Source: a virus
Virus record (IMG/VR): IMGVR_UViG_3300031463_000001
Location: 1 to 64,000 of that record
Length of the DNA: 64,000 bases
Direction: 5' to 3' (one strand)
Both the position numbers and the translations under genes were made by a program. Shown here in pieces: positions 1 through 64,000 of the stretch; positions within the stretch are counted from its first letter, which is position 1; the number at the start of each line of letters is the position of its first letter. The notes under the pieces are model-generated. The model had not been told where the DNA came from, did no database searches, and was given only the letters and a program-made list of their open reading frames with translations.

Positions 1-2
1 GT

Positions 3-608
3 GGAACTTTAGGACGAAAAGATAAAGAATTAGATTTTACTGCATTATGTATATGGAGATTGAATGGAGAAAGGTTTGAGAAAGTTTTTGCTAAAGAGTG
101 GCAAGGAGATATTTTACAACAAATAGGGGAAGTTAAAGATATTCTTACCAATAAATTTAAATGCAAGATGGGTTGTGTTGATTTTAGTAATGTAGGATCT
201 GTTTTTGTAGAAGAGTTAAAAAAAATAAATATAAATTGTATGGGAATAGCTTTTAATGCTTCTTTTAATTCTGAAACGGGTCATAATTTTAAAAATCATG
301 TTATACCTAAATTTGTTTTTGAGTTGAAAAAAAATAATGTAAAATATCCAAATAAAAATATTATTGAAAATCATGTTTTATTTAGAAAACATTACAATCA
401 GTGGTGTATACTTGAAAGATATAAAACAGGTGGATCTAATGATCGTATTGAAGCACCTTCTTTTGAACATGATGATGGTCCTATGGCAGATTTGCTAGCT
501 TTTTGGGCAGGATTAATAGGTAGGGGAAATGTTGAAACTTCAGAAAAGAAATATATTATTCCTTTACCTAAAGTAGGTCCAAGTAGAGTAAAGTATGGAT
601 TATTTTAA
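3..608 (+). CDS. Terminase large subunit, C-terminal nuclease part (5' truncated by window edge)
   Basis: The open frame runs from the first bases of the window, so the start lies to the left and only about the last 200 residues are visible. The segment fits the RNase H-like nuclease domain of a phage large terminase, the motor subunit that cuts concatemeric DNA and pumps it into the prohead. I see an acidic strand near the edge (GRKDKELDFTAL), a second one (GCVDFSNVG), and a late acidic motif followed by a helix (HDDGPMADLLAFW) that resembles the last catalytic aspartate region of TerL nucleases. The portal gene follows almost directly, the usual order. The ATPase domain should lie outside the window. 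The TTG at 60 is an internal codon, not a start. Confidence 0.8.
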   Translation, partial: GTLGRKDKELDFTALCIWRLNGERFEKVFAKEWQGDILQQIGEVKDILTNKFKCKMGCVDFSNVGSVFVEELKKININCMGIAFNASFNSETGHNFKNHVIPKFVFELKKNNVKYPNKNIIENHVLFRKHYNQWCILERYKTGGSNDRIEAPSFEHDDGPMADLLAFWAGLIGRGNVETSEKKYIIPLPKVGPSRVKYGLF

Positions 609-768
609 AATAAGTTTATTTAATGCAATAATTAATGATATTGATTCATTAACTCAAAAAATAATTATAATGAATAATGAGGATTATTATTTGTATTTGA
701 ATATGTTGGAAAATTTGAAAAAAGAAATAGAATTGGAAATGCAAAAAGAAATGATTAAGGGGGAATAA
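595..768 (+). CDS. Small hypothetical protein between terminase and portal (57 aa)
   Basis: A 57-codon frame starts with ATG inside the last codons of the terminase gene, and its TAA overlaps the portal ATG by one base (TAATG). The product is helical and charged (a run of Asn/Asp, then LKKEIELEMQKEMIKGE) with no recognisable domain. The end of this frame (ATTAAGGGGGAATA) also supplies the purine-rich Shine-Dalgarno site of the portal gene. The tight packing between two essential genes favours a real, translationally coupled gene. Small helical proteins are common at this position, but I cannot assign a role such as small terminase subunit. Confidence 0.55.
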   Translation: MDYFKISLFNAIINDIDSLTQKIIIMNNEDYYLYLNMLENLKKEIELEMQKEMIKGE

Positions 769-2300
769 TGGAAAAAAAGAATACAATTAATACAGTAGGT
801 AGAAAAATTACGGCATCAGGATTTAGCTCAACAACCTTACCTTCTTTTTGGTATTCTCCAGAATTAACAACTGAATCGTGGTTACTACCAAAAAGTCGAC
901 AAGAAGTTTTGAAATGGATTCGTATATTTTTCAATTTGGAACCTTTTGTTCAAAATGCTATAATTGCTCATGCATTATTTCCTTTTTCAAAATTTGATTT
1001 AGTAACTAAAGATGAATCAATTACTAAAATTTATAAAGATATGGTTTTCAATAAAGATTTTGATTTGTATGAATTTATAACTCAGGCAGCATTATCATTT
1101 GAGAAGTTCGGAGAATTTATTGCTTTTGGTAATTTAACTAAAGAAGATGGTTTATATAAATGGAAAAGATTTATTTTATTAGAACCTGAATTGATAGAGA
1201 TTAAAAGTGATTTGATAAGTGGAGAATTAATATTTGAAATGATTCCTCCTACTGAATTGAAAAGACTAGTAACATCTATGACAGATGAAGAACTTAGAAA
1301 TTCAAAAATTCCTCAAATAGTTATTAGTTCAATTAGAGACGGAAAAAATATACCATTAGATTCTGCAGTGACTTCTATAGTAGCTAGAAAAACAGATCCC
1401 TCTGCTATAAGAGGAACTAGTAGAATACAATCTTGTTTTAAAGTTTTGATATTTCAGGATTGGTTAAGATTAGGTCAAGTAGCTTATTATCAAAGATTTA
1501 TATTTCCTATTGAGTTGTGGTCAATAGGAGATATGGGTAAGGACATACTACCTGATGATGATACTTTAGAAAGATGGAGAACTTTTTTATCATCTCAGAT
1601 GATACAACCTCCTTATTCTTTAGTTGTTCCACCATTTGTAAAATATGAAGTTCAAAGTGCTGTGGGTAAATTATTACCAGTATTAAATGAATATACTTAT
1701 ATTCATGATCAATTATTAGCAGGATTAGGAGTAACTAAAGAATTTTTATTTGGAGGGGGAATATCTATTACTAATACTAAAACAATGGCTTATCAAAAAT
1801 TAATAAAATATTATCAATCGGTAAGAGATTTATTTGAAAGTTGGATGATAAATAAAGTATTTAGGCCTGTTGCTGAATTGAATAAATTTAGAGATAAAGA
1901 TAAAAATTTAATTTTACCAGAAATTGTTTGGTATAAATCTTTAGATATTGAAGAAGAAGAACAAGAAAAGAAAGAATATCTAGATTTGCATAGACGAGGT
2001 TATGTTAGTACAAAGACTCTTTTTAGTAAATTTAAAAATTTAGATATAGAAAAAGAAGCAGAACTTTTAAAGAAAGAAAGAGGAACACTTTTTGATAAAG
2101 AAAATAGACTACCCAAAGAGTCTAAACCTTCATTGAGTACACCTCCTACTGGAGAAACAGAATTAGGTAAAGAATTGGAAGGGTTAGGTGAAAGGTTAGG
2201 TGGTGGAGGAGAAGTTGGTGGAGGAGAAGTTGGTGGAGGAGAAGTTGGTGGAGGTTTGGCTCCCACTCCAGAATTAGGTCCAGGAACTCCAACAGAATAA
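768..2300 (+). CDS. Portal protein
   Basis: At 510 residues this has the size of a portal protein, the dodecameric ring at the capsid vertex through which DNA is packaged and ejected and to which the tail attaches. Position between terminase and prohead protease is diagnostic. The core is mixed alpha/beta with aromatic-rich segments typical of portals (for example LRLGQVAYYQRFIFPIELW near residue 235) and a long helical stretch before the tail region. The last 70 residues are low complexity, with charged residues and then a Gly-Gly-Gly-Glu-Val repeat coded by a 15-base minisatellite; this tail is probably disordered. I see no catalytic motif, as expected. Assignment rests mainly on size and gene order. 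Confidence 0.8.
   Translation: MEKKNTINTVGRKITASGFSSTTLPSFWYSPELTTESWLLPKSRQEVLKWIRIFFNLEPFVQNAIIAHALFPFSKFDLVTKDESITKIYKDMVFNKDFDLYEFITQAALSFEKFGEFIAFGNLTKEDGLYKWKRFILLEPELIEIKSDLISGELIFEMIPPTELKRLVTSMTDEELRNSKIPQIVISSIRDGKNIPLDSAVTSIVARKTDPSAIRGTSRIQSCFKVLIFQDWLRLGQVAYYQRFIFPIELWSIGDMGKDILPDDDTLERWRTFLSSQMIQPPYSLVVPPFVKYEVQSAVGKLLPVLNEYTYIHDQLLAGLGVTKEFLFGGGISITNTKTMAYQKLIKYYQSVRDLFESWMINKVFRPVAELNKFRDKDKNLILPEIVWYKSLDIEEEEQEKKEYLDLHRRGYVSTKTLFSKFKNLDIEKEAELLKKERGTLFDKENRLPKESKPSLSTPPTGETELGKELEGLGERLGGGGEVGGGEVGGGEVGGGLAPTPELGPGTPTE
2202..2255 (+). repeat. 15-base minisatellite in the portal C-terminus
   Basis: The unit GGTGGAGGAGAAGTT occurs three times in perfect tandem, followed by a partial fourth copy, and encodes Gly-Gly-Gly-Glu-Val. 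It is in frame and a multiple of three bases, so slippage would alter tail length without breaking the gene. Confidence 0.9.
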
Positions 2301-2381
2301 AAATCATTTGTCGATTTCGATTTCTTAAATAGGAAATTTTTCCTGTTTATGTTATGAATTGTAAGGATACGGTGTAAATTT

Positions 2382-2633
2382 ATGAATGTTGAAACTTTTG
2401 TGAAGAAGAATGTTGAGATTATTATTAATTTAATGGGTGAAGCATTAGATTTAGCTCGAATTAGTGGAATGTCAGATAGAAGTTTTAATCAATTTCAGGT
2501 TTCTTATAAAAAGAAATGTTTTGAAAAAATTAATGAATTAGTGAAAGTAGCGAAAGATGAAAAATTGGTGGACGAATCTTTTAAAATTGAAATGGGGAGT
2601 AAAGATGTCATTACAAAAGATAGGCGGAATTAA
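2382..2633 (+). CDS. Hypothetical protein (83 aa) in head module
   Basis: An 83-residue, largely helical protein with alternating hydrophobic and Lys/Glu residues. The ATG follows a spaced purine stretch (AAGGATACGGTG). It lies between portal and protease genes, where contractile-tailed phages often carry small head-assembly proteins. No motif is recognisable. The 81-base gap in front of it contains a short imperfect hairpin with no T-tract. Confidence 0.6.
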   Translation: MNVETFVKKNVEIIINLMGEALDLARISGMSDRSFNQFQVSYKKKCFEKINELVKVAKDEKLVDESFKIEMGSKDVITKDRRN

Positions 2634-2727
2634 TAAAATAAGGATATTGAAATCAAAAAAAGATTTCAATGATTGTTTATTAAAGAAGGGAAAGAAAAAT
2701 GATAAAAAAAATAGGAAGTTTGATTAA
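2605..2727 (+). CDS. Possible tiny protein (40 aa) overlapping both neighbours
   Basis: A 40-codon frame starts with ATG inside the end of the preceding gene, overlapping it by 29 bases, and runs 29 bases into the protease gene. The purine stretch GGGGAGTAAAG just before its ATG could act as a ribosome binding site, and it fills the only gap between two genes. The product is basic (many Lys, including a KKGKKNDKKNRK stretch). Such an overlap chain is common in phages, but the frame is short and its composition could arise by chance in AT-rich DNA. Confidence 0.3.
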   Translation: MSLQKIGGINKIRILKSKKDFNDCLLKKGKKNDKKNRKFD

Positions 2728-5002
2728 TTTAAACGTAGTTTCTAATTTTAAAAGAGCTTCTTTTGAAGTTGAACCCTATAATAAAGATTTTTTATATTTT
2801 AGTGCTAGAGCAGTATCTGCTTATGAAACTTCGGGTTTTAATGAAAATGGGGATGCTTTTTTGTGGGATGAACTTTTAAAATCTTATAAAACTTTTATAG
2901 GGAAAAATTTATTTTTAGATCATGATACTTCTCCTTTGAATACTGTTGGTAAAGTGATAGATGCTTATCCAGTAGATGAAAAAGATGGAGAAAAGTATGT
3001 AGAATGTTTATGTAAAGTAGATAAGATAGCTTTTCCAAGTTTAGCTCGAAACATTGAGACTGGGGTTTTGAATAGTGTGAGTATGGGTGCTTCTGTAGAT
3101 AAGTCAACTTGTTCAGTATGTGGTCATTATATAGAGTCTGAAATATCCCCTAGATGTGAACATATGCTTAAATTGAAGAATGAATTTGTAGCTACTTGGG
3201 ATTTTCCAAAAGCTTTTATAACTAAAGGAAGGCCTATAAAAGCTTTTTTTATAAATGAAGGAGTTCGATTTACCGAATTATCTATAGTTACTAATCCAGC
3301 TGATTTTGGGGCTTTAGTTAAAAAAGTAATAGCATCTAAGATAAATGAGAATGTGGTAGTTTATGAGAAAAAATCAAGTCCTGTTTATTCAGTTTGGAAA
3401 ATTATTACTCCAGAAAAAGTAGTTTTTTCGTTTCCTGTTTATAAAATTGCTAATTTGAGTAAACTTAACTATTATAATTCGAGTAAATTTGGAGAATATC
3501 TTAAGAAAACATCGATTAGTAAAATAGTTCAAGATTTAAAGATTGGAGGTAATTTTATGGATAATATAAAATCCAAAATAGAAAAAATACTTGAGGCAGA
3601 AAAAGAAGAAGAAAAAATGAGTGAAAAAGAAGATATAAAGATTTTAAAAGGTATATTGAAAAAATTGAAAGATCCCGAAAAAAATTATCTAGAAATTATT
3701 GAAGATCTTAAAGAAGTTTTAAAAAATGAGGAAGAGTCGGCTGATACCGAAAAAGGTGATGTTGAATCTCTAAAAGAAGTTTTGAATGAATTTAAAGAAT
3801 ATTTTGAAAAAACTTCTAGTGGTGAAGAAGTTTCTATGGAAGAGAAAGGAGAGGAGGGTGCAGAGAAGGGTATAGAAGAGAAAGGTATAGAAGAGGAAGA
3901 TACTGGTAAGGAAGAAGAAAAAGAAGAAGAAGGTGAATTAAAGGGTGAAGATTTAGATAAATTATTTAAAGCTGAAAAAGAGGCTCATATGAAATCTTTA
4001 TTAGATTTAAATGAAAATGATTTAGACGTTTTAAATAAGGTAGCTGCATTTGGAGAAGGAAAAGAAGGTAAACCTTTAACTGATGAAGAAAGGTTAGCAA
4101 AACATAAATCGTTGTTTCCAAAAGATAAGGTAGAAAAAATTGAGGATTTACCTCCTAAGGGTACAGGTAAAGGTAACGAACCTTCAAAAGAAGAGCCTAA
4201 AAAAGAGGAACCTAAGAAAGAAGAGCCTAAAAAAGAGGAACCTAAGAAAGACGAAGGTGAATCTAAAGAAAAGAAAGAAACTTTTGATATTAAATATTTA
4301 AAAGATTCAGGAATTTTTCCAGTTGATAAGTTTGAGGTAGCAGGAGAAATTGGAGAAGTTTCAGCGGGACCTCTTGGAAAAGTTAAAAAAGTTATTTTAA
4401 AAGATTCAACGGGTCAGGTTTATGAACTTTACGTAAAATTAATGAAGAAAGGTGAGAAGATTTCATTAGAGGAAGAAATTACTTTGGAAGATAAGAGAAA
4501 TATTTTAGGTAAATTGGGGGATGTGTCTAAATTAAGTGATGAAGAGATATCATCCTTATTTAATTCATATATAGGATTCAATAATGGTAATGTAGAGGCA
4601 TTTCAATCTTTAATTACTTCGATAGCTAGTATGAAAGAAAATTTATCTAAAATAAAGATTGAAAGTGATTTGAAAGATAAGTTTTATAAATGTAGTTATC
4701 TTTTAGAGAAAAAGATGGAATTAGGTGAACTTATACCTGATTCTGAACAAATTAATAAGTTGGTTATAAAAGGGGAATCTTTTATAAAAGCTAGAGATAT
4801 TACTGTAGAAGAAATGAAAAGTAAAGAATTGAAGAGATTGATGTCTTTGCCAACTAAAGAGATAGAAGATATGTTTTCTCAATATCAAAAGAAATCGGTA
4901 GCTAATTCATCTTTTAATATTGAGGGATTTGTGAAAGGTTCTTATAAAGATTTTGAAACTGATCCAGATGAAGAATTTTTGAAAAAATTACCTTGGCAAT
5001 AA
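2699..5002 (+). CDS. Prohead protease fused to scaffolding domain
   Basis: The first roughly 220 residues look like a phage head-maturation serine protease: a His in LFLDHD (residues 71-76), the Ser-containing VSMGAS (127-132), and a final beta region ending in TNPAD. An insertion with C138, C141, C153 and H155 forms a likely zinc knuckle, a feature I associate with T4-like proteases. From about residue 287 the protein becomes very rich in Lys/Glu with coiled-coil character and KKEEP repeats, typical of a scaffold, then ends in a helical region of about 200 residues. Such proteases cleave scaffold and capsid proteins during head expansion. A strong internal start at 3557 suggests the scaffold is also made alone. 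Confidence 0.8.
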   Translation: MIKKIGSLINLNVVSNFKRASFEVEPYNKDFLYFSARAVSAYETSGFNENGDAFLWDELLKSYKTFIGKNLFLDHDTSPLNTVGKVIDAYPVDEKDGEKYVECLCKVDKIAFPSLARNIETGVLNSVSMGASVDKSTCSVCGHYIESEISPRCEHMLKLKNEFVATWDFPKAFITKGRPIKAFFINEGVRFTELSIVTNPADFGALVKKVIASKINENVVVYEKKSSPVYSVWKIITPEKVVFSFPVYKIANLSKLNYYNSSKFGEYLKKTSISKIVQDLKIGGNFMDNIKSKIEKILEAEKEEEKMSEKEDIKILKGILKKLKDPEKNYLEIIEDLKEVLKNEEESADTEKGDVESLKEVLNEFKEYFEKTSSGEEVSMEEKGEEGAEKGIEEKGIEEEDTGKEEEKEEEGELKGEDLDKLFKAEKEAHMKSLLDLNENDLDVLNKVAAFGEGKEGKPLTDEERLAKHKSLFPKDKVEKIEDLPPKGTGKGNEPSKEEPKKEEPKKEEPKKEEPKKDEGESKEKKETFDIKYLKDSGIFPVDKFEVAGEIGEVSAGPLGKVKKVILKDSTGQVYELYVKLMKKGEKISLEEEITLEDKRNILGKLGDVSKLSDEEISSLFNSYIGFNNGNVEAFQSLITSIASMKENLSKIKIESDLKDKFYKCSYLLEKKMELGELIPDSEQINKLVIKGESFIKARDITVEEMKSKELKRLMSLPTKEIEDMFSQYQKKSVANSSFNIEGFVKGSYKDFETDPDEEFLKKLPWQ
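3557..5002 (+). CDS. Nested in-frame scaffolding protein (internal start, 481 aa)
   Basis: Inside the protease gene, codon 287 is an ATG preceded by a perfect Shine-Dalgarno GGAGGT at 3545-3550 with a six-base spacer, in the same reading frame. Translation from here gives a 481-residue acidic, coiled-coil protein lacking the protease domain. This mirrors the lambda C/Nu3 arrangement, where the scaffold is translated from within the protease gene so that free scaffold exceeds the protease fusion. That the site falls exactly at the border between the folded protease and the charged scaffold region is the main support. Internal initiation is inferred, not shown. Confidence 0.6.
   Translation: MDNIKSKIEKILEAEKEEEKMSEKEDIKILKGILKKLKDPEKNYLEIIEDLKEVLKNEEESADTEKGDVESLKEVLNEFKEYFEKTSSGEEVSMEEKGEEGAEKGIEEKGIEEEDTGKEEEKEEEGELKGEDLDKLFKAEKEAHMKSLLDLNENDLDVLNKVAAFGEGKEGKPLTDEERLAKHKSLFPKDKVEKIEDLPPKGTGKGNEPSKEEPKKEEPKKEEPKKEEPKKDEGESKEKKETFDIKYLKDSGIFPVDKFEVAGEIGEVSAGPLGKVKKVILKDSTGQVYELYVKLMKKGEKISLEEEITLEDKRNILGKLGDVSKLSDEEISSLFNSYIGFNNGNVEAFQSLITSIASMKENLSKIKIESDLKDKFYKCSYLLEKKMELGELIPDSEQINKLVIKGESFIKARDITVEEMKSKELKRLMSLPTKEIEDMFSQYQKKSVANSSFNIEGFVKGSYKDFETDPDEEFLKKLPWQ
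4187..4246 (+). repeat. 30-base tandem repeat in the scaffold region
   Basis: Two perfect 30-base copies, each coding two KKEEP-type pentapeptides, lie in the acidic and basic linker of the protease/scaffold gene. The repeat preserves the frame and probably forms a flexible linker. Confidence 0.85.
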
Positions 5003-5027
5003 GCCAAAATATTAAGGAGGTATTTAT

Positions 5028-5513
5028 ATGTTACAGGTAATAAAAGAAGTAGAAAGATCAATGGGATATGTTCCGGCTGCGGATGCAAGTGGAGTTGAAT
5101 ATCCTATTCTTGAAGGTCAGCCTTTAATGCTTACCAGTGATGGTAAGATAAAACCATATGATGGTACTACGGGTACTTTTCCGATGGGATTAGCTGCAGA
5201 GTCAAATGTTCAATTTCCTCTTCAGGGGAAACCTTATACAGCTGGTTATGGGTTTGATTATTCAAGATTTAACAGAGGAGGACTTATAAGTTTCTTTTTT
5301 GCAGGAGGAATGTTTGAGCTTACTTCAGATGTGAGAGGAGTTCCTTTTGTTGATACTGATACTTATGAAGTTAACAAGCCTGTTTATGCTAATTCAGATG
5401 GTAAAATAACTGCCGCTTCAGATTCTGGTGCTAATCCAGAGATTGGTAAAGTTATGAAATTTACCGTAGCATCTGATAAAGTAGTTTCTCTTGTGATTAA
5501 GCTAACAATATAA
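5028..5513 (+). CDS. Probable capsid decoration / head stabilisation protein
   Basis: A 161-residue, beta-rich, Gly-rich protein with a very strong Shine-Dalgarno (AAGGAGGT) directly upstream of the major capsid gene. It has the look of small head decoration proteins: an initial stretch on access to initial values (LEGQPLMLTSDGKI), many Gly/Asp turns, and a final hydrophobic strand (VVSLVIKL). Codon choice shifts towards CTT and CCT compared with the TTA-rich neighbours, as in the capsid gene, which suggests high expression. Decoration proteins bind the expanded capsid lattice. A role in the head is well supported by position; the exact type is inferred. Confidence 0.6.
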   Translation: MLQVIKEVERSMGYVPAADASGVEYPILEGQPLMLTSDGKIKPYDGTTGTFPMGLAAESNVQFPLQGKPYTAGYGFDYSRFNRGGLISFFFAGGMFELTSDVRGVPFVDTDTYEVNKPVYANSDGKITAASDSGANPEIGKVMKFTVASDKVVSLVIKLTI

Positions 5514-5538
5514 AAAATTTTATTTAAGGAGGTTTTTT

Positions 5539-6486
5539 ATGGATGATTTGAATATTTATGATAAGGGTGTAGATAAACGAGAAATTGAAGCTCGTCTTAC
5601 ACGACTTTTATCTACTCCAGGTGGATTACAGAAAGTTGGTGCGCAAATGCTTTCTCCTCTTAAAAGGGATTTGCTTTTTGAGGGAAGAGGTAGACAGATA
5701 CTGATGACCTATAAACTTGCTGTAGGTGAGGAAGCTTATTTTGATGCTGATGTTGATGTTCCTGCAGCTGCAATATCTGTTGAGGGTTTACCTCAAGAGC
5801 TTGAAGTGAGGTCAGACAGAATCTTAATTATGACTTCACCTATATCAGTTAAAACAGTGATAAGATGGAATGAATCTAATTATCGTAAGTTTGATATACT
5901 TAATAGGACTCAGGAACGAGCCAAAGCGAGTATACAGTTTCAGGAAGATTCAAGAATATATAATCTTTTGAAATTTGCATCAAATCTTACGAATCAGGGT
6001 AAAGTTAGATCTCTTGAGGGAACAACTGCAGAGAGTTTGAATCCTTCAAATATTCCAGAAACAGCAGGTAGATTGACTCAGGAGACTCTTGTTACTGCTA
6101 TAACGACTCTTAGATCTAAGCTTTTAGTTGCAGGTAAAATACTTATCAATCCTCTTAGATCTAAAGATCTTATGCTTTTCAATACCGCTGTAGGTGGAAC
6201 TGGTGGAGCTGGAATATTTGCTCCTAACTTTCAGGAACAGCTTTTGAAAGCAGGTAAGATAGGTTCTATATGGGGAGTTGAGATTGTAGAGTCTATCGTT
6301 GTTCCTGCTAATGAAGTTTATGTTCTTGCACCAGCAGATTATTTAGGTGTGATAGCAATAAGAACTGATGTAGAGATTAATACCTTAAAAGATCCAAATC
6401 AGAATGCTGATGTCTTTTCAATATGGGAAGACATAGGAATGGCAATAAGGTTTGCAAAAGGTATAGTTAGAATAGAGGTTGCTTAA
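5539..6486 (+). CDS. Major capsid protein (HK97-fold)
   Basis: A 315-residue protein with a strong AAGGAGGT ribosome binding site, following the protease/scaffold and decoration genes and ended by a clear terminator. This is the place, size and composition of an HK97-fold major capsid protein, which builds the icosahedral shell. The N-terminus is helical and charged, as for the N-arm, and the C-terminal third has beta strands and a hydrophobic loop (NEVYVLAPADYLGVIAIRTDVEI) seen in similar phage capsid proteins. Codon usage is biased to CTT for Leu and differs from neighbours, consistent with the most abundant virion protein. No other gene in the window fits this role. Confidence 0.8.
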   Translation: MDDLNIYDKGVDKREIEARLTRLLSTPGGLQKVGAQMLSPLKRDLLFEGRGRQILMTYKLAVGEEAYFDADVDVPAAAISVEGLPQELEVRSDRILIMTSPISVKTVIRWNESNYRKFDILNRTQERAKASIQFQEDSRIYNLLKFASNLTNQGKVRSLEGTTAESLNPSNIPETAGRLTQETLVTAITTLRSKLLVAGKILINPLRSKDLMLFNTAVGGTGGAGIFAPNFQEQLLKAGKIGSIWGVEIVESIVVPANEVYVLAPADYLGVIAIRTDVEINTLKDPNQNADVFSIWEDIGMAIRFAKGIVRIEVA

Positions 6487-6495
6487 TTTTTAATT

Positions 6496-6532
6496 AAGTG
6501 GGAGAAGTAATTCTTCTCCCACTTTATTTTTG
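6496..6532 (+). terminator. Rho-independent terminator after the capsid gene
   Basis: An 11-base perfect stem (AAGTGGGAGAA with its complement), a seven-base loop, and a following TTATTTTT tract. It sits 10 bases after the capsid stop codon and probably limits read-through from the highly expressed head genes. Confidence 0.85.
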
Positions 6533-6545
6533 GGGAGGTAATGAT

Positions 6546-6806
6546 ATGAAAATGAAAGTTAAACAGTTTTTATCCTATGGAGACTTAATAATTCACGATG
6601 TGAAGATTGATAGTAATCCTCTAATGTTGAAATATGGAGAATATATTTCTGACGATATTATGAAAAATGCTAATTTTCAAAAATCTATGAAATCTGGTAT
6701 AGTTAAAAAATGTATTGATAAAGGATGGATAATAATAGAGAAAGAGGAAAAAAAAGAGGATAAAGAAGTAAAAGGGAATATTGATAAAGAGGATAGTAAA
6801 AAATAA
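6546..6806 (+). CDS. Hypothetical protein (86 aa) after capsid
   Basis: I chose the ATG at 6546, which follows GGGGAGGT with a seven-base spacer; an upstream in-frame GTG at 6498 lies inside the terminator hairpin and is unlikely. The product has a compact N-terminal part of about 65 residues and a highly charged C-terminal tail (Lys/Glu/Asp). Small proteins between capsid and connector genes are often head-completion or decoration factors, but nothing in the sequence proves this. A second terminator follows directly, so it may be transcribed as a single-gene unit. Confidence 0.65.
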   Translation: MKMKVKQFLSYGDLIIHDVKIDSNPLMLKYGEYISDDIMKNANFQKSMKSGIVKKCIDKGWIIIEKEEKKEDKEVKGNIDKEDSKK

Positions 6807-6834
6807 ATTATTGAAAAAACACATAAAAAAATAG

Positions 6835-6878
6835 ACTCGCTAACGAAATGAAAAAAGTAGTTAGCGAGTTTTTTTTTA
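6835..6878 (+). terminator. Rho-independent terminator
   Basis: A ten-base perfect stem (ACTCGCTAAC with GTTAGCGAGT), a 15-base A-rich loop and a run of ten T residues. It separates the head genes from the following virion genes. The 45 bases after it should hold a promoter for the next gene; I see only a weak TATTAT candidate there. Confidence 0.9.
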
Positions 6879-6923
6879 AATTTAAGTTAATTTGTAATTG
6901 TTGATTTTATTATAGAGGAAAGA

Positions 6924-7583
6924 ATGGCTGATGAAATTTTTGATTTAAATACTCAAACTGCTAGAGGCATAGTAGTTTTATATGCTAAATATAATGATCG
7001 ATATATACCCGTAAAAGTTTTAGCTGATGGTACTTTAGAAAGTAATGTTAGTATAAATGCATCAGATATTCAAATTGGCGCAGTAGAATTAAAAGATTCT
7101 GATACTGGAGATAGAGCTAATGTAGGATTAGATCAATCCAAAAAAGCACTATATATTCAATCAGAAAGTTTAAATAATGAATTACAACTAATTAATGGAA
7201 ATTTAGGAAGTATTGGAAATGAAGTTTCTCAGATTAGAGATAAATTAATTAGTGAGGGTATAACTTATAAGGAATGGATTTGGCCTACAGAAGAAATCAA
7301 TATTACATCAACTGGATTTGTTGTATTGAAAGCTATTGATTTAAAATTAGTAAAATCCAAAACATTTTATTTTAAAAATGTGGGAAGTAATGATATTTAC
7401 TTAAATTTATCTTTAAGTGTGAATGATGAAGATTTCTATAATGTTTTAAATAATCAAAAATTAAGTAGTGGAAATTATGTAATTTTTACAGAAAGTAATC
7501 CTTATATGTCTTTTAGGATTGAAGGTAAAGTTGATTCTGGAACAGGTATATTAAGATTATGTGGATATGGGTTAGGAGGATAA
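6924..7583 (+). CDS. Putative virion structural protein (219 aa)
   Basis: A 219-residue protein preceded by GAGGAAAG. It starts with a short beta-rich region (residues about 1-75, with ARGIVVLYAKYNDRYIPVKV), passes through a helical linker, and ends in a beta-sandwich-like domain with repeated strand-turn patterns. This layout is common in small phage virion proteins such as head fibres and neck proteins. The next gene has a comparable start (PIQIFDENSQPI) and the two are four bases apart, so they are probably made together. No family is recognised. Confidence 0.5.
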   Translation: MADEIFDLNTQTARGIVVLYAKYNDRYIPVKVLADGTLESNVSINASDIQIGAVELKDSDTGDRANVGLDQSKKALYIQSESLNNELQLINGNLGSIGNEVSQIRDKLISEGITYKEWIWPTEEINITSTGFVVLKAIDLKLVKSKTFYFKNVGSNDIYLNLSLSVNDEDFYNVLNNQKLSSGNYVIFTESNPYMSFRIEGKVDSGTGILRLCGYGLGG

Positions 7584-7586
7584 TTC

Positions 7587-8792
7587 ATGCCTATTCAAAT
7601 TTTTGATGAAAATAGTCAACCCATTACTAATGTTAATGTTGCTGTTAATAATCAGACTCAATTATTGGATAGTCAAAATAATTTAATTAATCCTGTTAAG
7701 GAAGACGGGAATTTACAAACATTAGTAAATGCTATTACTCCAAAATTAAATTTAGCCTTAACAGATTTATTAAATGGAATAAAAGGTTTAAATAACAAAG
7801 ATATTTCAACATTAGAGCAACAAATTATAACTTTACAGACTTTTTTAAATGATAAGATTAATTTATCTATACAGGATTTAGCAAATTCTTTGGAACAAAT
7901 ATCAGTTACCGTAGATAATATAATTGGTCTTAAAGATATTAATAGTAACCAGATAAACCCTGCTACTTTGGAAAGTATTCAAGGATTAAATTCTCTACTT
8001 TCAGATATAAAAAATTTATTAAACTTTTTGAACACTAATGATGTTAAAGTTACAAGTTCAGTATTACCTACGAATGCGGCTAAAGAAACGGGAGGAAATC
8101 TTGATTTAATAAAATCAAATACAGATAAGATAGATGTTTCTTTATCCACCCGAGCAACAGAAACTACTTTACAAGGTGTAGATACCCATTTGATAGCATT
8201 AGGACCTAAATTAGATGATATTAAAACTCAATTAGATACAAGGGTAAGGGGTCTTTTTGACGTTAACGGAAATCCTATAAATTCAATTTTAATACCTATA
8301 ACAGGTAATAGAGGCATCTCAAGTTTAAGTGCTACAATAGACCAATATTATGCCTTCAATAAGCAGATGTTTTCCTATGGATATTCTGTAAGTATTAACG
8401 GTAATGACACAAATGTTATGGCACTAATAAATCCTGTGGGTAGAGGAAAAATGATTTTAATGAAAAAAATATATATAGCAAGGAATCAAGATAATAGTAA
8501 TGGTGTTTTCTTTTATATTAGATCAGGAGCTACAGGACTTTCAGGGACATCCGTAACTCCATTATCCACGATAAGTGGTGGAACTTCAATAGCAACTTTA
8601 TATACCGCTCCTACAGCAACTACCACAGGAAATTTACTATTTGTTATTGCGTTAAATTCTAATGAAAGCAGTAAGCAAGAAGATTTTAGTTTAAATTACG
8701 GTTTAAATCCTGGTGAAAATTTATTTATAGTAGGGAATGCTACTGTTAATGGAACTCCGTGTTTTGTCACTCTTAACTGGGTGGAGGTATAG
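7587..8792 (+). CDS. Putative virion fibre-like protein (401 aa)
   Basis: The N-terminal third has heptad-like spacing (repeated Leu/Ile at helix positions around residues 50-130), so a trimeric coiled coil is plausible. Residues around 160-215 contain a segment of the type VLPTNAAKETGGNLDLIKSN followed by RATETTLQGV, a pattern I associate with phage structural proteins. The C-terminal 170 residues are beta-rich with a final NWVEV. The combination of coiled-coil stalk and beta tip suggests a short fibre or neck whisker. It is transcribed with its neighbours at very short spacing. Confidence 0.5.
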   Translation: MPIQIFDENSQPITNVNVAVNNQTQLLDSQNNLINPVKEDGNLQTLVNAITPKLNLALTDLLNGIKGLNNKDISTLEQQIITLQTFLNDKINLSIQDLANSLEQISVTVDNIIGLKDINSNQINPATLESIQGLNSLLSDIKNLLNFLNTNDVKVTSSVLPTNAAKETGGNLDLIKSNTDKIDVSLSTRATETTLQGVDTHLIALGPKLDDIKTQLDTRVRGLFDVNGNPINSILIPITGNRGISSLSATIDQYYAFNKQMFSYGYSVSINGNDTNVMALINPVGRGKMILMKKIYIARNQDNSNGVFFYIRSGATGLSGTSVTPLSTISGGTSIATLYTAPTATTTGNLLFVIALNSNESSKQEDFSLNYGLNPGENLFIVGNATVNGTPCFVTLNWVEV

Positions 8793-8793
8793 G

Positions 8794-9432
8794 ATGTTTG
8801 ATGTAATAACTTTAGATTACCCACAATTTATAGACATAGTCACTAAAAAGAAAGCAAGAATACAGTATATTGAAAAGGAAACTCAGTATTACTTATTTGC
8901 GTATGACGGACCAATAAAATATTATACTTGTATTTATAAGCAAGACCCAAAACTTGATAATTTTAATTGGGTTCAAGAACAAAATAATTTAAATGATTTT
9001 GAAGCAAATCATAAAGAAAATGCAAATAGACCTATAGGAATAAGTCCGGTAGATGGGGATAGTAAATTTCATCCTTATTTGCTTGAAATACCTGATGCCC
9101 AAAGTTCGGGAACAATTGAAATAGATTTTGGAGATATTTATAATAAAGATGTAGAATTGAGACGAGTAAGACCAAGACCTGTTCAAGCAAAAATGGGAGA
9201 TAAAGTTCATTTTGAAGTGTGGGCTAAAGCAGGTGTTTTAGGACCAGATCCAGTTAAAATTAAAGAATTTGGAGAAACTTTATTGGAAGGTGGAGATGGT
9301 TGGACTGGCCCTTGGTATGAAGGAATAGGAACTGGTTTAATTCCATCTTATGTATTTTTGAAACTTGTTTATGAGAAAGGAAGTGATTTAACTTACAGAA
9401 GATTTTATATTGATGTAGAGATAATTGTGTAG
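8794..9432 (+). CDS. Putative virion protein (212 aa)
   Basis: The ATG at 8794 is preferred because it follows GTGGAGGT at a good distance and starts one base after the previous stop; an earlier in-frame ATG at 8737 would overlap the previous gene by 56 bases. The product is soluble, beta-rich and has several aromatic clusters (WTGPWYEGIGTGLIPSY). The last strand (RRFYIDVEIIV) resembles the edge of a beta-sandwich. It follows two putative structural genes, and I infer a virion role. No domain is recognised. Confidence 0.45.
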   Translation: MFDVITLDYPQFIDIVTKKKARIQYIEKETQYYLFAYDGPIKYYTCIYKQDPKLDNFNWVQEQNNLNDFEANHKENANRPIGISPVDGDSKFHPYLLEIPDAQSSGTIEIDFGDIYNKDVELRRVRPRPVQAKMGDKVHFEVWAKAGVLGPDPVKIKEFGETLLEGGDGWTGPWYEGIGTGLIPSYVFLKLVYEKGSDLTYRRFYIDVEIIV

Positions 9433-9437
9433 GAGAA

Positions 9438-10604
9438 ATGATGATAAGAATAGATGGAATTTTGCATAAATTTATAAAGAGATCCCAATTAGAACTCTCA
9501 AATCAACCTATTCCAAAAGGATTAATATTAGTATTTGAAGGATTGGATGGGAGTGGTAAATCTACTCAAGTTAATTTATTGGCTAAAATTTTTGAAAAAA
9601 TTGGAAAAGAAGTAATTATATCTAAATGGAATTCTTCTGAAAAAATATCTGATATAGTAAAAGAGTTAAAAAATAAAAGAGATTTAAAACCTCAAACTTG
9701 GGCATTATTAGAAGCAGCAGATTTATATGAACGAATTAGGAAAGATGTTTTACCTGTTATTTCTAAAGGAGGAGTGGCTATTTTTGATCGTTATTATTAT
9801 ACTGCATTAGTTAGAGGTACTATAAGAGGATTAGATTATGGTTGGGTAGAAGATTTATATAGATATATACCTGATCCTGATTTTATTTTTTATTTTAGGA
9901 TTAATCCTGTAATATCTATGTCGAGAGTAATTAAGCGATCCGAAAAGTTGAGTATGTCAGATCTTTTAGATATTGATGATGCTTTAAAGTTTTATGAATC
10001 GGGTCAAGATTTATCTTTTCATCAAAATCCCACAATAAATTTTTATTTCTTTCAACAGAAAATGAATTCTTTATACGATAAAATTTTTAAAAAATTAGAA
10101 AATAGAGTATGTGTTTTAGATGCTTCAAAAGATATTTTTTCGATTTATGGAGATATATTAGAGTTTTTAAGAGAAAAAAAAGTTTTATCAGGTTTTAGAA
10201 AATATAAAGATATTATTTATTATGTAGAATTTCCTAGGGGATCATTTAGAGTAGTTGGGGATAATAAATTGATTATGCCTTGTGATTATGGGTTTATTCC
10301 TAATACAGTTGGAAATGATTTTATGGAAGTGGATGTTTTGGTTGGTTCAGAAGATAGTGATTTTGTAGTAAAGATTTATCATTTTAATAAAAAGGGTGAA
10401 TTTTCAGAAATTAAATATGCATTAGGATTTTCGAATGAGAATGAAGCTCTTAATTGCTATTCTAAGATTTATCCGAACAGAAAAATTAAATATGAAATAA
10501 TAGATTTTGCAAATTTCAAAAAAGAAATTTTAGAATCTAATGTAGATACTACAAGTAAATTAGTTGAAGATTTTTTGAAGTCTTATTTTGTAAAAGAGGT
10601 GTAA
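9438..10604 (+). CDS. Thymidylate kinase fused to inorganic-pyrophosphatase-like domain
   Basis: Residues 28-245 form a P-loop nucleotide kinase of the thymidylate kinase family: Walker A EGLDGSGKST (34-43) and the DRY motif (117-119). Thymidylate kinase converts dTMP to dTDP for DNA synthesis. Residues 255-345 match the pattern of the inorganic-pyrophosphatase-like domain known from phage polyvalent proteins: YVEFPRGS (262-269), PCDYGFIPNT (281-290), an acidic D-x-x-x-V-D-V-L-V-G (294-303), and a KYALGF (326-331) near the end. The canonical D-G-D-P-x-D run is altered to N-D-F-M-E-V-D, so catalysis is uncertain. Its place among virion genes is odd for a nucleotide enzyme and may mean the protein is packaged. 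Confidence 0.75.
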   Translation: MMIRIDGILHKFIKRSQLELSNQPIPKGLILVFEGLDGSGKSTQVNLLAKIFEKIGKEVIISKWNSSEKISDIVKELKNKRDLKPQTWALLEAADLYERIRKDVLPVISKGGVAIFDRYYYTALVRGTIRGLDYGWVEDLYRYIPDPDFIFYFRINPVISMSRVIKRSEKLSMSDLLDIDDALKFYESGQDLSFHQNPTINFYFFQQKMNSLYDKIFKKLENRVCVLDASKDIFSIYGDILEFLREKKVLSGFRKYKDIIYYVEFPRGSFRVVGDNKLIMPCDYGFIPNTVGNDFMEVDVLVGSEDSDFVVKIYHFNKKGEFSEIKYALGFSNENEALNCYSKIYPNRKIKYEIIDFANFKKEILESNVDTTSKLVEDFLKSYFVKEV

Positions 10605-10605
10605 G

Positions 10606-10977
10606 GTGAAATCCAACGTAATTGAGATTAAGGTTAAGAAAACTTTTTTAAAAAGAAGAAAACATTTGTTAATAATAAAGTATGGTAAAAAAAATAAAGT
10701 TGAAAATAAAGAAGACTTTGAAAAAATTTTAAGTAAAATTTTTGGAATTAAATTTAATTTTAAAGATTTTGATTTGAATAGTTTTCCTTCAGATTTTTAT
10801 TATTTTATAAAAAAAGTAAGAATTAATGGAGAACTTCTTTTTGAAGTTAAAGATTCATTAGATAGACTTTTTTTATGTGAGTATGGAAGAAAAAAATCTG
10901 TTGAAAAAGCTTTTTCATATTTAAAAGACATTTGTGGATTGGAGATAGTTGATGAAAGTAACAATAAAAAGAATTAG
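10606..10977 (+). CDS. Hypothetical protein (123 aa)
   Basis: Starts with GTG one base after the previous stop, using AAGAGGTGTAAG as ribosome binding site. The product is very basic in its first half (Lys-rich, with KTFLKRRKHLLIIKYGKK) and then alternates Phe and charged residues. No known domain. It overlaps the next gene by 26 bases, so translation of the two is probably coupled. The basic character would allow nucleic acid binding, but this is speculation. Confidence 0.55.
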   Translation: MKSNVIEIKVKKTFLKRRKHLLIIKYGKKNKVENKEDFEKILSKIFGIKFNFKDFDLNSFPSDFYYFIKKVRINGELLFEVKDSLDRLFLCEYGRKKSVEKAFSYLKDICGLEIVDESNNKKN

Positions 10978-11362
10978 AAATAATGATGAGTGTTGTATAG
11001 GTGAATTATATATTGATGATAAATTTTTTTGTAATACTTTAGAAGATACAGTTAGAAACGAAAAAATTTATGGTCAAACTGCTATTCCAGCAGGAAATTA
11101 TAAAATATTTTTGGATTTTTCACCTAGATTTAAAACTAATTTACCTCATATATTAAAAGAAAATGGCAATGAATTAGATACTTTTAACGGAGTTAGGATT
11201 CATAGCGGAAATACTTCAAAAGATACTGAAGGATGTATATTAGTGGGTGAATGGGATAAAAAAGATAATTTTATTTCAAATAGTCGAATTACTTTAACTA
11301 AACTATTAAGAACTTTTGAAGGTAATTATCCTATATCTTTGGAGGTTATAAATGGATTTTAA
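10952..11362 (+). CDS. DUF5675-type protein, related to L,D-transpeptidases
   Basis: A 136-residue beta-rich protein. The pattern TAIPAGNYKI, then VRIHSGNTSKDTEGCILVG, matches phage proteins of the DUF5675 type, in which the H-x-G-N and G-C elements resemble the His and Cys of L,D-transpeptidase (YkuD-like) active sites. A role on peptidoglycan, in lysis or entry, is likely but not proven for the family. I chose the ATG at 10952, with GGAG eight bases before it, over a TTG three bases upstream. The next gene is also a probable cell-wall enzyme and overlaps this one by 11 bases, so the pair looks like a functional unit. Confidence 0.7.
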   Translation: MKVTIKRIRNNDECCIGELYIDDKFFCNTLEDTVRNEKIYGQTAIPAGNYKIFLDFSPRFKTNLPHILKENGNELDTFNGVRIHSGNTSKDTEGCILVGEWDKKDNFISNSRITLTKLLRTFEGNYPISLEVINGF

Positions 11363-11906
11363 TGCTTACACTAAGGATGAATTTGATCTTTTTTTATCTG
11401 ATTTGAAAGTAGGAGATGTTTTATTATTTAAGGGTGAAGGTTGGATTTCAAAGGCAATAATGTGGTTTTCAGATAGTGAATGGAGTCATGCAGCTATATA
11501 TGCGGGAAATGGATGTATTTATGAATCAACTGAAACAGGAGTTGAATTAAATTCTTTGAAAACTAGAGTAAATCAATGTGAAAGAATATTGGTAAGAAGA
11601 TATGTAGAATTTTTAACAGATTCAGAAATAGAAAAATTAACTCAAAAAGCTACTGAGTTAGTTTATGAAAGTTATGATACATGGCAACTTTTTGGTTTAG
11701 GTTTATATTTTCTTTTGAGAAAATTAGGTATTAGATTTAGTTGGTTAGTACCAAATAATAGAAGTAAGATGATTTGTTCAGAATTAGTTTATGTATTGTA
11801 TTTAGCTATGGGTAAAAAACTTTATGATGATCCAAAAACTTTTACTCCAGAAACAATAAAAGGTTCTAAATTATTTTATAGTGTATGTATGTTTTTGGGA
11901 GATTAA
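11352..11906 (+). CDS. Permuted NlpC/P60-like (YiiX-type) cysteine hydrolase
   Basis: A 184-residue protein with the hallmark order of YiiX-like permuted papain-fold enzymes: a GDVLLFKG start, then His46 in WSHAAIYAG, Glu58 in CIYES, and later Cys142 in MICSELVYVLY. These enzymes cleave amide or ester bonds, often in peptidoglycan or its lipid anchors. The start ATG follows TTGGAGGT within the end of the preceding gene. It is adjacent to the DUF5675 protein and to a shorter apparent paralogue downstream, suggesting a small lysis or cell-wall cassette. A hydrophobic stretch around residues 112-124 might contact the membrane. Confidence 0.75.
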   Translation: MDFNAYTKDEFDLFLSDLKVGDVLLFKGEGWISKAIMWFSDSEWSHAAIYAGNGCIYESTETGVELNSLKTRVNQCERILVRRYVEFLTDSEIEKLTQKATELVYESYDTWQLFGLGLYFLLRKLGIRFSWLVPNNRSKMICSELVYVLYLAMGKKLYDDPKTFTPETIKGSKLFYSVCMFLGD

Positions 11907-11907
11907 G

Positions 11908-12285
11908 ATGCTTTTAGGGGACATAGTTATATTTGATAATACAAGGGTAGGTATATTTGTAGGGGATGACACTGTTTTGTATCCTAATAAGGATGTGTTG
12001 AAAAAAGTTTCTTTTAAAAAAATTGAAAGTAAAATTAATATGATACGACGATTTAAGAATATGGATGTAGAAGATTATACAGTAATATTTAATGAGTTAA
12101 TGAAATACAAAAATGGTTGGTTTAGACAAATTTTTAAACCTAAAAAATTGAGTTATAGTGGAATTACTTTTATTGCATATTTACTTAATTTGATTCATTT
12201 ACTTATCAAATTTGATTTTAAACAAGTGACATTAGAGGATATTAAATTTTCGACCAAACTTTACACGATAATTGAGAAGAGGTAA
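11908..12285 (+). CDS. Degenerate NlpC/P60-like paralogue lacking the catalytic residues
   Basis: I use the ATG at 11908, one base after the previous stop. The 125-residue product starts with LLGDIVIFDNTRVGIFVGDD, which aligns with the GDVLLFKG...HAAIYAGN region of the upstream enzyme but lacks the His. Its C-terminal LSYSGITFIAYLL aligns with MICSELVYVLYLA but lacks the Cys. So it appears to be a shortened, catalytically dead duplicate, possibly a regulator or partner of the active enzyme. The alignment was made by eye and the similarity is modest; an unrelated small membrane-associated protein is the alternative. Confidence 0.5.
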   Translation: MLLGDIVIFDNTRVGIFVGDDTVLYPNKDVLKKVSFKKIESKINMIRRFKNMDVEDYTVIFNELMKYKNGWFRQIFKPKKLSYSGITFIAYLLNLIHLLIKFDFKQVTLEDIKFSTKLYTIIEKR

Positions 12286-12286
12286 C

Positions 12287-12856
12287 ATGGCTCAACCAAA
12301 TCCTATCATTTATTTGAAAGTTTTAAATTTATTGGTGTATAACAGATTTTATTTGATGTGGGAAAGCATTGATCCTGATATTGTTTCTTTCAACATATAC
12401 AGATCTAATTCATCCACTGGTGGATTTGAAAAAATTGCTAGTGTTCCATCATCCCAGAAAGAGTATGTAGATCAAGTTCCATTTAATTATCAAATTAATT
12501 ATTATTACAAGATAACTCAGATTAATTCTAATAATGAAGAAAGTAGTTTAGATGATGCTCTTGCTGTAAGTGATAAAACTTTTACAACTTGGGATGAAAC
12601 TCCTTTTGTAGAATATCCTGTTGATGCTTCTTATACATTTAATCAACCAGTGATTGGAGTGAAGGATGGAGTTAATACCACGTTTAGAACAACATCTATT
12701 TTTAGAGCTGGATCTTTGTGTGTATATTTAAATGGGGTTAGGCAAACTTTGGATATTGATTATATAGAAGGACCTGATTTACAATCATTTATTTTTCAAT
12801 CTATTATACCAATTGAGGGAGATGATATTATGGTTGATTACATAAAATTGAGATAG
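12287..12856 (+). CDS. Virion protein with FN3-like domain and C-terminal fibre module
   Basis: The ATG at 12287 follows AGAGGT and is preferred over an earlier ATG that overlaps the previous gene. Residues about 10-90 look like a fibronectin type III domain: V-x-N-R-F-Y-L-M-W strand, DIVSFNIYRS, and NYYYKITQINSNNEES. The last 65 residues form a small beta module with the pattern D-G-x-x-T-x-F, V-Y-L-N-G and x-D-Y, seen again in other virion proteins of this window. FN3 domains are common on phage surfaces and bind carbohydrate or protein weakly. It opens the fibre cluster. Confidence 0.6.
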   Translation: MAQPNPIIYLKVLNLLVYNRFYLMWESIDPDIVSFNIYRSNSSTGGFEKIASVPSSQKEYVDQVPFNYQINYYYKITQINSNNEESSLDDALAVSDKTFTTWDETPFVEYPVDASYTFNQPVIGVKDGVNTTFRTTSIFRAGSLCVYLNGVRQTLDIDYIEGPDLQSFIFQSIIPIEGDDIMVDYIKLR

Positions 12857-12866
12857 GAGTAAATCT

Positions 12867-13685
12867 ATGCCTCGAATACGATTAGATCAACAAGGAAAAA
12901 TAGAGTCAGCTACTTCTGAAATAATTAAAAATTTAGATGTTCAAACGGAAGATATTAAAGATAGAGCAATTACTGCTGAAAAGATTGCATCTAAAATTAT
13001 TACAAGTGAACATATTAGTGATCAATCTATTACGGTAGAAAAACTGAACATTAATGACGATTTAGATTTAAAATTAAAACAATTGAAAGAATTAAGAATT
13101 GAGAATGTTGATGAGTTACCTCCAGCGGGTTATGAAGGAAGAGTTGTATATCATAGAGTTCAAAAAGTTTTATATTATGATGATGGATATGAGTGGATTA
13201 AGTTGAATGTTTGGGGAGTTCCTTATAAAATTATTGAAACTTTTGTAATAACTGATCCATTAAGCCAAAGAAGTTTTAATTTAAGTAATGAAGTTTTACA
13301 AAAATCTGAAAGTTTATATTTGAATGGATTAAGATTGTTATATGGTTACAGTAATGAGTATGTAATTACAGATTTTAATAGATTAGATTTAATGAATTGT
13401 GTTGAATTGAATGTAGGAGATAATTTAGTTTTGGAGTATTATAATAGATTAAGTTCAAGATATTTAGATGTTATTTTTGAAAAAAGTATTTTTAGTTTAT
13501 TGGATGGACAACATCAGGTTGTTTTACCTTATGATATTTTAGTTGATTCAGAAAAAGTATCTTTGAATGGAGTTCATTTAGTTAAAGGAATAGACTATAA
13601 TGTGAATGGGAGAGTTATTGAATTAGTACCTGAAACTTTAGTTTTTGATAAGATGATATTAAGTGTAGACTATTTAGTGTCATAA
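12867..13685 (+). CDS. Fibre-cluster virion protein (272 aa)
   Basis: The N-terminus (residues about 20-70) carries the motif EDIKDRAITAEKIASKI and SDQSITVEKLN, a signature of phage tail-fibre stalks that recurs at the starts of the next two genes. The C-terminal half holds two copies of a small beta module, each with an S-L-Y-L-N-G or S-L-N-G-V turn and a following Y or D-Y strand. Ribosome binding site is AGGAG at a good distance. I infer a short fibre or an adaptor that shares its attachment region with the longer fibres downstream. Confidence 0.6.
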   Translation: MPRIRLDQQGKIESATSEIIKNLDVQTEDIKDRAITAEKIASKIITSEHISDQSITVEKLNINDDLDLKLKQLKELRIENVDELPPAGYEGRVVYHRVQKVLYYDDGYEWIKLNVWGVPYKIIETFVITDPLSQRSFNLSNEVLQKSESLYLNGLRLLYGYSNEYVITDFNRLDLMNCVELNVGDNLVLEYYNRLSSRYLDVIFEKSIFSLLDGQHQVVLPYDILVDSEKVSLNGVHLVKGIDYNVNGRVIELVPETLVFDKMILSVDYLVS

Positions 13686-13701
13686 ATTAATAGGAGGTTA
13701 T

Positions 13702-15138
13702 ATGGCGGTAACAAAAATACATGGTGGATCTCAAATACAAGATCTTACTATTGTTAATGGAAAAATAAAAGATGGAGAATTAACTGATTCGAAAATTAGT
13801 TCTTCGGCTAATATAAGTATATCAAAATTAAATACTAGTGAAGCTGATTTTGATAGTTTAGGAAAACTTAGGAGTGGAACAATAAATGATATTAATGTTG
13901 CTAGTAATGCTGCAATTACTTTATCAAAATTAGCTAGTTTAAGTGTTAGTAAAGCATTGATATCAAATGTAAATGGTGTAATAGATGTTTCAAATGTTAC
14001 TTCAACTGAATTAGGATATGTAAGTGGAGTTACATCATCTATACAGTCTCAACTAGATTCTAAACTACCTCTTGCAGGTGGAATAATGACTGGAGATTTA
14101 GATTTGGGAAGTCATTATATTAAAAATGTAGCTTCTCCAGTTAATGCTAATGATGCTGCTACAAAAAATTATGTTGATAGTCGACTTAGTGGATTAAGTT
14201 GGCAAGAACCTGTTATATCTATAATAGATGAAGTAAATTTACCTTCAAATCCAAATGTAGGAGATAGATATTTAATAAATAATGGAACTCATGTAAATAA
14301 TATTGCTCAATATACAACTTCGGGTTGGACTTTTGTGATTCCGCAAGCAGATTATGCATTATTTGAAACGACTAATGATCAAGGATGGGTATATAATTCA
14401 GAAAATGTTAGTACTTTTAAATGGGTTCAATTTACGGGTACAGGAATGGTTGATGCAGGAGCAGGTTTAGAAAAAGTTGGAAATATTTTAAATGTAAAAT
14501 TTGGTGCAGGTATAAAAGAATTGCCAACTGATGAAGTTGGAATTGATCTTGCAACAAGTAGTGGTTTAGCATTAACATCTCAGTTAACTGATGGTCAGTT
14601 AAAGGTTAATTATGATGATGTGACTTTAGGAGTGGATACTAATGGTTATTTGTATTTGAAAGATGATGCAGTATCTACCTCTAAAATTCAAAATAATGCT
14701 ATTATTGCATCTAAACTTGGAAATATAGTAGGAAATGGATTAATAGGAAGCAATGGAAGTATTATACAAGTTGATGTAGGTTATACAGCAAGTAAAATAC
14801 CTCAATATGATTCAAATGGATTTTTAGGAATTGGAAAAACATCTCCAACAGTAATGCTTGATGTAAATGGAGATGCTAAAATTAGTGGTTCATTATATAT
14901 AGGAAGTAATAAAGTAGATGTGGGAATTGAGATTAGAGAAAAAGCTTATGGTGATGGATCAACAACTCAATATGATTTATCTAATACTCCTATATCGGAT
15001 GCTTCTGTTAAGGTATATGTAAGTGGTTTGTTATATTCTGCTCCAGAAGATTATTCTATTTCAGGTTCTACTATAACTTTTGTAGAAGCTCCTTCAAATA
15101 GTAGTATTATTCAATTCATTTATAGAAAGAGCAGTTAA
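13702..15138 (+). CDS. Tail fibre protein (478 aa)
   Basis: The start (TKIHGGSQIQDLTIVNGKIKDGELTDSKI) is the stalk motif shared with both flanking genes. It is followed by the classic fibre segment LPLAGGIMTGDLDLGSHYIKNV and DAATKNYVDSRLSG, known from many phage tail fibres and head fibres. The middle is a beta-rich variable region and the end is the small DG-x-T beta module. Such proteins form trimeric fibres that contact the host surface. The strong AGGAGGT site at 13690 suggests good expression. The three fibre genes in a row may be alternative or stacked parts of one fibre. Confidence 0.75.
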   Translation: MAVTKIHGGSQIQDLTIVNGKIKDGELTDSKISSSANISISKLNTSEADFDSLGKLRSGTINDINVASNAAITLSKLASLSVSKALISNVNGVIDVSNVTSTELGYVSGVTSSIQSQLDSKLPLAGGIMTGDLDLGSHYIKNVASPVNANDAATKNYVDSRLSGLSWQEPVISIIDEVNLPSNPNVGDRYLINNGTHVNNIAQYTTSGWTFVIPQADYALFETTNDQGWVYNSENVSTFKWVQFTGTGMVDAGAGLEKVGNILNVKFGAGIKELPTDEVGIDLATSSGLALTSQLTDGQLKVNYDDVTLGVDTNGYLYLKDDAVSTSKIQNNAIIASKLGNIVGNGLIGSNGSIIQVDVGYTASKIPQYDSNGFLGIGKTSPTVMLDVNGDAKISGSLYIGSNKVDVGIEIREKAYGDGSTTQYDLSNTPISDASVKVYVSGLLYSAPEDYSISGSTITFVEAPSNSSIIQFIYRKSS

Positions 15139-15167
15139 TTGATTGTTTGGATGTGGGGAGGGAATAA

Positions 15168-16832
15168 ATGCCTAATACTAAAATTGATTCTCAATTGATT
15201 AAAGATTTAACTATTGAATCTGTAGATATAAAAGATGGTGCAGTTGTTACAAGTAAATTAACTATTGATGCTGATTTGAATTTGAATAATAAAAAAATAG
15301 TTAATTTAGCAGATCCTATAAATATCTATGATGCTGCAACCAAAAATTATGTAGATGCTCATAGTAGTTCCCTCCCTTCAGGAACATTAGGGCAAACCTT
15401 AAGAAATGACGGAACGAATTGGTTAGCGGATAGTAATTTATATAATGATGGAACAAACATTGGGATTGGGACGACAACACCTTCTGAAAAACTTGAGGTA
15501 AACGGAAATATAAAAGTTGCTAACTCCACTATTTTAGCATATGGTGATGCAAATACTATAATGTTTAATAGTTCTGTATATGGAAATTATGCATTTACTA
15601 TTAGGGCTAAACTAGTAAGTAGTGGATTACAGTATGATATTATTCAATACAACTATTCATCAGGAGGTTTATTTTTATATCCGAATGGTGCAGTATTTTT
15701 TCCCGGATCAGGAGTATGGGGTTCTTTGGGTGTCGGTATCGGGACTCAAGTTCCATCTGAAAAATTACATGTTGTAGGAAATATAGGCATATCAGCTGGA
15801 GCAAATGCATTTATTGGCACAAAGGATAATTATGCATTAAGTTTAAGGACAAATAATACTGATAGGGTTTTTATTGATAATGCTGGTAATGTTGGCATTG
15901 GGACAACATCTCCAATTGAAAAACTTGATGTTATTGGAAGTATAAGAACTACAGGATATATTAAAGAAGAATTACCTTCTAATAATTTAAGTGCTACAGG
16001 AACAGTTATAACTATAACTGCAGGAGAAAGTTTATTACAAGGAGATGTATGTAGATGTGGTTCTGATGGTAAATTTTATAAGGCAAATGCAACAGATTTT
16101 ACTGGAGTTCCGGCTATTATTTTAGTAATTGAAAATATACCAGCTAATAGTTCTGGCAAGGCATTAAAATTAGGATATTGGAGGGATGATTCAAAAACTT
16201 ATGTTATAGGTAAAGAAATCTACTTGGATACCACTGCTGGCCAAATTACTCAGACTATTCCTTCTTCAACGGGGAATCAAGTTCAAATATTGGGGATGGC
16301 CATAACTGATCATATTATAGAATTTAACCCCGATAAAACGATATTGGAAATTAAAGGTAATTTTGGGAGTTATGTTAATATTTATTCTTACGATACTATA
16401 GTAGGTTTGAGTAAATCTGCGGGTACTATGTATTTTGCAAAAGATAACGGGCATTTTTATGGTTGGACAGGAACACAACTAATAGATTTTGGGGGGGATG
16501 GAAATTCTTATAATTTGAATGATGGGCAAGGATCTGATATTATTATAGATGATTACTCTAATTTAAACTCTAAAAATCCGGGAACCATTTGTTTTGCGAG
16601 AGACACGGGGCATTTTTATGGTTGGACAGGTTCAATGTTAATAGATCTTGGAGGAGACCCAAATTTACAGACACCATATAACATATCTGGAGATAATGGA
16701 ATTATAGTATCAACTTTTTATTCTGATATAATAAATAACCAAAATAAAGTTAGTACTATATATTTTGCGATGGATACCAAACATTTCTATGCATGGACAG
16801 GAACAATTTTAATCGATCTTGGAGGAAATTAA
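15168..16832 (+). CDS. Tail fibre protein (554 aa) with triple C-terminal repeats
   Basis: The N-terminus repeats the stalk motif (LIKDLTIESVDIKDGAV) and DAATKNYVDAH. Then come three variants of a GIGT-x-x-P-S-E-K-L-x-V-x-G-N segment, a building block of intertwined fibre shafts. The last 150 residues consist of three copies of a Y-F-A-x-D-x-x-H-F-Y-x-W-T-G unit ending in LIDLGG. This unit is likely a beta-propeller-like or receptor-binding tip element. The internal repetition suggests growth by duplication. The frame overlaps the in-frame longer form of the next gene but not its preferred ATG. Confidence 0.75.
   Translation: MPNTKIDSQLIKDLTIESVDIKDGAVVTSKLTIDADLNLNNKKIVNLADPINIYDAATKNYVDAHSSSLPSGTLGQTLRNDGTNWLADSNLYNDGTNIGIGTTTPSEKLEVNGNIKVANSTILAYGDANTIMFNSSVYGNYAFTIRAKLVSSGLQYDIIQYNYSSGGLFLYPNGAVFFPGSGVWGSLGVGIGTQVPSEKLHVVGNIGISAGANAFIGTKDNYALSLRTNNTDRVFIDNAGNVGIGTTSPIEKLDVIGSIRTTGYIKEELPSNNLSATGTVITITAGESLLQGDVCRCGSDGKFYKANATDFTGVPAIILVIENIPANSSGKALKLGYWRDDSKTYVIGKEIYLDTTAGQITQTIPSSTGNQVQILGMAITDHIIEFNPDKTILEIKGNFGSYVNIYSYDTIVGLSKSAGTMYFAKDNGHFYGWTGTQLIDFGGDGNSYNLNDGQGSDIIIDDYSNLNSKNPGTICFARDTGHFYGWTGSMLIDLGGDPNLQTPYNISGDNGIIVSTFYSDIINNQNKVSTIYFAMDTKHFYAWTGTILIDLGGN
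16421..16830 (+). repeat. Three diverged repeats in the fibre C-terminus
   Basis: Three units of about 77 coding bases, separated by linkers of about 80 to 95 bases, encode the same Y-F-A-x-D-x-x-H-F-Y-x-W-T-G block. They differ at many synonymous sites, so the duplications are not recent. Confidence 0.75.
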
Positions 16833-16833
16833 T

Positions 16834-17826
16834 ATGAGTGGATTAAGTAAAGTTGTAAAAATAAACCAAATAGATATAAATGAAATTGGTGAAAATATTA
16901 CTCAAAATTTAAATATGAATGGATTTAATATTACTGGTATATCTGAATTAAGTTTTTTTCAAAATAGTGGTACATTAACGGGAAATACAAGCATTATAGG
17001 AAATACGAATATTAATGGTAATATAAACATTACAGGGCAATATTTAGTAAATGGGAATCCTTTCACAACTACTCCAGGTGGAAATGATAAGCAATTGCAA
17101 TATAATAATAATGGAACTTTAGGAGGTATTCCAGATGTTACCTATGAACCAATACAGACACCTAATGGTTCTGTTAATGGGCTACAAGCTTCATTTATAA
17201 ATGTTACTAATGCTCTTCATATTAATAATGGGGCAGAACTTGTCGCTGATGGGTCGATAAAAGCAAATGGGGGGATTAGTGGTCCTACATCAATAATGAT
17301 AGGTTCTTCTATCAATGTGAGCGGGAGTGTCACTGGGGAAGGTGCGAATTTTTCTGGAAGTGTTTCAATAGGTGGAAGTCTTTCAGTAAGAAGTTTTATT
17401 AGTACAAACGGGGATGTTACTGGATTAAATGCGCTTTTTTCTGGTGCTACAGTAAATGGGAATCTTACAGTATGGGGATCTTTTTATGCAGCGGATAAAC
17501 ATGCAATTGTAAAAACTCAAGATTATGGCGCAAGATTGACTTCTTGTATGGAAGCAGCTACAGTTAGACTTTATGATGAAGGAAAAGATACTTTAGTAAA
17601 TGGAGAGAAACGAATAGACTTAGACCCAATATTTTTAGAGACAATAGAAGGCGAACTTTATATACATGTTACTCCTTATGGCCCTGCTTCTTTGTATATT
17701 TCAGAAAAAGGAACCAATTATTTTGTAGTTAAATCTATACAAGGTAATGACGTCGAATTTAATTGGATAGTTTCTGCGATAAGGAAAGGTTATACAGGTA
17801 TTAGGCTAGAAGAATTTAAAGGATAA
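16834..17826 (+). CDS. Fibre protein rich in beta-helix type repeats (330 aa)
   Basis: Start at 16834 follows GGAGG with an eight-base spacer. The first 230 residues are rich in Gly, Asn, Ser and Thr with short repeats such as GNTSIIGNTNINGNINITG and VNGLQASF, the pattern of beta-solenoid fibre shafts. The last 90 residues are a separate folded domain with an EGELYIHVTPYGPASLYI strand pair, probably the tip or a trimerisation end. Codon usage is a little less AT-biased than in the head genes. Role as part of a tail fibre is inferred from position and composition. Confidence 0.65.
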   Translation: MSGLSKVVKINQIDINEIGENITQNLNMNGFNITGISELSFFQNSGTLTGNTSIIGNTNINGNINITGQYLVNGNPFTTTPGGNDKQLQYNNNGTLGGIPDVTYEPIQTPNGSVNGLQASFINVTNALHINNGAELVADGSIKANGGISGPTSIMIGSSINVSGSVTGEGANFSGSVSIGGSLSVRSFISTNGDVTGLNALFSGATVNGNLTVWGSFYAADKHAIVKTQDYGARLTSCMEAATVRLYDEGKDTLVNGEKRIDLDPIFLETIEGELYIHVTPYGPASLYISEKGTNYFVVKSIQGNDVEFNWIVSAIRKGYTGIRLEEFKG

Positions 17827-17840
17827 ACAGGAGGAAAAAA

Positions 17841-19439
17841 ATGAAAAAGTTAATATTAGCAATAGGAATATTTTTAAGCGCATTAAGCTTAGGATATTCG
17901 GGATTTAGAAACATAGTAGTTTCTACTTCTCCATACAAAAATGCTACATATGTAGATGAACTCAGAACTGATTACACAGGCATATATATTACGACAAATA
18001 CATATATAAATGGAACATTGGATATGCTAGGTAAATCAATACTTAATGCTGTTTTTTATGGTGATGGCTCTAATTTAACTGGGGTTCAAGCAAGTGGTAT
18101 TGCTGACAACACAATAACGAGCGCGAAAATAGTAGATGGCGAAGTAAAAGATGTGGATGTATATTTAACAACAAATGCGATAAATGGGCAATGGGGCGAT
18201 GATAAAATATTGGGTATATCTTCAAACAAGCTAATAGGAATAATACCAAATAGTTTAATTGACTTTTCCACAATAACGCAACAATTTGATGCAGTAGCAC
18301 AAGATACAACAACGCTTGGGAATATAAAATTAAACAAATCAGGCGATACAATGAGTGGCAATTTAGATATGGCTGGTTATTTAATTCAGAATGCAACATA
18401 TTATGGGGATGGTTCTCATCTAACTGGAATAGCAAGTGGTGGAGACAATCTTGGTAATCATATTGCGACAACAACGTTGAATATGAATGGAAATGATATA
18501 AGTAATGTTAAACAACTAACTATAGAAGGAGATACGACTTCTATTCAATCATGGTTATTGATGCATCAAAATAATGCTTATTTATCAGGAAATGGAAGTA
18601 ATATATTGAATATCAGTAATTTTTCAAAACTTATTACTCCTACAAGTATGAAGGTTGGGCTTGGTGTAAGCCCTTCCTATATGCTAGATGTTAATGGAGA
18701 CATAAATTTTACAGGCACTCTTTATAAAAATCGTGTTCCTTTCGGTGGGGGGTCTGGAGATAATCTTGGAAATCATATTGCTACGACTACGCTTGATATG
18801 AATAACAATTGGATAAATAATGTAAATTGGATAACATTTTATGGTGCTGACATTGGAATAGATACTAATTATCAATATTCTAAACTACAATTAGGCAAAT
18901 CTTATTCTGATGATATTTCGGGAATATCAATTGGTGATTATACCCTGACAACAACAGAGACAAATGTAGCTTTAGCACCCCCACCAAGAGGATATAATCC
19001 CTCTGGTAATATAGCAATAGGTGTTCAAAATGTTTCTAGTGGCTATGATAATATAGTAATAGGACATAATTCTCAAGCAAATGGACATAATAATATTGTT
19101 ATTGGACAAAATATTTCAGTAGATAATCACAGGGTAGGAAATCCTACAGGAAATTTAAATATTGGTAATTTAATAACAGGGCAAATAGTTATTGATAATA
19201 GTTATGGAGATACATCTTGGGTTTATTTTAATACTACAGGTGGAACTAATAGCACTTCTCCGTTCTATGTCCAAGATAGCACTTCTGCTACTAAACAAAT
19301 GTGTTTAGTTGGAAGTGTTGAAAATCTACCCACAACGGGCTTTGATGAAGGTTGCTTTGTTTATAATTATACAGAACATAAAGTATATGTTTCAACTGAA
19401 AATGTTGTTGGAATAGAAAGCTGGAAACCATTATGGTAG
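17841..19439 (+). CDS. Fibre/adhesin-like protein with an N-terminal signal peptide (532 aa)
   Basis: The protein starts with Lys-Lys, a hydrophobic core (LILAIGIFLSALSLG) and small residues, a textbook Sec signal peptide, which phage virion proteins normally lack. Later come YGDGSNLTGV and YGDGSHLTGI motifs and two GDNLGNHIATTTL segments, all typical of secreted bacterial surface proteins. Residues about 385-430 contain NIAIG and NIVIG repeats with GHN spacing, as in trimeric autotransporter (YadA-like) head repeats. The ribosome binding site ACAGGAGG is strong. The gene may have been acquired from a host surface protein and sits at the end of the fibre cluster; whether it is exported or assembled in the virion is unknown. 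Confidence 0.7.
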   Translation: MKKLILAIGIFLSALSLGYSGFRNIVVSTSPYKNATYVDELRTDYTGIYITTNTYINGTLDMLGKSILNAVFYGDGSNLTGVQASGIADNTITSAKIVDGEVKDVDVYLTTNAINGQWGDDKILGISSNKLIGIIPNSLIDFSTITQQFDAVAQDTTTLGNIKLNKSGDTMSGNLDMAGYLIQNATYYGDGSHLTGIASGGDNLGNHIATTTLNMNGNDISNVKQLTIEGDTTSIQSWLLMHQNNAYLSGNGSNILNISNFSKLITPTSMKVGLGVSPSYMLDVNGDINFTGTLYKNRVPFGGGSGDNLGNHIATTTLDMNNNWINNVNWITFYGADIGIDTNYQYSKLQLGKSYSDDISGISIGDYTLTTTETNVALAPPPRGYNPSGNIAIGVQNVSSGYDNIVIGHNSQANGHNNIVIGQNISVDNHRVGNPTGNLNIGNLITGQIVIDNSYGDTSWVYFNTTGGTNSTSPFYVQDSTSATKQMCLVGSVENLPTTGFDEGCFVYNYTEHKVYVSTENVVGIESWKPLW

Positions 19440-19666
19440 ATATGATAGATGAGAATAAAATAAATGAGGAATATCTTAAAGATGTATATTTAAAGGCAAG
19501 GATTCCTTTTACAATAAATGTTTATTCTTTTAACGGAAATGAATATATAGAGATAATTGAAAGTTGTTTCAGAGAAGACCATTTTGTAAAGGGAAATAAA
19601 GAGCATTCAGAAAAATTTTTGAAAGATATAGCAAAAATTTTGGGTGTAGAAGTTGAGGTTAAATAG
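19433..19666 (+). CDS. Hypothetical protein (77 aa)
   Basis: The ATG at 19433 overlaps the end of the fibre gene by seven bases; an ATG three codons later is an alternative. The product is acidic with one beta-alpha pattern (IPFTINVYSFNGNEYIEIIE, then a helix and LGVEVEVK). No domain is recognised. It lies just before a membrane protein gene, with eight bases between them. Confidence 0.5.
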   Translation: MVDMIDENKINEEYLKDVYLKARIPFTINVYSFNGNEYIEIIESCFREDHFVKGNKEHSEKFLKDIAKILGVEVEVK

Positions 19667-19674
19667 GAGGTATT

Positions 19675-19971
19675 ATGTTTGGTAAAGTAGAAGGTTGGAT
19701 ACTGAATATGTTATTAAAAGCAAAGATAGGAGGAATAATAGGTAAACTTTTCTCCAAAATGACGGGATGGAAAAGTGTTATTACTCTTATCTTAATTATA
19801 GCTATAAAAGTAGTTATTTACTTAGGAGTTGTTCCTGCAAGTTATCTTGGGATAGCTAATGAAATAGTTACAGCACTTTATGGAGCACTTACTATTTCGT
19901 TAGGAGATAAATTCAAAAGATACTATGAAGCTGTAACTAAAGCAATGGATGATGTTATAGAGAAAAAATAA
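19675..19971 (+). CDS. Holin-like small membrane protein
   Basis: A 98-residue protein with a hydrophobic segment at residues 34-53 (SVITLILIIAIKVVIYLGVV), a second less hydrophobic helix at 57-76, and a basic, charged C-terminus. Size, number of membrane segments and the charged end fit phage holins, which form the pores that trigger lysis. The ribosome binding site is TAGGAGGT. A strong terminator follows. A related candidate lies at 21353. Other small membrane proteins of phages look alike, so holin is a reasoned guess. Confidence 0.5.
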   Translation: MFGKVEGWILNMLLKAKIGGIIGKLFSKMTGWKSVITLILIIAIKVVIYLGVVPASYLGIANEIVTALYGALTISLGDKFKRYYEAVTKAMDDVIEKK

Positions 19972-19983
19972 AAAAATATTGAT

Positions 19984-20016
19984 GGGGAGACAATTCAAAA
20001 TATTGTCTCCCCTTTT
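19984..20016 (+). terminator. Rho-independent terminator after holin-like gene
   Basis: Eleven-base perfect stem (GGGGAGACAAT with ATTGTCTCCCC), seven-base loop, followed by TTTT. It separates the fibre and holin block from the next unit. No clear promoter is visible in the 25 bases before the next gene. Confidence 0.85.
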
Positions 20017-20041
20017 GGATATAATCTATAGGAGGTAAAGA

Positions 20042-20473
20042 ATGATAGAATTAAAAAGTTACATAAAACATATTCCAGGTCATAAAGATTCAAAAGGTGA
20101 TTTAGCTGAATGGGTTGTTGTATCTCATGATACAGGAAAAATTATTTCATCTCACAAAACAAAGGCTGATGCTGAAAAACATTTGAAACAAATACAAATG
20201 TTCAAGCATATGAAATCTGTTATACTTACTTTATTAACTAAAAAAGCAAACAAAGATGAAGATATTAGTATTCAAATTATTGATGTTGAAAAGGATATGT
20301 TTGAAAGATTGATAAATGAAGAATTTTTAGATGAAATGAAGTTAATGAAATTGATAAAAACTAAACCAGAATTATTTAAAGAAATAAGAAAGAAAGTGAC
20401 TCAATATTTGGAAAAGGAGATATCTGAAGAAGAACTTTACAACTATTTGAAGGAAACTGTAGGAAAAAGTTAA
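20042..20473 (+). CDS. Conserved phage-type small protein (143 aa)
   Basis: The first 55 residues have the pattern W-V-V-V-S-H-D-T-G-K-I-I-S-S-H-K-T-K-A-D-A-E-K-H-L-K-Q-I, here cited as separated residues. I associate this block with small phage proteins near capsid and protease genes, where it looks like a short beta hairpin plus helix. The rest is helical and charged. Start follows TAGGAGGT. It is the first gene after a terminator. Function unknown. Confidence 0.5.
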   Translation: MIELKSYIKHIPGHKDSKGDLAEWVVVSHDTGKIISSHKTKADAEKHLKQIQMFKHMKSVILTLLTKKANKDEDISIQIIDVEKDMFERLINEEFLDEMKLMKLIKTKPELFKEIRKKVTQYLEKEISEEELYNYLKETVGKS

Positions 20474-20507
20474 TAAAAAAACCTTGATTTGACTGGAGGA
20501 GGAATAG

Positions 20508-21350
20508 ATGATCATAGTTAAACATGAATTTAGAATAGTAAAGAAAAACCAATTATTTAGCCTATATAATATTTCAGATTTGCATATTGGAAGTATTTCT
20601 TTTACAAAAGAACCCTTAGAAAGGATAGAAAAATGTATTGATAGAGACATAGAAAAAAACATTCAACCTTTGGTAATATTGAATGGAGATGTAATAGATG
20701 ATGATAGACCATCTACTCGATTAAAAAGAAGAGAAATCTTTATTGATCGACGAGAGGCCTACATAGCTGAAGATTTAGAAAAGATGAGGATAATAGAAGA
20801 CGAAACATTACCAAAATTAAACTTTTTTAAAAAAGTAAAAGGGTTGGGTCTTTTGGATGGAGATCATTATAGAGAATTTTCTACAGGAAAAACTTCTACT
20901 GAAATTTTAGCCAATTTTTTAAAAATGCCTTATTTGGGTAATGGCCAAGCTTTAATATTTATTATATTCAAGAAAAATAAAAAAGAAAATTATTTAACTA
21001 TTCATGCTCATCATGGAAAAGGTGGAGCTGTTACAGGTGGAAATGATGTAAATCGATTTATAAATATGTCTGAAATTTGGAGTAATGTAGATATTTTTGT
21101 TAGAGGTCATTCTCATCAACCTTTATGTAAACCAATAGGTAAATATATAGCTTGTCCAGAAACAAGAACTTTTAAAGAAAAAGAGATTTGGTTAATGAAT
21201 GGGGGTTCATCTAGAAAGGGGATGATAGAAGGTTTTACAGACTATGCAGAAAAAGCTTTATATAGATTTCAACCTTTAAGATTTCCACGTGTCCTTCTAA
21301 ATGTAAATAATGATTTATATATAAAAATATTGGAAGGAAGTTTGGTGTAA
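20508..21350 (+). CDS. Metallophosphoesterase
   Basis: A calcineurin-like phosphoesterase of 280 residues with the metal-binding motifs in order: DLHIG (24-28), GDVIDD (60-65), a variant GDHYRE (118-123) in place of the usual G-N-H-E, HAHHG (166-170) and GHSHQP (200-205). Members hydrolyse phosphodiesters or phosphomonoesters using two metal ions; phage members include nucleases and cyclic nucleotide hydrolases. The start ATG follows GGAGGAGGA. It lies in a virion and lysis neighbourhood rather than with replication genes, so its substrate is not obvious. The Asn to Asp change in the third motif could still coordinate metal. Confidence 0.85.
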   Translation: MIIVKHEFRIVKKNQLFSLYNISDLHIGSISFTKEPLERIEKCIDRDIEKNIQPLVILNGDVIDDDRPSTRLKRREIFIDRREAYIAEDLEKMRIIEDETLPKLNFFKKVKGLGLLDGDHYREFSTGKTSTEILANFLKMPYLGNGQALIFIIFKKNKKENYLTIHAHHGKGGAVTGGNDVNRFINMSEIWSNVDIFVRGHSHQPLCKPIGKYIACPETRTFKEKEIWLMNGGSSRKGMIEGFTDYAEKALYRFQPLRFPRVLLNVNNDLYIKILEGSLV

Positions 21351-21352
21351 TT

Positions 21353-21652
21353 ATGGAAAATTACCGAATTGAATTGCTTGAAGAGAAGGTAAATAAACTA
21401 GAAAAGATAATTCAAGGAAATGGAAGTGATGGATTACAAACTAAGGTTAGTTTATTGGAAAAAAGTTTAAACGAAATAGAAAAAGGAGTAATTAGTATAA
21501 AAACTCTTTTGTGGGGAGAAGAGGGGAATCAAGAGAACAGTTTAATTGTAATAATTAGTAAATTGAATACTAAAATTGATATATATTCAATTCTGGTTGC
21601 TGGAGTAGGAAGTATTATTACTGGGTTGATTGTTTATTTTTTAGAAAAATAA
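21353..21652 (+). CDS. XhlA-like membrane protein (coiled coil plus C-terminal anchor)
   Basis: A 99-residue protein with an N-terminal coiled coil (RIELLEEKVNKLEKII) and a single C-terminal membrane segment at residues 78-96 (YSILVAGVGSIITGLIVYF). This is the architecture of XhlA and similar holin-associated proteins of Bacillus phages. It begins two bases after the phosphoesterase stop. It may assist the holin-like protein at 19675 in lysis, or be a tail-associated membrane anchor. Confidence 0.5.
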   Translation: MENYRIELLEEKVNKLEKIIQGNGSDGLQTKVSLLEKSLNEIEKGVISIKTLLWGEEGNQENSLIVIISKLNTKIDIYSILVAGVGSIITGLIVYFLEK

Positions 21653-21667
21653 TTGAAAGGAGGAGAT

Positions 21668-21889
21668 ATGAGACCAGACGAGGAAATAAAAGATGATCAA
21701 ATAAAAAATGATGGAGAAGATAATAAAGAAATGTTAATTAAAATGAAAGAGGAAATACAAACTAAGTATAATTCTCTTTATGAGCAACTTAACCAATTGG
21801 AGAAAAATAAACAAATTGTTGCTTCGGAACTTATTAAGTTAAGTGGTCAGTTGGAGATTTTAGAAAAATTAATCAATAATAATGCATGA
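21668..21889 (+). CDS. Small coiled-coil protein (73 aa)
   Basis: The ATG at 21668 directly follows AAAGGAGGAG and is preferred over an in-frame start five codons earlier that lies within the ribosome binding site. The product is an acidic N-terminus followed by a long heptad-rich helix (YEQLNQLEKNKQIVASELIKL). The stop overlaps the next start (ATGA). Function unknown; a chaperone or small virion component is possible. Confidence 0.55.
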   Translation: MRPDEEIKDDQIKNDGEDNKEMLIKMKEEIQTKYNSLYEQLNQLEKNKQIVASELIKLSGQLEILEKLINNNA

Positions 21890-22389
21890 CTAAAGATGAG
21901 TTTATTATAAAAGAAGTTAATACACTTCTTCCCGAAAATTGGGCTTCTTATTCTAATCCTTCCCAATTAATTCAATTTGTTGAACTGGTTCTGGCAGATA
22001 TCAATTTAATGCCTCCTTTAACTGGTGTTTCGTTAAATAGTTTATTAATAGAAGAAAATAATAATGTAAGAGTTACTAATCCTGATGTGTGGGCATTATT
22101 AAAATTTGGAGTAAGTTTCTATTCTCTTCTGTTTCATCAGATGAGAGCCTCACTCCAAGATTTCACTTTTAGTGATCAAGGGTTATCAGTTAATGTTGAC
22201 CAAACTGCCAAGGTGGGTACTGCAATTCAGAATATGGCAGTGGTGTATTTGAGGATGGTGGGGAACTATAAGAAGACTGAATTTGTGAAGATTGGACCAA
22301 GGGGGATAGGAACGCCCCGCTATCAATCTCAACTAAGTCAATTTTTAAAGATAAGTTTAGGAAGCGCGTTCCAGTGGAATAGCCCCTAA
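21886..22389 (+). CDS. Putative head-tail connector / neck protein
   Basis: A 167-residue protein with amphipathic helices (ADINLMPPLTGVSLNSLL, WALLKFGVSFYSLLFHQM) and a C-terminal basic patch. The P-P-L-T motif near the front and the overall helical design resemble the helical adaptor proteins that sit below the portal, but no family is certain. It is followed by a homing endonuclease and a repeat-gene insertion, after which the tail terminator and sheath genes appear. That gene order supports a connector role. Confidence 0.4.
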   Translation: MTKDEFIIKEVNTLLPENWASYSNPSQLIQFVELVLADINLMPPLTGVSLNSLLIEENNNVRVTNPDVWALLKFGVSFYSLLFHQMRASLQDFTFSDQGLSVNVDQTAKVGTAIQNMAVVYLRMVGNYKKTEFVKIGPRGIGTPRYQSQLSQFLKISLGSAFQWNSP

Positions 22390-22480
22390 TTTATATCACT
22401 CCCAAATCAGTAATATTTTGACGTTTATTTACAATTCTATAAGGGTAAAAAAATTCTTTTCTTTTGTGTAATATAATCAT
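22390..22480 (+). promoter_or_regulatory. Possible promoter in the gap before the homing endonuclease
   Basis: A 91-base gap with TATAAT at 22472-22477 and TTGACG at 22418-22423. The two are too far apart to form one standard promoter. The TATAAT lies only three bases before the ATG and there is no Shine-Dalgarno, so the endonuclease may be made from a leaderless or very short-leader transcript, or from a later start. No hairpin is seen. Confidence 0.2.
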
Positions 22481-23728
22481 ATGATAAAGAAATGCATTGT
22501 ATGTGGAAAAGAATTTAAAGCCGATTACCCTTCTAAAAAGTATTGTTCTTTTGAATGCGTTATCAAAGATCGTAAATCCAAAAGTATTGTAACAAAAAAA
22601 TGTGAATGGTGTGGAAAAGAATTTAGTTCACCTATAGGTGAACATAAACGATTTTGTAGTAATGAATGTATTATGGAATTTGAAAAGAATCACTTTAAAG
22701 GAAAAAATAACCCTGTTTGGAAAGAGAAAATTATATTAAAATGCGAACATTGTGGGAAAGAATTTAGTGCTCGACCTATTGAAATGGAAGAAGGAAAAAA
22801 ATTTTGTTCTCGTAAATGTTATGAGGAATGGCGACAAAAGCAACTTAATTTAGAAATACGAAAATGTAAAAGATGTGGAAAAGAGTTTATGGTACCTCAT
22901 AATTCACCACAACAATTTTGTTCCCTAGATTGCTATAGAAAATGGTTTTCTGAAAATTTGAAAGGAGAAAATCATCCTTCTTTTAATAGAATAAAAAAGA
23001 AATGTTCCATATGTGGAAAAGAGTTTGAGACAATTCCTTCAGAAGATAGAAAGTTTTGTAGTGAAAAATGTAGAACAATCTATTATAAAAGTGAAAATAA
23101 TCCTCTTAGAAAAAGAGAAACTCGAATTTGTAAAGAATGTGGAAAAACGTTTGAAGTTATTCCAAGCAAACCTTTCGAATTTTGTTCAGTGAAATGTGCA
23201 AACAATCATAATAGTAGAAAAAGAATAGGTAAAGATATAGTTAAAAAATTTACATTAGAATGTCCAAATTGTGGTAAAAAGTTTAGGGTAAGTCAAAATG
23301 AAATAGATGAAAATAGAAGATTTTGCTCAGTAAGATGTTATTTAATTTATCACGAAAAAAATCAAAAAACCTCCAACACCTCCATCGAACTCAAGATGAA
23401 AGAGGCACTCGAAAAAAGAGGGATACCTTTCGAACAACAGAAAGAGATACGAGATGGTAGATTTTGCGCTTACCCAGATTTTTTTATAGAAGACCACACC
23501 AATCAAAGTAAAGGGATACTAATTTATTGCGATGGAGATTTTTTTCATGGAAACCTTGAAGTATTCAAAGACAAAAAACTCCCCCACTGGATTATAGAAC
23601 AACGCAACAGGGACCCCAAAATCACCCACAAACTCACCCACTTAGGATATAGAGTATTACGATTTTACGAGAAAGAGATAGAGAATAATGTAGACGAATG
23701 TATTAACAAAATTGTTCAATTAATCTAA
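22481..23728 (+). CDS. Homing endonuclease: seven zinc fingers plus Vsr/EDxHD-like nuclease
   Basis: The first 290 residues contain seven copies of a treble-clef-like finger, C-x2-C-G-K-x-F followed after about 15 residues by F-C-S-x2-C, at C5-C26, C41-C63, C88-C113, C129-C151, C175-C197, C217-C239 and C261-C286. Residues 300-415 form a PD-(D/E)XK nuclease of the Vsr-like type: YPDFF with D333, then IYCDGDFFHG (D351, D353), then R-N-R-D, and GYRVLRFYEKEI near the end. Free-standing homing nucleases of phages combine such domains. It stands alone between virion genes. From about base 23370 codon use becomes clearly richer in C, so the nuclease part may come from another source. Confidence 0.8.
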   Translation: MIKKCIVCGKEFKADYPSKKYCSFECVIKDRKSKSIVTKKCEWCGKEFSSPIGEHKRFCSNECIMEFEKNHFKGKNNPVWKEKIILKCEHCGKEFSARPIEMEEGKKFCSRKCYEEWRQKQLNLEIRKCKRCGKEFMVPHNSPQQFCSLDCYRKWFSENLKGENHPSFNRIKKKCSICGKEFETIPSEDRKFCSEKCRTIYYKSENNPLRKRETRICKECGKTFEVIPSKPFEFCSVKCANNHNSRKRIGKDIVKKFTLECPNCGKKFRVSQNEIDENRRFCSVRCYLIYHEKNQKTSNTSIELKMKEALEKRGIPFEQQKEIRDGRFCAYPDFFIEDHTNQSKGILIYCDGDFFHGNLEVFKDKKLPHWIIEQRNRDPKITHKLTHLGYRVLRFYEKEIENNVDECINKIVQLI

Positions 23729-23751
23729 AATTGTCCAAATTGATTTATATT

Positions 23752-24276
23752 ATGAATATATCTGATTTATTAAAAGATCCAGAAAAAGCAAAAGAGATTT
23801 TAAATTTGGCTATTAGAACCCAAAATAAAGAATTAGTTGAGATATTAATTCCAATAGCCAAAGATCCTTATCTTACTTGTGTATATGCAATAGAAATGGT
23901 TAAGGGAAAAATTAAAGATGAATGGGAAGATATTATTGCACAAGATGCTAAAAACTCTTATTCATATGCAGAATTTGTTTTAGAAAAACCTTTTCCAAAA
24001 GGAGAGGATGCTATTGCTAAAGATCCGAAATATTCCTATTATTATGTTAGAGATGTTTTAAGGAGTCCTTTTCCAAAAGGAGAAGATGCTATTGCTAAAA
24101 ATCCAGAATATTCTTACAAGTATGCAAAATATTTTTTAAAAAATAGATTCATTAAAGGAGAAAAAGAGATTGTCAAAGATAATTATTTGTTTAAAGAATA
24201 TGTAGAATTTCTTAAAAATATTGGTAAACTAGACGAATTCTTAAAAGATCATCCAGAAGTAAAAGATAAAGTATGA
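23752..24276 (+). CDS. Tagged 26-residue-repeat protein, plus-strand copy 1 (three units)
   Basis: I start at the ATG at 23752 because it gives the MNISDLLKDP beginning shared by its relatives; an upstream TTG is in frame. After the tag comes an N-cap (ILIPIAKDPYLTCVYA...KIKDEW), then three 26-residue units starting at EDII or EDAI, the first two ending in PFPKG and the last in NRFIKG, and a C-cap ending KLDEFLKDHPEVK. Regular Tyr and Ala positions (S-Y-x-Y-A) suggest a two-helix solenoid. There is no Shine-Dalgarno before this first gene, unlike most of the window. The stop overlaps the next ATG by four bases. Function unknown. Confidence 0.8.
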   Translation: MNISDLLKDPEKAKEILNLAIRTQNKELVEILIPIAKDPYLTCVYAIEMVKGKIKDEWEDIIAQDAKNSYSYAEFVLEKPFPKGEDAIAKDPKYSYYYVRDVLRSPFPKGEDAIAKNPEYSYKYAKYFLKNRFIKGEKEIVKDNYLFKEYVEFLKNIGKLDEFLKDHPEVKDKV

Positions 24277-24869
24277 ATATAGAAGATTTGTTAAAAGATC
24301 CCGAAAAAGCAAAAGAGGCTTTAGATAATGCCATTAGAACCCAAAATAAAGAATTAGCTGAGATATTAATCCCAATAGTTAAAAATCTTTATTTAATTTA
24401 TAGATATGCTAGAGATATAGTTGGAGGAAAGATTAAAGATGAATGGGAAGACATAATTGCTACCAATCCTAGATATTCGTATCATTATGCTTATGAAGTC
24501 TTAAATGGTCCTTTTCCAAAAGGAGAAAATGCTATAGCCACCGATGCAGAATATTCTTATAGATATGCCCTAAATGTTTTACATGAACCATTTCCAAAAG
24601 GAGAAAATGCAATTGCAACTGATCCTTTTTATTCCTTTTTTTATGCTTGTGAAGTTATAAAGGGTCCATTCCTAAAGGGAGAAGATACTATATCTAAAGA
24701 TGATTATCATTCTTATGAGTATGCCAAATTTATTCTTAATGATAGATTTATTAAAGGAGAAGGAGCTATAATTAAGTATAAAAAATATATTGATTCTTAT
24801 ATAGGTTTTCTTAAAGAAATTGGTAAACTAGACGAATTCTTAAAAGATCACCCAGAGGTTAAATTATGA
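24273..24869 (+). CDS. Tagged 26-residue-repeat protein, plus-strand copy 2 (four units)
   Basis: Begins with the variant tag MNIEDLLKDP. Four units follow the N-cap: the first starts EDIIAT, two start ENAIAT, the last is the terminal type (NDRFIKG). The C-cap is GFLKEIGKLDEFLKDHPEVK. It is closest to copies 1 and 3, sharing the phrase AIRTQNKEL in the N-cap, so the array grew by tandem duplication, with later gain or loss of units. The end of this gene (CCAGAGGTTAAATTATGA) holds a purine box that can serve as ribosome binding site for copy 3. Confidence 0.8.
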   Translation: MNIEDLLKDPEKAKEALDNAIRTQNKELAEILIPIVKNLYLIYRYARDIVGGKIKDEWEDIIATNPRYSYHYAYEVLNGPFPKGENAIATDAEYSYRYALNVLHEPFPKGENAIATDPFYSFFYACEVIKGPFLKGEDTISKDDYHSYEYAKFILNDRFIKGEGAIIKYKKYIDSYIGFLKEIGKLDEFLKDHPEVKL

Positions 24870-25537
24870 ATATATCTGATTTATTAAAAGATCCAGAAAA
24901 AGCAAAAGAGGTTTTAGATTTGGCTATTAGAACCCAAAATAAAGAATTAGCTGAAATGTTAATTCCAATAGTTAAAGATCCTTATTTAATTTATAGATAT
25001 GCAGATCGAATAGCTAAAAGAAAAGTTAAAGACGAATGGGAAGATATTATTGCTCAAGATTCTTATGCTTCTTACGATTATGCTAACTATATTTTAAAAG
25101 GTCCTTTTCCAAAAGGAGAGGATGCTATTTCTCAAAAGCCTTTTACTTCTTACTATTATGTTAAAAATGTCTTACATGGTCCCTTTCCAAAAGGAGAAGA
25201 TGCTATTGCTCAAAATGCTTTTTATTCTTATTCTTATGCTGCAGAGGTTTTAAAGGGTCCATTTCCTAAAGGTGAGGATACCATTGCTAAAGATTCAGAA
25301 TATTCTTATCTTTATGCTGAAAATGTTTTACAAGGACCTTTTCCTAAAGGAGAAGATGTTATTAGTAAAGAGAATTATTATGCTTATCATTATGCTAAAG
25401 TAGTGTTACATAATAGATTTCCAAAAGGAGAAAAAGCAATAATAAATTCAATTTGGTTAGAACCTTATGTTGAGTTTCTTAAAAACATAAACAAATTAGA
25501 TGAATTCCTAAAAGATCATCCAGAAGTAAAAAGATAG
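24866..25537 (+). CDS. Tagged 26-residue-repeat protein, plus-strand copy 3 (five units, longest)
   Basis: Has the full MNISDLLKDP tag and five units, the most in the window: four with GPFPKG ends and a terminal HNRFPKG unit. Variation between units is concentrated at the two residues before S-Y or S-F and at the position after Y-A, which would be surface positions if the helices stack. The C-cap ends KLDEFLKDHPEVKR. The four-base start/stop overlap with copy 2 indicates coupled translation. The increasing unit number across copies 1 to 3 is noteworthy. Confidence 0.8.
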   Translation: MNISDLLKDPEKAKEVLDLAIRTQNKELAEMLIPIVKDPYLIYRYADRIAKRKVKDEWEDIIAQDSYASYDYANYILKGPFPKGEDAISQKPFTSYYYVKNVLHGPFPKGEDAIAQNAFYSYSYAAEVLKGPFPKGEDTIAKDSEYSYLYAENVLQGPFPKGEDVISKENYYAYHYAKVVLHNRFPKGEKAIINSIWLEPYVEFLKNINKLDEFLKDHPEVKR

Positions 25538-25540
25538 AAT

Positions 25541-25996
25541 ATGAATATAACTGATTTATTAAAAGATCCAGAAAAAGCCAAAGAAGTATTGGAAAAGGTA
25601 CTTGATGATAAAAATAAAGAATTAGCTGAAATATTAATCCCAGTAGTTAGAGATCCTTATTTAACTTATGCATATGCTTCCGAAATAGTTGAAGGGAAAA
25701 TTAAAGACGAGTGGGAAGATATTATTATGCAAAATGCAAAGTATTCTTATTTTTATGCATTTGATGTTATAAAGGAACCTTGGCCAAAAGGAGAAGATGC
25801 AATAGCCCAAGCCGATGATGTAGCTATTATATATGATTATGCAACAGAGATATTACATGATCGATTTAAAAAAGGTGAGGATTCAATTATTAGGATTGAT
25901 AAGGGATATGTTGAAGCGTATATGGAATTTTTAAAAAAGATTAGTAAACTAGATGAGTTTTTAAAAGATCATCCGGAGGTAAAGTCCAATTTGTAA
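25541..25996 (+). CDS. Tagged 26-residue-repeat protein, plus-strand copy 4 (two units)
   Basis: Tag MNITDLLKDP, an N-cap slightly different from copies 1-3 (LEKVLDDKNKELAEILIP), then one normal unit ending WPKG and one 28-residue unit with a two-residue insertion ending DRFKKG. The C-cap is KLDEFLKDHPEVKSNL. The bases CCGGAGGTAAAG coding PEVK form a perfect Shine-Dalgarno, but it lies about 30 bases from the next ATG. This is the last gene of the plus-strand array; the next gene is a tail protein. Confidence 0.8.
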   Translation: MNITDLLKDPEKAKEVLEKVLDDKNKELAEILIPVVRDPYLTYAYASEIVEGKIKDEWEDIIMQNAKYSYFYAFDVIKEPWPKGEDAIAQADDVAIIYDYATEILHDRFKKGEDSIIRIDKGYVEAYMEFLKKISKLDEFLKDHPEVKSNL

Positions 25997-26011
25997 ATAT
26001 TGATTTTAAAT

Positions 26012-26581
26012 ATGAGTGGCTTAGATAGTTCTCAGGTAGTTACTAGGATTAGAAATGCTTTTATTTTACATCTTAGGGATATCTTTAAAAAGCATCCTAC
26101 TTATACGTATGTAGAAAAAGATGAAGGAATGCCTGATTATGAGAAAACTAAATTGATTATTTTTGATGTTACTCCATTAGAACCTTTTATGGTTCCTGCT
26201 ATAATTGTAAATACAGTTCCTTCTAATGAGATTAGATTCGTTCAGAATTCAGACTTTTTTTATAGAGAAAATGAAACTACTGATGTTATGGGAGCTTTGA
26301 TTACTGGGGATGTGAATATAGAAATTTTATCTTTAAGTACCATAGATAGAGATAAACTTGTGGATGTAGTTTATGATTTTTCTAAAAAGTTTACTGAAGA
26401 ATTAGAGAAGTATGGAATTGCTATTATTTCTTCTTCATTTGATCCTTCGAGTCAAACATATATAAATGATAGATGGTGGTATTCAAGTAAAATGAGAATG
26501 AAATTCTTTACTGAGTATACTGATGAAGTAAAGTATGATTTATTAACAAAAATAAATTTTGATTATAAAATAGGAGGTTAA
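26012..26581 (+). CDS. Putative tail terminator / tail completion protein
   Basis: A 189-residue protein directly before the sheath gene, the usual site of the tail terminator or neck-sheath protein. It has an N-terminal helix (TRIRNAFILHLRDIFKKH) followed by alternating strands, with a central VNIEILSLSTIDRDKLVDVVYDF that resembles phage tail terminator (gpU/gp15-like) folds. I chose the ATG at 26012 over the in-frame TTG at 26000. These proteins cap the tail tube and sheath and join it to the neck. The assignment rests on gene order and general fold. Confidence 0.55.
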   Translation: MSGLDSSQVVTRIRNAFILHLRDIFKKHPTYTYVEKDEGMPDYEKTKLIIFDVTPLEPFMVPAIIVNTVPSNEIRFVQNSDFFYRENETTDVMGALITGDVNIEILSLSTIDRDKLVDVVYDFSKKFTEELEKYGIAIISSSFDPSSQTYINDRWWYSSKMRMKFFTEYTDEVKYDLLTKINFDYKIGG

Positions 26582-26583
26582 TT

Positions 26584-28254
26584 ATGCCAAATTTAAAACA
26601 GTTGGGTGTTGAACCTGGAGTATATGTAGAATATTCTCCAACTACTACTCTTCCTTCTGGTTTATTTATAAATGTACTTGCATTAATTGGTAGAGGAGCA
26701 GATACAAAAATAGAGAAAGAAGAAATTGTAAAAGTAGATGGTCCAATAGATAACTTATCTTATACTACCACAGATGCTTCATTTATTACTACTATAAATG
26801 ATCAATTTAGTAACATTTATAAAGTAGGAATGGATTTTGTCGTTAAAGACAATAATAAAATAGATTGGAGTTTGAATGGTTCTCCAATTAAAGCTACTTT
26901 GATTACAAATGTAGATTCAACCTTTAATTGGAGTTCATTAGAAGGAAAAAGTTTAACTTTTAGTATAAATGGAGCTAGTCCAATAACAATTCTTTTTGGG
27001 CAGCCTATAAATGGAATAGATGATGTAATTAGTGCTTTAAATTTTAGTTTAGGAAGTGTTGCTATAGCTAGTTCAGTTACTATTGAAGGAATAGCCCAAA
27101 TTCAAATAGTTGTTAAAGATTTTCATACTTTTAACTATTTTGTATCAACTTCAATTGAAGTATTAAGTGTAGGAGATTCAGATGGATTATCTTTTTTGAA
27201 ATGGTGGAATAAACAAATAGAGTGGGGATCAAAGGAACCAAAAGTAGATAATACTTTCTATGTAAGTTATCCTAGAAAGAAAATTTATCCAGATGATTAT
27301 CAACCAAAATATTTCTTTGCTTATTCTCAAATAGTAGATGAATATGGAGAAATAGATACTGATAATCCTTTAAGTACTTCTTTAAGCCTTGGAGCAAAAA
27401 TTGCATTTGAGAATAATGTTTCAGCTCTTCTTTGTGTTCCTCTAAATCCTAGTTTAAATGATTATGTGGGAATTAAAGAAGCTTTAGAGAAACTTAAAAA
27501 TTATGATTGTTCTTATATTGTTCCACTTACTAATGATAAAAACATATTGACAGATTTAAAAAGTCATGTGGACTTTATGAGTTCTTTAACTGAAAGGAAA
27601 CCTAGAAAAGCAATGTTTGGTTTGCCAGAAATGGATAAAGAAAGTATTATATCATTAGCTCAATCGATAAATGATATGAGAATAACTTTAGTATATCCAT
27701 TTATAGGAAAAAGAACAGAAGGGGGAATAGATATAATTCTTCCAAGTTCTTTTATAGCGTGTGAACTTGCCGCAAAGAGATGTGCTGCTCTTTTGCCTTC
27801 ACAACCTCTTTTAAGGGCTCAATTAGTAAGTTTTATAGATATAAATGATACTTGGACAAGAACAGAAAAGAATATGGTGGCCGGAGCTGGAGTAACAATT
27901 ATAGAAAAAGTTCCAAATATTAATGTTATGCGAGTAAGAGATTGGTTAACTACCTCTCAAAATGGTTTACATTCAAGTGGAGAAATAGTAGATATAATTG
28001 ATTATGTAATGACTAGAGTAATGAATATAACTGAGGGTGCATTTATTGGTAAACCTTTAACAGATGAAATAATTCTTTTAATTTATGCTTTCATTACTAA
28101 TTTCTTAGATGGTTTAATATCTAATGGAATTATAAATAGTTACAACAATTTAGTAGTGAAGAAAAATGATCAAGAACCCACCCAAGTAGATGTTTCATTT
28201 GAGATTAAACCTATATTTACTCTCAAATATATTTATATTAGGTTTACGATTTAA
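26584..28254 (+). CDS. Tail sheath protein
   Basis: A 556-residue protein with the start of contractile sheath proteins (an early V-E-P-G-V-Y-V-E-Y-S-P strand). The C-terminal part contains the conserved sheath elements: NMVAGAGVTIIEKVP, VRDWLTTS, YVMTRVMNIT and the following hydrophobic helix. The central region is variable, as known for sheaths. The protein forms the contractile outer tube that drives the inner tube into the host. Strong AGGAGGT ribosome binding site. It is followed by the tube gene, the standard order. Confidence 0.85.
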   Translation: MPNLKQLGVEPGVYVEYSPTTTLPSGLFINVLALIGRGADTKIEKEEIVKVDGPIDNLSYTTTDASFITTINDQFSNIYKVGMDFVVKDNNKIDWSLNGSPIKATLITNVDSTFNWSSLEGKSLTFSINGASPITILFGQPINGIDDVISALNFSLGSVAIASSVTIEGIAQIQIVVKDFHTFNYFVSTSIEVLSVGDSDGLSFLKWWNKQIEWGSKEPKVDNTFYVSYPRKKIYPDDYQPKYFFAYSQIVDEYGEIDTDNPLSTSLSLGAKIAFENNVSALLCVPLNPSLNDYVGIKEALEKLKNYDCSYIVPLTNDKNILTDLKSHVDFMSSLTERKPRKAMFGLPEMDKESIISLAQSINDMRITLVYPFIGKRTEGGIDIILPSSFIACELAAKRCAALLPSQPLLRAQLVSFIDINDTWTRTEKNMVAGAGVTIIEKVPNINVMRVRDWLTTSQNGLHSSGEIVDIIDYVMTRVMNITEGAFIGKPLTDEIILLIYAFITNFLDGLISNGIINSYNNLVVKKNDQEPTQVDVSFEIKPIFTLKYIYIRFTI

Positions 28255-28267
28255 ATAGGAGGTTTTT

Positions 28268-28813
28268 ATGGCAGATTTACCATTAACTAATGCTAGACTA
28301 GCTACTTCAATAAAAATATATTCAATTAAGGATGATTTAGATTTAACTCAAAATCTTTCTAGTATAGCGGGTAATATAGCTTCAGGTAAATATGGGAGTG
28401 CTACACCTATAGGAGCTATAACTAAATTAGAGGAAGTTAATAGTCGTACTGCTCCAGCTCGATATGAAGTTGATGCTGATTCTGCAGGTGAGATAGTTGA
28501 AAGAATACCTCAACTTGTAGATAGAACTTTAAGGATAGAAAGAATAGTTCTTTATAGTGGAGATGCTATAAAAGCTATCGCTAATGTGGATGCTGATTTA
28601 ATAAATCAAACTAAACCTTTCACAATAGCTAAGGTTGAATATAATGTTACTAAAGATGCTAATGGAAATGTAGTAAAAACTCCTCAGGCAGTTACTCTTT
28701 ATTTAGGTTGTTGGTTTACTACAAATCCAAAATCTTATTCTGTAACAGGAAACATACATATAATTCAGACTGTAGATGTAGGATACGCAAAAAGGAGATA
28801 TTTTACAGTATAA
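28268..28813 (+). CDS. Tail tube protein
   Basis: At 181 residues, after the sheath gene and with strong AGGAGGT, this fits the tube protein of contractile tails. It has a beta-barrel-like pattern with a mid loop (ARYEVDADSAGEIVERIPQLVDRTLRIERIVLYS) that resembles the alpha-loop-beta region of gp19-like tubes, and a C-terminal strand series. The tube guides DNA during ejection. High expression is expected. Confidence 0.8.
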   Translation: MADLPLTNARLATSIKIYSIKDDLDLTQNLSSIAGNIASGKYGSATPIGAITKLEEVNSRTAPARYEVDADSAGEIVERIPQLVDRTLRIERIVLYSGDAIKAIANVDADLINQTKPFTIAKVEYNVTKDANGNVVKTPQAVTLYLGCWFTTNPKSYSVTGNIHIIQTVDVGYAKRRYFTV

Positions 28814-28839
28814 GTAAGAATAATTAGATAGGAGGAGAA

Positions 28840-29166
28840 ATGATAAAGCAAATAGTAAAAGATGTGAAATTAGGAGAAGATACACTAACCCTCACCTCAT
28901 TGACTTATGGTGATATACTTGATATATCCACTATGTATGAGAAATTGAGTAAAGAGGATGGAGATGCAAATATTAAAGCAATGAAGCAAAACCTAATAAG
29001 TTTAGTGTATCATTTAAAGAAAATAAATGGACAACCTATTAATAGCTCGGAAGCTGAAAAGTATTTGAGAGATTTATCTCCAGAAGATGTATTAGATTTA
29101 CTTAAAATAGTTGCAGATATAGAGAATGAAAAAACTAAAATAATTGATGAGTTAAAAAAAAAATAG
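28840..29166 (+). CDS. Tail assembly chaperone, short form
   Basis: A 108-residue mostly helical protein between tube and tape measure genes. It ends in Lys-Lys-Lys coded by an A-run and then TAG. In many tailed phages this site encodes a chaperone pair made by ribosomal frameshifting, and here the downstream frame in -1 continues without interruption. The short product would bind the tape measure protein during tail assembly. Ribosome binding site TAGGAGGAG. Sequence identity to known chaperones is not recognisable, as is usual for this fast-evolving family. Confidence 0.7.
   Translation: MIKQIVKDVKLGEDTLTLTSLTYGDILDISTMYEKLSKEDGDANIKAMKQNLISLVYHLKKINGQPINSSEAEKYLRDLSPEDVLDLLKIVADIENEKTKIIDELKKK
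29154..29163 (+). promoter_or_regulatory. Slippery A10 site for -1 frameshifting in tail chaperone
   Basis: Ten consecutive A residues directly precede the TAG stop of the first chaperone frame. A ribosome slipping back one base on A-AAA-AAG-like codons would read ATA GAT AAC and continue in the frame ending at 29495. Repeated adenines are a known slippery sequence in phage tail chaperone genes. Confidence 0.65.
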
Positions 29167-29495
29167 ATAACGATTTACCTTTCCGGGACGATTATTTATT
29201 GTGTAAGTTTTTCAAAAAACCTCTTTCGGAAATTCGAAAATTAGATGATTTAGAGCGACTTTGGTTACTTCATCACATCTATCAAGATGAAAAAGAAAAG
29301 TATCATATTTTGGATACTTTAATGAAAGTTATTCGTCCTGAATTACTTAATACAGAAACAACAATTACTAAAGCGGATGATTCCTTATTATTGGAAGAAT
29401 TAAAGCAATATTATCCAGATAAGAGTGATGAAGAGTTACAACAATTGTTAAAGGAGAATGGGGAGGTTGATACTTTGATAGATAGGGTAGATTAA
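29163..29495 (+). CDS. Tail assembly chaperone, C-terminal extension in the -1 frame
   Basis: This frame is open from the A-run to 29495 and has no ribosome binding site or convincing own start: the earliest start-like codon, a TTG, lies well inside. Joined to the preceding frame by a -1 shift, it gives a fusion of 218 residues. It is helical and acidic in its second half (YYPDKSDEELQQLLKENGEV). In lambda the analogous G-T fusion recruits the tube protein to the tape measure complex. The tape measure gene follows six bases later. Confidence 0.65.
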   Translation: MDNDLPFRDDYLLCKFFKKPLSEIRKLDDLERLWLLHHIYQDEKEKYHILDTLMKVIRPELLNTETTITKADDSLLLEELKQYYPDKSDEELQQLLKENGEVDTLIDRVD

Positions 29496-29500
29496 AAATT

Positions 29501-31078
29501 ATGAAAGAAGAAGATTTATTTAAAAAATTTGAAGAAATATCTAGTGCAGCTGAAGCTATTTTTAAAAGGTTAAGTGAAACCCATAAAACAGCTACAGAAG
29601 ATCAAATTGCTTTAGTTAAAAAGTTTACTGAAGCTGTTGAAAGCTATTCAAATAAGTATTCTGAAGTAGGTAAACATCTTGGTGAATTTCAAAAAAATTT
29701 AAGAGATTTTAGTGCTGCAAATAATATTAATATTAGTGGATTGGGAGATACTTTTAAAGCTTTAACTAATCGAATTGATGAATTGAATGTTGATAAAAAA
29801 ATTAGGGAATTATTAGATAAATTAGATGAAGGAACTAGTACTTGGAAAGAAAAAATAAAATCAATTCCAGAAAGTTTAGCAAGAGATTTTGGTGATCTTT
29901 TTAATTCAATAATAAATATAACCTATCAAATAAATAAATTTGGGACATCTATTGAAGCTTTAATTAGAACAGGAGCAGGAAAAGAATTAGCTGTTCCCCC
30001 AGAACATTTATATTATGCTGATGTAGCTAAATATGGTGAGTGGATGCTTGAGATTGCAAAAAAAGCTCCCTTATTACTTGAAGGAGTTTCAGCCTCAGGA
30101 AAGGAAGCTGAGAAAAATTTAGTTCATTTTAGAGAGGCTCTTGCTTATTATACCTTAAGTGGTGATGAAGCTAATAGAACGATAGTTCAAATTGCCTCTG
30201 GATTAACAAATTTAAGAGGAACATCAACAGCTTTTTATGAAAACTTTAATGACACACTTGGGAAACAAATGACTTTATATAGTGAAGTTTCTAAACTTTC
30301 TAGAGAATATAACTTAAACCAACTTGAAATGATTTCGACTTTAACTAGAGCAGCAACAAAATTTAAGGATGTTTCACAAAGTAATCGGGAACTAGAATAT
30401 ACTATGGCAATAACTGATATGGTTGCGAGTCAATTTAATTTAACTGCTACTCAGACTCAAGATTTATTTAGAAAATTAAGTGAAGGTTTATCTAATATAT
30501 CTATGACAAGCTATGGAGCTTTAACATATTTAGCTACCGGAGCACTTCCTACTACTGGAGTGGCTCAAACAGGAGGGGAAATTGCTAAAGAATTTGTGGT
30601 TGCCTTTCAAAGAATTTTACCCCAACTTCCAACTGGAGGAGCATATGGAGACTATATAAGTCAAGTAGCGGTTCAACAACTTGCAAGCACATTTGGGGTA
30701 AACTTAACTGCTCAACAAGCAGTTGAATTTGAGAAAGCATTAAGAAAGGGTGCTGTTGATGAAATAAGTCAAAGAATAAAGGATTTAAAGGAATCGGGAA
30801 TGGATGAATTAATTAAGAGCTCTAAAAAAGGTGTTGATGTTTTAGAATCACAAGTAGAACCTCTTAAACAAATTGCTAATATAATGCAGACAATAGTTGC
30901 ACCCGCATTAGGTGAGGTAACTGCAGCTTTACCTGGTTTAGTGGGTATACAATTACTATCTGGATTATTTCCTGCGGGTAAAACAGTTTCATTGATAAAA
31001 GGGGGTTTAGCAGTAGGAACAATGGTAGGCGGATACTTGTGGGGAAAAGCTGAGGAGGCGAGTAAGGTAGGAGGGTAA
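29501..31078 (+). CDS. Tail tape measure protein (short)
   Basis: A 525-residue, mainly helical protein right after the chaperone pair. The first 140 residues are coiled-coil-like, the middle has Thr/Ser-rich helices, and the C-terminus has hydrophobic stretches (QTIVAPALGEVTAALPGLVGIQLLSGLF and VSLIKGGLAVGTMVGGYLWG) consistent with a membrane-active end released during DNA injection. Tape measure proteins set tail length. At 525 residues the tail would be fairly short for a contractile phage if the usual length-to-residue ratio applies. No lysozyme or peptidase domain is visible in it. Confidence 0.75.
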   Translation: MKEEDLFKKFEEISSAAEAIFKRLSETHKTATEDQIALVKKFTEAVESYSNKYSEVGKHLGEFQKNLRDFSAANNINISGLGDTFKALTNRIDELNVDKKIRELLDKLDEGTSTWKEKIKSIPESLARDFGDLFNSIINITYQINKFGTSIEALIRTGAGKELAVPPEHLYYADVAKYGEWMLEIAKKAPLLLEGVSASGKEAEKNLVHFREALAYYTLSGDEANRTIVQIASGLTNLRGTSTAFYENFNDTLGKQMTLYSEVSKLSREYNLNQLEMISTLTRAATKFKDVSQSNRELEYTMAITDMVASQFNLTATQTQDLFRKLSEGLSNISMTSYGALTYLATGALPTTGVAQTGGEIAKEFVVAFQRILPQLPTGGAYGDYISQVAVQQLASTFGVNLTAQQAVEFEKALRKGAVDEISQRIKDLKESGMDELIKSSKKGVDVLESQVEPLKQIANIMQTIVAPALGEVTAALPGLVGIQLLSGLFPAGKTVSLIKGGLAVGTMVGGYLWGKAEEASKVGG

Positions 31079-31081
31079 TCT

Positions 31082-31570
31082 ATGGCAAGTTTTTTTCCAG
31101 TAATAATTGAGGGAGTAAGATTTTTAGTTAATCCAACTTCTATCCGATTAAATACTACTGCAGTTACTCAAGAAGTCAATACTGTTTCGGGCCCAGTTTT
31201 ACAAGTATGGTATCCTAAATTTACTATTATGTATATAACAGGTTATGCTGGAGGAACTAGAGCTTATAGAGAATTAACTTATTTAAGAGATTTCTTTTTT
31301 GCTGAAAATAGAATAATTAAAGTATTTTATAAAACTAAACTTTATAGGGGTTCTTTTACTTATTTTGATTTATCTACTGAAACTGCGGAAAATTTAAGAT
31401 TTAAATATCAGTTAAATATGTTATTATTAGATAACGCAGATTTCAAATATCAAGATTTTGCTTTAGGAGTTTTTGTAAAACCATTCAACTTATTTGGATT
31501 AGAAAATTTGAAGAAGAAATTAAATTTGGGAGCAGATAAACTAGAATCTTTTTTAATGAGAAAAAAATGA
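31082..31570 (+). CDS. Baseplate / tail hub-associated protein (162 aa)
   Basis: A 162-residue protein between tape measure and hub. The start FFPVIIEGVRFLVNPTSIRLN and a beta-rich core look like the small proteins that link the tail tube end to the hub in contractile systems, in the place of a LysM-type or gp53-like factor. A basic helix lies at the end. The family is not certain, but position and size support a baseplate role. Confidence 0.5.
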   Translation: MASFFPVIIEGVRFLVNPTSIRLNTTAVTQEVNTVSGPVLQVWYPKFTIMYITGYAGGTRAYRELTYLRDFFFAENRIIKVFYKTKLYRGSFTYFDLSTETAENLRFKYQLNMLLLDNADFKYQDFALGVFVKPFNLFGLENLKKKLNLGADKLESFLMRKK

Positions 31571-31576
31571 GGTTAA

Positions 31577-34033
31577 ATGATTGATTTTAAAAGTAATCAA
31601 AAGAAAATAATTCCTTCTTCTACAAAATTTTTATATCCTTCAGTTAGGATTTTTCTTTTTAAAGCTTTCCCTAAATTTGATCCTTATCCAGATTCCTCAG
31701 AAAAAATAGATAATAATAGATTAGCAGAATTAAGTAAAAGAAGGGATAATCTGATTAATCAAATAAATAAATTAGGTATTCAAGAAAAACCTTCTGAAGC
31801 TCGTCAACATGTGATTAATTCTTTCATTAATTTTGTTTCTTCTTTTAAAATAAATGGAGAGTTTGGAGAAGTCGAAGAGCGTTTTCCTTATAAAGAAGAT
31901 GAGACTAGTAAGGGTCTTTTAGCTTTAAAACTTCACAATTTTTTAGATGAAATAGATGAAAAGGCTAAATCAAGTGATTTCTTATCTTTAGACCCAAATG
32001 TCCTAAAGTTAGGTTTTCCAGAAAGAACTAATATTATTATAAGTATAGGAACTGATGTTTATTTTAAACAAAAAATAAAAGATTTTATTAATAAAACTAG
32101 TTTAGATTTTGAAGAACTAGGAATTATGTCAGGATATAAACAATTAATGTTTAATTATTTATTTGCCTCTCATTCTTCAATAGCAGAAAAAATAAATGAA
32201 GAAGCTAAAAGTGAAAAAAATATAACTTTTACAGGTTATGAAGAATTTGTAGATTTTTTAGTTGAACTTTTTTATTATTTTAATTCAAAGGTAGCTTTTT
32301 ATAGATATGGAGATTTGCAAAAACAATTAGAAGATATTAACAACCAAATTAAAAATTATCAGTCATTTGAAAAAATTGATAAATATTATCTTACTCTAAA
32401 AAAAGAAAATGTTTTAAAATTAGATATAACTCCTTTTTTTATGAATTGCACAAGTACATCTAATATAGATAATGTTTATGCAACTTGTAGTGTAACTTTG
32501 TTAGATAGTACTTTAGAGGATAAATTTGAAGATTTAAAACAACCTGTAGCGGGAAATATTCCATTTAGATTAGTAGAAGGTACAAATTCATCAAAAGATG
32601 TATATAACTATTTAAAAGAGGATGCTCAAAATGATTTACAATCTTTAATATTTGATAATTTACATTTAGCTGATTTAATTCAACCTAATGATTTTATTGT
32701 TATATATGCTCGAAATTCTAGTATTCCTTTAAGTGAAGTAGCTAAAGGAAGAGAGATTTCTTTAGATGATAAAAAATTAAGTTTTTTTCCATATCTTGAT
32801 CTTTTAGGTTATAGAAAAATATTTGCAGGATTTGTAACCGAAAATAAATTTAATGAAGCTGCAGGAACTATTCCAACTATAACGTTAACGTGTAAAAGTT
32901 CTTTATATCTTTTAGAAGAAACTTTACGTATATTTACTCCTGGATTATTTCAAAAAGCGTTTTATAGCACTTTAGAGGTAGGAAATGATACCAATCTTTA
33001 TACAGCATTAAATAATTTATTTGCTAATTATAATGTAAGAGATGCAGTGTTAACTTTATTAACATTAAATTTAGGTTTAAAAATTAAAGGTATAATATCA
33101 GAAACACAAATAATAACAGAAAAAGGATATAATTTTAAAGAATATGATAAAACTCCTCCAAATGAACTTTTAAATCCTTTAACAGTTCCTATCTTTTTAA
33201 TGCATATAGCATTTAAGGAGATGTATGATGAAGACGAATTTCCATTAAAACTTAAAATATTTGCAGGAGGAGACATTTTAGACAAATTACAAGGATTTCT
33301 AATTCATATACAAAATAGTTTTAAGGACTTTAGTCCTACTTTAAAAACTCCTATGGATATTATAAAAGAAATGAGTCGAATAGCTTTTTTTGAATTTTTT
33401 GAAGATGCTGAAAGAGGTATTTTATTTAGACCTTTAAGTTATGATGCTGGAGTAGGGGAAGAAGATTATTATACTTTATTAGATACTTCTAATGTGATAA
33501 ACTTTAATCGTTCTCACACTATTAATCAAATTTTTACTAGGGTAACAACTTCTTTTTATATGAATATATTACAACAGTTATTACCCTTTTTAAAATATCC
33601 ATATACTAATGGAAAATTACTATTAAAATATGGTTTAAGAGACGGGGGAGATATTGCTAATCCAAATATAAGATTTGGAAAAACCGATTTAGAATTGTCT
33701 GAAAAATATCATCAATTTGCATTGTTTTATTTAACTCAACATAATTATTCAAAACAAATAGGTAATATAACTTTTATTTTTAATAGTGATTTAAAAGAAT
33801 ATGAAAGAGCTAATATAGGAATGCCAATAGAAATATATTATGGTGTAGAAGGAACTTCATTTGTGGGATATGTTACTTCAAAAACAGTTACTTTAGCTGC
33901 TGGGGGAACTTTAACTGAAAGCTATACTGTATCCTATTTAAGAGCTTCTGGGGTTACATTACCTAATTATCTTGAATTTTTTGAAAATATGCCTACTGAA
34001 GGATTATTATTAAATCCAAAACTTTGGGGTTAA
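31577..34033 (+). CDS. Baseplate hub protein (gp27/gp44-like, 818 aa)
   Basis: The large protein after the tape measure in contractile tails is normally the hub on which the tube starts. The section from about residue 270 has the hub pattern: LDITPFFMNCTSTSN, DNVYATCSVTLLDS, a D-x-I-x-P-x-D-F-I-V-I-Y-A-R strand and FAGFVTENKFNEAAG...TITLTCKS. The C-terminal third returns to beta strands with a final region G-M-P-I-E-I-Y-Y-G-V-E that resembles a hub barrel. An N-terminal extension of about 260 residues, largely helical and charged, is unusual. The next gene is the spike, as expected. Confidence 0.7.
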   Translation: MIDFKSNQKKIIPSSTKFLYPSVRIFLFKAFPKFDPYPDSSEKIDNNRLAELSKRRDNLINQINKLGIQEKPSEARQHVINSFINFVSSFKINGEFGEVEERFPYKEDETSKGLLALKLHNFLDEIDEKAKSSDFLSLDPNVLKLGFPERTNIIISIGTDVYFKQKIKDFINKTSLDFEELGIMSGYKQLMFNYLFASHSSIAEKINEEAKSEKNITFTGYEEFVDFLVELFYYFNSKVAFYRYGDLQKQLEDINNQIKNYQSFEKIDKYYLTLKKENVLKLDITPFFMNCTSTSNIDNVYATCSVTLLDSTLEDKFEDLKQPVAGNIPFRLVEGTNSSKDVYNYLKEDAQNDLQSLIFDNLHLADLIQPNDFIVIYARNSSIPLSEVAKGREISLDDKKLSFFPYLDLLGYRKIFAGFVTENKFNEAAGTIPTITLTCKSSLYLLEETLRIFTPGLFQKAFYSTLEVGNDTNLYTALNNLFANYNVRDAVLTLLTLNLGLKIKGIISETQIITEKGYNFKEYDKTPPNELLNPLTVPIFLMHIAFKEMYDEDEFPLKLKIFAGGDILDKLQGFLIHIQNSFKDFSPTLKTPMDIIKEMSRIAFFEFFEDAERGILFRPLSYDAGVGEEDYYTLLDTSNVINFNRSHTINQIFTRVTTSFYMNILQQLLPFLKYPYTNGKLLLKYGLRDGGDIANPNIRFGKTDLELSEKYHQFALFYLTQHNYSKQIGNITFIFNSDLKEYERANIGMPIEIYYGVEGTSFVGYVTSKTVTLAAGGTLTESYTVSYLRASGVTLPNYLEFFENMPTEGLLLNPKLWG

Positions 34034-34909
34034 ATGATAAAACTAGCTCAAATAATAGACGTTGTTCCACCTGATCCTTCATCTACTAATGAAAATCTTC
34101 AATTAAGAGTTCGTATTATTCCTACTGATGAATTCACTGTAGTAAATTATCCTCTTACTAAATCTTCGAAATATCCTTCTACGGATTCAATTATTTTAAT
34201 ATATCAACCAAATGACTATCTTAGTTATTATGTAACCACATTAAGAGAAAATGATGTCGAAATAGGAGATTTAGAATTATTTGATACTACTACGTTAAAT
34301 GGTAAAAATTTATTGGAAGAGGATGAATATGCATGGAGAGTAGGAAACAAAACAACTAATACTTCTACTTTAATATTAAAAAAAGCTTTTATTGATGCAT
34401 CAGTTTCCACAAGTTTAGGAAAATCAAAATTTAATCTAGGAGCTACTCAAACTTTAATAGACTCACGTTTAATTACTTTAAAAGGACAAGCTTTAATTGG
34501 AAATTTTCTAGAAATGCCTTTATCTACTTCAACTTTCCAAAATTCAACTGGGGGAGTAAATTTTTCGTATACTTATGGAACTAACCTTGTAAAGTGTGAT
34601 TTTAATATAGATAAAAGTGGAGTAAATATTAAGGTAAATACTCCATTAGGTAGTGGAAACATTAATTTGAAAACAGATGGGTGTGAAGTAACTTTTAATA
34701 ATTCAAAAATAACTATAAATAGATTAGGAGAGGTTACTATAGATGCACAATCGATTAAGATGGGTAAAAATGTGAAAAAATTATTAACTGAAGATTTTGT
34801 GGATAAGTTTAATAATCATACTCATCCTTCTTCAAGTGGACCAACAAGTCCACCAACTACCCCAATTGTATTTGCAGAAGTAACTACCCAAATAACACAA
34901 GCTGGTTAA
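34034..34909 (+). CDS. Baseplate spike protein (gpV/gp45-like)
   Basis: Residues 1-80 form an OB-fold-like start, the middle is beta-rich, and repetitive short strands (VNIKVNTPLGSGNINLKTDGCEV) suggest a triple-stranded beta-helix needle. Near the end, H262-x-H264 in NNHTHP is followed by a Ser/Pro-rich tail (SSSGPTSPPTTP). Spikes of P2- and Mu-like phages bind iron by a comparable H-x-H at the tip. The protein pierces the outer surface of the host when the sheath contracts. The stop of the hub gene overlaps the start region directly. Confidence 0.75.
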   Translation: MIKLAQIIDVVPPDPSSTNENLQLRVRIIPTDEFTVVNYPLTKSSKYPSTDSIILIYQPNDYLSYYVTTLRENDVEIGDLELFDTTTLNGKNLLEEDEYAWRVGNKTTNTSTLILKKAFIDASVSTSLGKSKFNLGATQTLIDSRLITLKGQALIGNFLEMPLSTSTFQNSTGGVNFSYTYGTNLVKCDFNIDKSGVNIKVNTPLGSGNINLKTDGCEVTFNNSKITINRLGEVTIDAQSIKMGKNVKKLLTEDFVDKFNNHTHPSSSGPTSPPTTPIVFAEVTTQITQAG

Positions 34910-34912
34910 AAT

Positions 34913-35434
34913 ATGTATTTAACAAGATTAATATTAAAAAAAGATTTATCACTAGAGGCTCAAAAGTGGGGAATATCTAATTTAATGTGTATATTAGAAG
35001 CTATAATAAATGAACCCGAAGTTTCAGCTTTATTACTTTCTTATCTTGAAATACTTGAATCAGCTTTACAAGCCCAAATTGCTTCTTTAACATATTTGAT
35101 TGCTTCGTCCTCTGAAGCTTTTATAAATGTATTTCAAACAGTTTTTGGATCTTTAAAAAGTGATGTTGAAATGTTAAAAGGAGAAATAGATAATGTTGTT
35201 AATCCTTTAAAGAATAATGCCTATTTAAATAACAAATGTGGAAAAACAGTTGTTTTTCAAATTCTTAAATGGGCTGATGATTCATTAAATACTTTATCAG
35301 CTAGTATGGATAATGCTCAATTCTTAACTTCTAAAGCTAACCTAACAGTAGAGAATAATCTAGCTAAACTAAATGATTTACAAGAAAAGTTAAAATTTGT
35401 TCAAAAACTAAAGGAGTATATAAAGGATCCATGA
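34913..35434 (+). CDS. Helical protein of the baseplate cluster (173 aa)
   Basis: Almost entirely helical with long hydrophobic heptads (ALLLSYLEILESALQAQIASLTYLI) and a second coiled coil near the end (LAKLNDLQEKLKFVQKL). It has one Cys pair far apart, no known domain. It lies between spike and gp25 genes and overlaps the latter by four bases, so it is probably a baseplate component or assembly factor. In some phages this position has a chaperone for the spike. Confidence 0.45.
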   Translation: MYLTRLILKKDLSLEAQKWGISNLMCILEAIINEPEVSALLLSYLEILESALQAQIASLTYLIASSSEAFINVFQTVFGSLKSDVEMLKGEIDNVVNPLKNNAYLNNKCGKTVVFQILKWADDSLNTLSASMDNAQFLTSKANLTVENNLAKLNDLQEKLKFVQKLKEYIKDP

Positions 35435-35865
35435 TAGATTTAATGTGTAAAACTAAAGTAGGTGATTCTTTTGAATTTTCTACTAATAATGATCTTCAAA
35501 TTGATCCTTTTAATGGTGATTTAATAATGGTTAATGGTAAAGATTTATTGGCTCAACTTATTGCAAAAATGTTTTTAACCGAAAAAAATGAAAATCTTTT
35601 GAATCCTGATTTAGGATCAACCATTTTTGATATAAATGTACAACTAGAAAATTCAGCCTATTTAGAGGCTTTATTAGAGGATGAAATAGTTAGAGTTCTA
35701 GCTTTAGTTTATATGATTACTAAAGATTCAGATAACAAAGACGAGATAATTAGTAGAGTTGATTCTTTTGAAATAACTGATGTTACTTCTAATTCATTTA
35801 AGTTAAATTTAAATATAATAAATCAAACTAATCAACTAGTTCAAATTCCTATAAGTGAGGAATAA
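35431..35865 (+). CDS. gp25/gpW-like baseplate wedge protein
   Basis: At 144 residues this matches gp25-like wedge proteins: an N-terminal strand segment (DLQIDPFNGDLIMVNGKDLLAQLIAKMFLTEKNE), then NPDLGS, and a central helix. The family initiates sheath assembly and joins wedge subunits. The overlap with the preceding gene (ATGA) and the J-like gene directly downstream is the typical order in contractile tails. Confidence 0.75.
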   Translation: MIDLMCKTKVGDSFEFSTNNDLQIDPFNGDLIMVNGKDLLAQLIAKMFLTEKNENLLNPDLGSTIFDINVQLENSAYLEALLEDEIVRVLALVYMITKDSDNKDEIISRVDSFEITDVTSNSFKLNLNIINQTNQLVQIPISEE

Positions 35866-35866
35866 A

Positions 35867-37246
35867 ATGAAAAGTTTAAATGAAATAATAGATAGTTTAA
35901 AAAATGCTATAAAGAGTAAAAATTCTCAATTTAATGTTAATGAGGGTACAATTATTAATGATATTTTAATTAATGTACCCGCCCAAGAAATAAATGACCT
36001 TTATACTGAGTTAGGTAACGTTTCCAATAAAGTACTTTTAAATAATTTAACAAGTGATGAATTAGATAGTTTAGGTTCTTCATTATTTATACCCCGAAGA
36101 GTTGCTCTTCCTTCAAAAGGTAAAATAATATTTAGAGCCTTAAATGTTACTCCGTCTATCAATATACCTAAAGGAACTTTAGTGGGTACTTCATCTTTTT
36201 CGATTTACAAAAATATTTCATTTACTCTAGATTCAGATATTACAATGGATTCAACAAATAGTAGATTTGTGGGAGGATATTATGAAGGTGAAGGATTTGC
36301 TACATGTACCTCTAGTGGAACTAGTGGAAATATTCCAGCTAATACAATTTCTTTAATAGTTTCAACCTTAGATAGTAGAGTGGTAGGAGTTTATAATCCA
36401 GAAAGTTTTAGTGGAGGAGCAGATTTGGAATCTGATAATGATTATTTAAATAGAATACTTCTTTTGTTAAGAAGTGGTTCTTCAATAGGTACACTATCAT
36501 ATTTAAAGTATTTAATTGAAAGTCATCCTTCAGCTAGAGTTCTAGATTATCATGTTTATTTACCTAATGATCCCAAATTGAAAAGAAATCCATATGGTGA
36601 TTCGATAGATGTATATGTTATTAGTAAATTGGAAAGTCAGGTTACTGAAACTCTTTCAACTGATGATTATAACCATTTAATTCCTTCTCATAAACCAGTT
36701 TTTTCTTTATCTACTAGTGGAATTACTTTTGTATCCGATTGGGATTCAGATTTTGCTAGATCTTCTAAATCGTTAGATCATTTTGAAACATCCTCAAGTG
36801 GAAGTTTTGAAGTAACATATACTTATAACAAAAATATAGAAGATTTACAAAATTGGATTGATGATCCAGATCATAAACCTTTAACATTGGATGTATTGAT
36901 AAAAGAAGCTAAAATTAAAGATGTAAAAGTTGTAGTTTGGATAATTAGAAAAGGGGGTTATGATACTGATACATTAAGAACTAATGTTTTAACAAGTTTA
37001 AAAAATTTTATTAACTCTAATAAATTAAATCAAAATATTTATTTATCAGATATAGTAGGAGTAATTGAAGGAGTTGATGGAGTAGATTATATAGATACAG
37101 ATGTAAATGGAGAATTGAGAATATCCCTTTATTCTAAATATGAAAAAGATACTGGTTATCCAGCTCAGGCTCAACCTGTTCTTACTACTAATGAAATTGA
37201 ATATTTTATGCTTGATGAATCAAATTCTGAAATTAATATAAGCTAA
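35867..37246 (+). CDS. Baseplate J-like protein (gp6-like)
   Basis: A 459-residue protein. Its first part (IIDSLKNAIKSKN...NEGTIINDILINVPAQEINDLYTELGNVSN) and the following GTLVGTSSF and NPESFSGGADLESDNDYLNRILLLLRSGSSIGT are hallmarks of baseplate J-like proteins, which form the ring around the hub. I chose the ATG at 35867, which follows GTGAGGA, over a GTG four codons upstream. The C-terminal region has the usual helix-strand pattern (LRTNVLTSLKNFINSNKLNQNIYLSDIVGVIEGVDGVDYI). Confidence 0.85.
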   Translation: MKSLNEIIDSLKNAIKSKNSQFNVNEGTIINDILINVPAQEINDLYTELGNVSNKVLLNNLTSDELDSLGSSLFIPRRVALPSKGKIIFRALNVTPSINIPKGTLVGTSSFSIYKNISFTLDSDITMDSTNSRFVGGYYEGEGFATCTSSGTSGNIPANTISLIVSTLDSRVVGVYNPESFSGGADLESDNDYLNRILLLLRSGSSIGTLSYLKYLIESHPSARVLDYHVYLPNDPKLKRNPYGDSIDVYVISKLESQVTETLSTDDYNHLIPSHKPVFSLSTSGITFVSDWDSDFARSSKSLDHFETSSSGSFEVTYTYNKNIEDLQNWIDDPDHKPLTLDVLIKEAKIKDVKVVVWIIRKGGYDTDTLRTNVLTSLKNFINSNKLNQNIYLSDIVGVIEGVDGVDYIDTDVNGELRISLYSKYEKDTGYPAQAQPVLTTNEIEYFMLDESNSEINIS

Positions 37247-37249
37247 ATT

Positions 37250-39205
37250 ATGAAAATATATTTTAGTTATTTAAAGGATGTTGATTTTGATAAAGTTAAT
37301 GGTTGGACTAGTAATTTGGGTAAACTTATTTTATTTTGGAATATTGTTCCATGTAATAGTAATTTAACTGATTTAAGAATAGAGATAAGTGATGACATTA
37401 CTTTTAAACAGTTTGATTCGATTCCTATTGATATAAATGATTGGAATAATAGGGTGGGATTAAGTTATTCTTATAAAATAGATTATTCAGATTGGAAAAA
37501 TTCAACTAAATTTTTTAGGATATCAGCTAATAATACTTATTCAGATATTTTAAAAATTCAATTTAATGAACCCATAAATTTGTTAACTGTTACAGATTTA
37601 TTAAATATTCTTCCAGGTAATCGTTATTATAATAAAGAACTAGATTCTAATATAGGCCTTTTTTATGATGCATATACTAGTGAATTTAATGATGTAAGGA
37701 TTGAAACTAATTTATTTAAGAATAAGTTTTTGTATGGATTTTGGGATTTAACTAAGTTAAATTTAACTAATTTAAATTCATATGATATATTATTGTTGAA
37801 TCATTATCTATATATAAATAGGAATAAATTGGGTAGTGTAAATGCTTTAAAAGAATTTGGACATTTTTTGACTGGAATGGATGCTACCTATAAATTTAAA
37901 AAAGATGAACCATATATAATTATTGGAGATAATTCACATATTTATTATAGGTTAGATGAGGGAATAGAAGGAACTAATCCTCTATTAAATCCTCCATTAG
38001 AGAGTACTAATAGTTTAAGACGAAGTATTTATGTAATATTTAATGACCCAAAAAACATACTAGCTAATTTAAATGATATTAAAGATTCTCTTATAAATTT
38101 ATTACAAGATGTAGTAGGATGTGCTTTTTATTTTCAATTAAAAGTTGTAGTTTCAAGTGGATATACATTATGGAAAAATATTAATAATTGTAAAAGAAAA
38201 TTGATTGGACTTTCATTTAAGACTAATGATTTATTTTATCAATATATTGATCCCACTTCAAATCAACCCAATACTTTAGTAAAGTATAATTTAGATGATA
38301 ATACTTATCAAATTATTACTTCTTCTATTATTGATTTTGGAGAAGCTAATTGGTTTACTGAAGATAATATAAATTATTATTTTTCTAATATTAATCCTAA
38401 TGCTGAACCTTATATCAATTTTACTTTTAACCTTGCTTTTAATAAAACAACTAAAATATTTTCAAGTCAGGAAGTTGCAAGTGTAAAAAATTTTAAAGTT
38501 TTTCCTATTGCTACTCTAGATGATATCTCTACTGTTTATTATTCTACAACATGGGTTAATCCATCCACCCTTGAATCCTCCCTTTCAAAAGATTCTAATG
38601 AATTATTTTTTGGTCAACTTGATCCCGATTATTCAAATAATTCAATATCATTTCAAGATCGATTTAATGATTTAGGTATATATGTATGTTCAGATATTGA
38701 CAATATAAGATATTATCGAATTTATCAAGTATTTTTACCTAATCTTATTGGTTCACTTTGGATGGATTTAGCAGGTAGTGTATCTTCTAATAATGGAATT
38801 TATGTTAAATTAGCTTATGGGAAACTTTTTATGGTTGTAAGTCAAAATTCAACAGATAGTATAGAAGTATATGATTTTAATACTAAACAATTAATAAATT
38901 CAATAGATATTAATGGTTATACTTCATTTCATAATAGAAAAGTTATTTCAGATACGGATACAGTAGGTTCTAAATATTTATTATTCGGAGATACAACTAA
39001 ACCTAGAGTAATGTTTGTTAATATGCAAACGCTTGAAGTTATTTATAAAGATTATACTAATCAAATACCTTATCAAAATTATCCATTTAGCAGAATAAGT
39101 TATTCATATGTAAAAAATAATTTAGTAATCTTTTTAGATAAAACAGATTTAGCTGATTCAGGCGACATAAAATGTTGGTTTATTCGAAATATGAACATAG
39201 AGTAA
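37250..39205 (+). CDS. Tail/baseplate protein with I-like N-terminal region (651 aa)
   Basis: The first 280 residues contain a segment (NLLTVTDLLNILPGNRYYN and LFKNKFLYGFWDLTKLNL, then LGSVNALKEFGHFLTGMDATY) that resembles tail protein I-type connectors, which join the baseplate to fibres. The region from about residue 300 has seven or so stretches of alternating strands with W-x, Y-Y-x and S-S-N repeats, as in a propeller-like fold. Its ATG is preceded by weak sequence. The following genes are fibre proteins, in keeping with a connector role. Confidence 0.55.
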   Translation: MKIYFSYLKDVDFDKVNGWTSNLGKLILFWNIVPCNSNLTDLRIEISDDITFKQFDSIPIDINDWNNRVGLSYSYKIDYSDWKNSTKFFRISANNTYSDILKIQFNEPINLLTVTDLLNILPGNRYYNKELDSNIGLFYDAYTSEFNDVRIETNLFKNKFLYGFWDLTKLNLTNLNSYDILLLNHYLYINRNKLGSVNALKEFGHFLTGMDATYKFKKDEPYIIIGDNSHIYYRLDEGIEGTNPLLNPPLESTNSLRRSIYVIFNDPKNILANLNDIKDSLINLLQDVVGCAFYFQLKVVVSSGYTLWKNINNCKRKLIGLSFKTNDLFYQYIDPTSNQPNTLVKYNLDDNTYQIITSSIIDFGEANWFTEDNINYYFSNINPNAEPYINFTFNLAFNKTTKIFSSQEVASVKNFKVFPIATLDDISTVYYSTTWVNPSTLESSLSKDSNELFFGQLDPDYSNNSISFQDRFNDLGIYVCSDIDNIRYYRIYQVFLPNLIGSLWMDLAGSVSSNNGIYVKLAYGKLFMVVSQNSTDSIEVYDFNTKQLINSIDINGYTSFHNRKVISDTDTVGSKYLLFGDTTKPRVMFVNMQTLEVIYKDYTNQIPYQNYPFSRISYSYVKNNLVIFLDKTDLADSGDIKCWFIRNMNIE

Positions 39206-39220
39206 TTAATAGGAGTTATA

Positions 39221-41371
39221 ATGAGATGGCCTAATTTTTTACCTCAACTTCCACTAAGAAGTGATTACTTAAATGCAATAAAGACTTATTTCGACGAGTT
39301 AATACTCCAAAGATTTAAACAAACTATATTATCTAAAACCTTTGGAATTGTTCCAGGTTATCCTTCAATAAACAAAGAATTTGAAATAACTCTACAAGAT
39401 TCTCAACTTTTGACTATTAAAAAAGGATTGGCTATAGATAGTAGTAATAGGATTATACTATTAGATCAGGATATTACAATTGGATTCAATTTTACTAATG
39501 ATTCATTTCCTCTTTCTTCTTACAAAGATTGCTACATATATGTTTACTATAATGAAGAAAATGATACCTCAGTAGTTGATTATGATACTAATGGGAATCC
39601 ACTTTATCCTTATGTAAAGGTTGAATCACTTCTTCATTTCAAATTAGATACTCCAGAAGTTCAGGATACTTATATATTAGTGGCACATACTAAATTATAT
39701 AAGGATGATCAAGGAAATATATTTGTAGATTCGTTTGATAATGCAGCAAATTCGAGAATATATTCAGTTATTAACATGTATGCTCTATTTAATAATCAAC
39801 TTATTAATTTCCAAGATCACATTAATCAACATGGACATGGAATAGTTTCTTCAACAAATCCTCATGGTTTATCTTTAGAAGATTTGGGAGTTGAGATAGT
39901 TATAAATCATGTAGTTAATAAGAATGGATTAATATTACCGTATGTTAATACTAACAATTCAGGTTTTTATTTTACATTTCATTCAGATACCATAAAAACA
40001 AATAATTATATAGATATATATCCTTTAAATGAGGATGAAATTGTATTTTTGAATAGAGTAGTTTATTCTAGAAGTGATTTAGATATAAGTGATATAGATT
40101 TTAATAATGGTTATGTTAGATTGTGGATACAAGATACTACTCCAAATAATACCTATTATTATATAAAAGGACAAAGAAATCCTACAAATAATAAGTTATC
40201 TATTAGTTTTGATTCTACTCCTTTTAAAGATACTGATCTAGCTATTGGTACTTTTAAGCTAGATAGTGGTGGGAAAATTGATCCTTTTTCAATTAAAGAT
40301 AACAGAAATATAGGATTTGTAGACGCAAATACTATTGATCCTGTAACAAATGTTGGATATGTTTGGGGATTAAATACTGCTAAAGGAAATAGAACCCAAA
40401 AAATGTTTTATGTAAAAGTTGCATCAGATTTAGATATAAATCAATCTTCCTTTACTGTGAATGGAACTTTAACTATAAGAACACCCCATTTTGATAATGC
40501 TTATAATTTGAATGATTTAGAATATCATGTATATAGTTATGCAAATCATCAACTAGGTAATTTAGTTGATTCAGGTTCATGGGTAACGAAAGTAGGCTCT
40601 ACCATAAATCTTTCTAACAAAGTATGGAACGGTGTAGGAGAATGGTGGCTAACAATCGAAGGAGAAATTAAGTTTCCAACTAATTTCCCTAATCCTACAA
40701 TGCTTCGAATAACAACAGATGATGGAGCTAGATTAACTATAGGAGGAGTAACTTATTTAGATGCATTATTTGATCAATCAACAACTCAATATTTAGTAGC
40801 AATACCCTGGGAAAATGATAAATGGTATTCATTTAAGTTAGATCATTATGAAGTAATTTTACCTGAATCAGAAAGACTTTATGTAGAGTATCAAGATAAT
40901 GTGAATATTTTTCATTCCCTCTATGTAAATAGTAATACTAGATATTTAAAATATATAGATATTCCTTATGTATTTAATAATAATTCATTATGGGAAGTTT
41001 TAGATACTTTAAATAATTCATTAAATCCTTATAATATTTTTGTAAGAGTAGTAGATAATCAACTTGTTTTTTATTCTTATAATTATTTGGAAATAGTTAA
41101 TGATTCTACTAATAATTTATTTAGTAGTTCAAAATTGGGTAAATATGAAGAATATGAAATAATAAAAAGAATAGAATATACTGGAGATGGAATCGTAGGA
41201 AAAGAGATTGTAGGTAATTTTTCCAAAGAAAATTTTTATTGGACCGAATTTTATTATGATAGTAATTATAATTTAATTAGTACAAAGACTAATTTGAAAG
41301 ATAAATCATTTCAAATATCTCCACAATATTATAATGATAGTATAATAAACATTAATGAAACATTTATTTAG
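39221..41371 (+). CDS. Tail fibre protein with PA14-like domain (716 aa)
   Basis: Residues about 190-230 contain INFQDHINQHGHGIVSSTNPHGLSLEDL; the G-H-G...N-P-H-G-L-S-L core recurs in the protein at 42669. Residues about 420-560 resemble a PA14 carbohydrate-binding domain: a strand with a W (VGEWWLTIEGEI), then LRITTDDGARLTIGG and further strands. PA14 domains bind sugars. The end is beta-rich. Together this suggests an adhesive fibre. Ribosome binding site TAGGAG. Its ordering after the baseplate genes fits the tail tip. Confidence 0.65.
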   Translation: MRWPNFLPQLPLRSDYLNAIKTYFDELILQRFKQTILSKTFGIVPGYPSINKEFEITLQDSQLLTIKKGLAIDSSNRIILLDQDITIGFNFTNDSFPLSSYKDCYIYVYYNEENDTSVVDYDTNGNPLYPYVKVESLLHFKLDTPEVQDTYILVAHTKLYKDDQGNIFVDSFDNAANSRIYSVINMYALFNNQLINFQDHINQHGHGIVSSTNPHGLSLEDLGVEIVINHVVNKNGLILPYVNTNNSGFYFTFHSDTIKTNNYIDIYPLNEDEIVFLNRVVYSRSDLDISDIDFNNGYVRLWIQDTTPNNTYYYIKGQRNPTNNKLSISFDSTPFKDTDLAIGTFKLDSGGKIDPFSIKDNRNIGFVDANTIDPVTNVGYVWGLNTAKGNRTQKMFYVKVASDLDINQSSFTVNGTLTIRTPHFDNAYNLNDLEYHVYSYANHQLGNLVDSGSWVTKVGSTINLSNKVWNGVGEWWLTIEGEIKFPTNFPNPTMLRITTDDGARLTIGGVTYLDALFDQSTTQYLVAIPWENDKWYSFKLDHYEVILPESERLYVEYQDNVNIFHSLYVNSNTRYLKYIDIPYVFNNNSLWEVLDTLNNSLNPYNIFVRVVDNQLVFYSYNYLEIVNDSTNNLFSSSKLGKYEEYEIIKRIEYTGDGIVGKEIVGNFSKENFYWTEFYYDSNYNLISTKTNLKDKSFQISPQYYNDSIININETFI

Positions 41372-41379
41372 GAGGAAAG

Positions 41380-42240
41380 ATGTGGCCAATTATATTAAAT
41401 CTTTTTAATAGATTGAAGATCTCTAATGATAAAAGTTTTGAAATTCTTAAAAATGATACAAATTATATTTTAAAAAAGAATACTTATGTTGCTCAATCTA
41501 TTACATATACTCAAAGTGGTAATTTTTATTTTTCTCCAGATGATGATCGAACAGGTTTTATAATTATTACTTTATTAGGAGGAGGTGGAGGTGGTGGGGG
41601 ACAAAATGGAGGAGGAGGAGGAGGAGCTTCATGTTTTTATGGTTTAGTATCAAATTTGACACTCGTAAATGCAATACTTATTTCAGTTGGTTCAGGAGGA
41701 ACGGGAGGAAGTGTTTATGGAAATGGTTCCACTGGAGGAACTACTCAAGCAGATTTTATATTAAAAAATGGAAGAGCTATTAGTATAAAGTCTAAAGGAG
41801 GAATAGGAGGAGAATGGAATAAGGGTTCTGGGGGATATTTTGGAAATGTTGAAGCTTCAGAATCTGTATATGTTTATGCTTTTCATGATGATTTTTGTAT
41901 TCAATTATTTGATTGGGGTAATGTTATAAATGGAGGTAATGGGGGTAATGGAGGATCTTCAGCTACAAATGGAGACAATGTAACTTATCCTATTAAAGGT
42001 TTATTAAATTTAGGGTTTGTGACCTATACTGGAGGAATAGCGGGATGGGGTAGTGGAGGAGGAGGAGCATCTGCATATGGATCTGGAGGAAATGGGGGAA
42101 ATGCAAATAATCCTCCTATAGGAGGAAATGGAATAGGATATGGAAGTGGAGGTGGAGGAGGTGGAGCACCCTATAATGGTGGACCCGGAGGAGATGGAGC
42201 TCCCGGATTAGCTAAAATTATAAGATTCAAATATTTTTAA
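41380..42240 (+). CDS. Gly-rich fibre tip adhesin (gp38-like polyglycine fold candidate)
   Basis: About 90 residues of beta-rich N-terminus are followed by several long runs of Gly (LLGGGGGGGG, GGNGGNGGSS, GSGGGGGGAP) with only short sequence between. Regular G-G-x and G-x-G spacing is the mark of type II polyglycine helices, known from the gp38 adhesin of Salmonella phage S16 and from other tail tips. Such a tip would contact the host receptor directly and vary quickly. Ribosome binding site AGGAGG. It lies after the long fibre gene, the expected place for a tip. Confidence 0.65.
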   Translation: MWPIILNLFNRLKISNDKSFEILKNDTNYILKKNTYVAQSITYTQSGNFYFSPDDDRTGFIIITLLGGGGGGGGQNGGGGGGASCFYGLVSNLTLVNAILISVGSGGTGGSVYGNGSTGGTTQADFILKNGRAISIKSKGGIGGEWNKGSGGYFGNVEASESVYVYAFHDDFCIQLFDWGNVINGGNGGNGGSSATNGDNVTYPIKGLLNLGFVTYTGGIAGWGSGGGGASAYGSGGNGGNANNPPIGGNGIGYGSGGGGGGAPYNGGPGGDGAPGLAKIIRFKYF

Positions 42241-42252
42241 ATGGAGGTTAAT

Positions 42253-42672
42253 ATGTCCGATTATGCAGTAATAGATAAGAATGGAAGAGTAGTAAATGTG
42301 ATTGTAGCGGATGAAGAATTTATTAATAATTGGTTACCTAAATATACTAATTATTCTCAAGCAATAGAAAGAATAGGAAGAAAAGGAAATATAGGACAAT
42401 TATATGTTAATGGAATATTTTATGAAATAACTTCTTTTACTGAAGATTTATCATCCCAAATAGACGGAACCAAAACATCTTTTAACCTTACATATTTACC
42501 TCAAAAAGATTTTAATGTAACAGCCACCAAAGATGATATAAAAGTAACTTTAAACAACAATGTAATTACTGATTTTGAATATAATAATCAAGCAATAACG
42601 TTTACAAATCCACCTGCAAGTGGATCAACTTTGATGGTAAGCTATCCAATAAAGAAAGAGGTAACTGAATGA
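42253..42672 (+). CDS. Small virion or fibre-assembly protein (139 aa)
   Basis: The ATG at 42253 has GGAGGT nine bases upstream. The first half (SDYAVIDKNGRVVNVIVADEEFINNWL) is reminiscent of small proteins encoded after fibre genes, sometimes as assembly factors. The second half is the small beta module (D-G-T-K-T-S-F-N-L..., V-T-L-N-N-N, F-T-N-P-P-A-S-G-S) shared with proteins at 12287 and 13702. It ends in an ATGA overlap with the next gene. Confidence 0.5.
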   Translation: MSDYAVIDKNGRVVNVIVADEEFINNWLPKYTNYSQAIERIGRKGNIGQLYVNGIFYEITSFTEDLSSQIDGTKTSFNLTYLPQKDFNVTATKDDIKVTLNNNVITDFEYNNQAITFTNPPASGSTLMVSYPIKKEVTE

Positions 42673-44018
42673 ACAAGGTAGAGACAACTGTAGGAACTCC
42701 ATTAACAACCAATTTAATTAATGCTCTTAGTGATATAAGTAATAGTAATGTAAGCGATTTAGTTAATTTAAGTTTTAAAAATGGAGTATTTAGAAACCTA
42801 CCCAATGAACCCTTTCCTTTTTCTATTTCTGCTTTATCCCAAGGATCTAATTTAGTTGTAACAGTAACTCCAGGTAAAGCATTATTGGATGATGGAACTG
42901 CTTTAATTGTTACTCAAAACTTAACTGCTTCTATTCCAATTACCAACTCTTATCCAATTAGAGTTTATCTATCTTACGAATATATTTCTCCTGATTCTTC
43001 TTTACCTAGTAAAAAAGTTTGTAATCCTATTTTAGTTCTTAAACCTAACGATGATAATACAGTTCCAAGCAATAAAACATTTTTAGGAAGTGTTAGTTAT
43101 GATAATGGATTCAAATATGATTATAGTTCTAGAAATTGGTTAAGTTTCTCTACTGGGATACAACAATTAGTTACTTTACCCACTCAAACAGATACTTCAA
43201 TGCCAGATTATGGTTTTGGTAAAACAGTATCTTATACTGATCATATGTTTGCAAGAGGACATGGTTCAATAACTCCAACCAATCCACATGGTTTATCTTT
43301 AGTGGATGTTGAAGGTTGGGTAGAAACAAAGTTAACTGAAACACACGAATCTCAAATGCACAAAACAAGTTTATTAGGTGGGGTACCCACATTTATTTCA
43401 ATCCAACAAGCCATAGGAAACCTAAACTATTACTATATGTTTATTCAATTTCCTGCTAATGTTACTATGTTTTTAAAAGGAAAAACATTTAATAATACCA
43501 ACATACCTTCAATATATTTATATTTTGGTACTTTTGGAACTAATAGTTTTAATCCATTACCTCAATCAACTTATTTAGTTGCCTATGGTTTGGATAGTAA
43601 TAATAGGGTTTATCCTCAAATAATTAATTTAAAAGATTCATCTATTACTAGTAACTATCATTGGAAATATGTAACAGATACAGATTATAGACAATCCCAA
43701 GTTGTGGATGGAGTTACTAATGAAGGAGACTATTTTTATTTAAAGATTTATAATTGGGTAGTTCCTGCTAATTCTTTAGTTAGTAATTCACTTACTCCTT
43801 ATAATTTTTTCAATAATTCAAAAGAATTAGTTCCAATAGGTACTACAATCTTATGGCCCAACACTACTAATTTTCCTGTAGGATATGTACCCGGAGGAAC
43901 TATACTATATAAGAAAGGATTTATAACTCTTAGCAATATTATGAATAACAGTGGAGAAACTTTTATATTACCTACCACCACTATCTCAAATTTTACACCT
44001 TTAATTAAAGCTGTTTAG
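42669..44018 (+). CDS. Tail fibre protein with collar-like C-terminal region (449 aa)
   Basis: Contains ARGHGSITPTNPHGLSLVDV near residue 200, matching the motif of the 39221 protein, so the two probably share an attachment or trimerisation element. The end (KELVPIGTTILWPNTTNFPVGYVPGGTILYKKG, cited in part) resembles a shortened phage tail collar domain, in which P-x-G-T-x-x-x-W and P-x-G-Y are conserved. The first 150 residues are beta-rich. The start overlaps the preceding stop. The last virion gene on this strand. Confidence 0.6.
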   Translation: MNKVETTVGTPLTTNLINALSDISNSNVSDLVNLSFKNGVFRNLPNEPFPFSISALSQGSNLVVTVTPGKALLDDGTALIVTQNLTASIPITNSYPIRVYLSYEYISPDSSLPSKKVCNPILVLKPNDDNTVPSNKTFLGSVSYDNGFKYDYSSRNWLSFSTGIQQLVTLPTQTDTSMPDYGFGKTVSYTDHMFARGHGSITPTNPHGLSLVDVEGWVETKLTETHESQMHKTSLLGGVPTFISIQQAIGNLNYYYMFIQFPANVTMFLKGKTFNNTNIPSIYLYFGTFGTNSFNPLPQSTYLVAYGLDSNNRVYPQIINLKDSSITSNYHWKYVTDTDYRQSQVVDGVTNEGDYFYLKIYNWVVPANSLVSNSLTPYNFFNNSKELVPIGTTILWPNTTNFPVGYVPGGTILYKKGFITLSNIMNNSGETFILPTTTISNFTPLIKAV

Positions 44019-44086
44019 AAGGGAAAAATAAATAAACAATTTGCGTAATTAGTTTATAACAATTAGTTTGTAAGGAGAGTAGTTCG

Positions 44087-44245
44087 ATGAAAGTAAATAG
44101 AATTAGAGTAAGAAAAATAGATAGGATTAATACTAATGTAAAAATCCATACTCCAAAAATCCAAAAAGAGAAATACAGATTTAATTGGAGGAAAGAGATT
44201 GAAGACGAACTCGATGAAAAGAAATTTGGAGGTTTATTATGGTGA
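44087..44245 (+). CDS. Tiny basic protein (52 aa)
   Basis: A 52-codon frame with a good Shine-Dalgarno (AAGGAGAG) ten bases before the ATG. The product is strongly basic in its first half (RIRVRKIDR) and has Trp and acidic residues near the end; the last codons overlap the next gene by seven bases, and its end carries the ribosome binding site of that gene (TTTGGAGGT). No function recognised. Confidence 0.6.
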   Translation: MKVNRIRVRKIDRINTNVKIHTPKIQKEKYRFNWRKEIEDELDEKKFGGLLW

Positions 44246-44487
44246 AATGTTTGGTGTGCGAATGTATTGAGGAGGCACATTTATTTTATTGGAAATGTCC
44301 TCTTTATGGTGACATAATATGTAGTGAGTGTTGTTGGAGTGTACCTAAAATTGAAGAATATCCTGAAATGAAAGAACGATTAATTAAATCAGGAGTGGAT
44401 ATTAATAAGATTCCTGAAATATGTAAAGAATGTGGAAGGAATGGATATTACGAATATAAACTAGAAAACCCACCTAAGAAAACCTAA
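44239..44487 (+). CDS. Cys-rich small zinc-binding protein (82 aa)
   Basis: Ten Cys residues in 82: C-L-V-C-E-C near the start, then C at KCPLYG, ICSECCW, and a final C-K-E-C-G. This is enough for two zinc sites, in a B-box or double-ribbon style. Such proteins in phages often inhibit or redirect host factors, but no target is known. The ribosome binding site is TTTGGAGGT. It is the last gene on the plus strand before the strands converge. Confidence 0.6.
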   Translation: MVKCLVCECIEEAHLFYWKCPLYGDIICSECCWSVPKIEEYPEMKERLIKSGVDINKIPEICKECGRNGYYEYKLENPPKKT

Positions 44488-44566
44488 AATACTGAATAGC
44501 TTCCCACGTTTTATTGATGGAATTTAACCTTTTAAAGTTTGTACAAGAGATTTATGTTGTTGAAAA
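44488..44566. other. Convergence point of the two transcription directions
   Basis: A 79-base gap where the plus-strand virion block and the minus-strand block meet end to end. I see no rho-independent hairpin for either direction here, so terminators may lie inside the flanking genes or transcription may interfere. Confidence 0.6.
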
Positions 44567-45088
44567 TTATTGGGGTGTTATTTCTGGATGATCTTTATAG
44601 AACTCATCTAGTTTACCAATTTGTTTAAGAAAATTGGTATAAGAGGTAAGTTGTTTTTTATTTTTAATTATAGTTCCTTCTCCCTTAATAAATCTATCTT
44701 TTAAAACGTTTTGAGCATAAAGGCATGAGTAATAGCTATCAGTAGCTATAGTATTTTCACCTTTAGGAAAAGGACCATGCAAAACATCACTAGCATAACC
44801 ATATGCATATCTTAACCATTTAGCCATTTCATCTTCCCCCTTTGGAAAAGGCCCTTTTAAAATAAATTTAGCATACCAAAAAGAAGTTTGGCCATCTAAA
44901 GTAATTATATCTTCAAACGTATCTTTAATCTTACCTTTAGCAATTTTTTCGGCATATTCATAAGTTAAAAAAGGATCTTTAACCATTGGGATTAATGTTT
45001 CTGCTAGTTCTTTATCTTTCTTTTTAATAGCTTCTTTTAATACTTTTTTAATTTTATCGGGATCTTTTAATAAATCTGATATGTTCAT
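44567..45088 (-). CDS. Tagged 26-residue-repeat protein, minus-strand copy 1 (three units)
   Basis: Has the tag MNISDLLKDP, an N-cap with an unusual KIKDTFED, and three units: the first two end GPFPKG, the last ends KDRFIKG. The second unit is diverged (EDEMAKWLRYAYGYAS). The C-cap ends KLDEFYKDHPEITPQ, the only copy in the operon in which PEVK has become PEIT, and the only one with no downstream gene to translate. It closes the minus-strand operon at the convergence point. Confidence 0.8.
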   Translation of the reverse strand: MNISDLLKDPDKIKKVLKEAIKKKDKELAETLIPMVKDPFLTYEYAEKIAKGKIKDTFEDIITLDGQTSFWYAKFILKGPFPKGEDEMAKWLRYAYGYASDVLHGPFPKGENTIATDSYYSCLYAQNVLKDRFIKGEGTIIKNKKQLTSYTNFLKQIGKLDEFYKDHPEITPQ

Positions 45089-45528
45089 AATTTATCTTTA
45101 ACCTCTGGATGGTCTTTTAGAAATTCGTTTAACTTATTAATTTTTTTAAGAAAATCTATATAATCCCAAAAATAATCAAAATTAATAATAGTATCCTCTC
45201 CCTTAATAAACCTATCTTTTAACACATCTTTAGCATACCAAAAAGAATACCAAGAATTTTTAGCTATAACATCTTCTCCTTTAATAAATCTATCTTTTAA
45301 AACATAACTAGAATAAAAAAAAGAAAATTTTGAATCTTGAGCAATAATATCTTCAAACTCATCTTTAATCTTACCTTTAGCAACTTTTTCCGCATATTCA
45401 CAAGTTAACTCGGGATCGTTAACTATTGGGATTAACATTTCTGCTGCTTCTTTATTTTTATCTTCAATAGCTTTTTCTAATACTTTTTTAGCTTTATTTG
45501 GATCTTTTAATAAATCTGATATGTTCAT
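45085..45528 (-). CDS. Tagged 26-residue-repeat protein, minus-strand copy 2 (two units)
   Basis: Short form, 147 residues, tag MNISDLLKDP and two units that both end KDRFIKG, so the second was probably created by duplicating the terminal unit. The first unit starts EDIIAQ, the second EDVIAK. C-cap KLNEFLKDHPEVKDKL, with a Leu-Asn variant. Four-base overlaps with both neighbours. Confidence 0.8.
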   Translation of the reverse strand: MNISDLLKDPNKAKKVLEKAIEDKNKEAAEMLIPIVNDPELTCEYAEKVAKGKIKDEFEDIIAQDSKFSFFYSSYVLKDRFIKGEDVIAKNSWYSFWYAKDVLKDRFIKGEDTIINFDYFWDYIDFLKKINKLNEFLKDHPEVKDKL

Positions 45529-46133
45529 ACTTTATCTTTTACCTCTGGATGATTGTTTAAGAATTCTTTTAATTTTTTTATTCGTCTAAGAAAATTTATA
45601 TAACTCTTTAAATAAGTTGAATCGGAATTATTTATAATTGTATTTTCACCTTTAATGAATCTATCTCTTAAAACTTCTTTTGCATATCTAACTGAATAAT
45701 TAGAATTGGTAGCAATAGCATCTTCTCCTTTTGGGAATGGACTATGTAATATATATGCGGCATATTCAAATGAATGGTTTGGCTGTTTAGCTATTGCATC
45801 CTCTCCTTTTGGCCACGGTCCTTTTATAACATTAAATGCATATGAGTAAGCACTCCAAGGATCTTTAGAAATAGTATCTTCTCCTTTAGGAAACGGACCC
45901 TTTAAAACCTCATAAGCATACCAATAAGACCATATTCCATCTTGAGCAATTATATCTTCCCACTCATCTTTAATCTTACCTTTAACTATTCTTACAGCAT
46001 AAAGTTCTGTTAAACGGGGTTCTTTAACTATTGGGATTAACATTTCTGCTAATTCTTTGTTTTTGTTATCAATAGCTTCTTTTAATACCTTTTTAATTTT
46101 ATCGGGATCTTTTAATAAATCAGATATGTTCAT
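45525..46133 (-). CDS. Tagged 26-residue-repeat protein, minus-strand copy 3 (four units)
   Basis: Four units: three ending in PFPKG or PWPKG and a terminal RDRFIKG, with Trp in two of the aromatic positions (GIWSYWYA, DPWSAYSYA). The C-cap is diverged (KLKEFLNNHPEVK). The preceding gene in the operon is the unrelated protein at 46130, whose last bases overlap this ATG, and that gene separates copies 3 and 4. Confidence 0.8.
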   Translation of the reverse strand: MNISDLLKDPDKIKKVLKEAIDNKNKELAEMLIPIVKEPRLTELYAVRIVKGKIKDEWEDIIAQDGIWSYWYAYEVLKGPFPKGEDTISKDPWSAYSYAFNVIKGPWPKGEDAIAKQPNHSFEYAAYILHSPFPKGEDAIATNSNYSVRYAKEVLRDRFIKGENTIINNSDSTYLKSYINFLRRIKKLKEFLNNHPEVKDKV

Positions 46134-46648
46134 AATTTAATTTTGTATATACTATGACCTTTCTCTATAAATTCTGCAGAAAAGTTTTGATGTAATACAT
46201 GAGATCTCCAACGTGTTTCTTTCTTTTCAATTATCCACCATCTACCCCCATCCTTCCTTACAATAAAATCTCCATTCTGTAAAGAGGGTTCAAAGAGAGT
46301 CCACCCACTTAATATAGCTTCATTTTTTATACCTTGTTCAGTAGGTTTAAATCTTTGATTAAATGGTGTAATCATACTAATTTTAATTTCAATGGGACGA
46401 TAAAATCCACCAACATAATTAGTTCCAAAACAATAAAGACAAAATTCAATTTGAGGATGTTGTCCTCTTATCTTATCAAAATTAGGACAAATTTGGCCCT
46501 CTCTCTTTTTTCTATAATATAAAACACGTTCACCTCCCATCTCCAATAACCATTTCTCTCTATTTCGAATTTCCAGGAGGTATCTGACTAAAGGATCAAA
46601 GTTACGATCTGAAACATTGGGAAGAATTTGTAGGTGAGACCAACTCAT
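46130..46648 (-). CDS. Probable virion-type protein inside the repeat operon (172 aa)
   Basis: Has no tag and no repeats. It starts MSWSHLQILPNVSDRNFDPL, has a zinc-knuckle-like C54, C70 and C73 pattern (C-L-Y-C-F-G-T), and ends with W-R-S-H-V-L-H-Q-N-F-S and G-H-S-I-Y-K-I. I recall similar whole-length patterns in uncharacterised proteins of large contractile phages, where they lie near neck or baseplate genes. Its Shine-Dalgarno (GGAGGT, coded by the PEVK end of the upstream repeat gene) has ideal spacing. A virion component stored within the repeat operon would link the repeats to the particle, but this is inference. Confidence 0.5.
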   Translation of the reverse strand: MSWSHLQILPNVSDRNFDPLVRYLLEIRNREKWLLEMGGERVLYYRKKREGQICPNFDKIRGQHPQIEFCLYCFGTNYVGGFYRPIEIKISMITPFNQRFKPTEQGIKNEAILSGWTLFEPSLQNGDFIVRKDGGRWWIIEKKETRWRSHVLHQNFSAEFIEKGHSIYKIKL

Positions 46649-47169
46649 AGTTTAACCTCCGGATGATCTTTTAAGAATTCATCTAGTTTATTTATAGATT
46701 TAAGGAAATTAATATAATCTTCCAAATATCTTTTTTTAGGAGAATTAATAATAACATCCTCTCCTTTAATAAATCTATCTTTTAAAACATCTTGAGCATA
46801 TCGATTAGAACTCCAAAAATCAGTAGCAATAGCAGGTTCTCCTTTTGGCCAAGGACCTTTTATAATATCTCTAGCATATAAATAAGCATAATTATCATCT
46901 TTAGCAAGTGTATCTTCACCTCTAGGGAATGGACCTTTTAAAACAAATAAAGCATAATCATATGAAACTTTTACACTTTGAGCAATTATGTCTTCAAATT
47001 CATCTTTAACTTTACCCCGAGTTATATAATATGCATATTCATAAGTTAACGCGGGATCTTTAATTATTGGTATTAACATTTCTGCTAATTCTCTTTTTTC
47101 ACTAGTTATAGCCTTCCATAAAACTTTTTTAATTTTATCGGGATCTTTTAATAAATCTCCTATATTCAT
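46645..47169 (-). CDS. Tagged 26-residue-repeat protein, minus-strand copy 4 (three units)
   Basis: Tag variant MNIGDLLKDP. Units: first with ends GPFPRG, second GPWPKG, last KDRFIKG. The start of the N-cap differs (KVLWKAITSEKRELAE). The third unit starts EPAIAT rather than EDAI. The C-cap ends KLDEFLKDHPEVKL, whose codons provide the ribosome binding site of the unrelated gene downstream. Confidence 0.8.
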   Translation of the reverse strand: MNIGDLLKDPDKIKKVLWKAITSEKRELAEMLIPIIKDPALTYEYAYYITRGKVKDEFEDIIAQSVKVSYDYALFVLKGPFPRGEDTLAKDDNYAYLYARDIIKGPWPKGEPAIATDFWSSNRYAQDVLKDRFIKGEDVIINSPKKRYLEDYINFLKSINKLDEFLKDHPEVKL

Positions 47170-47612
47170 AATTTATCTTTTACCTCCGGATGATCTTTTA
47201 AAAACTCATCTAGTTTGTATATAGATTCAAGGAAACTAATATAATCCTTTAAATATTCTTTATCTTTAATAATAATATTTTCTCCTAAAAGAAATCTATC
47301 TTTTAAAATATTTTTAGCATAATCAAAAGAATACAATGAATCTTTAGCAATAGTGGGTTCTCCTTTTAGGAATGGTCCATGTAAAACATTTTCAGCATAC
47401 CAACAAGAAACAGGTGCGCTTTGTGCAATAATATCTTCCCACTCGTCTTTAATTGGTTTTCTAACTATTCGTTGAGCATATTTATAGGTTAAATAAGGAT
47501 CTTTAACTATTGGAATTAACATTTCGGCTAATTCTTTGTTTAAATCATCAATAGCATCTCTTAATACTTCTTTAGCTTTATCTGGGTTTTTTAATAAATC
47601 TGATATATTCAT
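47166..47612 (-). CDS. Tagged 26-residue-repeat protein, minus-strand copy 5 (two units)
   Basis: Tag with Asn in place of Asp (MNISDLLKNP), two units: EDIIAQSAPVSCWYAENVLHGPFLKG-type and a terminal one ending KDRFLLG. The N-cap ends KPIKDEW. The second unit opens with EPTIAK, similar to the EPAIAT opening of the last unit of copy 4, so those two are probably neighbours by duplication. C-cap ends KLDEFLKDHPEVKDKL. Confidence 0.8.
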   Translation of the reverse strand: MNISDLLKNPDKAKEVLRDAIDDLNKELAEMLIPIVKDPYLTYKYAQRIVRKPIKDEWEDIIAQSAPVSCWYAENVLHGPFLKGEPTIAKDSLYSFDYAKNILKDRFLLGENIIIKDKEYLKDYISFLESIYKLDEFLKDHPEVKDKL

Positions 47613-48223
47613 AATTTAACTTCTGGATGATCTTTTAAGAATTCATCTAGTTTATTTATTGTTTTTAAGAAATCGATATATTTTATCAAATAATTTTTTT
47701 CACCTTCTTGATCTCCACTATCTATAATTACATTTTCTCCTTTAACAAATCTACCCTTTGATACATCTCTAGCATAATGATAAGAATAATAAGGATCTTT
47801 AGCAATAACATCCTCTCCTTTAATAAAAGGTTTTTGTAAAACATTTGCAGCATAAAGATAAGAGAAAGTGGGATCTTTAGCTATAACATCCTCACCTTTA
47901 GGAAATGGACCTTTTAAGACCTCATAAGCATAATAATAAGAACTATAGGCGTTAGTAGCAATAGCATCTTCTCCTTTTGGGAATGGGGCATGTAAAACAA
48001 AGCTAGCATATCGATAAGAATAAAGGGGATCTTTAGTAATAATATCTTCCCATTCATCTTTAATTTTATTTTCAGCTATTTCAAGGGCATATCTAAAAGT
48101 TAACCCAGGATCTTTAACTATTGGAATTAACATTTTAGCTAATTTTCTTTCCCCAGTATTTATAGCTTTTCTTAATGCTTTTTCAGCTTTACTTGGATCT
48201 TTTAATAAATCTAAAAGATTCAT
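47609..48223 (-). CDS. Tagged 26-residue-repeat protein, minus-strand copy 6 (four units)
   Basis: Tag variant MNLLDLLKDPSK. Four units: ends APFPKG, GPFPKG, KPFIKG and the terminal KGRFVKG. First gene of the repeat operon on this strand, directly downstream of the primase-like gene, with which it overlaps by four bases; the end of the primase gene (GAGGAAGTTAA) provides its ribosome binding site. The C-cap has an insertion (GDQEGEKNYLIKYIDFLKTI) before the usual KLDEFLKDHPEVKL. Confidence 0.8.
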   Translation of the reverse strand: MNLLDLLKDPSKAEKALRKAINTGERKLAKMLIPIVKDPGLTFRYALEIAENKIKDEWEDIITKDPLYSYRYASFVLHAPFPKGEDAIATNAYSSYYYAYEVLKGPFPKGEDVIAKDPTFSYLYAANVLQKPFIKGEDVIAKDPYYSYHYARDVSKGRFVKGENVIIDSGDQEGEKNYLIKYIDFLKTINKLDEFLKDHPEVKL

Positions 48224-51048
48224 TTAACTTCCTCAAAACTTATAGGTCTTTCTATTTTACCTGACTTACTATTTAAACTAAAAGGACATCTTATACTTCC
48301 ACCTTGATGATATGTGCTAACATCTAATCTTAAATAATCTTCACTAGGAACAATTCCTGTAGTGGTTTTATCATATTTAGATACAATTTCATTATCCAAC
48401 AAATCTCTTAACTTTTTTCTAGTGGTAGTTATATTTTGAGGATTTTTAAAAAATATAAATAGATGATAACCTCTTCCACCAGTTTCAAATAGTTCAGTTT
48501 TAGATACTTCAAAGTTTTTCTTTATTAAATTATCTACATCTTTTATTATTTTTTTTAAATCTTTTCTATCATATTCAGAATGTACATCAAAATCTATCCA
48601 AGCTAGATTAGAGACTTTATCAGATAAAACTAAATGAAATTCCACTATTCTACCCGTATTTAATCTATCAAAATCCTCTTCAGTTTCAATTTTAAGAGGT
48701 TGATGTGTTTTGGAATCATTTTTCATAATTATAACATTTTCATTTGGTTTTAACCACAACATTGTATTAAAACCTTTTAAATATTTAAGAAGTTTAGATT
48801 TATTTGTGTTGTAGTAATTCCATATATCTTGTTCAGTCCATTTAGGTTTTTCAATAATTATAGTATCAGGATGAACGGGTTGGTAGGATTTTTTGAATAA
48901 AGAAATTTTTAGATGTGTGTTAACAACTAGATTGGGATTATTTTCATCTCCCCACTGATGTATAAAATCATTAACATACTCATATCTTCCTTCTTTAGAA
49001 TAATAATTTAAAATTTGATTTTTTGAATCATTATCATCTATTTTCCAATCTGTGATAGTTTCTCCCGCTTCCATATAATCACCCTCTTTTATTAATCTTT
49101 TTACTATTAATTTTTTTAAATCATCATCTAAATATTGTGGATATTTATTTTCGATTAATCTTATTAAATTACTAACATATATAGAAGGATTAGAAACAAA
49201 AGAAATAATTTCTTCTTTAGAAAAAGTAGGAGCTAATTCAGGCCATTTTTCAATATATCTTACCCAATCTTCGATATCATTTATTTCTTTAAATTTATTT
49301 AACACAAATTGTTTTAATTCCAAATTTTTTACTTTAAAAGTATTAATTAAATCAGCTAATTTTTCCCAATTTTCTTCTTTTATAAATCTTTCAATTTCTT
49401 CTTTAACTAATGTTTCTTCTGAAATATTATCTAATTTTGATTTATACTTAATATAAAGAGTATATGATTTTTTTCTAAGTTGTTCTAAACCCTTTTCTTT
49501 TAGTTCAGGGGTTAAAAAATCGAATCCCCAATTTTTTTCGATTTCTTCAATCCACCAATCTAAACTGTTTCTATTTATTAACATCTCAACTATTTTTCTT
49601 TTTAAGTCATCAGAAATTGATGGAAATCTTTTAATTATCTCTCCAAGATACCCTTGTTGTAACAATTTTTCTACAGTTGGTTTTTCAATCTTTATATTAA
49701 GAGTTTCTAAAATTTGGGGATGATCTTCAAAAAGATCTATATTTTCTTCTACATATTTTTTTAAATTATTTTTAGACTCTTCAGTTAATTTATCTTTATA
49801 TTTTAAAATTTCTTTTATAAAAGCAGATTGTAAATCGGAATTTCTTTCCATTTTATCTAATGATTTAATTGCTGAATTAAGATATTCATAATATTGATCT
49901 TTTGTACTTTGTTTAGCTACTGTTTTCCAATATTCAAATGCTGAAATTGGATTAGATTTAATTTCATCTATAATTTGTTCTTTTAATTTAGGATCTAAAT
50001 TAGTTTTTTCAAAGGTACTTTTATTTATTATATACCCAATTAAATTTAAAAAACTTCCTTTATTTAAAGGTGTTCCGCCTCCTCTAATTACTACAAAATC
50101 ATTAGGAAGACTTAAAACATAATCTATTAAAACTTGTTCGTTTAATTTATCTTTTATTAAATCCAGATAATTAAAAAATAAATCCCATTCTATAGGTGTT
50201 AATACTTTATCTTTTATTTCAATATGATTATATATTTTGTTTAATTTTTCAATTAAATCTTCTTTACTCATTTCTTTTTGTTCTTTAATAGGATACTTAA
50301 AAATAGGTTGCCATTCTTTTAATACCCCATAATCTTTGTCTAAGATAAAGATCGTACTATCAGATAATGATTTATTTAATGTACTATTTACTCCATCTTC
50401 TCCTCCAATAGCAAAAAGAGGAACTCCATTTTTAAAAATAAACCAAAATCCAATTTCTTTAGTTTTTGGATTTTCCCAATATTGCTGAGCATAATTTAAA
50501 TTATTAATACACCACATATTGTATCCCTTATTAGCTAATTCGATTATTCCTTCAGAAGATAATGCTTTATAGAGAACATATTGATCTCCTTCTATGTTTT
50601 TAGTATCTACTACTTCATAATTTATTTTTTCTTTTTCGGATGAGAAATTTAAAATTTCATCAATATCTTTTCTCTTTAAAAGTGAAGGATATTTGGTAAA
50701 CTTTTCTTTTAATTCATCTAATTTATCACTAATCTTATCATAATTAGTAAACAATAATTTAAACATATTTACTATATCAAAATCTTTAAGAGGAGAAATA
50801 GGTTGAGTTTCTATTTCTTTTACATTAATATCCAACCATTCTTCTCCTTTACGCTTATGGATATATTTTTCTTTTATAGTATCTAAATCTTTCTCTACCC
50901 TCAAATATGGAGAAAGAACATACACAATATCTAAAAATTTTTGGGTATAAGAGGGATTACCTAAAAACTCTTTTACATTAAATAATTCTTTTAACTTTCC
51001 AGCAATTTTAAAAATAGGTAACCAATCTTTTATGTCAAATTTATGCAT
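48220..51048 (-). CDS. Archaeo-eukaryotic-type primase-polymerase with long N-terminal region (942 aa)
   Basis: The last 130 residues carry the hallmarks of archaeo-eukaryotic primase catalytic cores: WIDFDVH (817-823) with the D-x-D metal motif, FETGGRGYHLF (854-864) with the G-G-R-G-x-H signature, and a final R-C-P-F-S-L-N-S-K-S-G (920-930), as in LigD-type polymerases. The preceding 680 residues are helical, with a part (residues about 170-240) built of GYNMWCINNLNYAQQYW and WFIFKNGVPLFAIGG that I cannot place. A helical repeat zone fills residues 400-750. Near the N-terminus FNVKEFLGNP resembles the LLKDP tag. Probably makes primers for phage replication. Confidence 0.65.
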   Translation of the reverse strand: MHKFDIKDWLPIFKIAGKLKELFNVKEFLGNPSYTQKFLDIVYVLSPYLRVEKDLDTIKEKYIHKRKGEEWLDINVKEIETQPISPLKDFDIVNMFKLLFTNYDKISDKLDELKEKFTKYPSLLKRKDIDEILNFSSEKEKINYEVVDTKNIEGDQYVLYKALSSEGIIELANKGYNMWCINNLNYAQQYWENPKTKEIGFWFIFKNGVPLFAIGGEDGVNSTLNKSLSDSTIFILDKDYGVLKEWQPIFKYPIKEQKEMSKEDLIEKLNKIYNHIEIKDKVLTPIEWDLFFNYLDLIKDKLNEQVLIDYVLSLPNDFVVIRGGGTPLNKGSFLNLIGYIINKSTFEKTNLDPKLKEQIIDEIKSNPISAFEYWKTVAKQSTKDQYYEYLNSAIKSLDKMERNSDLQSAFIKEILKYKDKLTEESKNNLKKYVEENIDLFEDHPQILETLNIKIEKPTVEKLLQQGYLGEIIKRFPSISDDLKRKIVEMLINRNSLDWWIEEIEKNWGFDFLTPELKEKGLEQLRKKSYTLYIKYKSKLDNISEETLVKEEIERFIKEENWEKLADLINTFKVKNLELKQFVLNKFKEINDIEDWVRYIEKWPELAPTFSKEEIISFVSNPSIYVSNLIRLIENKYPQYLDDDLKKLIVKRLIKEGDYMEAGETITDWKIDDNDSKNQILNYYSKEGRYEYVNDFIHQWGDENNPNLVVNTHLKISLFKKSYQPVHPDTIIIEKPKWTEQDIWNYYNTNKSKLLKYLKGFNTMLWLKPNENVIIMKNDSKTHQPLKIETEEDFDRLNTGRIVEFHLVLSDKVSNLAWIDFDVHSEYDRKDLKKIIKDVDNLIKKNFEVSKTELFETGGRGYHLFIFFKNPQNITTTRKKLRDLLDNEIVSKYDKTTTGIVPSEDYLRLDVSTYHQGGSIRCPFSLNSKSGKIERPISFEEVK

Positions 51049-51057
51049 GAATTTTTC

Positions 51058-51528
51058 TTATTTTAAAATTTGATCAACTTTTGAAGCTTCCTCTTCTCCT
51101 TTCTTTTTCTTAGTATAATCAACAATTTCTTTCTTTTCTTCTTCATTTAAATTCCATCTCTTTATCAAATCTTTAAACACTGATACAAAATTCACATCAA
51201 TCATTTTCTTTATAATGGAGATTATATAAAATCTATCTTTAATATCACTTATATGTGGGTTATCTTCAAGTTGTCTAATTTTTTCTAAATCCATATTTTT
51301 AAGTGCCTTTATGAACATCATATATTTTGAATCATCTGTTAGAGTTTTTTCCCACGCTTCAGTTAAGGTTTCCTCTAATTCTTTTTCAGTTTTTTGGGTT
51401 CTTTCAAGTACTTCTTCTCCATATGCTTCAACATCTTCCCATTTATAACTCTTTAATATTAAAGGATTTTTTAATATTTCTCCAATATTTATCTTACCTT
51501 CTTTTATCAACTTTATAAGTTTTTTCAT
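51058..51528 (-). CDS. Helical protein with an internal tag-like motif (156 aa)
   Basis: The start has a strong Shine-Dalgarno (AAGGAGG). The first 25 residues read as LIKLIKEGKINIGEILKNPLI; the I-x-I-x-x-I-L-K-N-P element corresponds to the N-terminal tag of the neighbours, here shifted by 12 residues. The rest is helical and charged with a Glu/Lys-rich C-terminus. No domain recognised. Lies between the primase and the three 190-residue paralogues. Confidence 0.6.
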   Translation of the reverse strand: MKKLIKLIKEGKINIGEILKNPLILKSYKWEDVEAYGEEVLERTQKTEKELEETLTEAWEKTLTDDSKYMMFIKALKNMDLEKIRQLEDNPHISDIKDRFYIISIIKKMIDVNFVSVFKDLIKRWNLNEEEKKEIVDYTKKKKGEEEASKVDQILK

Positions 51529-51538
51529 TTATTCCTCC

Positions 51539-52117
51539 TTAAATTAATTTTTTCAAATTTTCTTTAAGCATATCTACATATTCGTTATACAAAGAATCAA
51601 GATCCGATTCTAATTCCTTTTTCATTATTTCTTGCTTTACTTCGTTTTTATTAAACATTTTTAAAGCATATTTTAGGTCTTCCAATATACTCCTTAATTC
51701 ATTAATTTTTTTCTCAATAGGAACTTTTTCCTCTAGCAAGCTATCCCAATATTCATTTAAATTTATCAAATCTTTTACTACTTCTTCATTACTTAAGTTA
51801 AACTTTAATTCAAACTTTGTATAATCAATAAAATCATCTGATTTAACTATTTCAAAATTTTTCCTTATTAATTTATCAACTTTGTCCCAATAATCTGGCA
51901 TAATCTCAATATCCCACCTATCGAAAAACCTTTCTAATTTTTTTTCTCCTATCTTTTCAATTGTTTCATTATCAATATCTATAGTTGGTTTATAAACATC
52001 AATTTCAAAAATTTCATCATCTTTACTACTCCAACTTTCATCAACTTCTTTAATTTTGTCTTTTACTTTAACTATATCAGCTAATTCAGGATATTTTAAT
52101 AAATCAGATATATTCAT
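51539..52117 (-). CDS. Tagged helical protein, family of about 190 residues, member 1
   Basis: Starts MNISDLLKYPELADIVKVKDKIKE, the tag with Tyr in place of Asp. Then an acidic segment with repeated I-D-x-Y-x-P and IDIDNETIEK, a helical middle, and a long C-terminal coiled coil (LRSILEDLKYALKMFNK, YNEYVDMLKENLKKLI). Related in layout to the proteins at 52117 and 54278: tag, I-D-V or L-D-I strand with P-x-I, then two helical segments and a closing M-L-K-E-x-L-K. No similarity to known families seen. Confidence 0.65.
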   Translation of the reverse strand: MNISDLLKYPELADIVKVKDKIKEVDESWSSKDDEIFEIDVYKPTIDIDNETIEKIGEKKLERFFDRWDIEIMPDYWDKVDKLIRKNFEIVKSDDFIDYTKFELKFNLSNEEVVKDLINLNEYWDSLLEEKVPIEKKINELRSILEDLKYALKMFNKNEVKQEIMKKELESDLDSLYNEYVDMLKENLKKLI

Positions 52118-52689
52118 TAGGTTAACTCCTTAATTATTTTATCCCACATTTTTCTATATTTTACATATAGAGGAGGTAATTGGGGTCTAAGTAATTCTTG
52201 ACTATTCTCCCTTATTTGTTTATTTATTTCAAAATTATTTAAATCATGTTTAGCATTAACATTCCATCCCGAATATGTATCTTTTAAATCTTCTATTGGT
52301 CGATCACTCTTTAAAAGAAATTCAATTTCTTTTATTTCATTTTTAAAATTTTTCATAATTTCTTTATTACTTATACTAATAGGCTTAGCTTTAAGGATAA
52401 GTTTATCCTCACTTGGTCTAAATTCATAAATATCAAGATCATATGCTTCGACTACTTCGCTTACTTCATCCAAGTATTTTTTACGAGTCTCATTATATAA
52501 TTTGTGTAATTGTTCCCATTTTTCTTCATTATCAAATAATTCATGTTCAAGTTTTTGAGGAATTACTAAATCATCTATTGTAAAAACAGATATTTCTGAT
52601 TCGGGATTATTTAGGATATCTTTAATTTTATTGTAGGTAACTAACACATCACCTAAAAAAGGATATTTTAATAAATCAGATATTTTCAT
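52117..52689 (-). CDS. Tagged helical protein, family of about 190 residues, member 2
   Basis: Tag variant MKISDLLKYPFLGDVLVTYNKIKDIL. Shares with its relatives a conserved acidic I-D-D-L-V-I-P strand, an EVSEVVEAYDLDIYEFRPSEDKLILKAKP stretch and a C-terminal helix with K-Y-R-K-M-W-D-K-I-I-K-E-L. It begins inside the ligase gene end (four-base overlap) and the last bases overlap the next gene by one, so they are made together. Confidence 0.65.
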   Translation of the reverse strand: MKISDLLKYPFLGDVLVTYNKIKDILNNPESEISVFTIDDLVIPQKLEHELFDNEEKWEQLHKLYNETRKKYLDEVSEVVEAYDLDIYEFRPSEDKLILKAKPISISNKEIMKNFKNEIKEIEFLLKSDRPIEDLKDTYSGWNVNAKHDLNNFEINKQIRENSQELLRPQLPPLYVKYRKMWDKIIKELT

Positions 52690-54281
52690 GGTTCTAACAC
52701 ATCCAGAAATTTATTTATCAAATCTATTTGAGAAGGAGTAAAAATCCATCTTTTTCCATTTTGTTTTTCAAACCACGATCTTGCAGTATTACCTAATACA
52801 TCTGCAGTAGCTTTCCAATCAGCCACCATTTCCAAAATATATTCATTTGGCATTCTAGAGGCATCTACTTTTTGGGTTGCATTATCTGGATCTTCACCTA
52901 CTATTTCTACTTTATCACACCAATATTCTGGATGATGTTTACTATTTTTAATGTGATGGAATAAAACTTGTTTTTCATTTTCTTTTAAAGGTTCTTTAAT
53001 CTTGTTGAACTTTTTGTAGGTTAAATCAATATAAGGAGTTCTTTCAGGTTCTTTCATTTTCAATTCATCATGTTTTTCTACATTTTTTAATGCGTCTGAA
53101 TATTGAGGAAACGCTTTAACTAATTTTTTAACATTATTTTTTACTCTATTAACATGGTTAGCTATATGGGCTTGATATTCTTTTTCTTTATCATTCCAAA
53201 AAGGATCTTTTAATAAAGCTTTAATTTCTATTTTATTATTTTTAACTAAATTCAAAAGGTTAGCTTCTTTTGATATTTCATTCCAATTAGGTATTTGTTC
53301 TAATCTTAAATCAGTAGGATCAATTCTTTTATCTGGTCTAATCCTAACAAAAGTAGGTATCCTTAAAGCTATTCCTGTATCTTCTCCTAAATATTCTAAT
53401 GTTTTTTCATCATAAACAGGTACATCTTTTACAAAATAACTTATTGCTTCAACCTCTATTACATATTTAGGTTTAACAAATATTCTATCTTTTTCTTGAT
53501 ATAATTTATCTTGTTGAGATATTTTTAACCATTCTTCTTTTTCTTTTTGATCTAACCCACCCACATTTCCTGCATATCTAAACTTATTTTCTTTATCCAT
53601 AAACGCTAAACCCAAAGAACCTACCATTTCTGGATGCTCCTTACTTTTCTCTATAAATATTACACCTAAATCAAATGTTAAAGTTGGTTTACATTTATAA
53701 ATATTCTTATCTGTATAAATAACAGCTCCTTCGTATTTTTTAGTTATAACTAAATTCCAATCATTAGTGTAATCTTTCATTTCAATAATGGGATGAACTA
53801 ATTTTCCACTTTCAAAAATTTTTCTAACTTTTATTATTCCATCTTCAACTTTTTCATCATCTAAATGTAATACATCTAAAACATAAAATCTAATTTTGGT
53901 TTCATCATTTGGAGAAGGTTTATTAACAAGGTGGAGTGTTTTATTAAAAGGAAGCATATATCCTTGATTGTCAGAAGCATATAATTCACCTACAATTAAA
54001 GCAAATGTTATGGGGTGGGATTCTAAAATTTGACGGATCTCTTTAAGTACAGGTAAATCTTTTCTAATTATTCCATTTTGGGTAATGAAATAGGGATCGT
54101 CTCCATATTTATAAACCAAAAGATTTAAAATTCCGTCTATCTTAAAAGTTATATATTTAACATTTTCTTTTTTTATTATCTTATCAATATCCTCGAAATT
54201 AATGGTTTTCATACTTTTCTCTTCTTTCCATTTTTGTAATATTGGTAAAAATTTATTTTGTTTGTCTATTTTTTTAATCAT
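52686..54281 (-). CDS. ATP-dependent DNA ligase fused to an HD/DUF5662-like domain
   Basis: Residues 25-320 form the nucleotidyltransferase and OB region of ATP-dependent DNA ligases: KIDG motif I (47-50), GELYA (98-102), Y-E-G-A-V-I (183-188) and K-C-K-P (196-199). Ligases of this type seal nicks in replication and repair. Residues 364-530 are a separate HD-like domain with H372, H376, E402-K-H-D-E (HD at 404-405), H442-H, and S-K-H-H-P-E-Y-W (447-454), the pattern of DUF5662. At the junction stands KIEIKALLKDPFW (350-362), the LLKDP tag seen at the N-termini of neighbours. Ribosome binding site AAAGGAAA. Confidence 0.7.
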   Translation of the reverse strand: MIKKIDKQNKFLPILQKWKEEKSMKTINFEDIDKIIKKENVKYITFKIDGILNLLVYKYGDDPYFITQNGIIRKDLPVLKEIRQILESHPITFALIVGELYASDNQGYMLPFNKTLHLVNKPSPNDETKIRFYVLDVLHLDDEKVEDGIIKVRKIFESGKLVHPIIEMKDYTNDWNLVITKKYEGAVIYTDKNIYKCKPTLTFDLGVIFIEKSKEHPEMVGSLGLAFMDKENKFRYAGNVGGLDQKEKEEWLKISQQDKLYQEKDRIFVKPKYVIEVEAISYFVKDVPVYDEKTLEYLGEDTGIALRIPTFVRIRPDKRIDPTDLRLEQIPNWNEISKEANLLNLVKNNKIEIKALLKDPFWNDKEKEYQAHIANHVNRVKNNVKKLVKAFPQYSDALKNVEKHDELKMKEPERTPYIDLTYKKFNKIKEPLKENEKQVLFHHIKNSKHHPEYWCDKVEIVGEDPDNATQKVDASRMPNEYILEMVADWKATADVLGNTARSWFEKQNGKRWIFTPSQIDLINKFLDVLEP

Positions 54282-54844
54282 TTTCCTTTATTTTTGATTA
54301 TGTCCTTTAATGTTTCTTTTAACATTTCTTCATAATCAGATTTAATTTTTTTAATTTCTTTTTCTATTTCTTTAATAGCATCCTCATTTTCTTTTTCAGT
54401 TTCTTCCAAAATTTTCAAGGATTCCTCTAAACTTTTCCCATATTCAACTATAGCTGAAATATTTTCTTCTATATTTTTTTCTTTAAACAAAATGTTTAAC
54501 TCAAACAAATCATCATGCATACTTTCTAAAATACTTCGTAAACTTTGTTTTGGAATTAACTTAAAAGAGGAAACACTCCACTGATCTTTTAAATCAAAAT
54601 TTTTCTCTATGATTTTAGTAGCATTCTTATAAAAATTAGTCATTAAATATTCATATTGATCATAAAGAGGTTTCAAATCTTCGTCTGAAAGAAAATCAGG
54701 AATTTTTATTTTAGGTTCTTCTATATCAAGTTCATAATTATCTATTTCTTCTAATTCATAAAGTTGAGTAACTTTTTTTGCATTATTATAAACTTTAATG
54801 ACATCCACTAATTGAGGATATTTTAATAAATCTGAAATGTCCAT
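54278..54844 (-). CDS. Tagged helical protein, family of about 190 residues, member 3
   Basis: Begins MDISDLLKYPQLVDVIKVYNNAKK. The middle has E-L-D-I-E-E-P-K-I-K-I-P, and the second half is an Ile/Glu/Lys-rich coiled coil (LKILEETEKENEDAIKEIEKEI). It precedes the ligase gene in the operon and overlaps it by four bases. There is no Shine-Dalgarno; instead a 12-base hairpin stands immediately upstream of the ATG. See the finding on this hairpin. Confidence 0.65.
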   Translation of the reverse strand: MDISDLLKYPQLVDVIKVYNNAKKVTQLYELEEIDNYELDIEEPKIKIPDFLSDEDLKPLYDQYEYLMTNFYKNATKIIEKNFDLKDQWSVSSFKLIPKQSLRSILESMHDDLFELNILFKEKNIEENISAIVEYGKSLEESLKILEETEKENEDAIKEIEKEIKKIKSDYEEMLKETLKDIIKNKGK

Positions 54845-54854
54845 CTTTGTAAGG

Positions 54855-54890
54855 GATCTAGGGAGAATATTTTTTGTGTCTCCCTAGATC
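54855..54890 (-). promoter_or_regulatory. Strong hairpin just upstream of the tagged gene at 54844
   Basis: A perfect 12-base stem (GATCTAGGGAGA with its complement TCTCCCTAGATC) and 12-base loop. On the minus strand it is not followed by a T-run, so it is not a plain terminator. It lies ten bases before the ATG and could block or position ribosomes, act as an RNA processing site or bind a protein. It falls between the stop of the ChaB-like gene and the start of the 54844 gene. Confidence 0.55.
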
Positions 54891-54900
54891 TATTTTTGGG

Positions 54901-55236
54901 TTAATCTTTTCTTACCCATTTACCATCTTCGGTTTTCTTGTATTGTTCTTTTACAGCACTCCATGCAGCTCGAGCAGCATATTCATCACTTTTTCCATAT
55001 TCTTTACTAGAGTTAAAAACTCCCATCCAAATATCTTGGGCATGCACAGGAAGTTCATCAATCATCTTTCTAATTTTTTCTCTACTTGATTTAGGTCTTT
55101 CTCTAAGTTCCTCTGCAACCTCTTCTTTAGTACTTTCAGTAGCAGCCTTAATAACTCTAGCAAGTTGAGTTTCATCTAACGAAGCCAACCATTCGTTTAA
55201 TTTGGTTGGATTATTTAGCAACGATTTGATATCCAT
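54901..55236 (-). CDS. ChaB-like protein with an N-terminal tag
   Basis: From residue 60 the protein reads LPVHAQDIWMGVFNSS and AARAAWSAVKEQYKK with a final GKWVRKD, the defining pattern of ChaB proteins (L-P-x-H-A-Q-D-I and A-x-R-x-A-W-x-A-V-K). ChaB is a small protein associated with cation transport control in E. coli and is also found in phages, with unclear role. Here an additional 55-residue N-terminus begins MDIKSLLNNPTKL, the tag in a weaker form, and a helical ATESTKEEVAEELRE segment. Good ribosome binding site AATGGAGGT. Confidence 0.75.
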   Translation of the reverse strand: MDIKSLLNNPTKLNEWLASLDETQLARVIKAATESTKEEVAEELRERPKSSREKIRKMIDELPVHAQDIWMGVFNSSKEYGKSDEYAARAAWSAVKEQYKKTEDGKWVRKD

Positions 55237-55246
55237 TTTACCTCCA

Positions 55247-55651
55247 TTAATCTTTTATCTTTTTCAATAAAGCTTCAATCACTTTTTTAATTTCGTAAGC
55301 GGGATAACTCTTTAAAAACCATTCCAACTTTTCTCTTTTAGCTAAAAATTCAATATATTCAGTTATAATATCTTCATCTCCACTTTCTAATATAGCTTTT
55401 TCTCCTTTAATAAATCTATTTCTTAGTGTCCATTGAGCATATTCTAATGACATTTTAGCATCGGTGGCAATAATATCTTCTACTTCAGGAACAGGGTATT
55501 TACTTCTATAATAAACGTATTCAGAAATTATATCCTTATTTCGGGTATATTTTAGTAGTTCAGAGGCGGTATATTCATCATCTTCATCAAGAGCCCTCTT
55601 AATTCTACCTTCTAATCCACCTGGTTCTTTTAATAAATCAGAAACATCCAT
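55247..55651 (-). CDS. Tagged 26-residue-repeat protein, single unit (minus strand)
   Basis: The ATG at 55651 gives MDVSDLLKEPGG as the start, in line with the family; an in-frame ATG 17 codons earlier would add a stretch with no match. The N-cap is diverged (ASELLKYTRNKDIISEY), followed by one unit EDIIATDAKMSLEYAQWTLRNRFIKG and an EKAI-type cap ending in KLEWFLKSYPAYE. The unit carries the terminal-type ending N-R-F-I-K-G, consistent with a single, terminal unit. A distant, minimal member outside the main operon. Confidence 0.7.
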   Translation of the reverse strand: MDVSDLLKEPGGLEGRIKRALDEDDEYTASELLKYTRNKDIISEYVYYRSKYPVPEVEDIIATDAKMSLEYAQWTLRNRFIKGEKAILESGDEDIITEYIEFLAKREKLEWFLKSYPAYEIKKVIEALLKKIKD

Positions 55652-55689
55652 ATAAGTATCCCTATAAATAAATCGATTTTGATAATCAA

Positions 55690-56055
55690 TTATTTTATCC
55701 AATTTAATTGAACCAAATCAATTTTCTTTAAAAAATACTTTTTTGTATCCTCTCCATAAACAATCACTATTATATACATTTTCTTTTTAGATAATCTTAT
55801 AAAGATTCGTTTCACATTTCCATTTTTCATTATTCTAATAGGGTAAGATACAAATTCAAAAAAGAAATTAAACAATATTTTTATTGCATCATTATGATCA
55901 ACTTCTCGTCTTAAATTATGTTTATTCAATATTGAAAACAAAATATTTAATCTTTTTAAAGCAAACAAATGATGTTTATAGAAGAAATATTTTACAATCC
56001 TACTAATCAATTCGTGACTATTTGGTCGAATTATCCGAAAGTTTTTCGGATTCAT
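55690..56055 (-). CDS. Hypothetical basic protein (121 aa)
   Basis: Rich in Lys, Arg, Phe and Ile, with a hydrophobic helix (AIKILFNFFFEFVSYPIRIM) and a possible strand series (RIFIRLSKKKMYIIVIVYG). Good ribosome binding site (AAGGAGA). Ends 38 bases before the single-unit repeat gene. No domain recognised; the hydrophobic core might be membrane-peripheral. Confidence 0.55.
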   Translation of the reverse strand: MNPKNFRIIRPNSHELISRIVKYFFYKHHLFALKRLNILFSILNKHNLRREVDHNDAIKILFNFFFEFVSYPIRIMKNGNVKRIFIRLSKKKMYIIVIVYGEDTKKYFLKKIDLVQLNWIK

Positions 56056-56260
56056 TATTATTCTCCTTTTCTTTTTCTACAAGATTAACTTCGCTCTCTT
56101 TCATTTTATTAAGATAAAAATATTTCCATGCGATTCCATTTGCTACACATTTTCCACAATACCATCTTTTTACATTCAAGGGAGCTTCTTTTTCGGAATC
56201 ACAACCAGGAACGCAACATTTGATTGTCTTATATTCTCTTTCGATTTTATTATGTTTCAT
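56018..56260 (-). CDS. Small zinc-finger protein (80 aa)
   Basis: Cys-Cys-x3-Cys (KCCVPGCDS) and Cys-x2-Cys (YCGKCVANG) in the first half form a probable zinc ribbon; the second half is charged and probably disordered (EKEKENNNESEKL). Strong Shine-Dalgarno AAGGAGGT. Overlaps the next gene by 38 bases. A nucleic acid or host-factor binding role is possible, without direct evidence. Confidence 0.6.
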   Translation of the reverse strand: MKHNKIEREYKTIKCCVPGCDSEKEAPLNVKRWYCGKCVANGIAWKYFYLNKMKESEVNLVEKEKENNNESEKLSDNSTK

Positions 56261-56275
56261 CGTCTACCTCCTTTT

Positions 56276-56884
56276 TTAATCCTTTTTAGTTGAATTAAAT
56301 TCGATATCAAAAAGTAATTTTTCAGTAGTAGATAATTCGGGTAAATTCCAACCTAATAAAATCATTCCATCATTTTTAACCTCAGCCAATTTAGTCTCCT
56401 CTATTTTTCGTTTATCAAAAGGTAAAGTTATGATATGAACTCCCTTTGGAGTATAATATTCTCCTAAAACCTTTATATTTTCATTTTGGATTATTTCCTT
56501 AACTTTAAACACATTTTTATACTCATCTATATCTATTAAATATTTTTTATCGTCTTTATCTCTAGATTCAGGTTTCATTAAGGCAGAAATAAAATTACCT
56601 TCTATCTTAAAATAAAAGATATCTCTTTGAGTATTAATATGTCTTAACCTTTCTGCCTCTAATTGAGCCATTTTGAAGTGATGAATTGCTTTAGTCATAT
56701 TTCTTTTTATTAATGTTGAATATATCCTATATCCAGGTTTTAGATTAGCCATTTCATATCTAACCACATTAATGAATTGTTCCCTATGTCTAGAAATAAT
56801 ATGTCGTTTATTTTTATCTCTATCAGTTATCATTATTACTCTTACACCATCAGAAAACTTATCTACTAAAAATTCGTTAAACAT
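56276..56884 (-). CDS. Conserved phage protein with a T-P-x-G-x-H-I-I-T motif (202 aa)
   Basis: Contains KYLIDIDEYKNVF, then KVLGEYYTPKGVHIITLPFDKRK; this arrangement (I-D-x-D ... T-P-x-G-x-H-I-I-T-x-P-F-D) resembles a recurrent uncharacterised protein of large phages and loosely recalls primase-like palm domains (acidic pair followed by G-x-H). I cannot assign an activity. The beginning (FSDGVRVIMITDRDKNKRHIISRHREQF) is beta-alpha. Strong ribosome binding site AAAGGGAGGGG. Confidence 0.55.
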   Translation of the reverse strand: MFNEFLVDKFSDGVRVIMITDRDKNKRHIISRHREQFINVVRYEMANLKPGYRIYSTLIKRNMTKAIHHFKMAQLEAERLRHINTQRDIFYFKIEGNFISALMKPESRDKDDKKYLIDIDEYKNVFKVKEIIQNENIKVLGEYYTPKGVHIITLPFDKRKIEETKLAEVKNDGMILLGWNLPELSTTEKLLFDIEFNSTKKD

Positions 56885-56895
56885 TTCCCCTCCCT

Positions 56896-57555
56896 TTAAA
56901 ATTTTCTATAAAAATTTCTAAAAGGTATAACCTTAAAATATTTTGGATCTAATTCTCCTCTAATTACTCGTTCATTTATTTCTTCCTGAGTTTTATCTAA
57001 AATATAATCAATATAATTAAAATTTTTAGAGAATAAAATTTTAGGTGGAATTGGATCTGATTTCTTCTTAAGTGGGTTATTTATTTGGTTTTTATGTTTA
57101 AATGTAGGATTATGAAAAGATTTATCTACTATATTAAATTCATTGTTTGGAGGTTGATTTATTTCTTTCGATTCTTGATTAAAAGGTTCATTGGTTGTAG
57201 GTTGATTTATTTCTTCAAATTCTTGATTAAAAAGTCCATTATTGTTTGGAGGTTGATTTATTTCATCAGATTCTTGTTCTTGATTAAAAGAGGTTTCATT
57301 TCCACCTGCAATTATAGCTCCTCCTGTATCAAAAGGTATAGAAGTACGAGGATTATTATCCAAATATCTAATACCTAACCAACTCTCACAGGCACCTCCT
57401 AAATTAGTTTTATCAGATTTTGTCATACCATCTTTAAATAAAACCCAAGTATTACTTTGAACTTCACCTTCATGTTCTTTAATTTTTTTCCAATTACTTT
57501 GTAATACTCTTACATTATAATCATTTCCAAATCTGAGTGCAATTATTTCTATCAT
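56896..57555 (-). CDS. Hypothetical protein with Asn/Gln/Pro repeats (219 aa)
   Basis: The first 85 residues form a folded region with Trp and Cys (VQSNTWVLFKDGMTKSDK, ACESWLGIRYLD). Residues about 90-140 consist of three repeats of F-N-Q-E, two to four residues, E-I-N-Q-P, coded by 48-51-base units, then a basic linker and a C-terminal helix. The repeat is low complexity and probably flexible. It overlaps the next gene on its upstream side by four bases. Function unknown. Confidence 0.6.
   Translation of the reverse strand: MIEIIALRFGNDYNVRVLQSNWKKIKEHEGEVQSNTWVLFKDGMTKSDKTNLGGACESWLGIRYLDNNPRTSIPFDTGGAIIAGGNETSFNQEQESDEINQPPNNNGLFNQEFEEINQPTTNEPFNQESKEINQPPNNEFNIVDKSFHNPTFKHKNQINNPLKKKSDPIPPKILFSKNFNYIDYILDKTQEEINERVIRGELDPKYFKVIPFRNFYRKF
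57141..57290 (-). repeat. 48-51-base repeats coding F-N-Q-E...E-I-N-Q-P
   Basis: The core GGTTGATTTATTT on the plus strand recurs at 57152, 57200 and 57251 with period 48 and 51 bases, i.e. still in frame. The copies differ mostly by small in-frame changes. Confidence 0.7.
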
Positions 57556-57920
57556 ATATATCCTTTATACGTTTTACCTTCCCTTGTTTCGGGATGTATT
57601 AAAGTTACCAAAAGTTGTATCAGTTCTACTACATCATCTGCATCTAACATGTTTGTTTCCTCTCCTTCATTCCCATCTTTTATATACCATCCTTTAGAGT
57701 GATCGGGCATCATTGTTAACGTAGTATTTCCTATTCGTATTGTAAATGCTAATCCTATACTATACTCAATTTCATTTCCATTTTCATCTTTTTCAGTAAT
57801 TAGGGGATCCCAAACATCTCCTCCACCATCTCTTACTACTTCAGCCATTAAATTTGAAGGACTATGATGAAAATTGAATCTATTATATTCATTATCTCTT
57901 AAACCTACACTCCAACTCAT
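57552..57920 (-). CDS. Hypothetical protein (122 aa)
   Basis: Begins MSWSVGLRDNEYNRF, has acidic patches and a central NTTLTMMPDHSKGWYI segment, ending in a helix with DADDVVELIQLLVTLIHPETREG. No known domain. Good ribosome binding site (AGGGGAG). Four-base overlaps with both neighbours place it between the AAA+ ATPase and the repeat-containing protein. Confidence 0.55.
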   Translation of the reverse strand: MSWSVGLRDNEYNRFNFHHSPSNLMAEVVRDGGGDVWDPLITEKDENGNEIEYSIGLAFTIRIGNTTLTMMPDHSKGWYIKDGNEGEETNMLDADDVVELIQLLVTLIHPETREGKTYKGYI

Positions 57921-58780
57921 ATTTTCTCCCCTTCATAATTATTTCTTAAACTTCGTCCTTTTGAAGTTATAGTGATTAATTTTTTTCTTAACAATAAAGG
58001 TTCTATCATTTCTTCAACGTTTTCTTCCGTAGTTTTAAGTAAAGAAGCAATATTTTTTACTGCTATTTCTCCATATTCTTTTAATATTTCCAAATATTTT
58101 CTTTGTCTATAATCTAATCCATTTTCATCTAAATCCATTAAAGATAAAGTTTTTTTCCATAATTCTTCGTCATTTAATTCTGGATGATTTACTTTTAAAA
58201 CTTTAACTTGATCTAATAAAGATATAGCATTTCTTACATTGGTTACACATTCAGTTATTCTATTAAAAACAAGATCTCCAATATTTAAATCACTAGCATT
58301 CTCTTTTAATATAGAAATAAGTTCTTCTTTATTATAATCCTGAAAAAATTCGACAATTTTAAATCTGCTTAAGAATGCTTTATCTAATAAAGATTCTTTA
58401 GTAGTTGCACCAATGAAAATAATAGTAGGATTATCCCAAATATCAAATATTCCTTCTACTCCTTTTAGTTTATGTATTTCATCTATAAAAACAACATATC
58501 TAAAAAAATTACCAATTAATTCATCATCTACTTTTAAAATTTCACGAATTTTTGATACATCCCATGAAGAATCTATTATTACTGGTAAGGCGTGCCAATA
58601 GTTCATTATTTCTTGCATTAATATTTCCGCAAATGTTGTTTTTCCTTGACCGGGTGATCCTATAAGTAAAGTGTTCGGAAACTTTTCTTTTTTATTTTTA
58701 TAATAAATAAGATACTCTAAAAATCTTTTTTTTAATCTTTCTTGACCTTTGAAGTACTCGAAATCTAATTTTTGAATCAT
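57917..58780 (-). CDS. RuvB-like AAA+ ATPase
   Basis: Walker A GSPGQGKTT (41-49), Walker B VVFIDEIH (96-103), sensor 1 GATT (124-127) and an SRF arginine finger (138-140) define an AAA+ ATPase. The C-terminal 70 residues (YRQRKYLEILKEYGEIAVKNIASLL...) match the winged helix of RuvB, the branch migration motor of Holliday junctions. I prefer the ATG at 58780, preceded by AGAGGAA, over one 16 codons upstream. A RuvB-like or clamp-loader-like role in replication or recombination is likely; RuvA or RuvC partners are not visible in the window. Confidence 0.75.
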   Translation of the reverse strand: MIQKLDFEYFKGQERLKKRFLEYLIYYKNKKEKFPNTLLIGSPGQGKTTFAEILMQEIMNYWHALPVIIDSSWDVSKIREILKVDDELIGNFFRYVVFIDEIHKLKGVEGIFDIWDNPTIIFIGATTKESLLDKAFLSRFKIVEFFQDYNKEELISILKENASDLNIGDLVFNRITECVTNVRNAISLLDQVKVLKVNHPELNDEELWKKTLSLMDLDENGLDYRQRKYLEILKEYGEIAVKNIASLLKTTEENVEEMIEPLLLRKKLITITSKGRSLRNNYEGEKI

Positions 58781-58828
58781 AGTTTCCTCTACTAAATTAA
58801 CAAAAAAAAGGATTAGTTTTTTACCCAT

Positions 58829-58864
58829 AAAAAAATAGGGAAGAGATTTTTTCTCTTCCCTATT
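58829..58864 (-). terminator. Rho-independent terminator after the gene at 58890
   Basis: A perfect 12-base stem (AATAGGGAAGAG and complement), seven-base loop and a run of five T on the minus strand. It ends the transcript of the 58890 gene and stands 48 bases before the AAA+ ATPase start, so that gene should have its own promoter. Confidence 0.85.
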
Positions 58865-58889
58865 AAAGAAGGAAATATGAACGTTTTAC

Positions 58890-60023
58890 TTATTCTCTTT
58901 CTGTTACCTTGTAATAAGAACTTGGAGGGATGGTTCCTTTTATTTTTTCTTCAGATTCTACATTTTCAATAATTGATTTTATTTCATTAATTACTTCTTC
59001 AGTATTCTTCTTTTCCTGAATAAGTTTAGGAAGTAATTTATCTATTTCTAATTTTATAGTATTTAAAGCTCTTACAACACCACTAGCAACACCACTTAAA
59101 TATTCCCTTTTATCCAAAAATTGTATATAATACTTTTCAGTATCAATTAGAACTTCACTCAATTCTCTCAAATAGGGTCTTAATTTAATAGTAATAGACT
59201 TTTTTACTTTAGAAACTTCTTCTAATCCTTTAATAGGAGTTTCTAAAGTATATTCTTCATTTATTCTATTAATGTTATCAATTAAACTTTTTTCTGTTTC
59301 TTTTATTTCTACTATAGCTCTTACCAATTTTTTATAATCGTCTTCTAATTCTTCATACTTAATTGCTTCTTTTTTTAATGAACTTTTAATTTCAGCAGTA
59401 ACTAAAGCAGTTTCAAGTTCATCTACTTCACCCCATTCTTTATCAAAACTGGCTAAGGTTTCATTAATATTCTTAGATGTATCTAAAAAATTATCTAAAG
59501 AAAGGGTTAATTTATCAATTAGTTTATCTATATCTTTTAAATCTTCACCTGTTATTTCTCTTCTGAACTCTTCTTCACCTATTGCAGAATGGATTATTCT
59601 AGCCAATCTTAAAGCAAATTTATTTTTATCTCCAACTGCTTGTTTAAAAAGTTCTCTAAGATCTTTAGGTTGATTAGCTAGAAAATTAAAATAATGATCT
59701 TTTAACTCTTTAAGTTCAGAATTTTCAGTAGAGGCTTTAACAGTAATTCCCAAAGAATTTATTTTTTCATTTAATTTTTTTGTAAGATGGGCCAATCTAC
59801 TAATTTTTTCTTTATTGTAATTAGTTTTTCTTAATGTATTTATTATGTTATTCTTACCAAATATTAATGCTTCTTGTAATCCTAAGGTTGTGTCTTCGAT
59901 TTCAGGTAAAAGAGTTTTCACAATCTTTTCTTTTCCTAAACTGCATGCAGCTATAAATAATGCATTTTTATTTGTTTTATCTATGTATTTAACATTATCA
60001 GCTAGTAAATGTTTATAATTCAT
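58890..60023 (-). CDS. Large helical protein with ankyrin-like N-terminus, paralogue A (377 aa)
   Basis: N-terminus NKNALFIAACSLGKEKIVKTLLPEI and GLQEALIFGKNNIINTL look like two ankyrin-type helix pairs, and also resemble the N-cap of the 26-residue-repeat family (L-x-P-x-I-x-D-x-x-L). A block RELFKQAVGDKNKFALRLARI and IHSAIGEEEF around residue 125-160 is nearly identical to paralogue B. The rest is a long Glu/Lys-rich coiled coil. Its start MNYKHLLADN is a weak form of the tag. Own terminator on each side. Confidence 0.65.
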   Translation of the reverse strand: MNYKHLLADNVKYIDKTNKNALFIAACSLGKEKIVKTLLPEIEDTTLGLQEALIFGKNNIINTLRKTNYNKEKISRLAHLTKKLNEKINSLGITVKASTENSELKELKDHYFNFLANQPKDLRELFKQAVGDKNKFALRLARIIHSAIGEEEFRREITGEDLKDIDKLIDKLTLSLDNFLDTSKNINETLASFDKEWGEVDELETALVTAEIKSSLKKEAIKYEELEDDYKKLVRAIVEIKETEKSLIDNINRINEEYTLETPIKGLEEVSKVKKSITIKLRPYLRELSEVLIDTEKYYIQFLDKREYLSGVASGVVRALNTIKLEIDKLLPKLIQEKKNTEEVINEIKSIIENVESEEKIKGTIPPSSYYKVTERE

Positions 60024-60033
60024 ATTTCACCCC

Positions 60034-60069
60034 AAAAAAAAGCTGGGTTATTTTTTACATAACCCAGCT
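60034..60069 (-). terminator. Rho-independent terminator between paralogues A and B
   Basis: Eleven-base stem (AGCTGGGTTAT with complement), seven-base loop and seven or more T on the minus strand. It ends the transcript of the 60081 gene. Confidence 0.9.
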
Positions 60070-60080
60070 CCTATTTATTT

Positions 60081-61340
60081 TTAAAATAATTTTTCTTCCT
60101 CTATTTCTTCTGTTTCTTTAGTAGGTGTTACTGGCTTTTTATATTGCTCTCTAGGAATCATTTTTTCTGTATATACTTTAGTTTCCTCTTCTTCAGTTGG
60201 ATAGGCCTTTTCTAGTAAAGAAGAAATACCCTCAATAAGTTTAACCATTTTATTTATAGACTCATCTCCTTTTTGAGTTATTTCTTCCATACCAACCTCA
60301 CTCTTTAATCTATTTATCTCTTTTATTATAAAGTCTATTGAGGCAGGTCTAACTTTTCTAGCGATTGCTTTTTCACCTATCAGCATTATCTTTTCTCCTA
60401 AGTCTATTACTTTAGCATCTAACTCCTTTAACTTAGGATAAATTCTCTCAATTAATTTACTCCTTACTTTTGTGCACAAATCTCTATTTGTAATAGTACC
60501 CATTTCTAAACTGAATTTCTTTTCAACTTCATTTAATTTTTCTAAGAACTCTTTAGATCTACCAATCCACTCTCCATGTATTTCCTCTAAAGTCTGAACA
60601 TATTCTTGTACTTCAGGAGGTAACTCCTCGAATTTTCTTATTGCTTCTTTTGAAATATTTTTTTTGATTTTGGCTGGAGTTAAAGCTAGTTCAAGTTCGT
60701 CTTCAGTCATTTCAGCTTCTTCACCTTCCATCATAGAAAGGACTCCATCCGCACTTTTTAATACTTTATCTAAATAAGTATTTGCTTCATCTAAATATGA
60801 CTCAACCTCATCCAATATTTCAAAAACCTCAGACTCATCTATTTTTTTAGATGTATCCTTTAAAATTTCTCCCTTAAACTCTTCTTCACCTATTGCAGAA
60901 TGGATTATTCTAGCTAATCTTAAAGCAAATTTATTTTTATCTCCAACTGCTTGTTTAAAAAGTTCTCTAATATTTTTGGGAGGGTTTACCAAAAAGTCTA
61001 CATAGTGTTCTTTTAACTCTTTAAGTTCGGCTGTATCCTCTACCTTAGATATGACTTTAATTCCCAAAGAGTTTACTTTTTCATTTAATTTTTTTGTAAA
61101 ATGAGCTAATCTACTAATTTTTTCTTTATTGTAATTAGCTTTTTTTAGTATATCTACTATATTATCTCTACCAAATATTAATGCTTCTTGTAATCCTAAT
61201 GTTGTATCTTCCATTTTAGGTAAAAGAGCTTTCACAATCCTTTCTTTTCCTAAACTACATGCAGCTACAAACAATGCATCTTTGTTTACTCTCTTAACTA
61301 ATTCTGGATTATCTTTTTTTAATTCTGAGTATATGTTCAT
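60081..61340 (-). CDS. Large helical protein with ankyrin-like N-terminus, paralogue B (419 aa)
   Basis: The same plan as paralogue A: a start of MNIYSELKKDNPELV, ankyrin-like KDALFVAACSLGKERIVKALLPKM, then the shared core, followed by about 260 residues of charged helices and a Glu-rich end. The last 20 residues include TPTKETEEIEEEKL. A strong Shine-Dalgarno (AAGGAGG) and a terminator at each end suggest a highly regulated, abundant product. Its N-terminal domain shares the L-x-P-x-I-x-D-T pattern with the repeat family. Function unknown. Confidence 0.65.
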   Translation of the reverse strand: MNIYSELKKDNPELVKRVNKDALFVAACSLGKERIVKALLPKMEDTTLGLQEALIFGRDNIVDILKKANYNKEKISRLAHFTKKLNEKVNSLGIKVISKVEDTAELKELKEHYVDFLVNPPKNIRELFKQAVGDKNKFALRLARIIHSAIGEEEFKGEILKDTSKKIDESEVFEILDEVESYLDEANTYLDKVLKSADGVLSMMEGEEAEMTEDELELALTPAKIKKNISKEAIRKFEELPPEVQEYVQTLEEIHGEWIGRSKEFLEKLNEVEKKFSLEMGTITNRDLCTKVRSKLIERIYPKLKELDAKVIDLGEKIMLIGEKAIARKVRPASIDFIIKEINRLKSEVGMEEITQKGDESINKMVKLIEGISSLLEKAYPTEEEETKVYTEKMIPREQYKKPVTPTKETEEIEEEKLF

Positions 61341-61421
61341 TTATTTCCTCCTTAAGTTTTTGATTTAAAGTACCTTATAAACAATCCATCTATTTTAAAA
61401 ATCAAAAACGACAAACAAAAA

Positions 61422-61664
61422 TTACTTCTTTAAGTTTTCTAGTTCCTTAACATATAAATGACCAAATAAAGGTTCTTGTAAAAGAAAAGATTCTATTTTA
61501 GGAGGTAATCTTTTTCGGAACGTTACAAAATGCCTATAAAGAAGTCGAGGTTCTTTTATGTTGGGTAATAATGCTGAAGCAATTTTTTTATTTTTTTCAA
61601 TTAAAGCTTTCTCGAATACTTTAATTATGTTGTTATTATCTTTTAAGAGATCTGAAATACGCAT
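61422..61664 (-). CDS. Tagged minimal protein: N-cap only (80 aa)
   Basis: Start at ATG 61664 (a GTG one codon upstream is possible). MRISDLLKDNNN is the tag, followed by an N-cap-like ALIEKNKKIASALLPNIKEPRLLYRHF that aligns with the family core, and then no 26-residue unit at all. The end (PLFGHLYVKELENLKK) is unrelated. It may be a truncated relic or a minimal functional member. Confidence 0.6.
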   Translation of the reverse strand: MRISDLLKDNNNIIKVFEKALIEKNKKIASALLPNIKEPRLLYRHFVTFRKRLPPKIESFLLQEPLFGHLYVKELENLKK

Positions 61665-61688
61665 CACAAAAAAATCAAAAAAGACAAA

Positions 61689-61910
61689 TCAAATGAAATC
61701 GTAAGGAGGTAAAAAACCTAATTCTTTAACTAGTTTTTCCTGAAGAGGTCGACTAATTTTATTTGTTTTAAAAAAGTATTTTAACCATGCTATTTCCCAA
61801 TAATTAGGATTATTATATTCTAGATTTCCATGCTTTCTTAAAGTTTGATTTTTTAAAAACCACTTTAAATCTTTCTTGATTTTATCAAAATAATTTAAAT
61901 TATTGTTCAT
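61689..61910 (-). CDS. Hypothetical protein (73 aa)
   Basis: The ATG at 61910 is used (a TTG two codons earlier is in frame). The product is basic and aromatic, with LKWFLKNQTLRKHGNLEYNN and WLKYFFKTNKI, and ends LGFLPPYDFI. Its start overlaps the end of the upstream gene by 11 bases. No domain recognised. Confidence 0.5.
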   Translation of the reverse strand: MNNNLNYFDKIKKDLKWFLKNQTLRKHGNLEYNNPNYWEIAWLKYFFKTNKISRPLQEKLVKELGFLPPYDFI

Positions 61911-62355
61911 CGACAAATAGTGTGGGGTAATCTTTTTTGAATTCGTTAAATTTATTTATTTGTTTTAGAAAAGATAAGTATTCTTTAAGATGAGTACTTT
62001 TAATTATTAAATTTTCAGCTAAAGGAAATCTGTCTTTTAAAATAGTTTTAGCATAATCAAGTGACATTTGAGAATTTGAAGTAGCTATTATGTTTTCTAA
62101 TTCAATCCATCTTTCCTTTTTTACTTTAATTAAATAATCAAAAGCTAATATGCTAAACTTTACCAAAATTTGTTCTTTTTCTGGTGGTAACTTTATTTTT
62201 TTATAAATAGCTACCCTATAAATGATTTCAGGATCTTCAATATTTTTTATCAATTTTAAAAGAGTTTTTTTTGATAATCTCATAATTAAATCATAATTAT
62301 TTCGAAGTTCTTGTTCTATTAGTTGAGGATTCTTTAATAAGTTAGATAGATTCAT
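61900..62355 (-). CDS. Tagged diverged repeat protein (151 aa, one unit)
   Basis: Tag variant MNLSNLLKNPQL. An N-cap-like TLLKLIKNIEDPEIIYRVAIYKKIKL follows, then an extra helix, and one unit of the repeat (ENIIATSNSQMSLDYAKTILKDRFPLA), ending in the terminal-type D-R-F. The C-cap is K-F-N-E-F-K-K-D-Y-P-T. This is the most diverged member that still shows all elements in order. Confidence 0.65.
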   Translation of the reverse strand: MNLSNLLKNPQLIEQELRNNYDLIMRLSKKTLLKLIKNIEDPEIIYRVAIYKKIKLPPEKEQILVKFSILAFDYLIKVKKERWIELENIIATSNSQMSLDYAKTILKDRFPLAENLIIKSTHLKEYLSFLKQINKFNEFKKDYPTLFVDEQ

Positions 62356-62393
62356 ATAATTTATTACAACAATATTTAAAATTATTTACCCGA

Positions 62394-62597
62394 TTAATCT
62401 TTAGAGTACAAAAGATTTTTCAAATCCTCAAAAAACTTATTTTCTAGATTAGGAAATCGTTTCTTTATTTCGTTTATATTTGAATTAATTAAAACATTTC
62501 TGATTTGGCGAGCTAGTAAAAAAGATCCATAAACATCCATTTCATTATATCTTAAAAGAATATTTGCGATATCTAAAAGAGAAATTTCATTTTTCAT
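62394..62597 (-). CDS. Small hypothetical protein (67 aa)
   Basis: Helical: LLDIANILLRYNEMDVYGSFLLARQIRNVL and a C-terminal LENKFFEDLKNLLYSKD. Ribosome binding site AAGAGGAG is provided by the last codons of the upstream gene. No tag, no known domain. Confidence 0.55.
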   Translation of the reverse strand: MKNEISLLDIANILLRYNEMDVYGSFLLARQIRNVLINSNINEIKKRFPNLENKFFEDLKNLLYSKD

Positions 62598-62600
62598 TAA

Positions 62601-63152
62601 TTACTCCTCTTTTAATGTTTCTAACAACAAATCGTATACATCCAAATCAATATCTTTCCATCTAGAATTCCAAGGTTGAGGAAACAAGATTCCCTTTCCT
62701 TTTTTTATTTTATTTATTTCCTCATCACTATCATCAATCAGTATTATATCTTCGTTATCTATTATATCTTTATGAGATGTAGTTAAAATAATATTTTTAG
62801 AAAAACCTGGAAAGTTTTTAGCAATTCCTTTATATTTTCCACTAAATGAATATGGCATACCTACAATAGGTTTACTAAGAAAGAATACTGAATCCTTACC
62901 TATTTTTTTTACTACCATATTAAAGAGTTCTTTTCCTTTTGGATTTGTTTTAAGATTTTCCCAAAAGGATTCTTCTCTTAATAAGGAGAAAATTTTGGAT
63001 TGGGGAATTTTATATTTGGATTCAAAATAAGGAAAAATGTCATATGTTCCTTTTGGAAATGGATAGGGGTCAATTTCAAGATGAAATTTTTCAAACAAAC
63101 TTTCTACGAAATTAAATAAAACTCCATCTAAGTCAAAAAATACTTTCATCAT
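62601..63152 (-). CDS. HAD-family phosphatase (5'-nucleotidase-like)
   Basis: A 183-residue protein with the HAD motif I FFDLDGVL (5-12, D7 and D9), a conserved Ser in FFLSKP, Lys K-N-I-I-L-T-T-S-H-K-D, and LIDDSDEE near the C-terminus (motif IV). This set matches the small deoxyribonucleotidase-type HAD proteins (NT5C-like), which phages use to adjust nucleotide pools. Its two start ATG codons directly follow the stop of tnpB, whose last codons (AAGAGGTAG) supply the ribosome binding site. Confidence 0.75.
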   Translation of the reverse strand: MMKVFFDLDGVLFNFVESLFEKFHLEIDPYPFPKGTYDIFPYFESKYKIPQSKIFSLLREESFWENLKTNPKGKELFNMVVKKIGKDSVFFLSKPIVGMPYSFSGKYKGIAKNFPGFSKNIILTTSHKDIIDNEDIILIDDSDEEINKIKKGKGILFPQPWNSRWKDIDLDVYDLLLETLKEE

Positions 63153-64000
63153 CTACCTCTTGACTAAGTCGATAGGCTTGCCTGTTTGTTTAAGGAGCTC
63201 AGACTGGTTAGAATGATTCGGTAACCCATCTTGAGATGAAAATCCCAAAATGTTTCTAGCTCCATTTAAATCTGCATTTAATTTTCTCCCACAAGATTTA
63301 CATATTAGTAAGTTTTGTTTTGGTCTATAAGTATCTAGAGAGCCACATAAACCACAAGTCTTACTAGTGTTTTTTGGATTGATGTACTTAACTTGTATCC
63401 CATTTAGTTTGCATTTATATTCTAGAAAAGTTTGAAACATCTTAAAAGGAAATACGTTATTGATTAAATAATTTCCATTTTTTCCTTTAGATGTACCTTC
63501 TTTTCTAGAACTTGACTTTCGAATATTAGTTAAATTCTCTAGTATAATTTGAGAACCTCCCATTTCTATTAGATACTTAACTAATTCGGAAGTCATTTTG
63601 TGGAAGAAATTTTTAGAATATTTTTCAATTTTATCCTTTTGTTTATGTTTTCTGTACTCCATTTTCTTATGAACATATTGCTTTAAATTAAAACGTTTAC
63701 CATTAGAAAGAGTTATATTTTTTATATTTATGTCTATTCCTAACCTTTGATTTCCTTTAACATTGTTATTCTCTTCTACTTCACAAATAAAATATATTCT
63801 CCAATCTTTATTTATTTTCTTTATTTGTATTTCTTTTATTGAAATTACTTCTTTTAATTTGTTAATAGTTCTTAATCCTTCTAGAGGATAATTTCGTTTA
63901 CAAAATCGTATCCAAGCATTATAGTATCCCTCTTTAAATTCTATGTTAAAATTTTGGTAATCAAAAATTAAAGGAATGTTTAACTTTTTGACTTTGTAGA
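63153..64000 (-). CDS. TnpB-type RNA-guided nuclease (5' end outside the window)
   Basis: The frame stays open from 63153 up to the window edge, although the most visible ATG is at 63662. Upstream of that ATG the translation continues with R-L-G-I-D-I-N-I-K-N (Asp at 63732-63734), the first RuvC motif, then I-I-L-E-N-L-T-N-I-R (Glu at about 63538), a zinc ribbon C-x2-C ... C-x2-C and N-A-D-L-N-G-A-R-N-I with the last catalytic Asp. This is the order of TnpB nucleases of the IS605/IS607 elements. Such proteins cut DNA guided by a transposon-encoded RNA. No transposase tnpA or element ends are visible here. Confidence 0.85.
   Translation of the reverse strand, partial: YKVKKLNIPLIFDYQNFNIEFKEGYYNAWIRFCKRNYPLEGLRTINKLKEVISIKEIQIKKINKDWRIYFICEVEENNNVKGNQRLGIDINIKNITLSNGKRFNLKQYVHKKMEYRKHKQKDKIEKYSKNFFHKMTSELVKYLIEMGGSQIILENLTNIRKSSSRKEGTSKGKNGNYLINNVFPFKMFQTFLEYKCKLNGIQVKYINPKNTSKTCGLCGSLDTYRPKQNLLICKSCGRKLNADLNGARNILGFSSQDGLPNHSNQSELLKQTGKPIDLVKR

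Follow-up and report, generated by a model that had tools for sequence, protein, structure and literature searches.

The virus record IMGVR_UViG_3300031463_000001 from IMG/VR has 124,898 bases, of which bases 1-64,000 are the window analysed here. The record encodes the head, sheath and baseplate genes of a myophage. Its terminase gene is split over the record ends (60-608 in the window, 123754-124898 in the record) with a 50-aa overlap at 96% identity, and because the ends overlap the record is probably near complete. Our analysis concerns one gene and its parts:

52686-54281, minus strand: ligase-DUF5662 fusion ORF, a single unbroken frame of 531 aa
53280-54281, minus strand: ATP-dependent DNA ligase part, residues 1-334 (motifs, Pfam DNA_ligase_A_C, PDB profile match)
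53187-53279, minus strand: interdomain linker, residues 335-365 (AlphaFold block with pLDDT of about 48-66)
53202-53234, minus strand: putative internal tag peptide KIEIKALLKDP, residues 350-360 (PSSM and pattern match)
52704-53186, minus strand: DUF5662 domain, residues 366-526 (Pfam, alignment of 18 homologues, AlphaFold model)

An earlier reading of the sequence alone had proposed a DNA ligase joined to an HD-like domain with a tag at the junction, and the arrangement itself is borne out: within the one ORF the OB domain ends at residue 318, DUF5662 begins at residue 366 and a tag-like peptide lies exactly between them. The segment found there is KIEIKALLKDPFW, the first letter of which is residue 350.

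The ligase and DUF5662 domains

The OB domain (Pfam DNA_ligase_A_C) is matched at residues 218-318 with 30.6 bits against a cut-off of 27.5. The ligase motifs are FKIDG (46-50), GELY (98-101), YEGAVIY (183-189), KCKP (196-199) and, on the OB side, LRIPTFVRIRPDK (306-318), so that the KxDG motif, the further nucleotidyltransferase motifs and the OB domain of an ATP-dependent DNA ligase are all present. In an alignment with the fused protein of a related phage, G001, the motif residues are largely invariant, and FKIDG, GELY, YEGxVxY, KxKP and LRxPxFxxIRxDK are common to both proteins. Searched against the PDB, a profile made from the two matches DNA ligases from archaea and humans (best match 2cfm, E=4e-11); the ligase middle-domain profile, PF01068, exceeds its cut-off in G001 only and not in the 531-aa protein. 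The domains and intact motifs show the 531-aa protein to be, as judged from its sequence, a minimal-type ATP-dependent DNA ligase (nucleotidyltransferase and OB domain) joined to DUF5662.

DUF5662 (PF18907) is matched at residues 366-526 with 76.2 bits against a curated cut-off of 27. In an alignment of 18 homologues the invariant columns are H..HD..K..H..HHPE.W..D, and the H...HD...H...H...D order of the HD metal ligands is found in these homologues as an order of residues only. The description of the domain as 'HD-like' is thus apt for the motif order H/HD/H/HH/D but does not extend to kinship, as no significant similarity to HD proteins was obtained by Pfam, hhalign or Foldseek: there is no Pfam HD match, hhalign gives a probability of 2% with the alignment falling at HD itself, and the best PDB fold match, the HD domain of PgpH, has a non-significant E of 1.1. 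A profile match to the DNA primase 2lzn (E = 0.0014) was rejected because the invariant His/Asp pattern is unmatched. A few viral proteins, among them a fish herpesvirus ORF57, also match the fold of the DUF5662 model weakly (probability 0.87-0.98, E 0.2-0.5, not significant). Stand-alone phage DUF5662 genes (L008, L010, L012 and partly L011) adjoin conserved genes that, by eye, are IMP dehydrogenase/GMP reductase-like and nucleotidyltransferase-like, a hint of nucleotide metabolism. We found no paper on DUF5662 in the literature searched. DUF5662 is likely to be a metal-dependent hydrolase, perhaps one that cleans nucleotides or DNA ends; since the HD-like residue order comes with no significant link to HD proteins, we offer a nucleotidase or end-cleaning role as a proposal only.

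The tagged gene run and the junction peptide

The ligase gene is part of a gene run at 44567-55702 in which 12 of the 14 other proteins have a tag near the N-terminus, the exceptions being ORF 46130 and the archaeo-eukaryotic primase (AEP) protein at 48220. The genes adjoining the ligase gene overlap start to stop. The neighbours are as follows:

55247-55702, minus strand: tagged repeat protein, MDVSDLLKEP; the tag Met is residue 18 of the longest ORF (tag scan)
54901-55236, minus strand: ChaB-domain protein with N-terminal tag MDIKSLLNNP (Pfam ChaB 4e-16; tag 14.2 bits)
54278-54844, minus strand: tagged protein, MDISDLLKYPQLVDV (tag matrix)
52117-52689, minus strand: tagged protein, MKISDLLKYPFLGDV (tag matrix)
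51539-52117, minus strand: tagged protein, MNISDLLKYPELADI (tag matrix)
51058-51528, minus strand: protein with KINIGEILKNP at residue 12 and a paralogue at record position 85120 (tag pattern)
48220-51048, minus strand: 942-aa protein with a C-terminal AEP domain (Pfam, motifs)
44567-48223, minus strand: seven genes, six of them for tagged helical-repeat proteins; the exception is 46130-46648 (tag scan)

The AEP domain of the 942-aa protein is 49% identical to that of G001, and its motifs WIDFD, TGGRGYH and RLDVST..GGSIRCPFSLN are intact. A tag pattern scan found no significant tag at the N-terminus of this protein; the segment NVKEFLGNP near its N-terminus was rejected as a tag, as 7% of the G001 proteins do equally well.

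The tag, (M)xIxDLLKDP, is found at or soon after the N-terminus in about 30 proteins of the record. Its bearers are helical-repeat proteins, three 'LLKYP' proteins that form a family, the ChaB-domain protein and others, that is, several unrelated kinds, so the tag goes beyond one paralogous family. The tag codons differ between copies at most positions. Selection is therefore apparently on the peptide, and a DNA-level signal was set aside. Dozens of tagged helical-repeat proteins are encoded at 44567-48223 and 23731-25996 in the window and at 66747-71921 and 84058-93795 in the record. These proteins end in KLDEFLKDHPEVK, which itself looks like the tag, and the last codons of the repeat genes, GAGGTTAAATT, are at the position expected for the ribosome-binding site of the next overlapping gene.

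The junction peptide differs from these copies in position, being at residue 350 of 531, and was scored with a matrix that was derived from N-terminal copies and excludes the junction peptide. Its 9-mer EIKALLKDP reaches 13.2 bits, against 20-28 bits for typical tags, and so ranks with the weakest of the N-terminal ones (14.2 bits in the ChaB protein, 13.8 in ORF 51058); the next-best internal segment anywhere in the phage has 10.9 bits. At the score of this 9-mer 0.32 matches are expected in the shuffled phage proteome, shuffling within its own linker gives P = 0.0019, and none of the 38,753 9-mers of the tagless relative G001 attains it. From four other tags away from residue 1 (in ORFs 51058, 84058 and 85120 and in a sister phage, G014) we also derived an 11-position pattern, K-I-[NE]-I-x-x-[LI]-L-K-[DN]-P. 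KIEIKALLKDP fits nine of the 11 positions and the best 11-mer of the G001 proteome eight; the two positions missed are the middle ones, which are restricted too, with KA in place of SD, ED or GE before LLKDP. Because of the matrix score, the shuffling, the 9-mers of the relative and the pattern match, we regard the resemblance as real beyond chance at the level of sequence, though the residues before LLKDP are off-consensus. The earlier suggestion that enzymes of DNA metabolism can carry the tag finds support. In AlphaFold models the tag of a repeat protein is a short helix that leads into a second helix capped by DP (model pLDDT 97), and the junction peptide is likewise modelled as a short helix, DP and a long helix, with low confidence and in a flexible linker. 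Such a shared local form would fit a docking peptide, and it would also fit a helix cap that resembles the tag by coincidence.

Fusion and tag in related phages

When the whole ligase-fusion protein was used as query, no relatives were found in viral contigs or in the phage collection; DUF5662 alone found them. Alignment-based scans yielded further ligase-DUF5662 fusions only in G001 and its duplicate contig, and in the genomes scanned DUF5662 is present only as stand-alone proteins. The G001 protein (L006:3783-6605) has 940 aa, with the domain order of the window protein, ligase then DUF5662, and a DUF5662 71% identical to that of the window. The chain goes on with an EncFtn-like (ferritin-like) domain and then a LigD-family Prim-Pol, four families being above their Pfam cut-offs, while the AEP primase of the window is a separate gene of the ligase's gene run. 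With its order of ligase, HKxSKG module, DUF5662, EncFtn-like ferritin and LigD Prim-Pol, the G001 chain is an unusual LigD-like phage protein.

The tag matrix scan found no N-terminal tags in the G001 proteome, and there is no significant tag at the G001 ligase-DUF5662 junction. The segment MELDDYLKERLF, at the same place as the junction tag, was rejected as a decayed tag, as 0.5 such matches are expected in the linker. The linkers of the window and G001 proteins align no better than expected by chance (P = 0.58 and 0.14). The G001 linker holds another short module, YIKNHKNSKGEPAPWVI...SSHKTKEEAEKHLKQI (HKxSKG..HKTKxEAEKHLKQI), which is N-terminal in the window ORF 20042 and in L061 and L062, and internal in L064 and L065. 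In its longer form, HKxSKGxxAxWVxxxHxTGxIxSSHKTKxEAEKHLKQI, it is a module of about 55 aa, without a convincing Pfam match, in otherwise unrelated phage proteins (window 20042-20473; L061, L062, L064, L065). A 43-aa stretch, GKPLTDEERLxxHKxxFPxD..GTGKG, is 70% identical between the prohead protease (window 2699-5002) and a different G001 protein (10146-11534), and by sequence is another mobile short module. Four contigs that match the tag DNA pattern (L030, L032, L033 and L034) have no tag array, and their match looks like chance.

The sister record G014 is close, and its sequence covers regions other than that of the ligase. One of its proteins, of 331 aa, has KIEISDLLKNP at residue 120, and the regions after this internal tag correspond to two ORFs of the window phage, 90348 (tagged, MNIADLLKNP) and 90562. 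On sequence comparison this protein shows that a fused protein can have the tag in its interior.

These data bear on the order of events. The sequence-only reading held that fusion of a tagged HD protein to the ligase left the tag inside, a view that untagged, unfused homologues of the domain would speak against. Each of 17 unfused DUF5662 homologues, found in Clostridia and in phages but in no tag-bearing phage, starts at the domain and has no tag. Since G001 is fused yet tagless, with a different module at the junction, and the 17 unfused proteins are tagless too, the ligase-DUF5662 fusion is most likely older than the tag in the 531-aa protein, and short modules are probably gained and lost at the linker. 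The fused relative is known from two records, perhaps of one phage, so the order of events hangs on one outgroup, and as the linkers are not alignable it stays a matter of inference. G001 could have lost the tag, which counts against a fusion-first order.

Role of the tag and comparison with known systems

We slightly favour, at a little better than even, an explanation in which the fusion predates the tag, the ligase belongs with the AEP protein to a LigC/LigD-like set for gap filling and nick sealing, and the tag is a docking peptide. The ligase would work with the AEP primase-polymerase of its gene run in filling short gaps and sealing nicks, in the manner of LigC/Prim-PolC or LigD, and DUF5662 would be a metal-dependent hydrolase cleaning nucleotides or DNA ends. 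The tag, a lineage-specific short peptide (short helix and DP helix cap), would have been placed in an exchange-tolerant linker of the older fusion and would probably dock the enzyme to the assembly of its tagged neighbours. Catalysis, cooperation with the primase, the order of events and docking are what we infer here. Docking is favoured because the tag is common to unrelated proteins, survives internally and is absent in a related phage; as that phage does without the tag, it should not be needed for catalysis. One point against this explanation is that the 942-aa AEP protein itself is without a significant tag.

Unlikely, in our judgement, is that behind the ligase gene lay one for a DUF5662 protein tagged at its N-terminus, and that the two fused and trapped the tag. 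The start-to-stop overlap of neighbouring, nearly all tagged genes would suit such an event, as would the G014 protein with its internal tag, whose counterparts in the window phage are separate ORFs, and the K-I-(N/E)-I that the internal tags have in common; against these stand the same fusion in G001 with its tagless proteome and other junction module, the lack of a tag in all 17 unfused homologues, and the lack of any remnant of a start codon or ribosome-binding site in front of the junction tag. Ranked after it, and doubtful, is convergence, in which a short linker helix and the Asp-Pro that caps the first helix of DUF5662 came to resemble the tag in an AT-rich genome with a Leu/Lys-rich proteome. 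The predicted local form, identical to that in the repeat protein, agrees with this, as do the lowest score of the tag set, the fraction of a match expected by shuffling and the non-significant G001 segment at the same place, but the P of about 0.002 within the linker, the match to a pattern that was derived independently from internal tags, at a level reached by no G001 segment, and the position exactly between domains within a run of tagged genes argue otherwise. It is quite improbable that a private address peptide, N-terminal or in linkers, assembles the ligase-DUF5662 protein, the AEP primase and the ChaB protein on a helical-repeat scaffold, with DUF5662 replacing the end-cleaning domain of LigD in a phage version of LigD.

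The data are of wider value for the LigC/LigD-like setting of DUF5662 and for the movement of short modules from protein to protein. In G001 a single polypeptide joins DUF5662 to a DNA ligase and a LigD-type primase, a link that points to a testable role, and short peptide modules move between linkers and N-termini in phage proteins that are unrelated, so that the purpose of the tag can be approached by experiment.

A split DnaG-type primase, a DnaB and a UDG-PolA fusion are encoded by the phage itself, and for this reason the AEP need not be a replicative primase and is more likely a repair enzyme. In the fusion (L004:2685-5024) a uracil-DNA glycosylase superfamily domain is joined N-terminally to a family A DNA polymerase. 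A RecA-like protein is split by an intein (L003:16351-18306). QueC is fused to a glutamine amidotransferase domain (L002:1762-3189, minus strand; Pfam), and genes resembling, by eye, QueE, QueD and a QueF/FolE-like enzyme are at record positions 95389-96078, 110182-111054 and 111754-112173; these Que-like genes make 7-deazaguanine DNA modification possible.

In phage T4 the capsid targeting sequence of the internal head proteins is a short phage targeting peptide. The tag resembles it as a short N-terminal peptide common to unrelated proteins of one phage, and differs in being internal as well, with no indication of head localisation or cleavage. The stand-alone DUF5662 proteins (PF18907) of phages and Clostridia have the same domain and invariant His/Asp/Glu pattern, whereas the window protein has the ligase and the tag in addition. 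Short gaps in mycobacterial DNA are the substrate of LigC and Prim-PolC, which fill and seal them (PMC5663958). As with bacterial LigC/Prim-PolC, a minimal ATP-dependent ligase and an AEP primase-polymerase are encoded close together in a phage without Ku: Ku (PF02735) is absent from the phage records G000, G001 and G014, with a positive B. subtilis control, although the host may have a Ku. Unlike LigC, the phage ligase bears DUF5662 with the tag in the linker, and unlike Prim-PolC, the AEP is the C-terminus of a 942-aa helical protein, with several tagged genes between the two. The LigD_N phosphoesterase (PF13298) is absent from the same three records, one control genome being positive. G001 is like bacterial LigD, the multidomain ligase of NHEJ, in having ligase and LigD-family Prim-Pol in one chain, and unlike it in having DUF5662 and a ferritin-like domain between them; in the window, unlike LigD, ligase and Prim-Pol are two genes.
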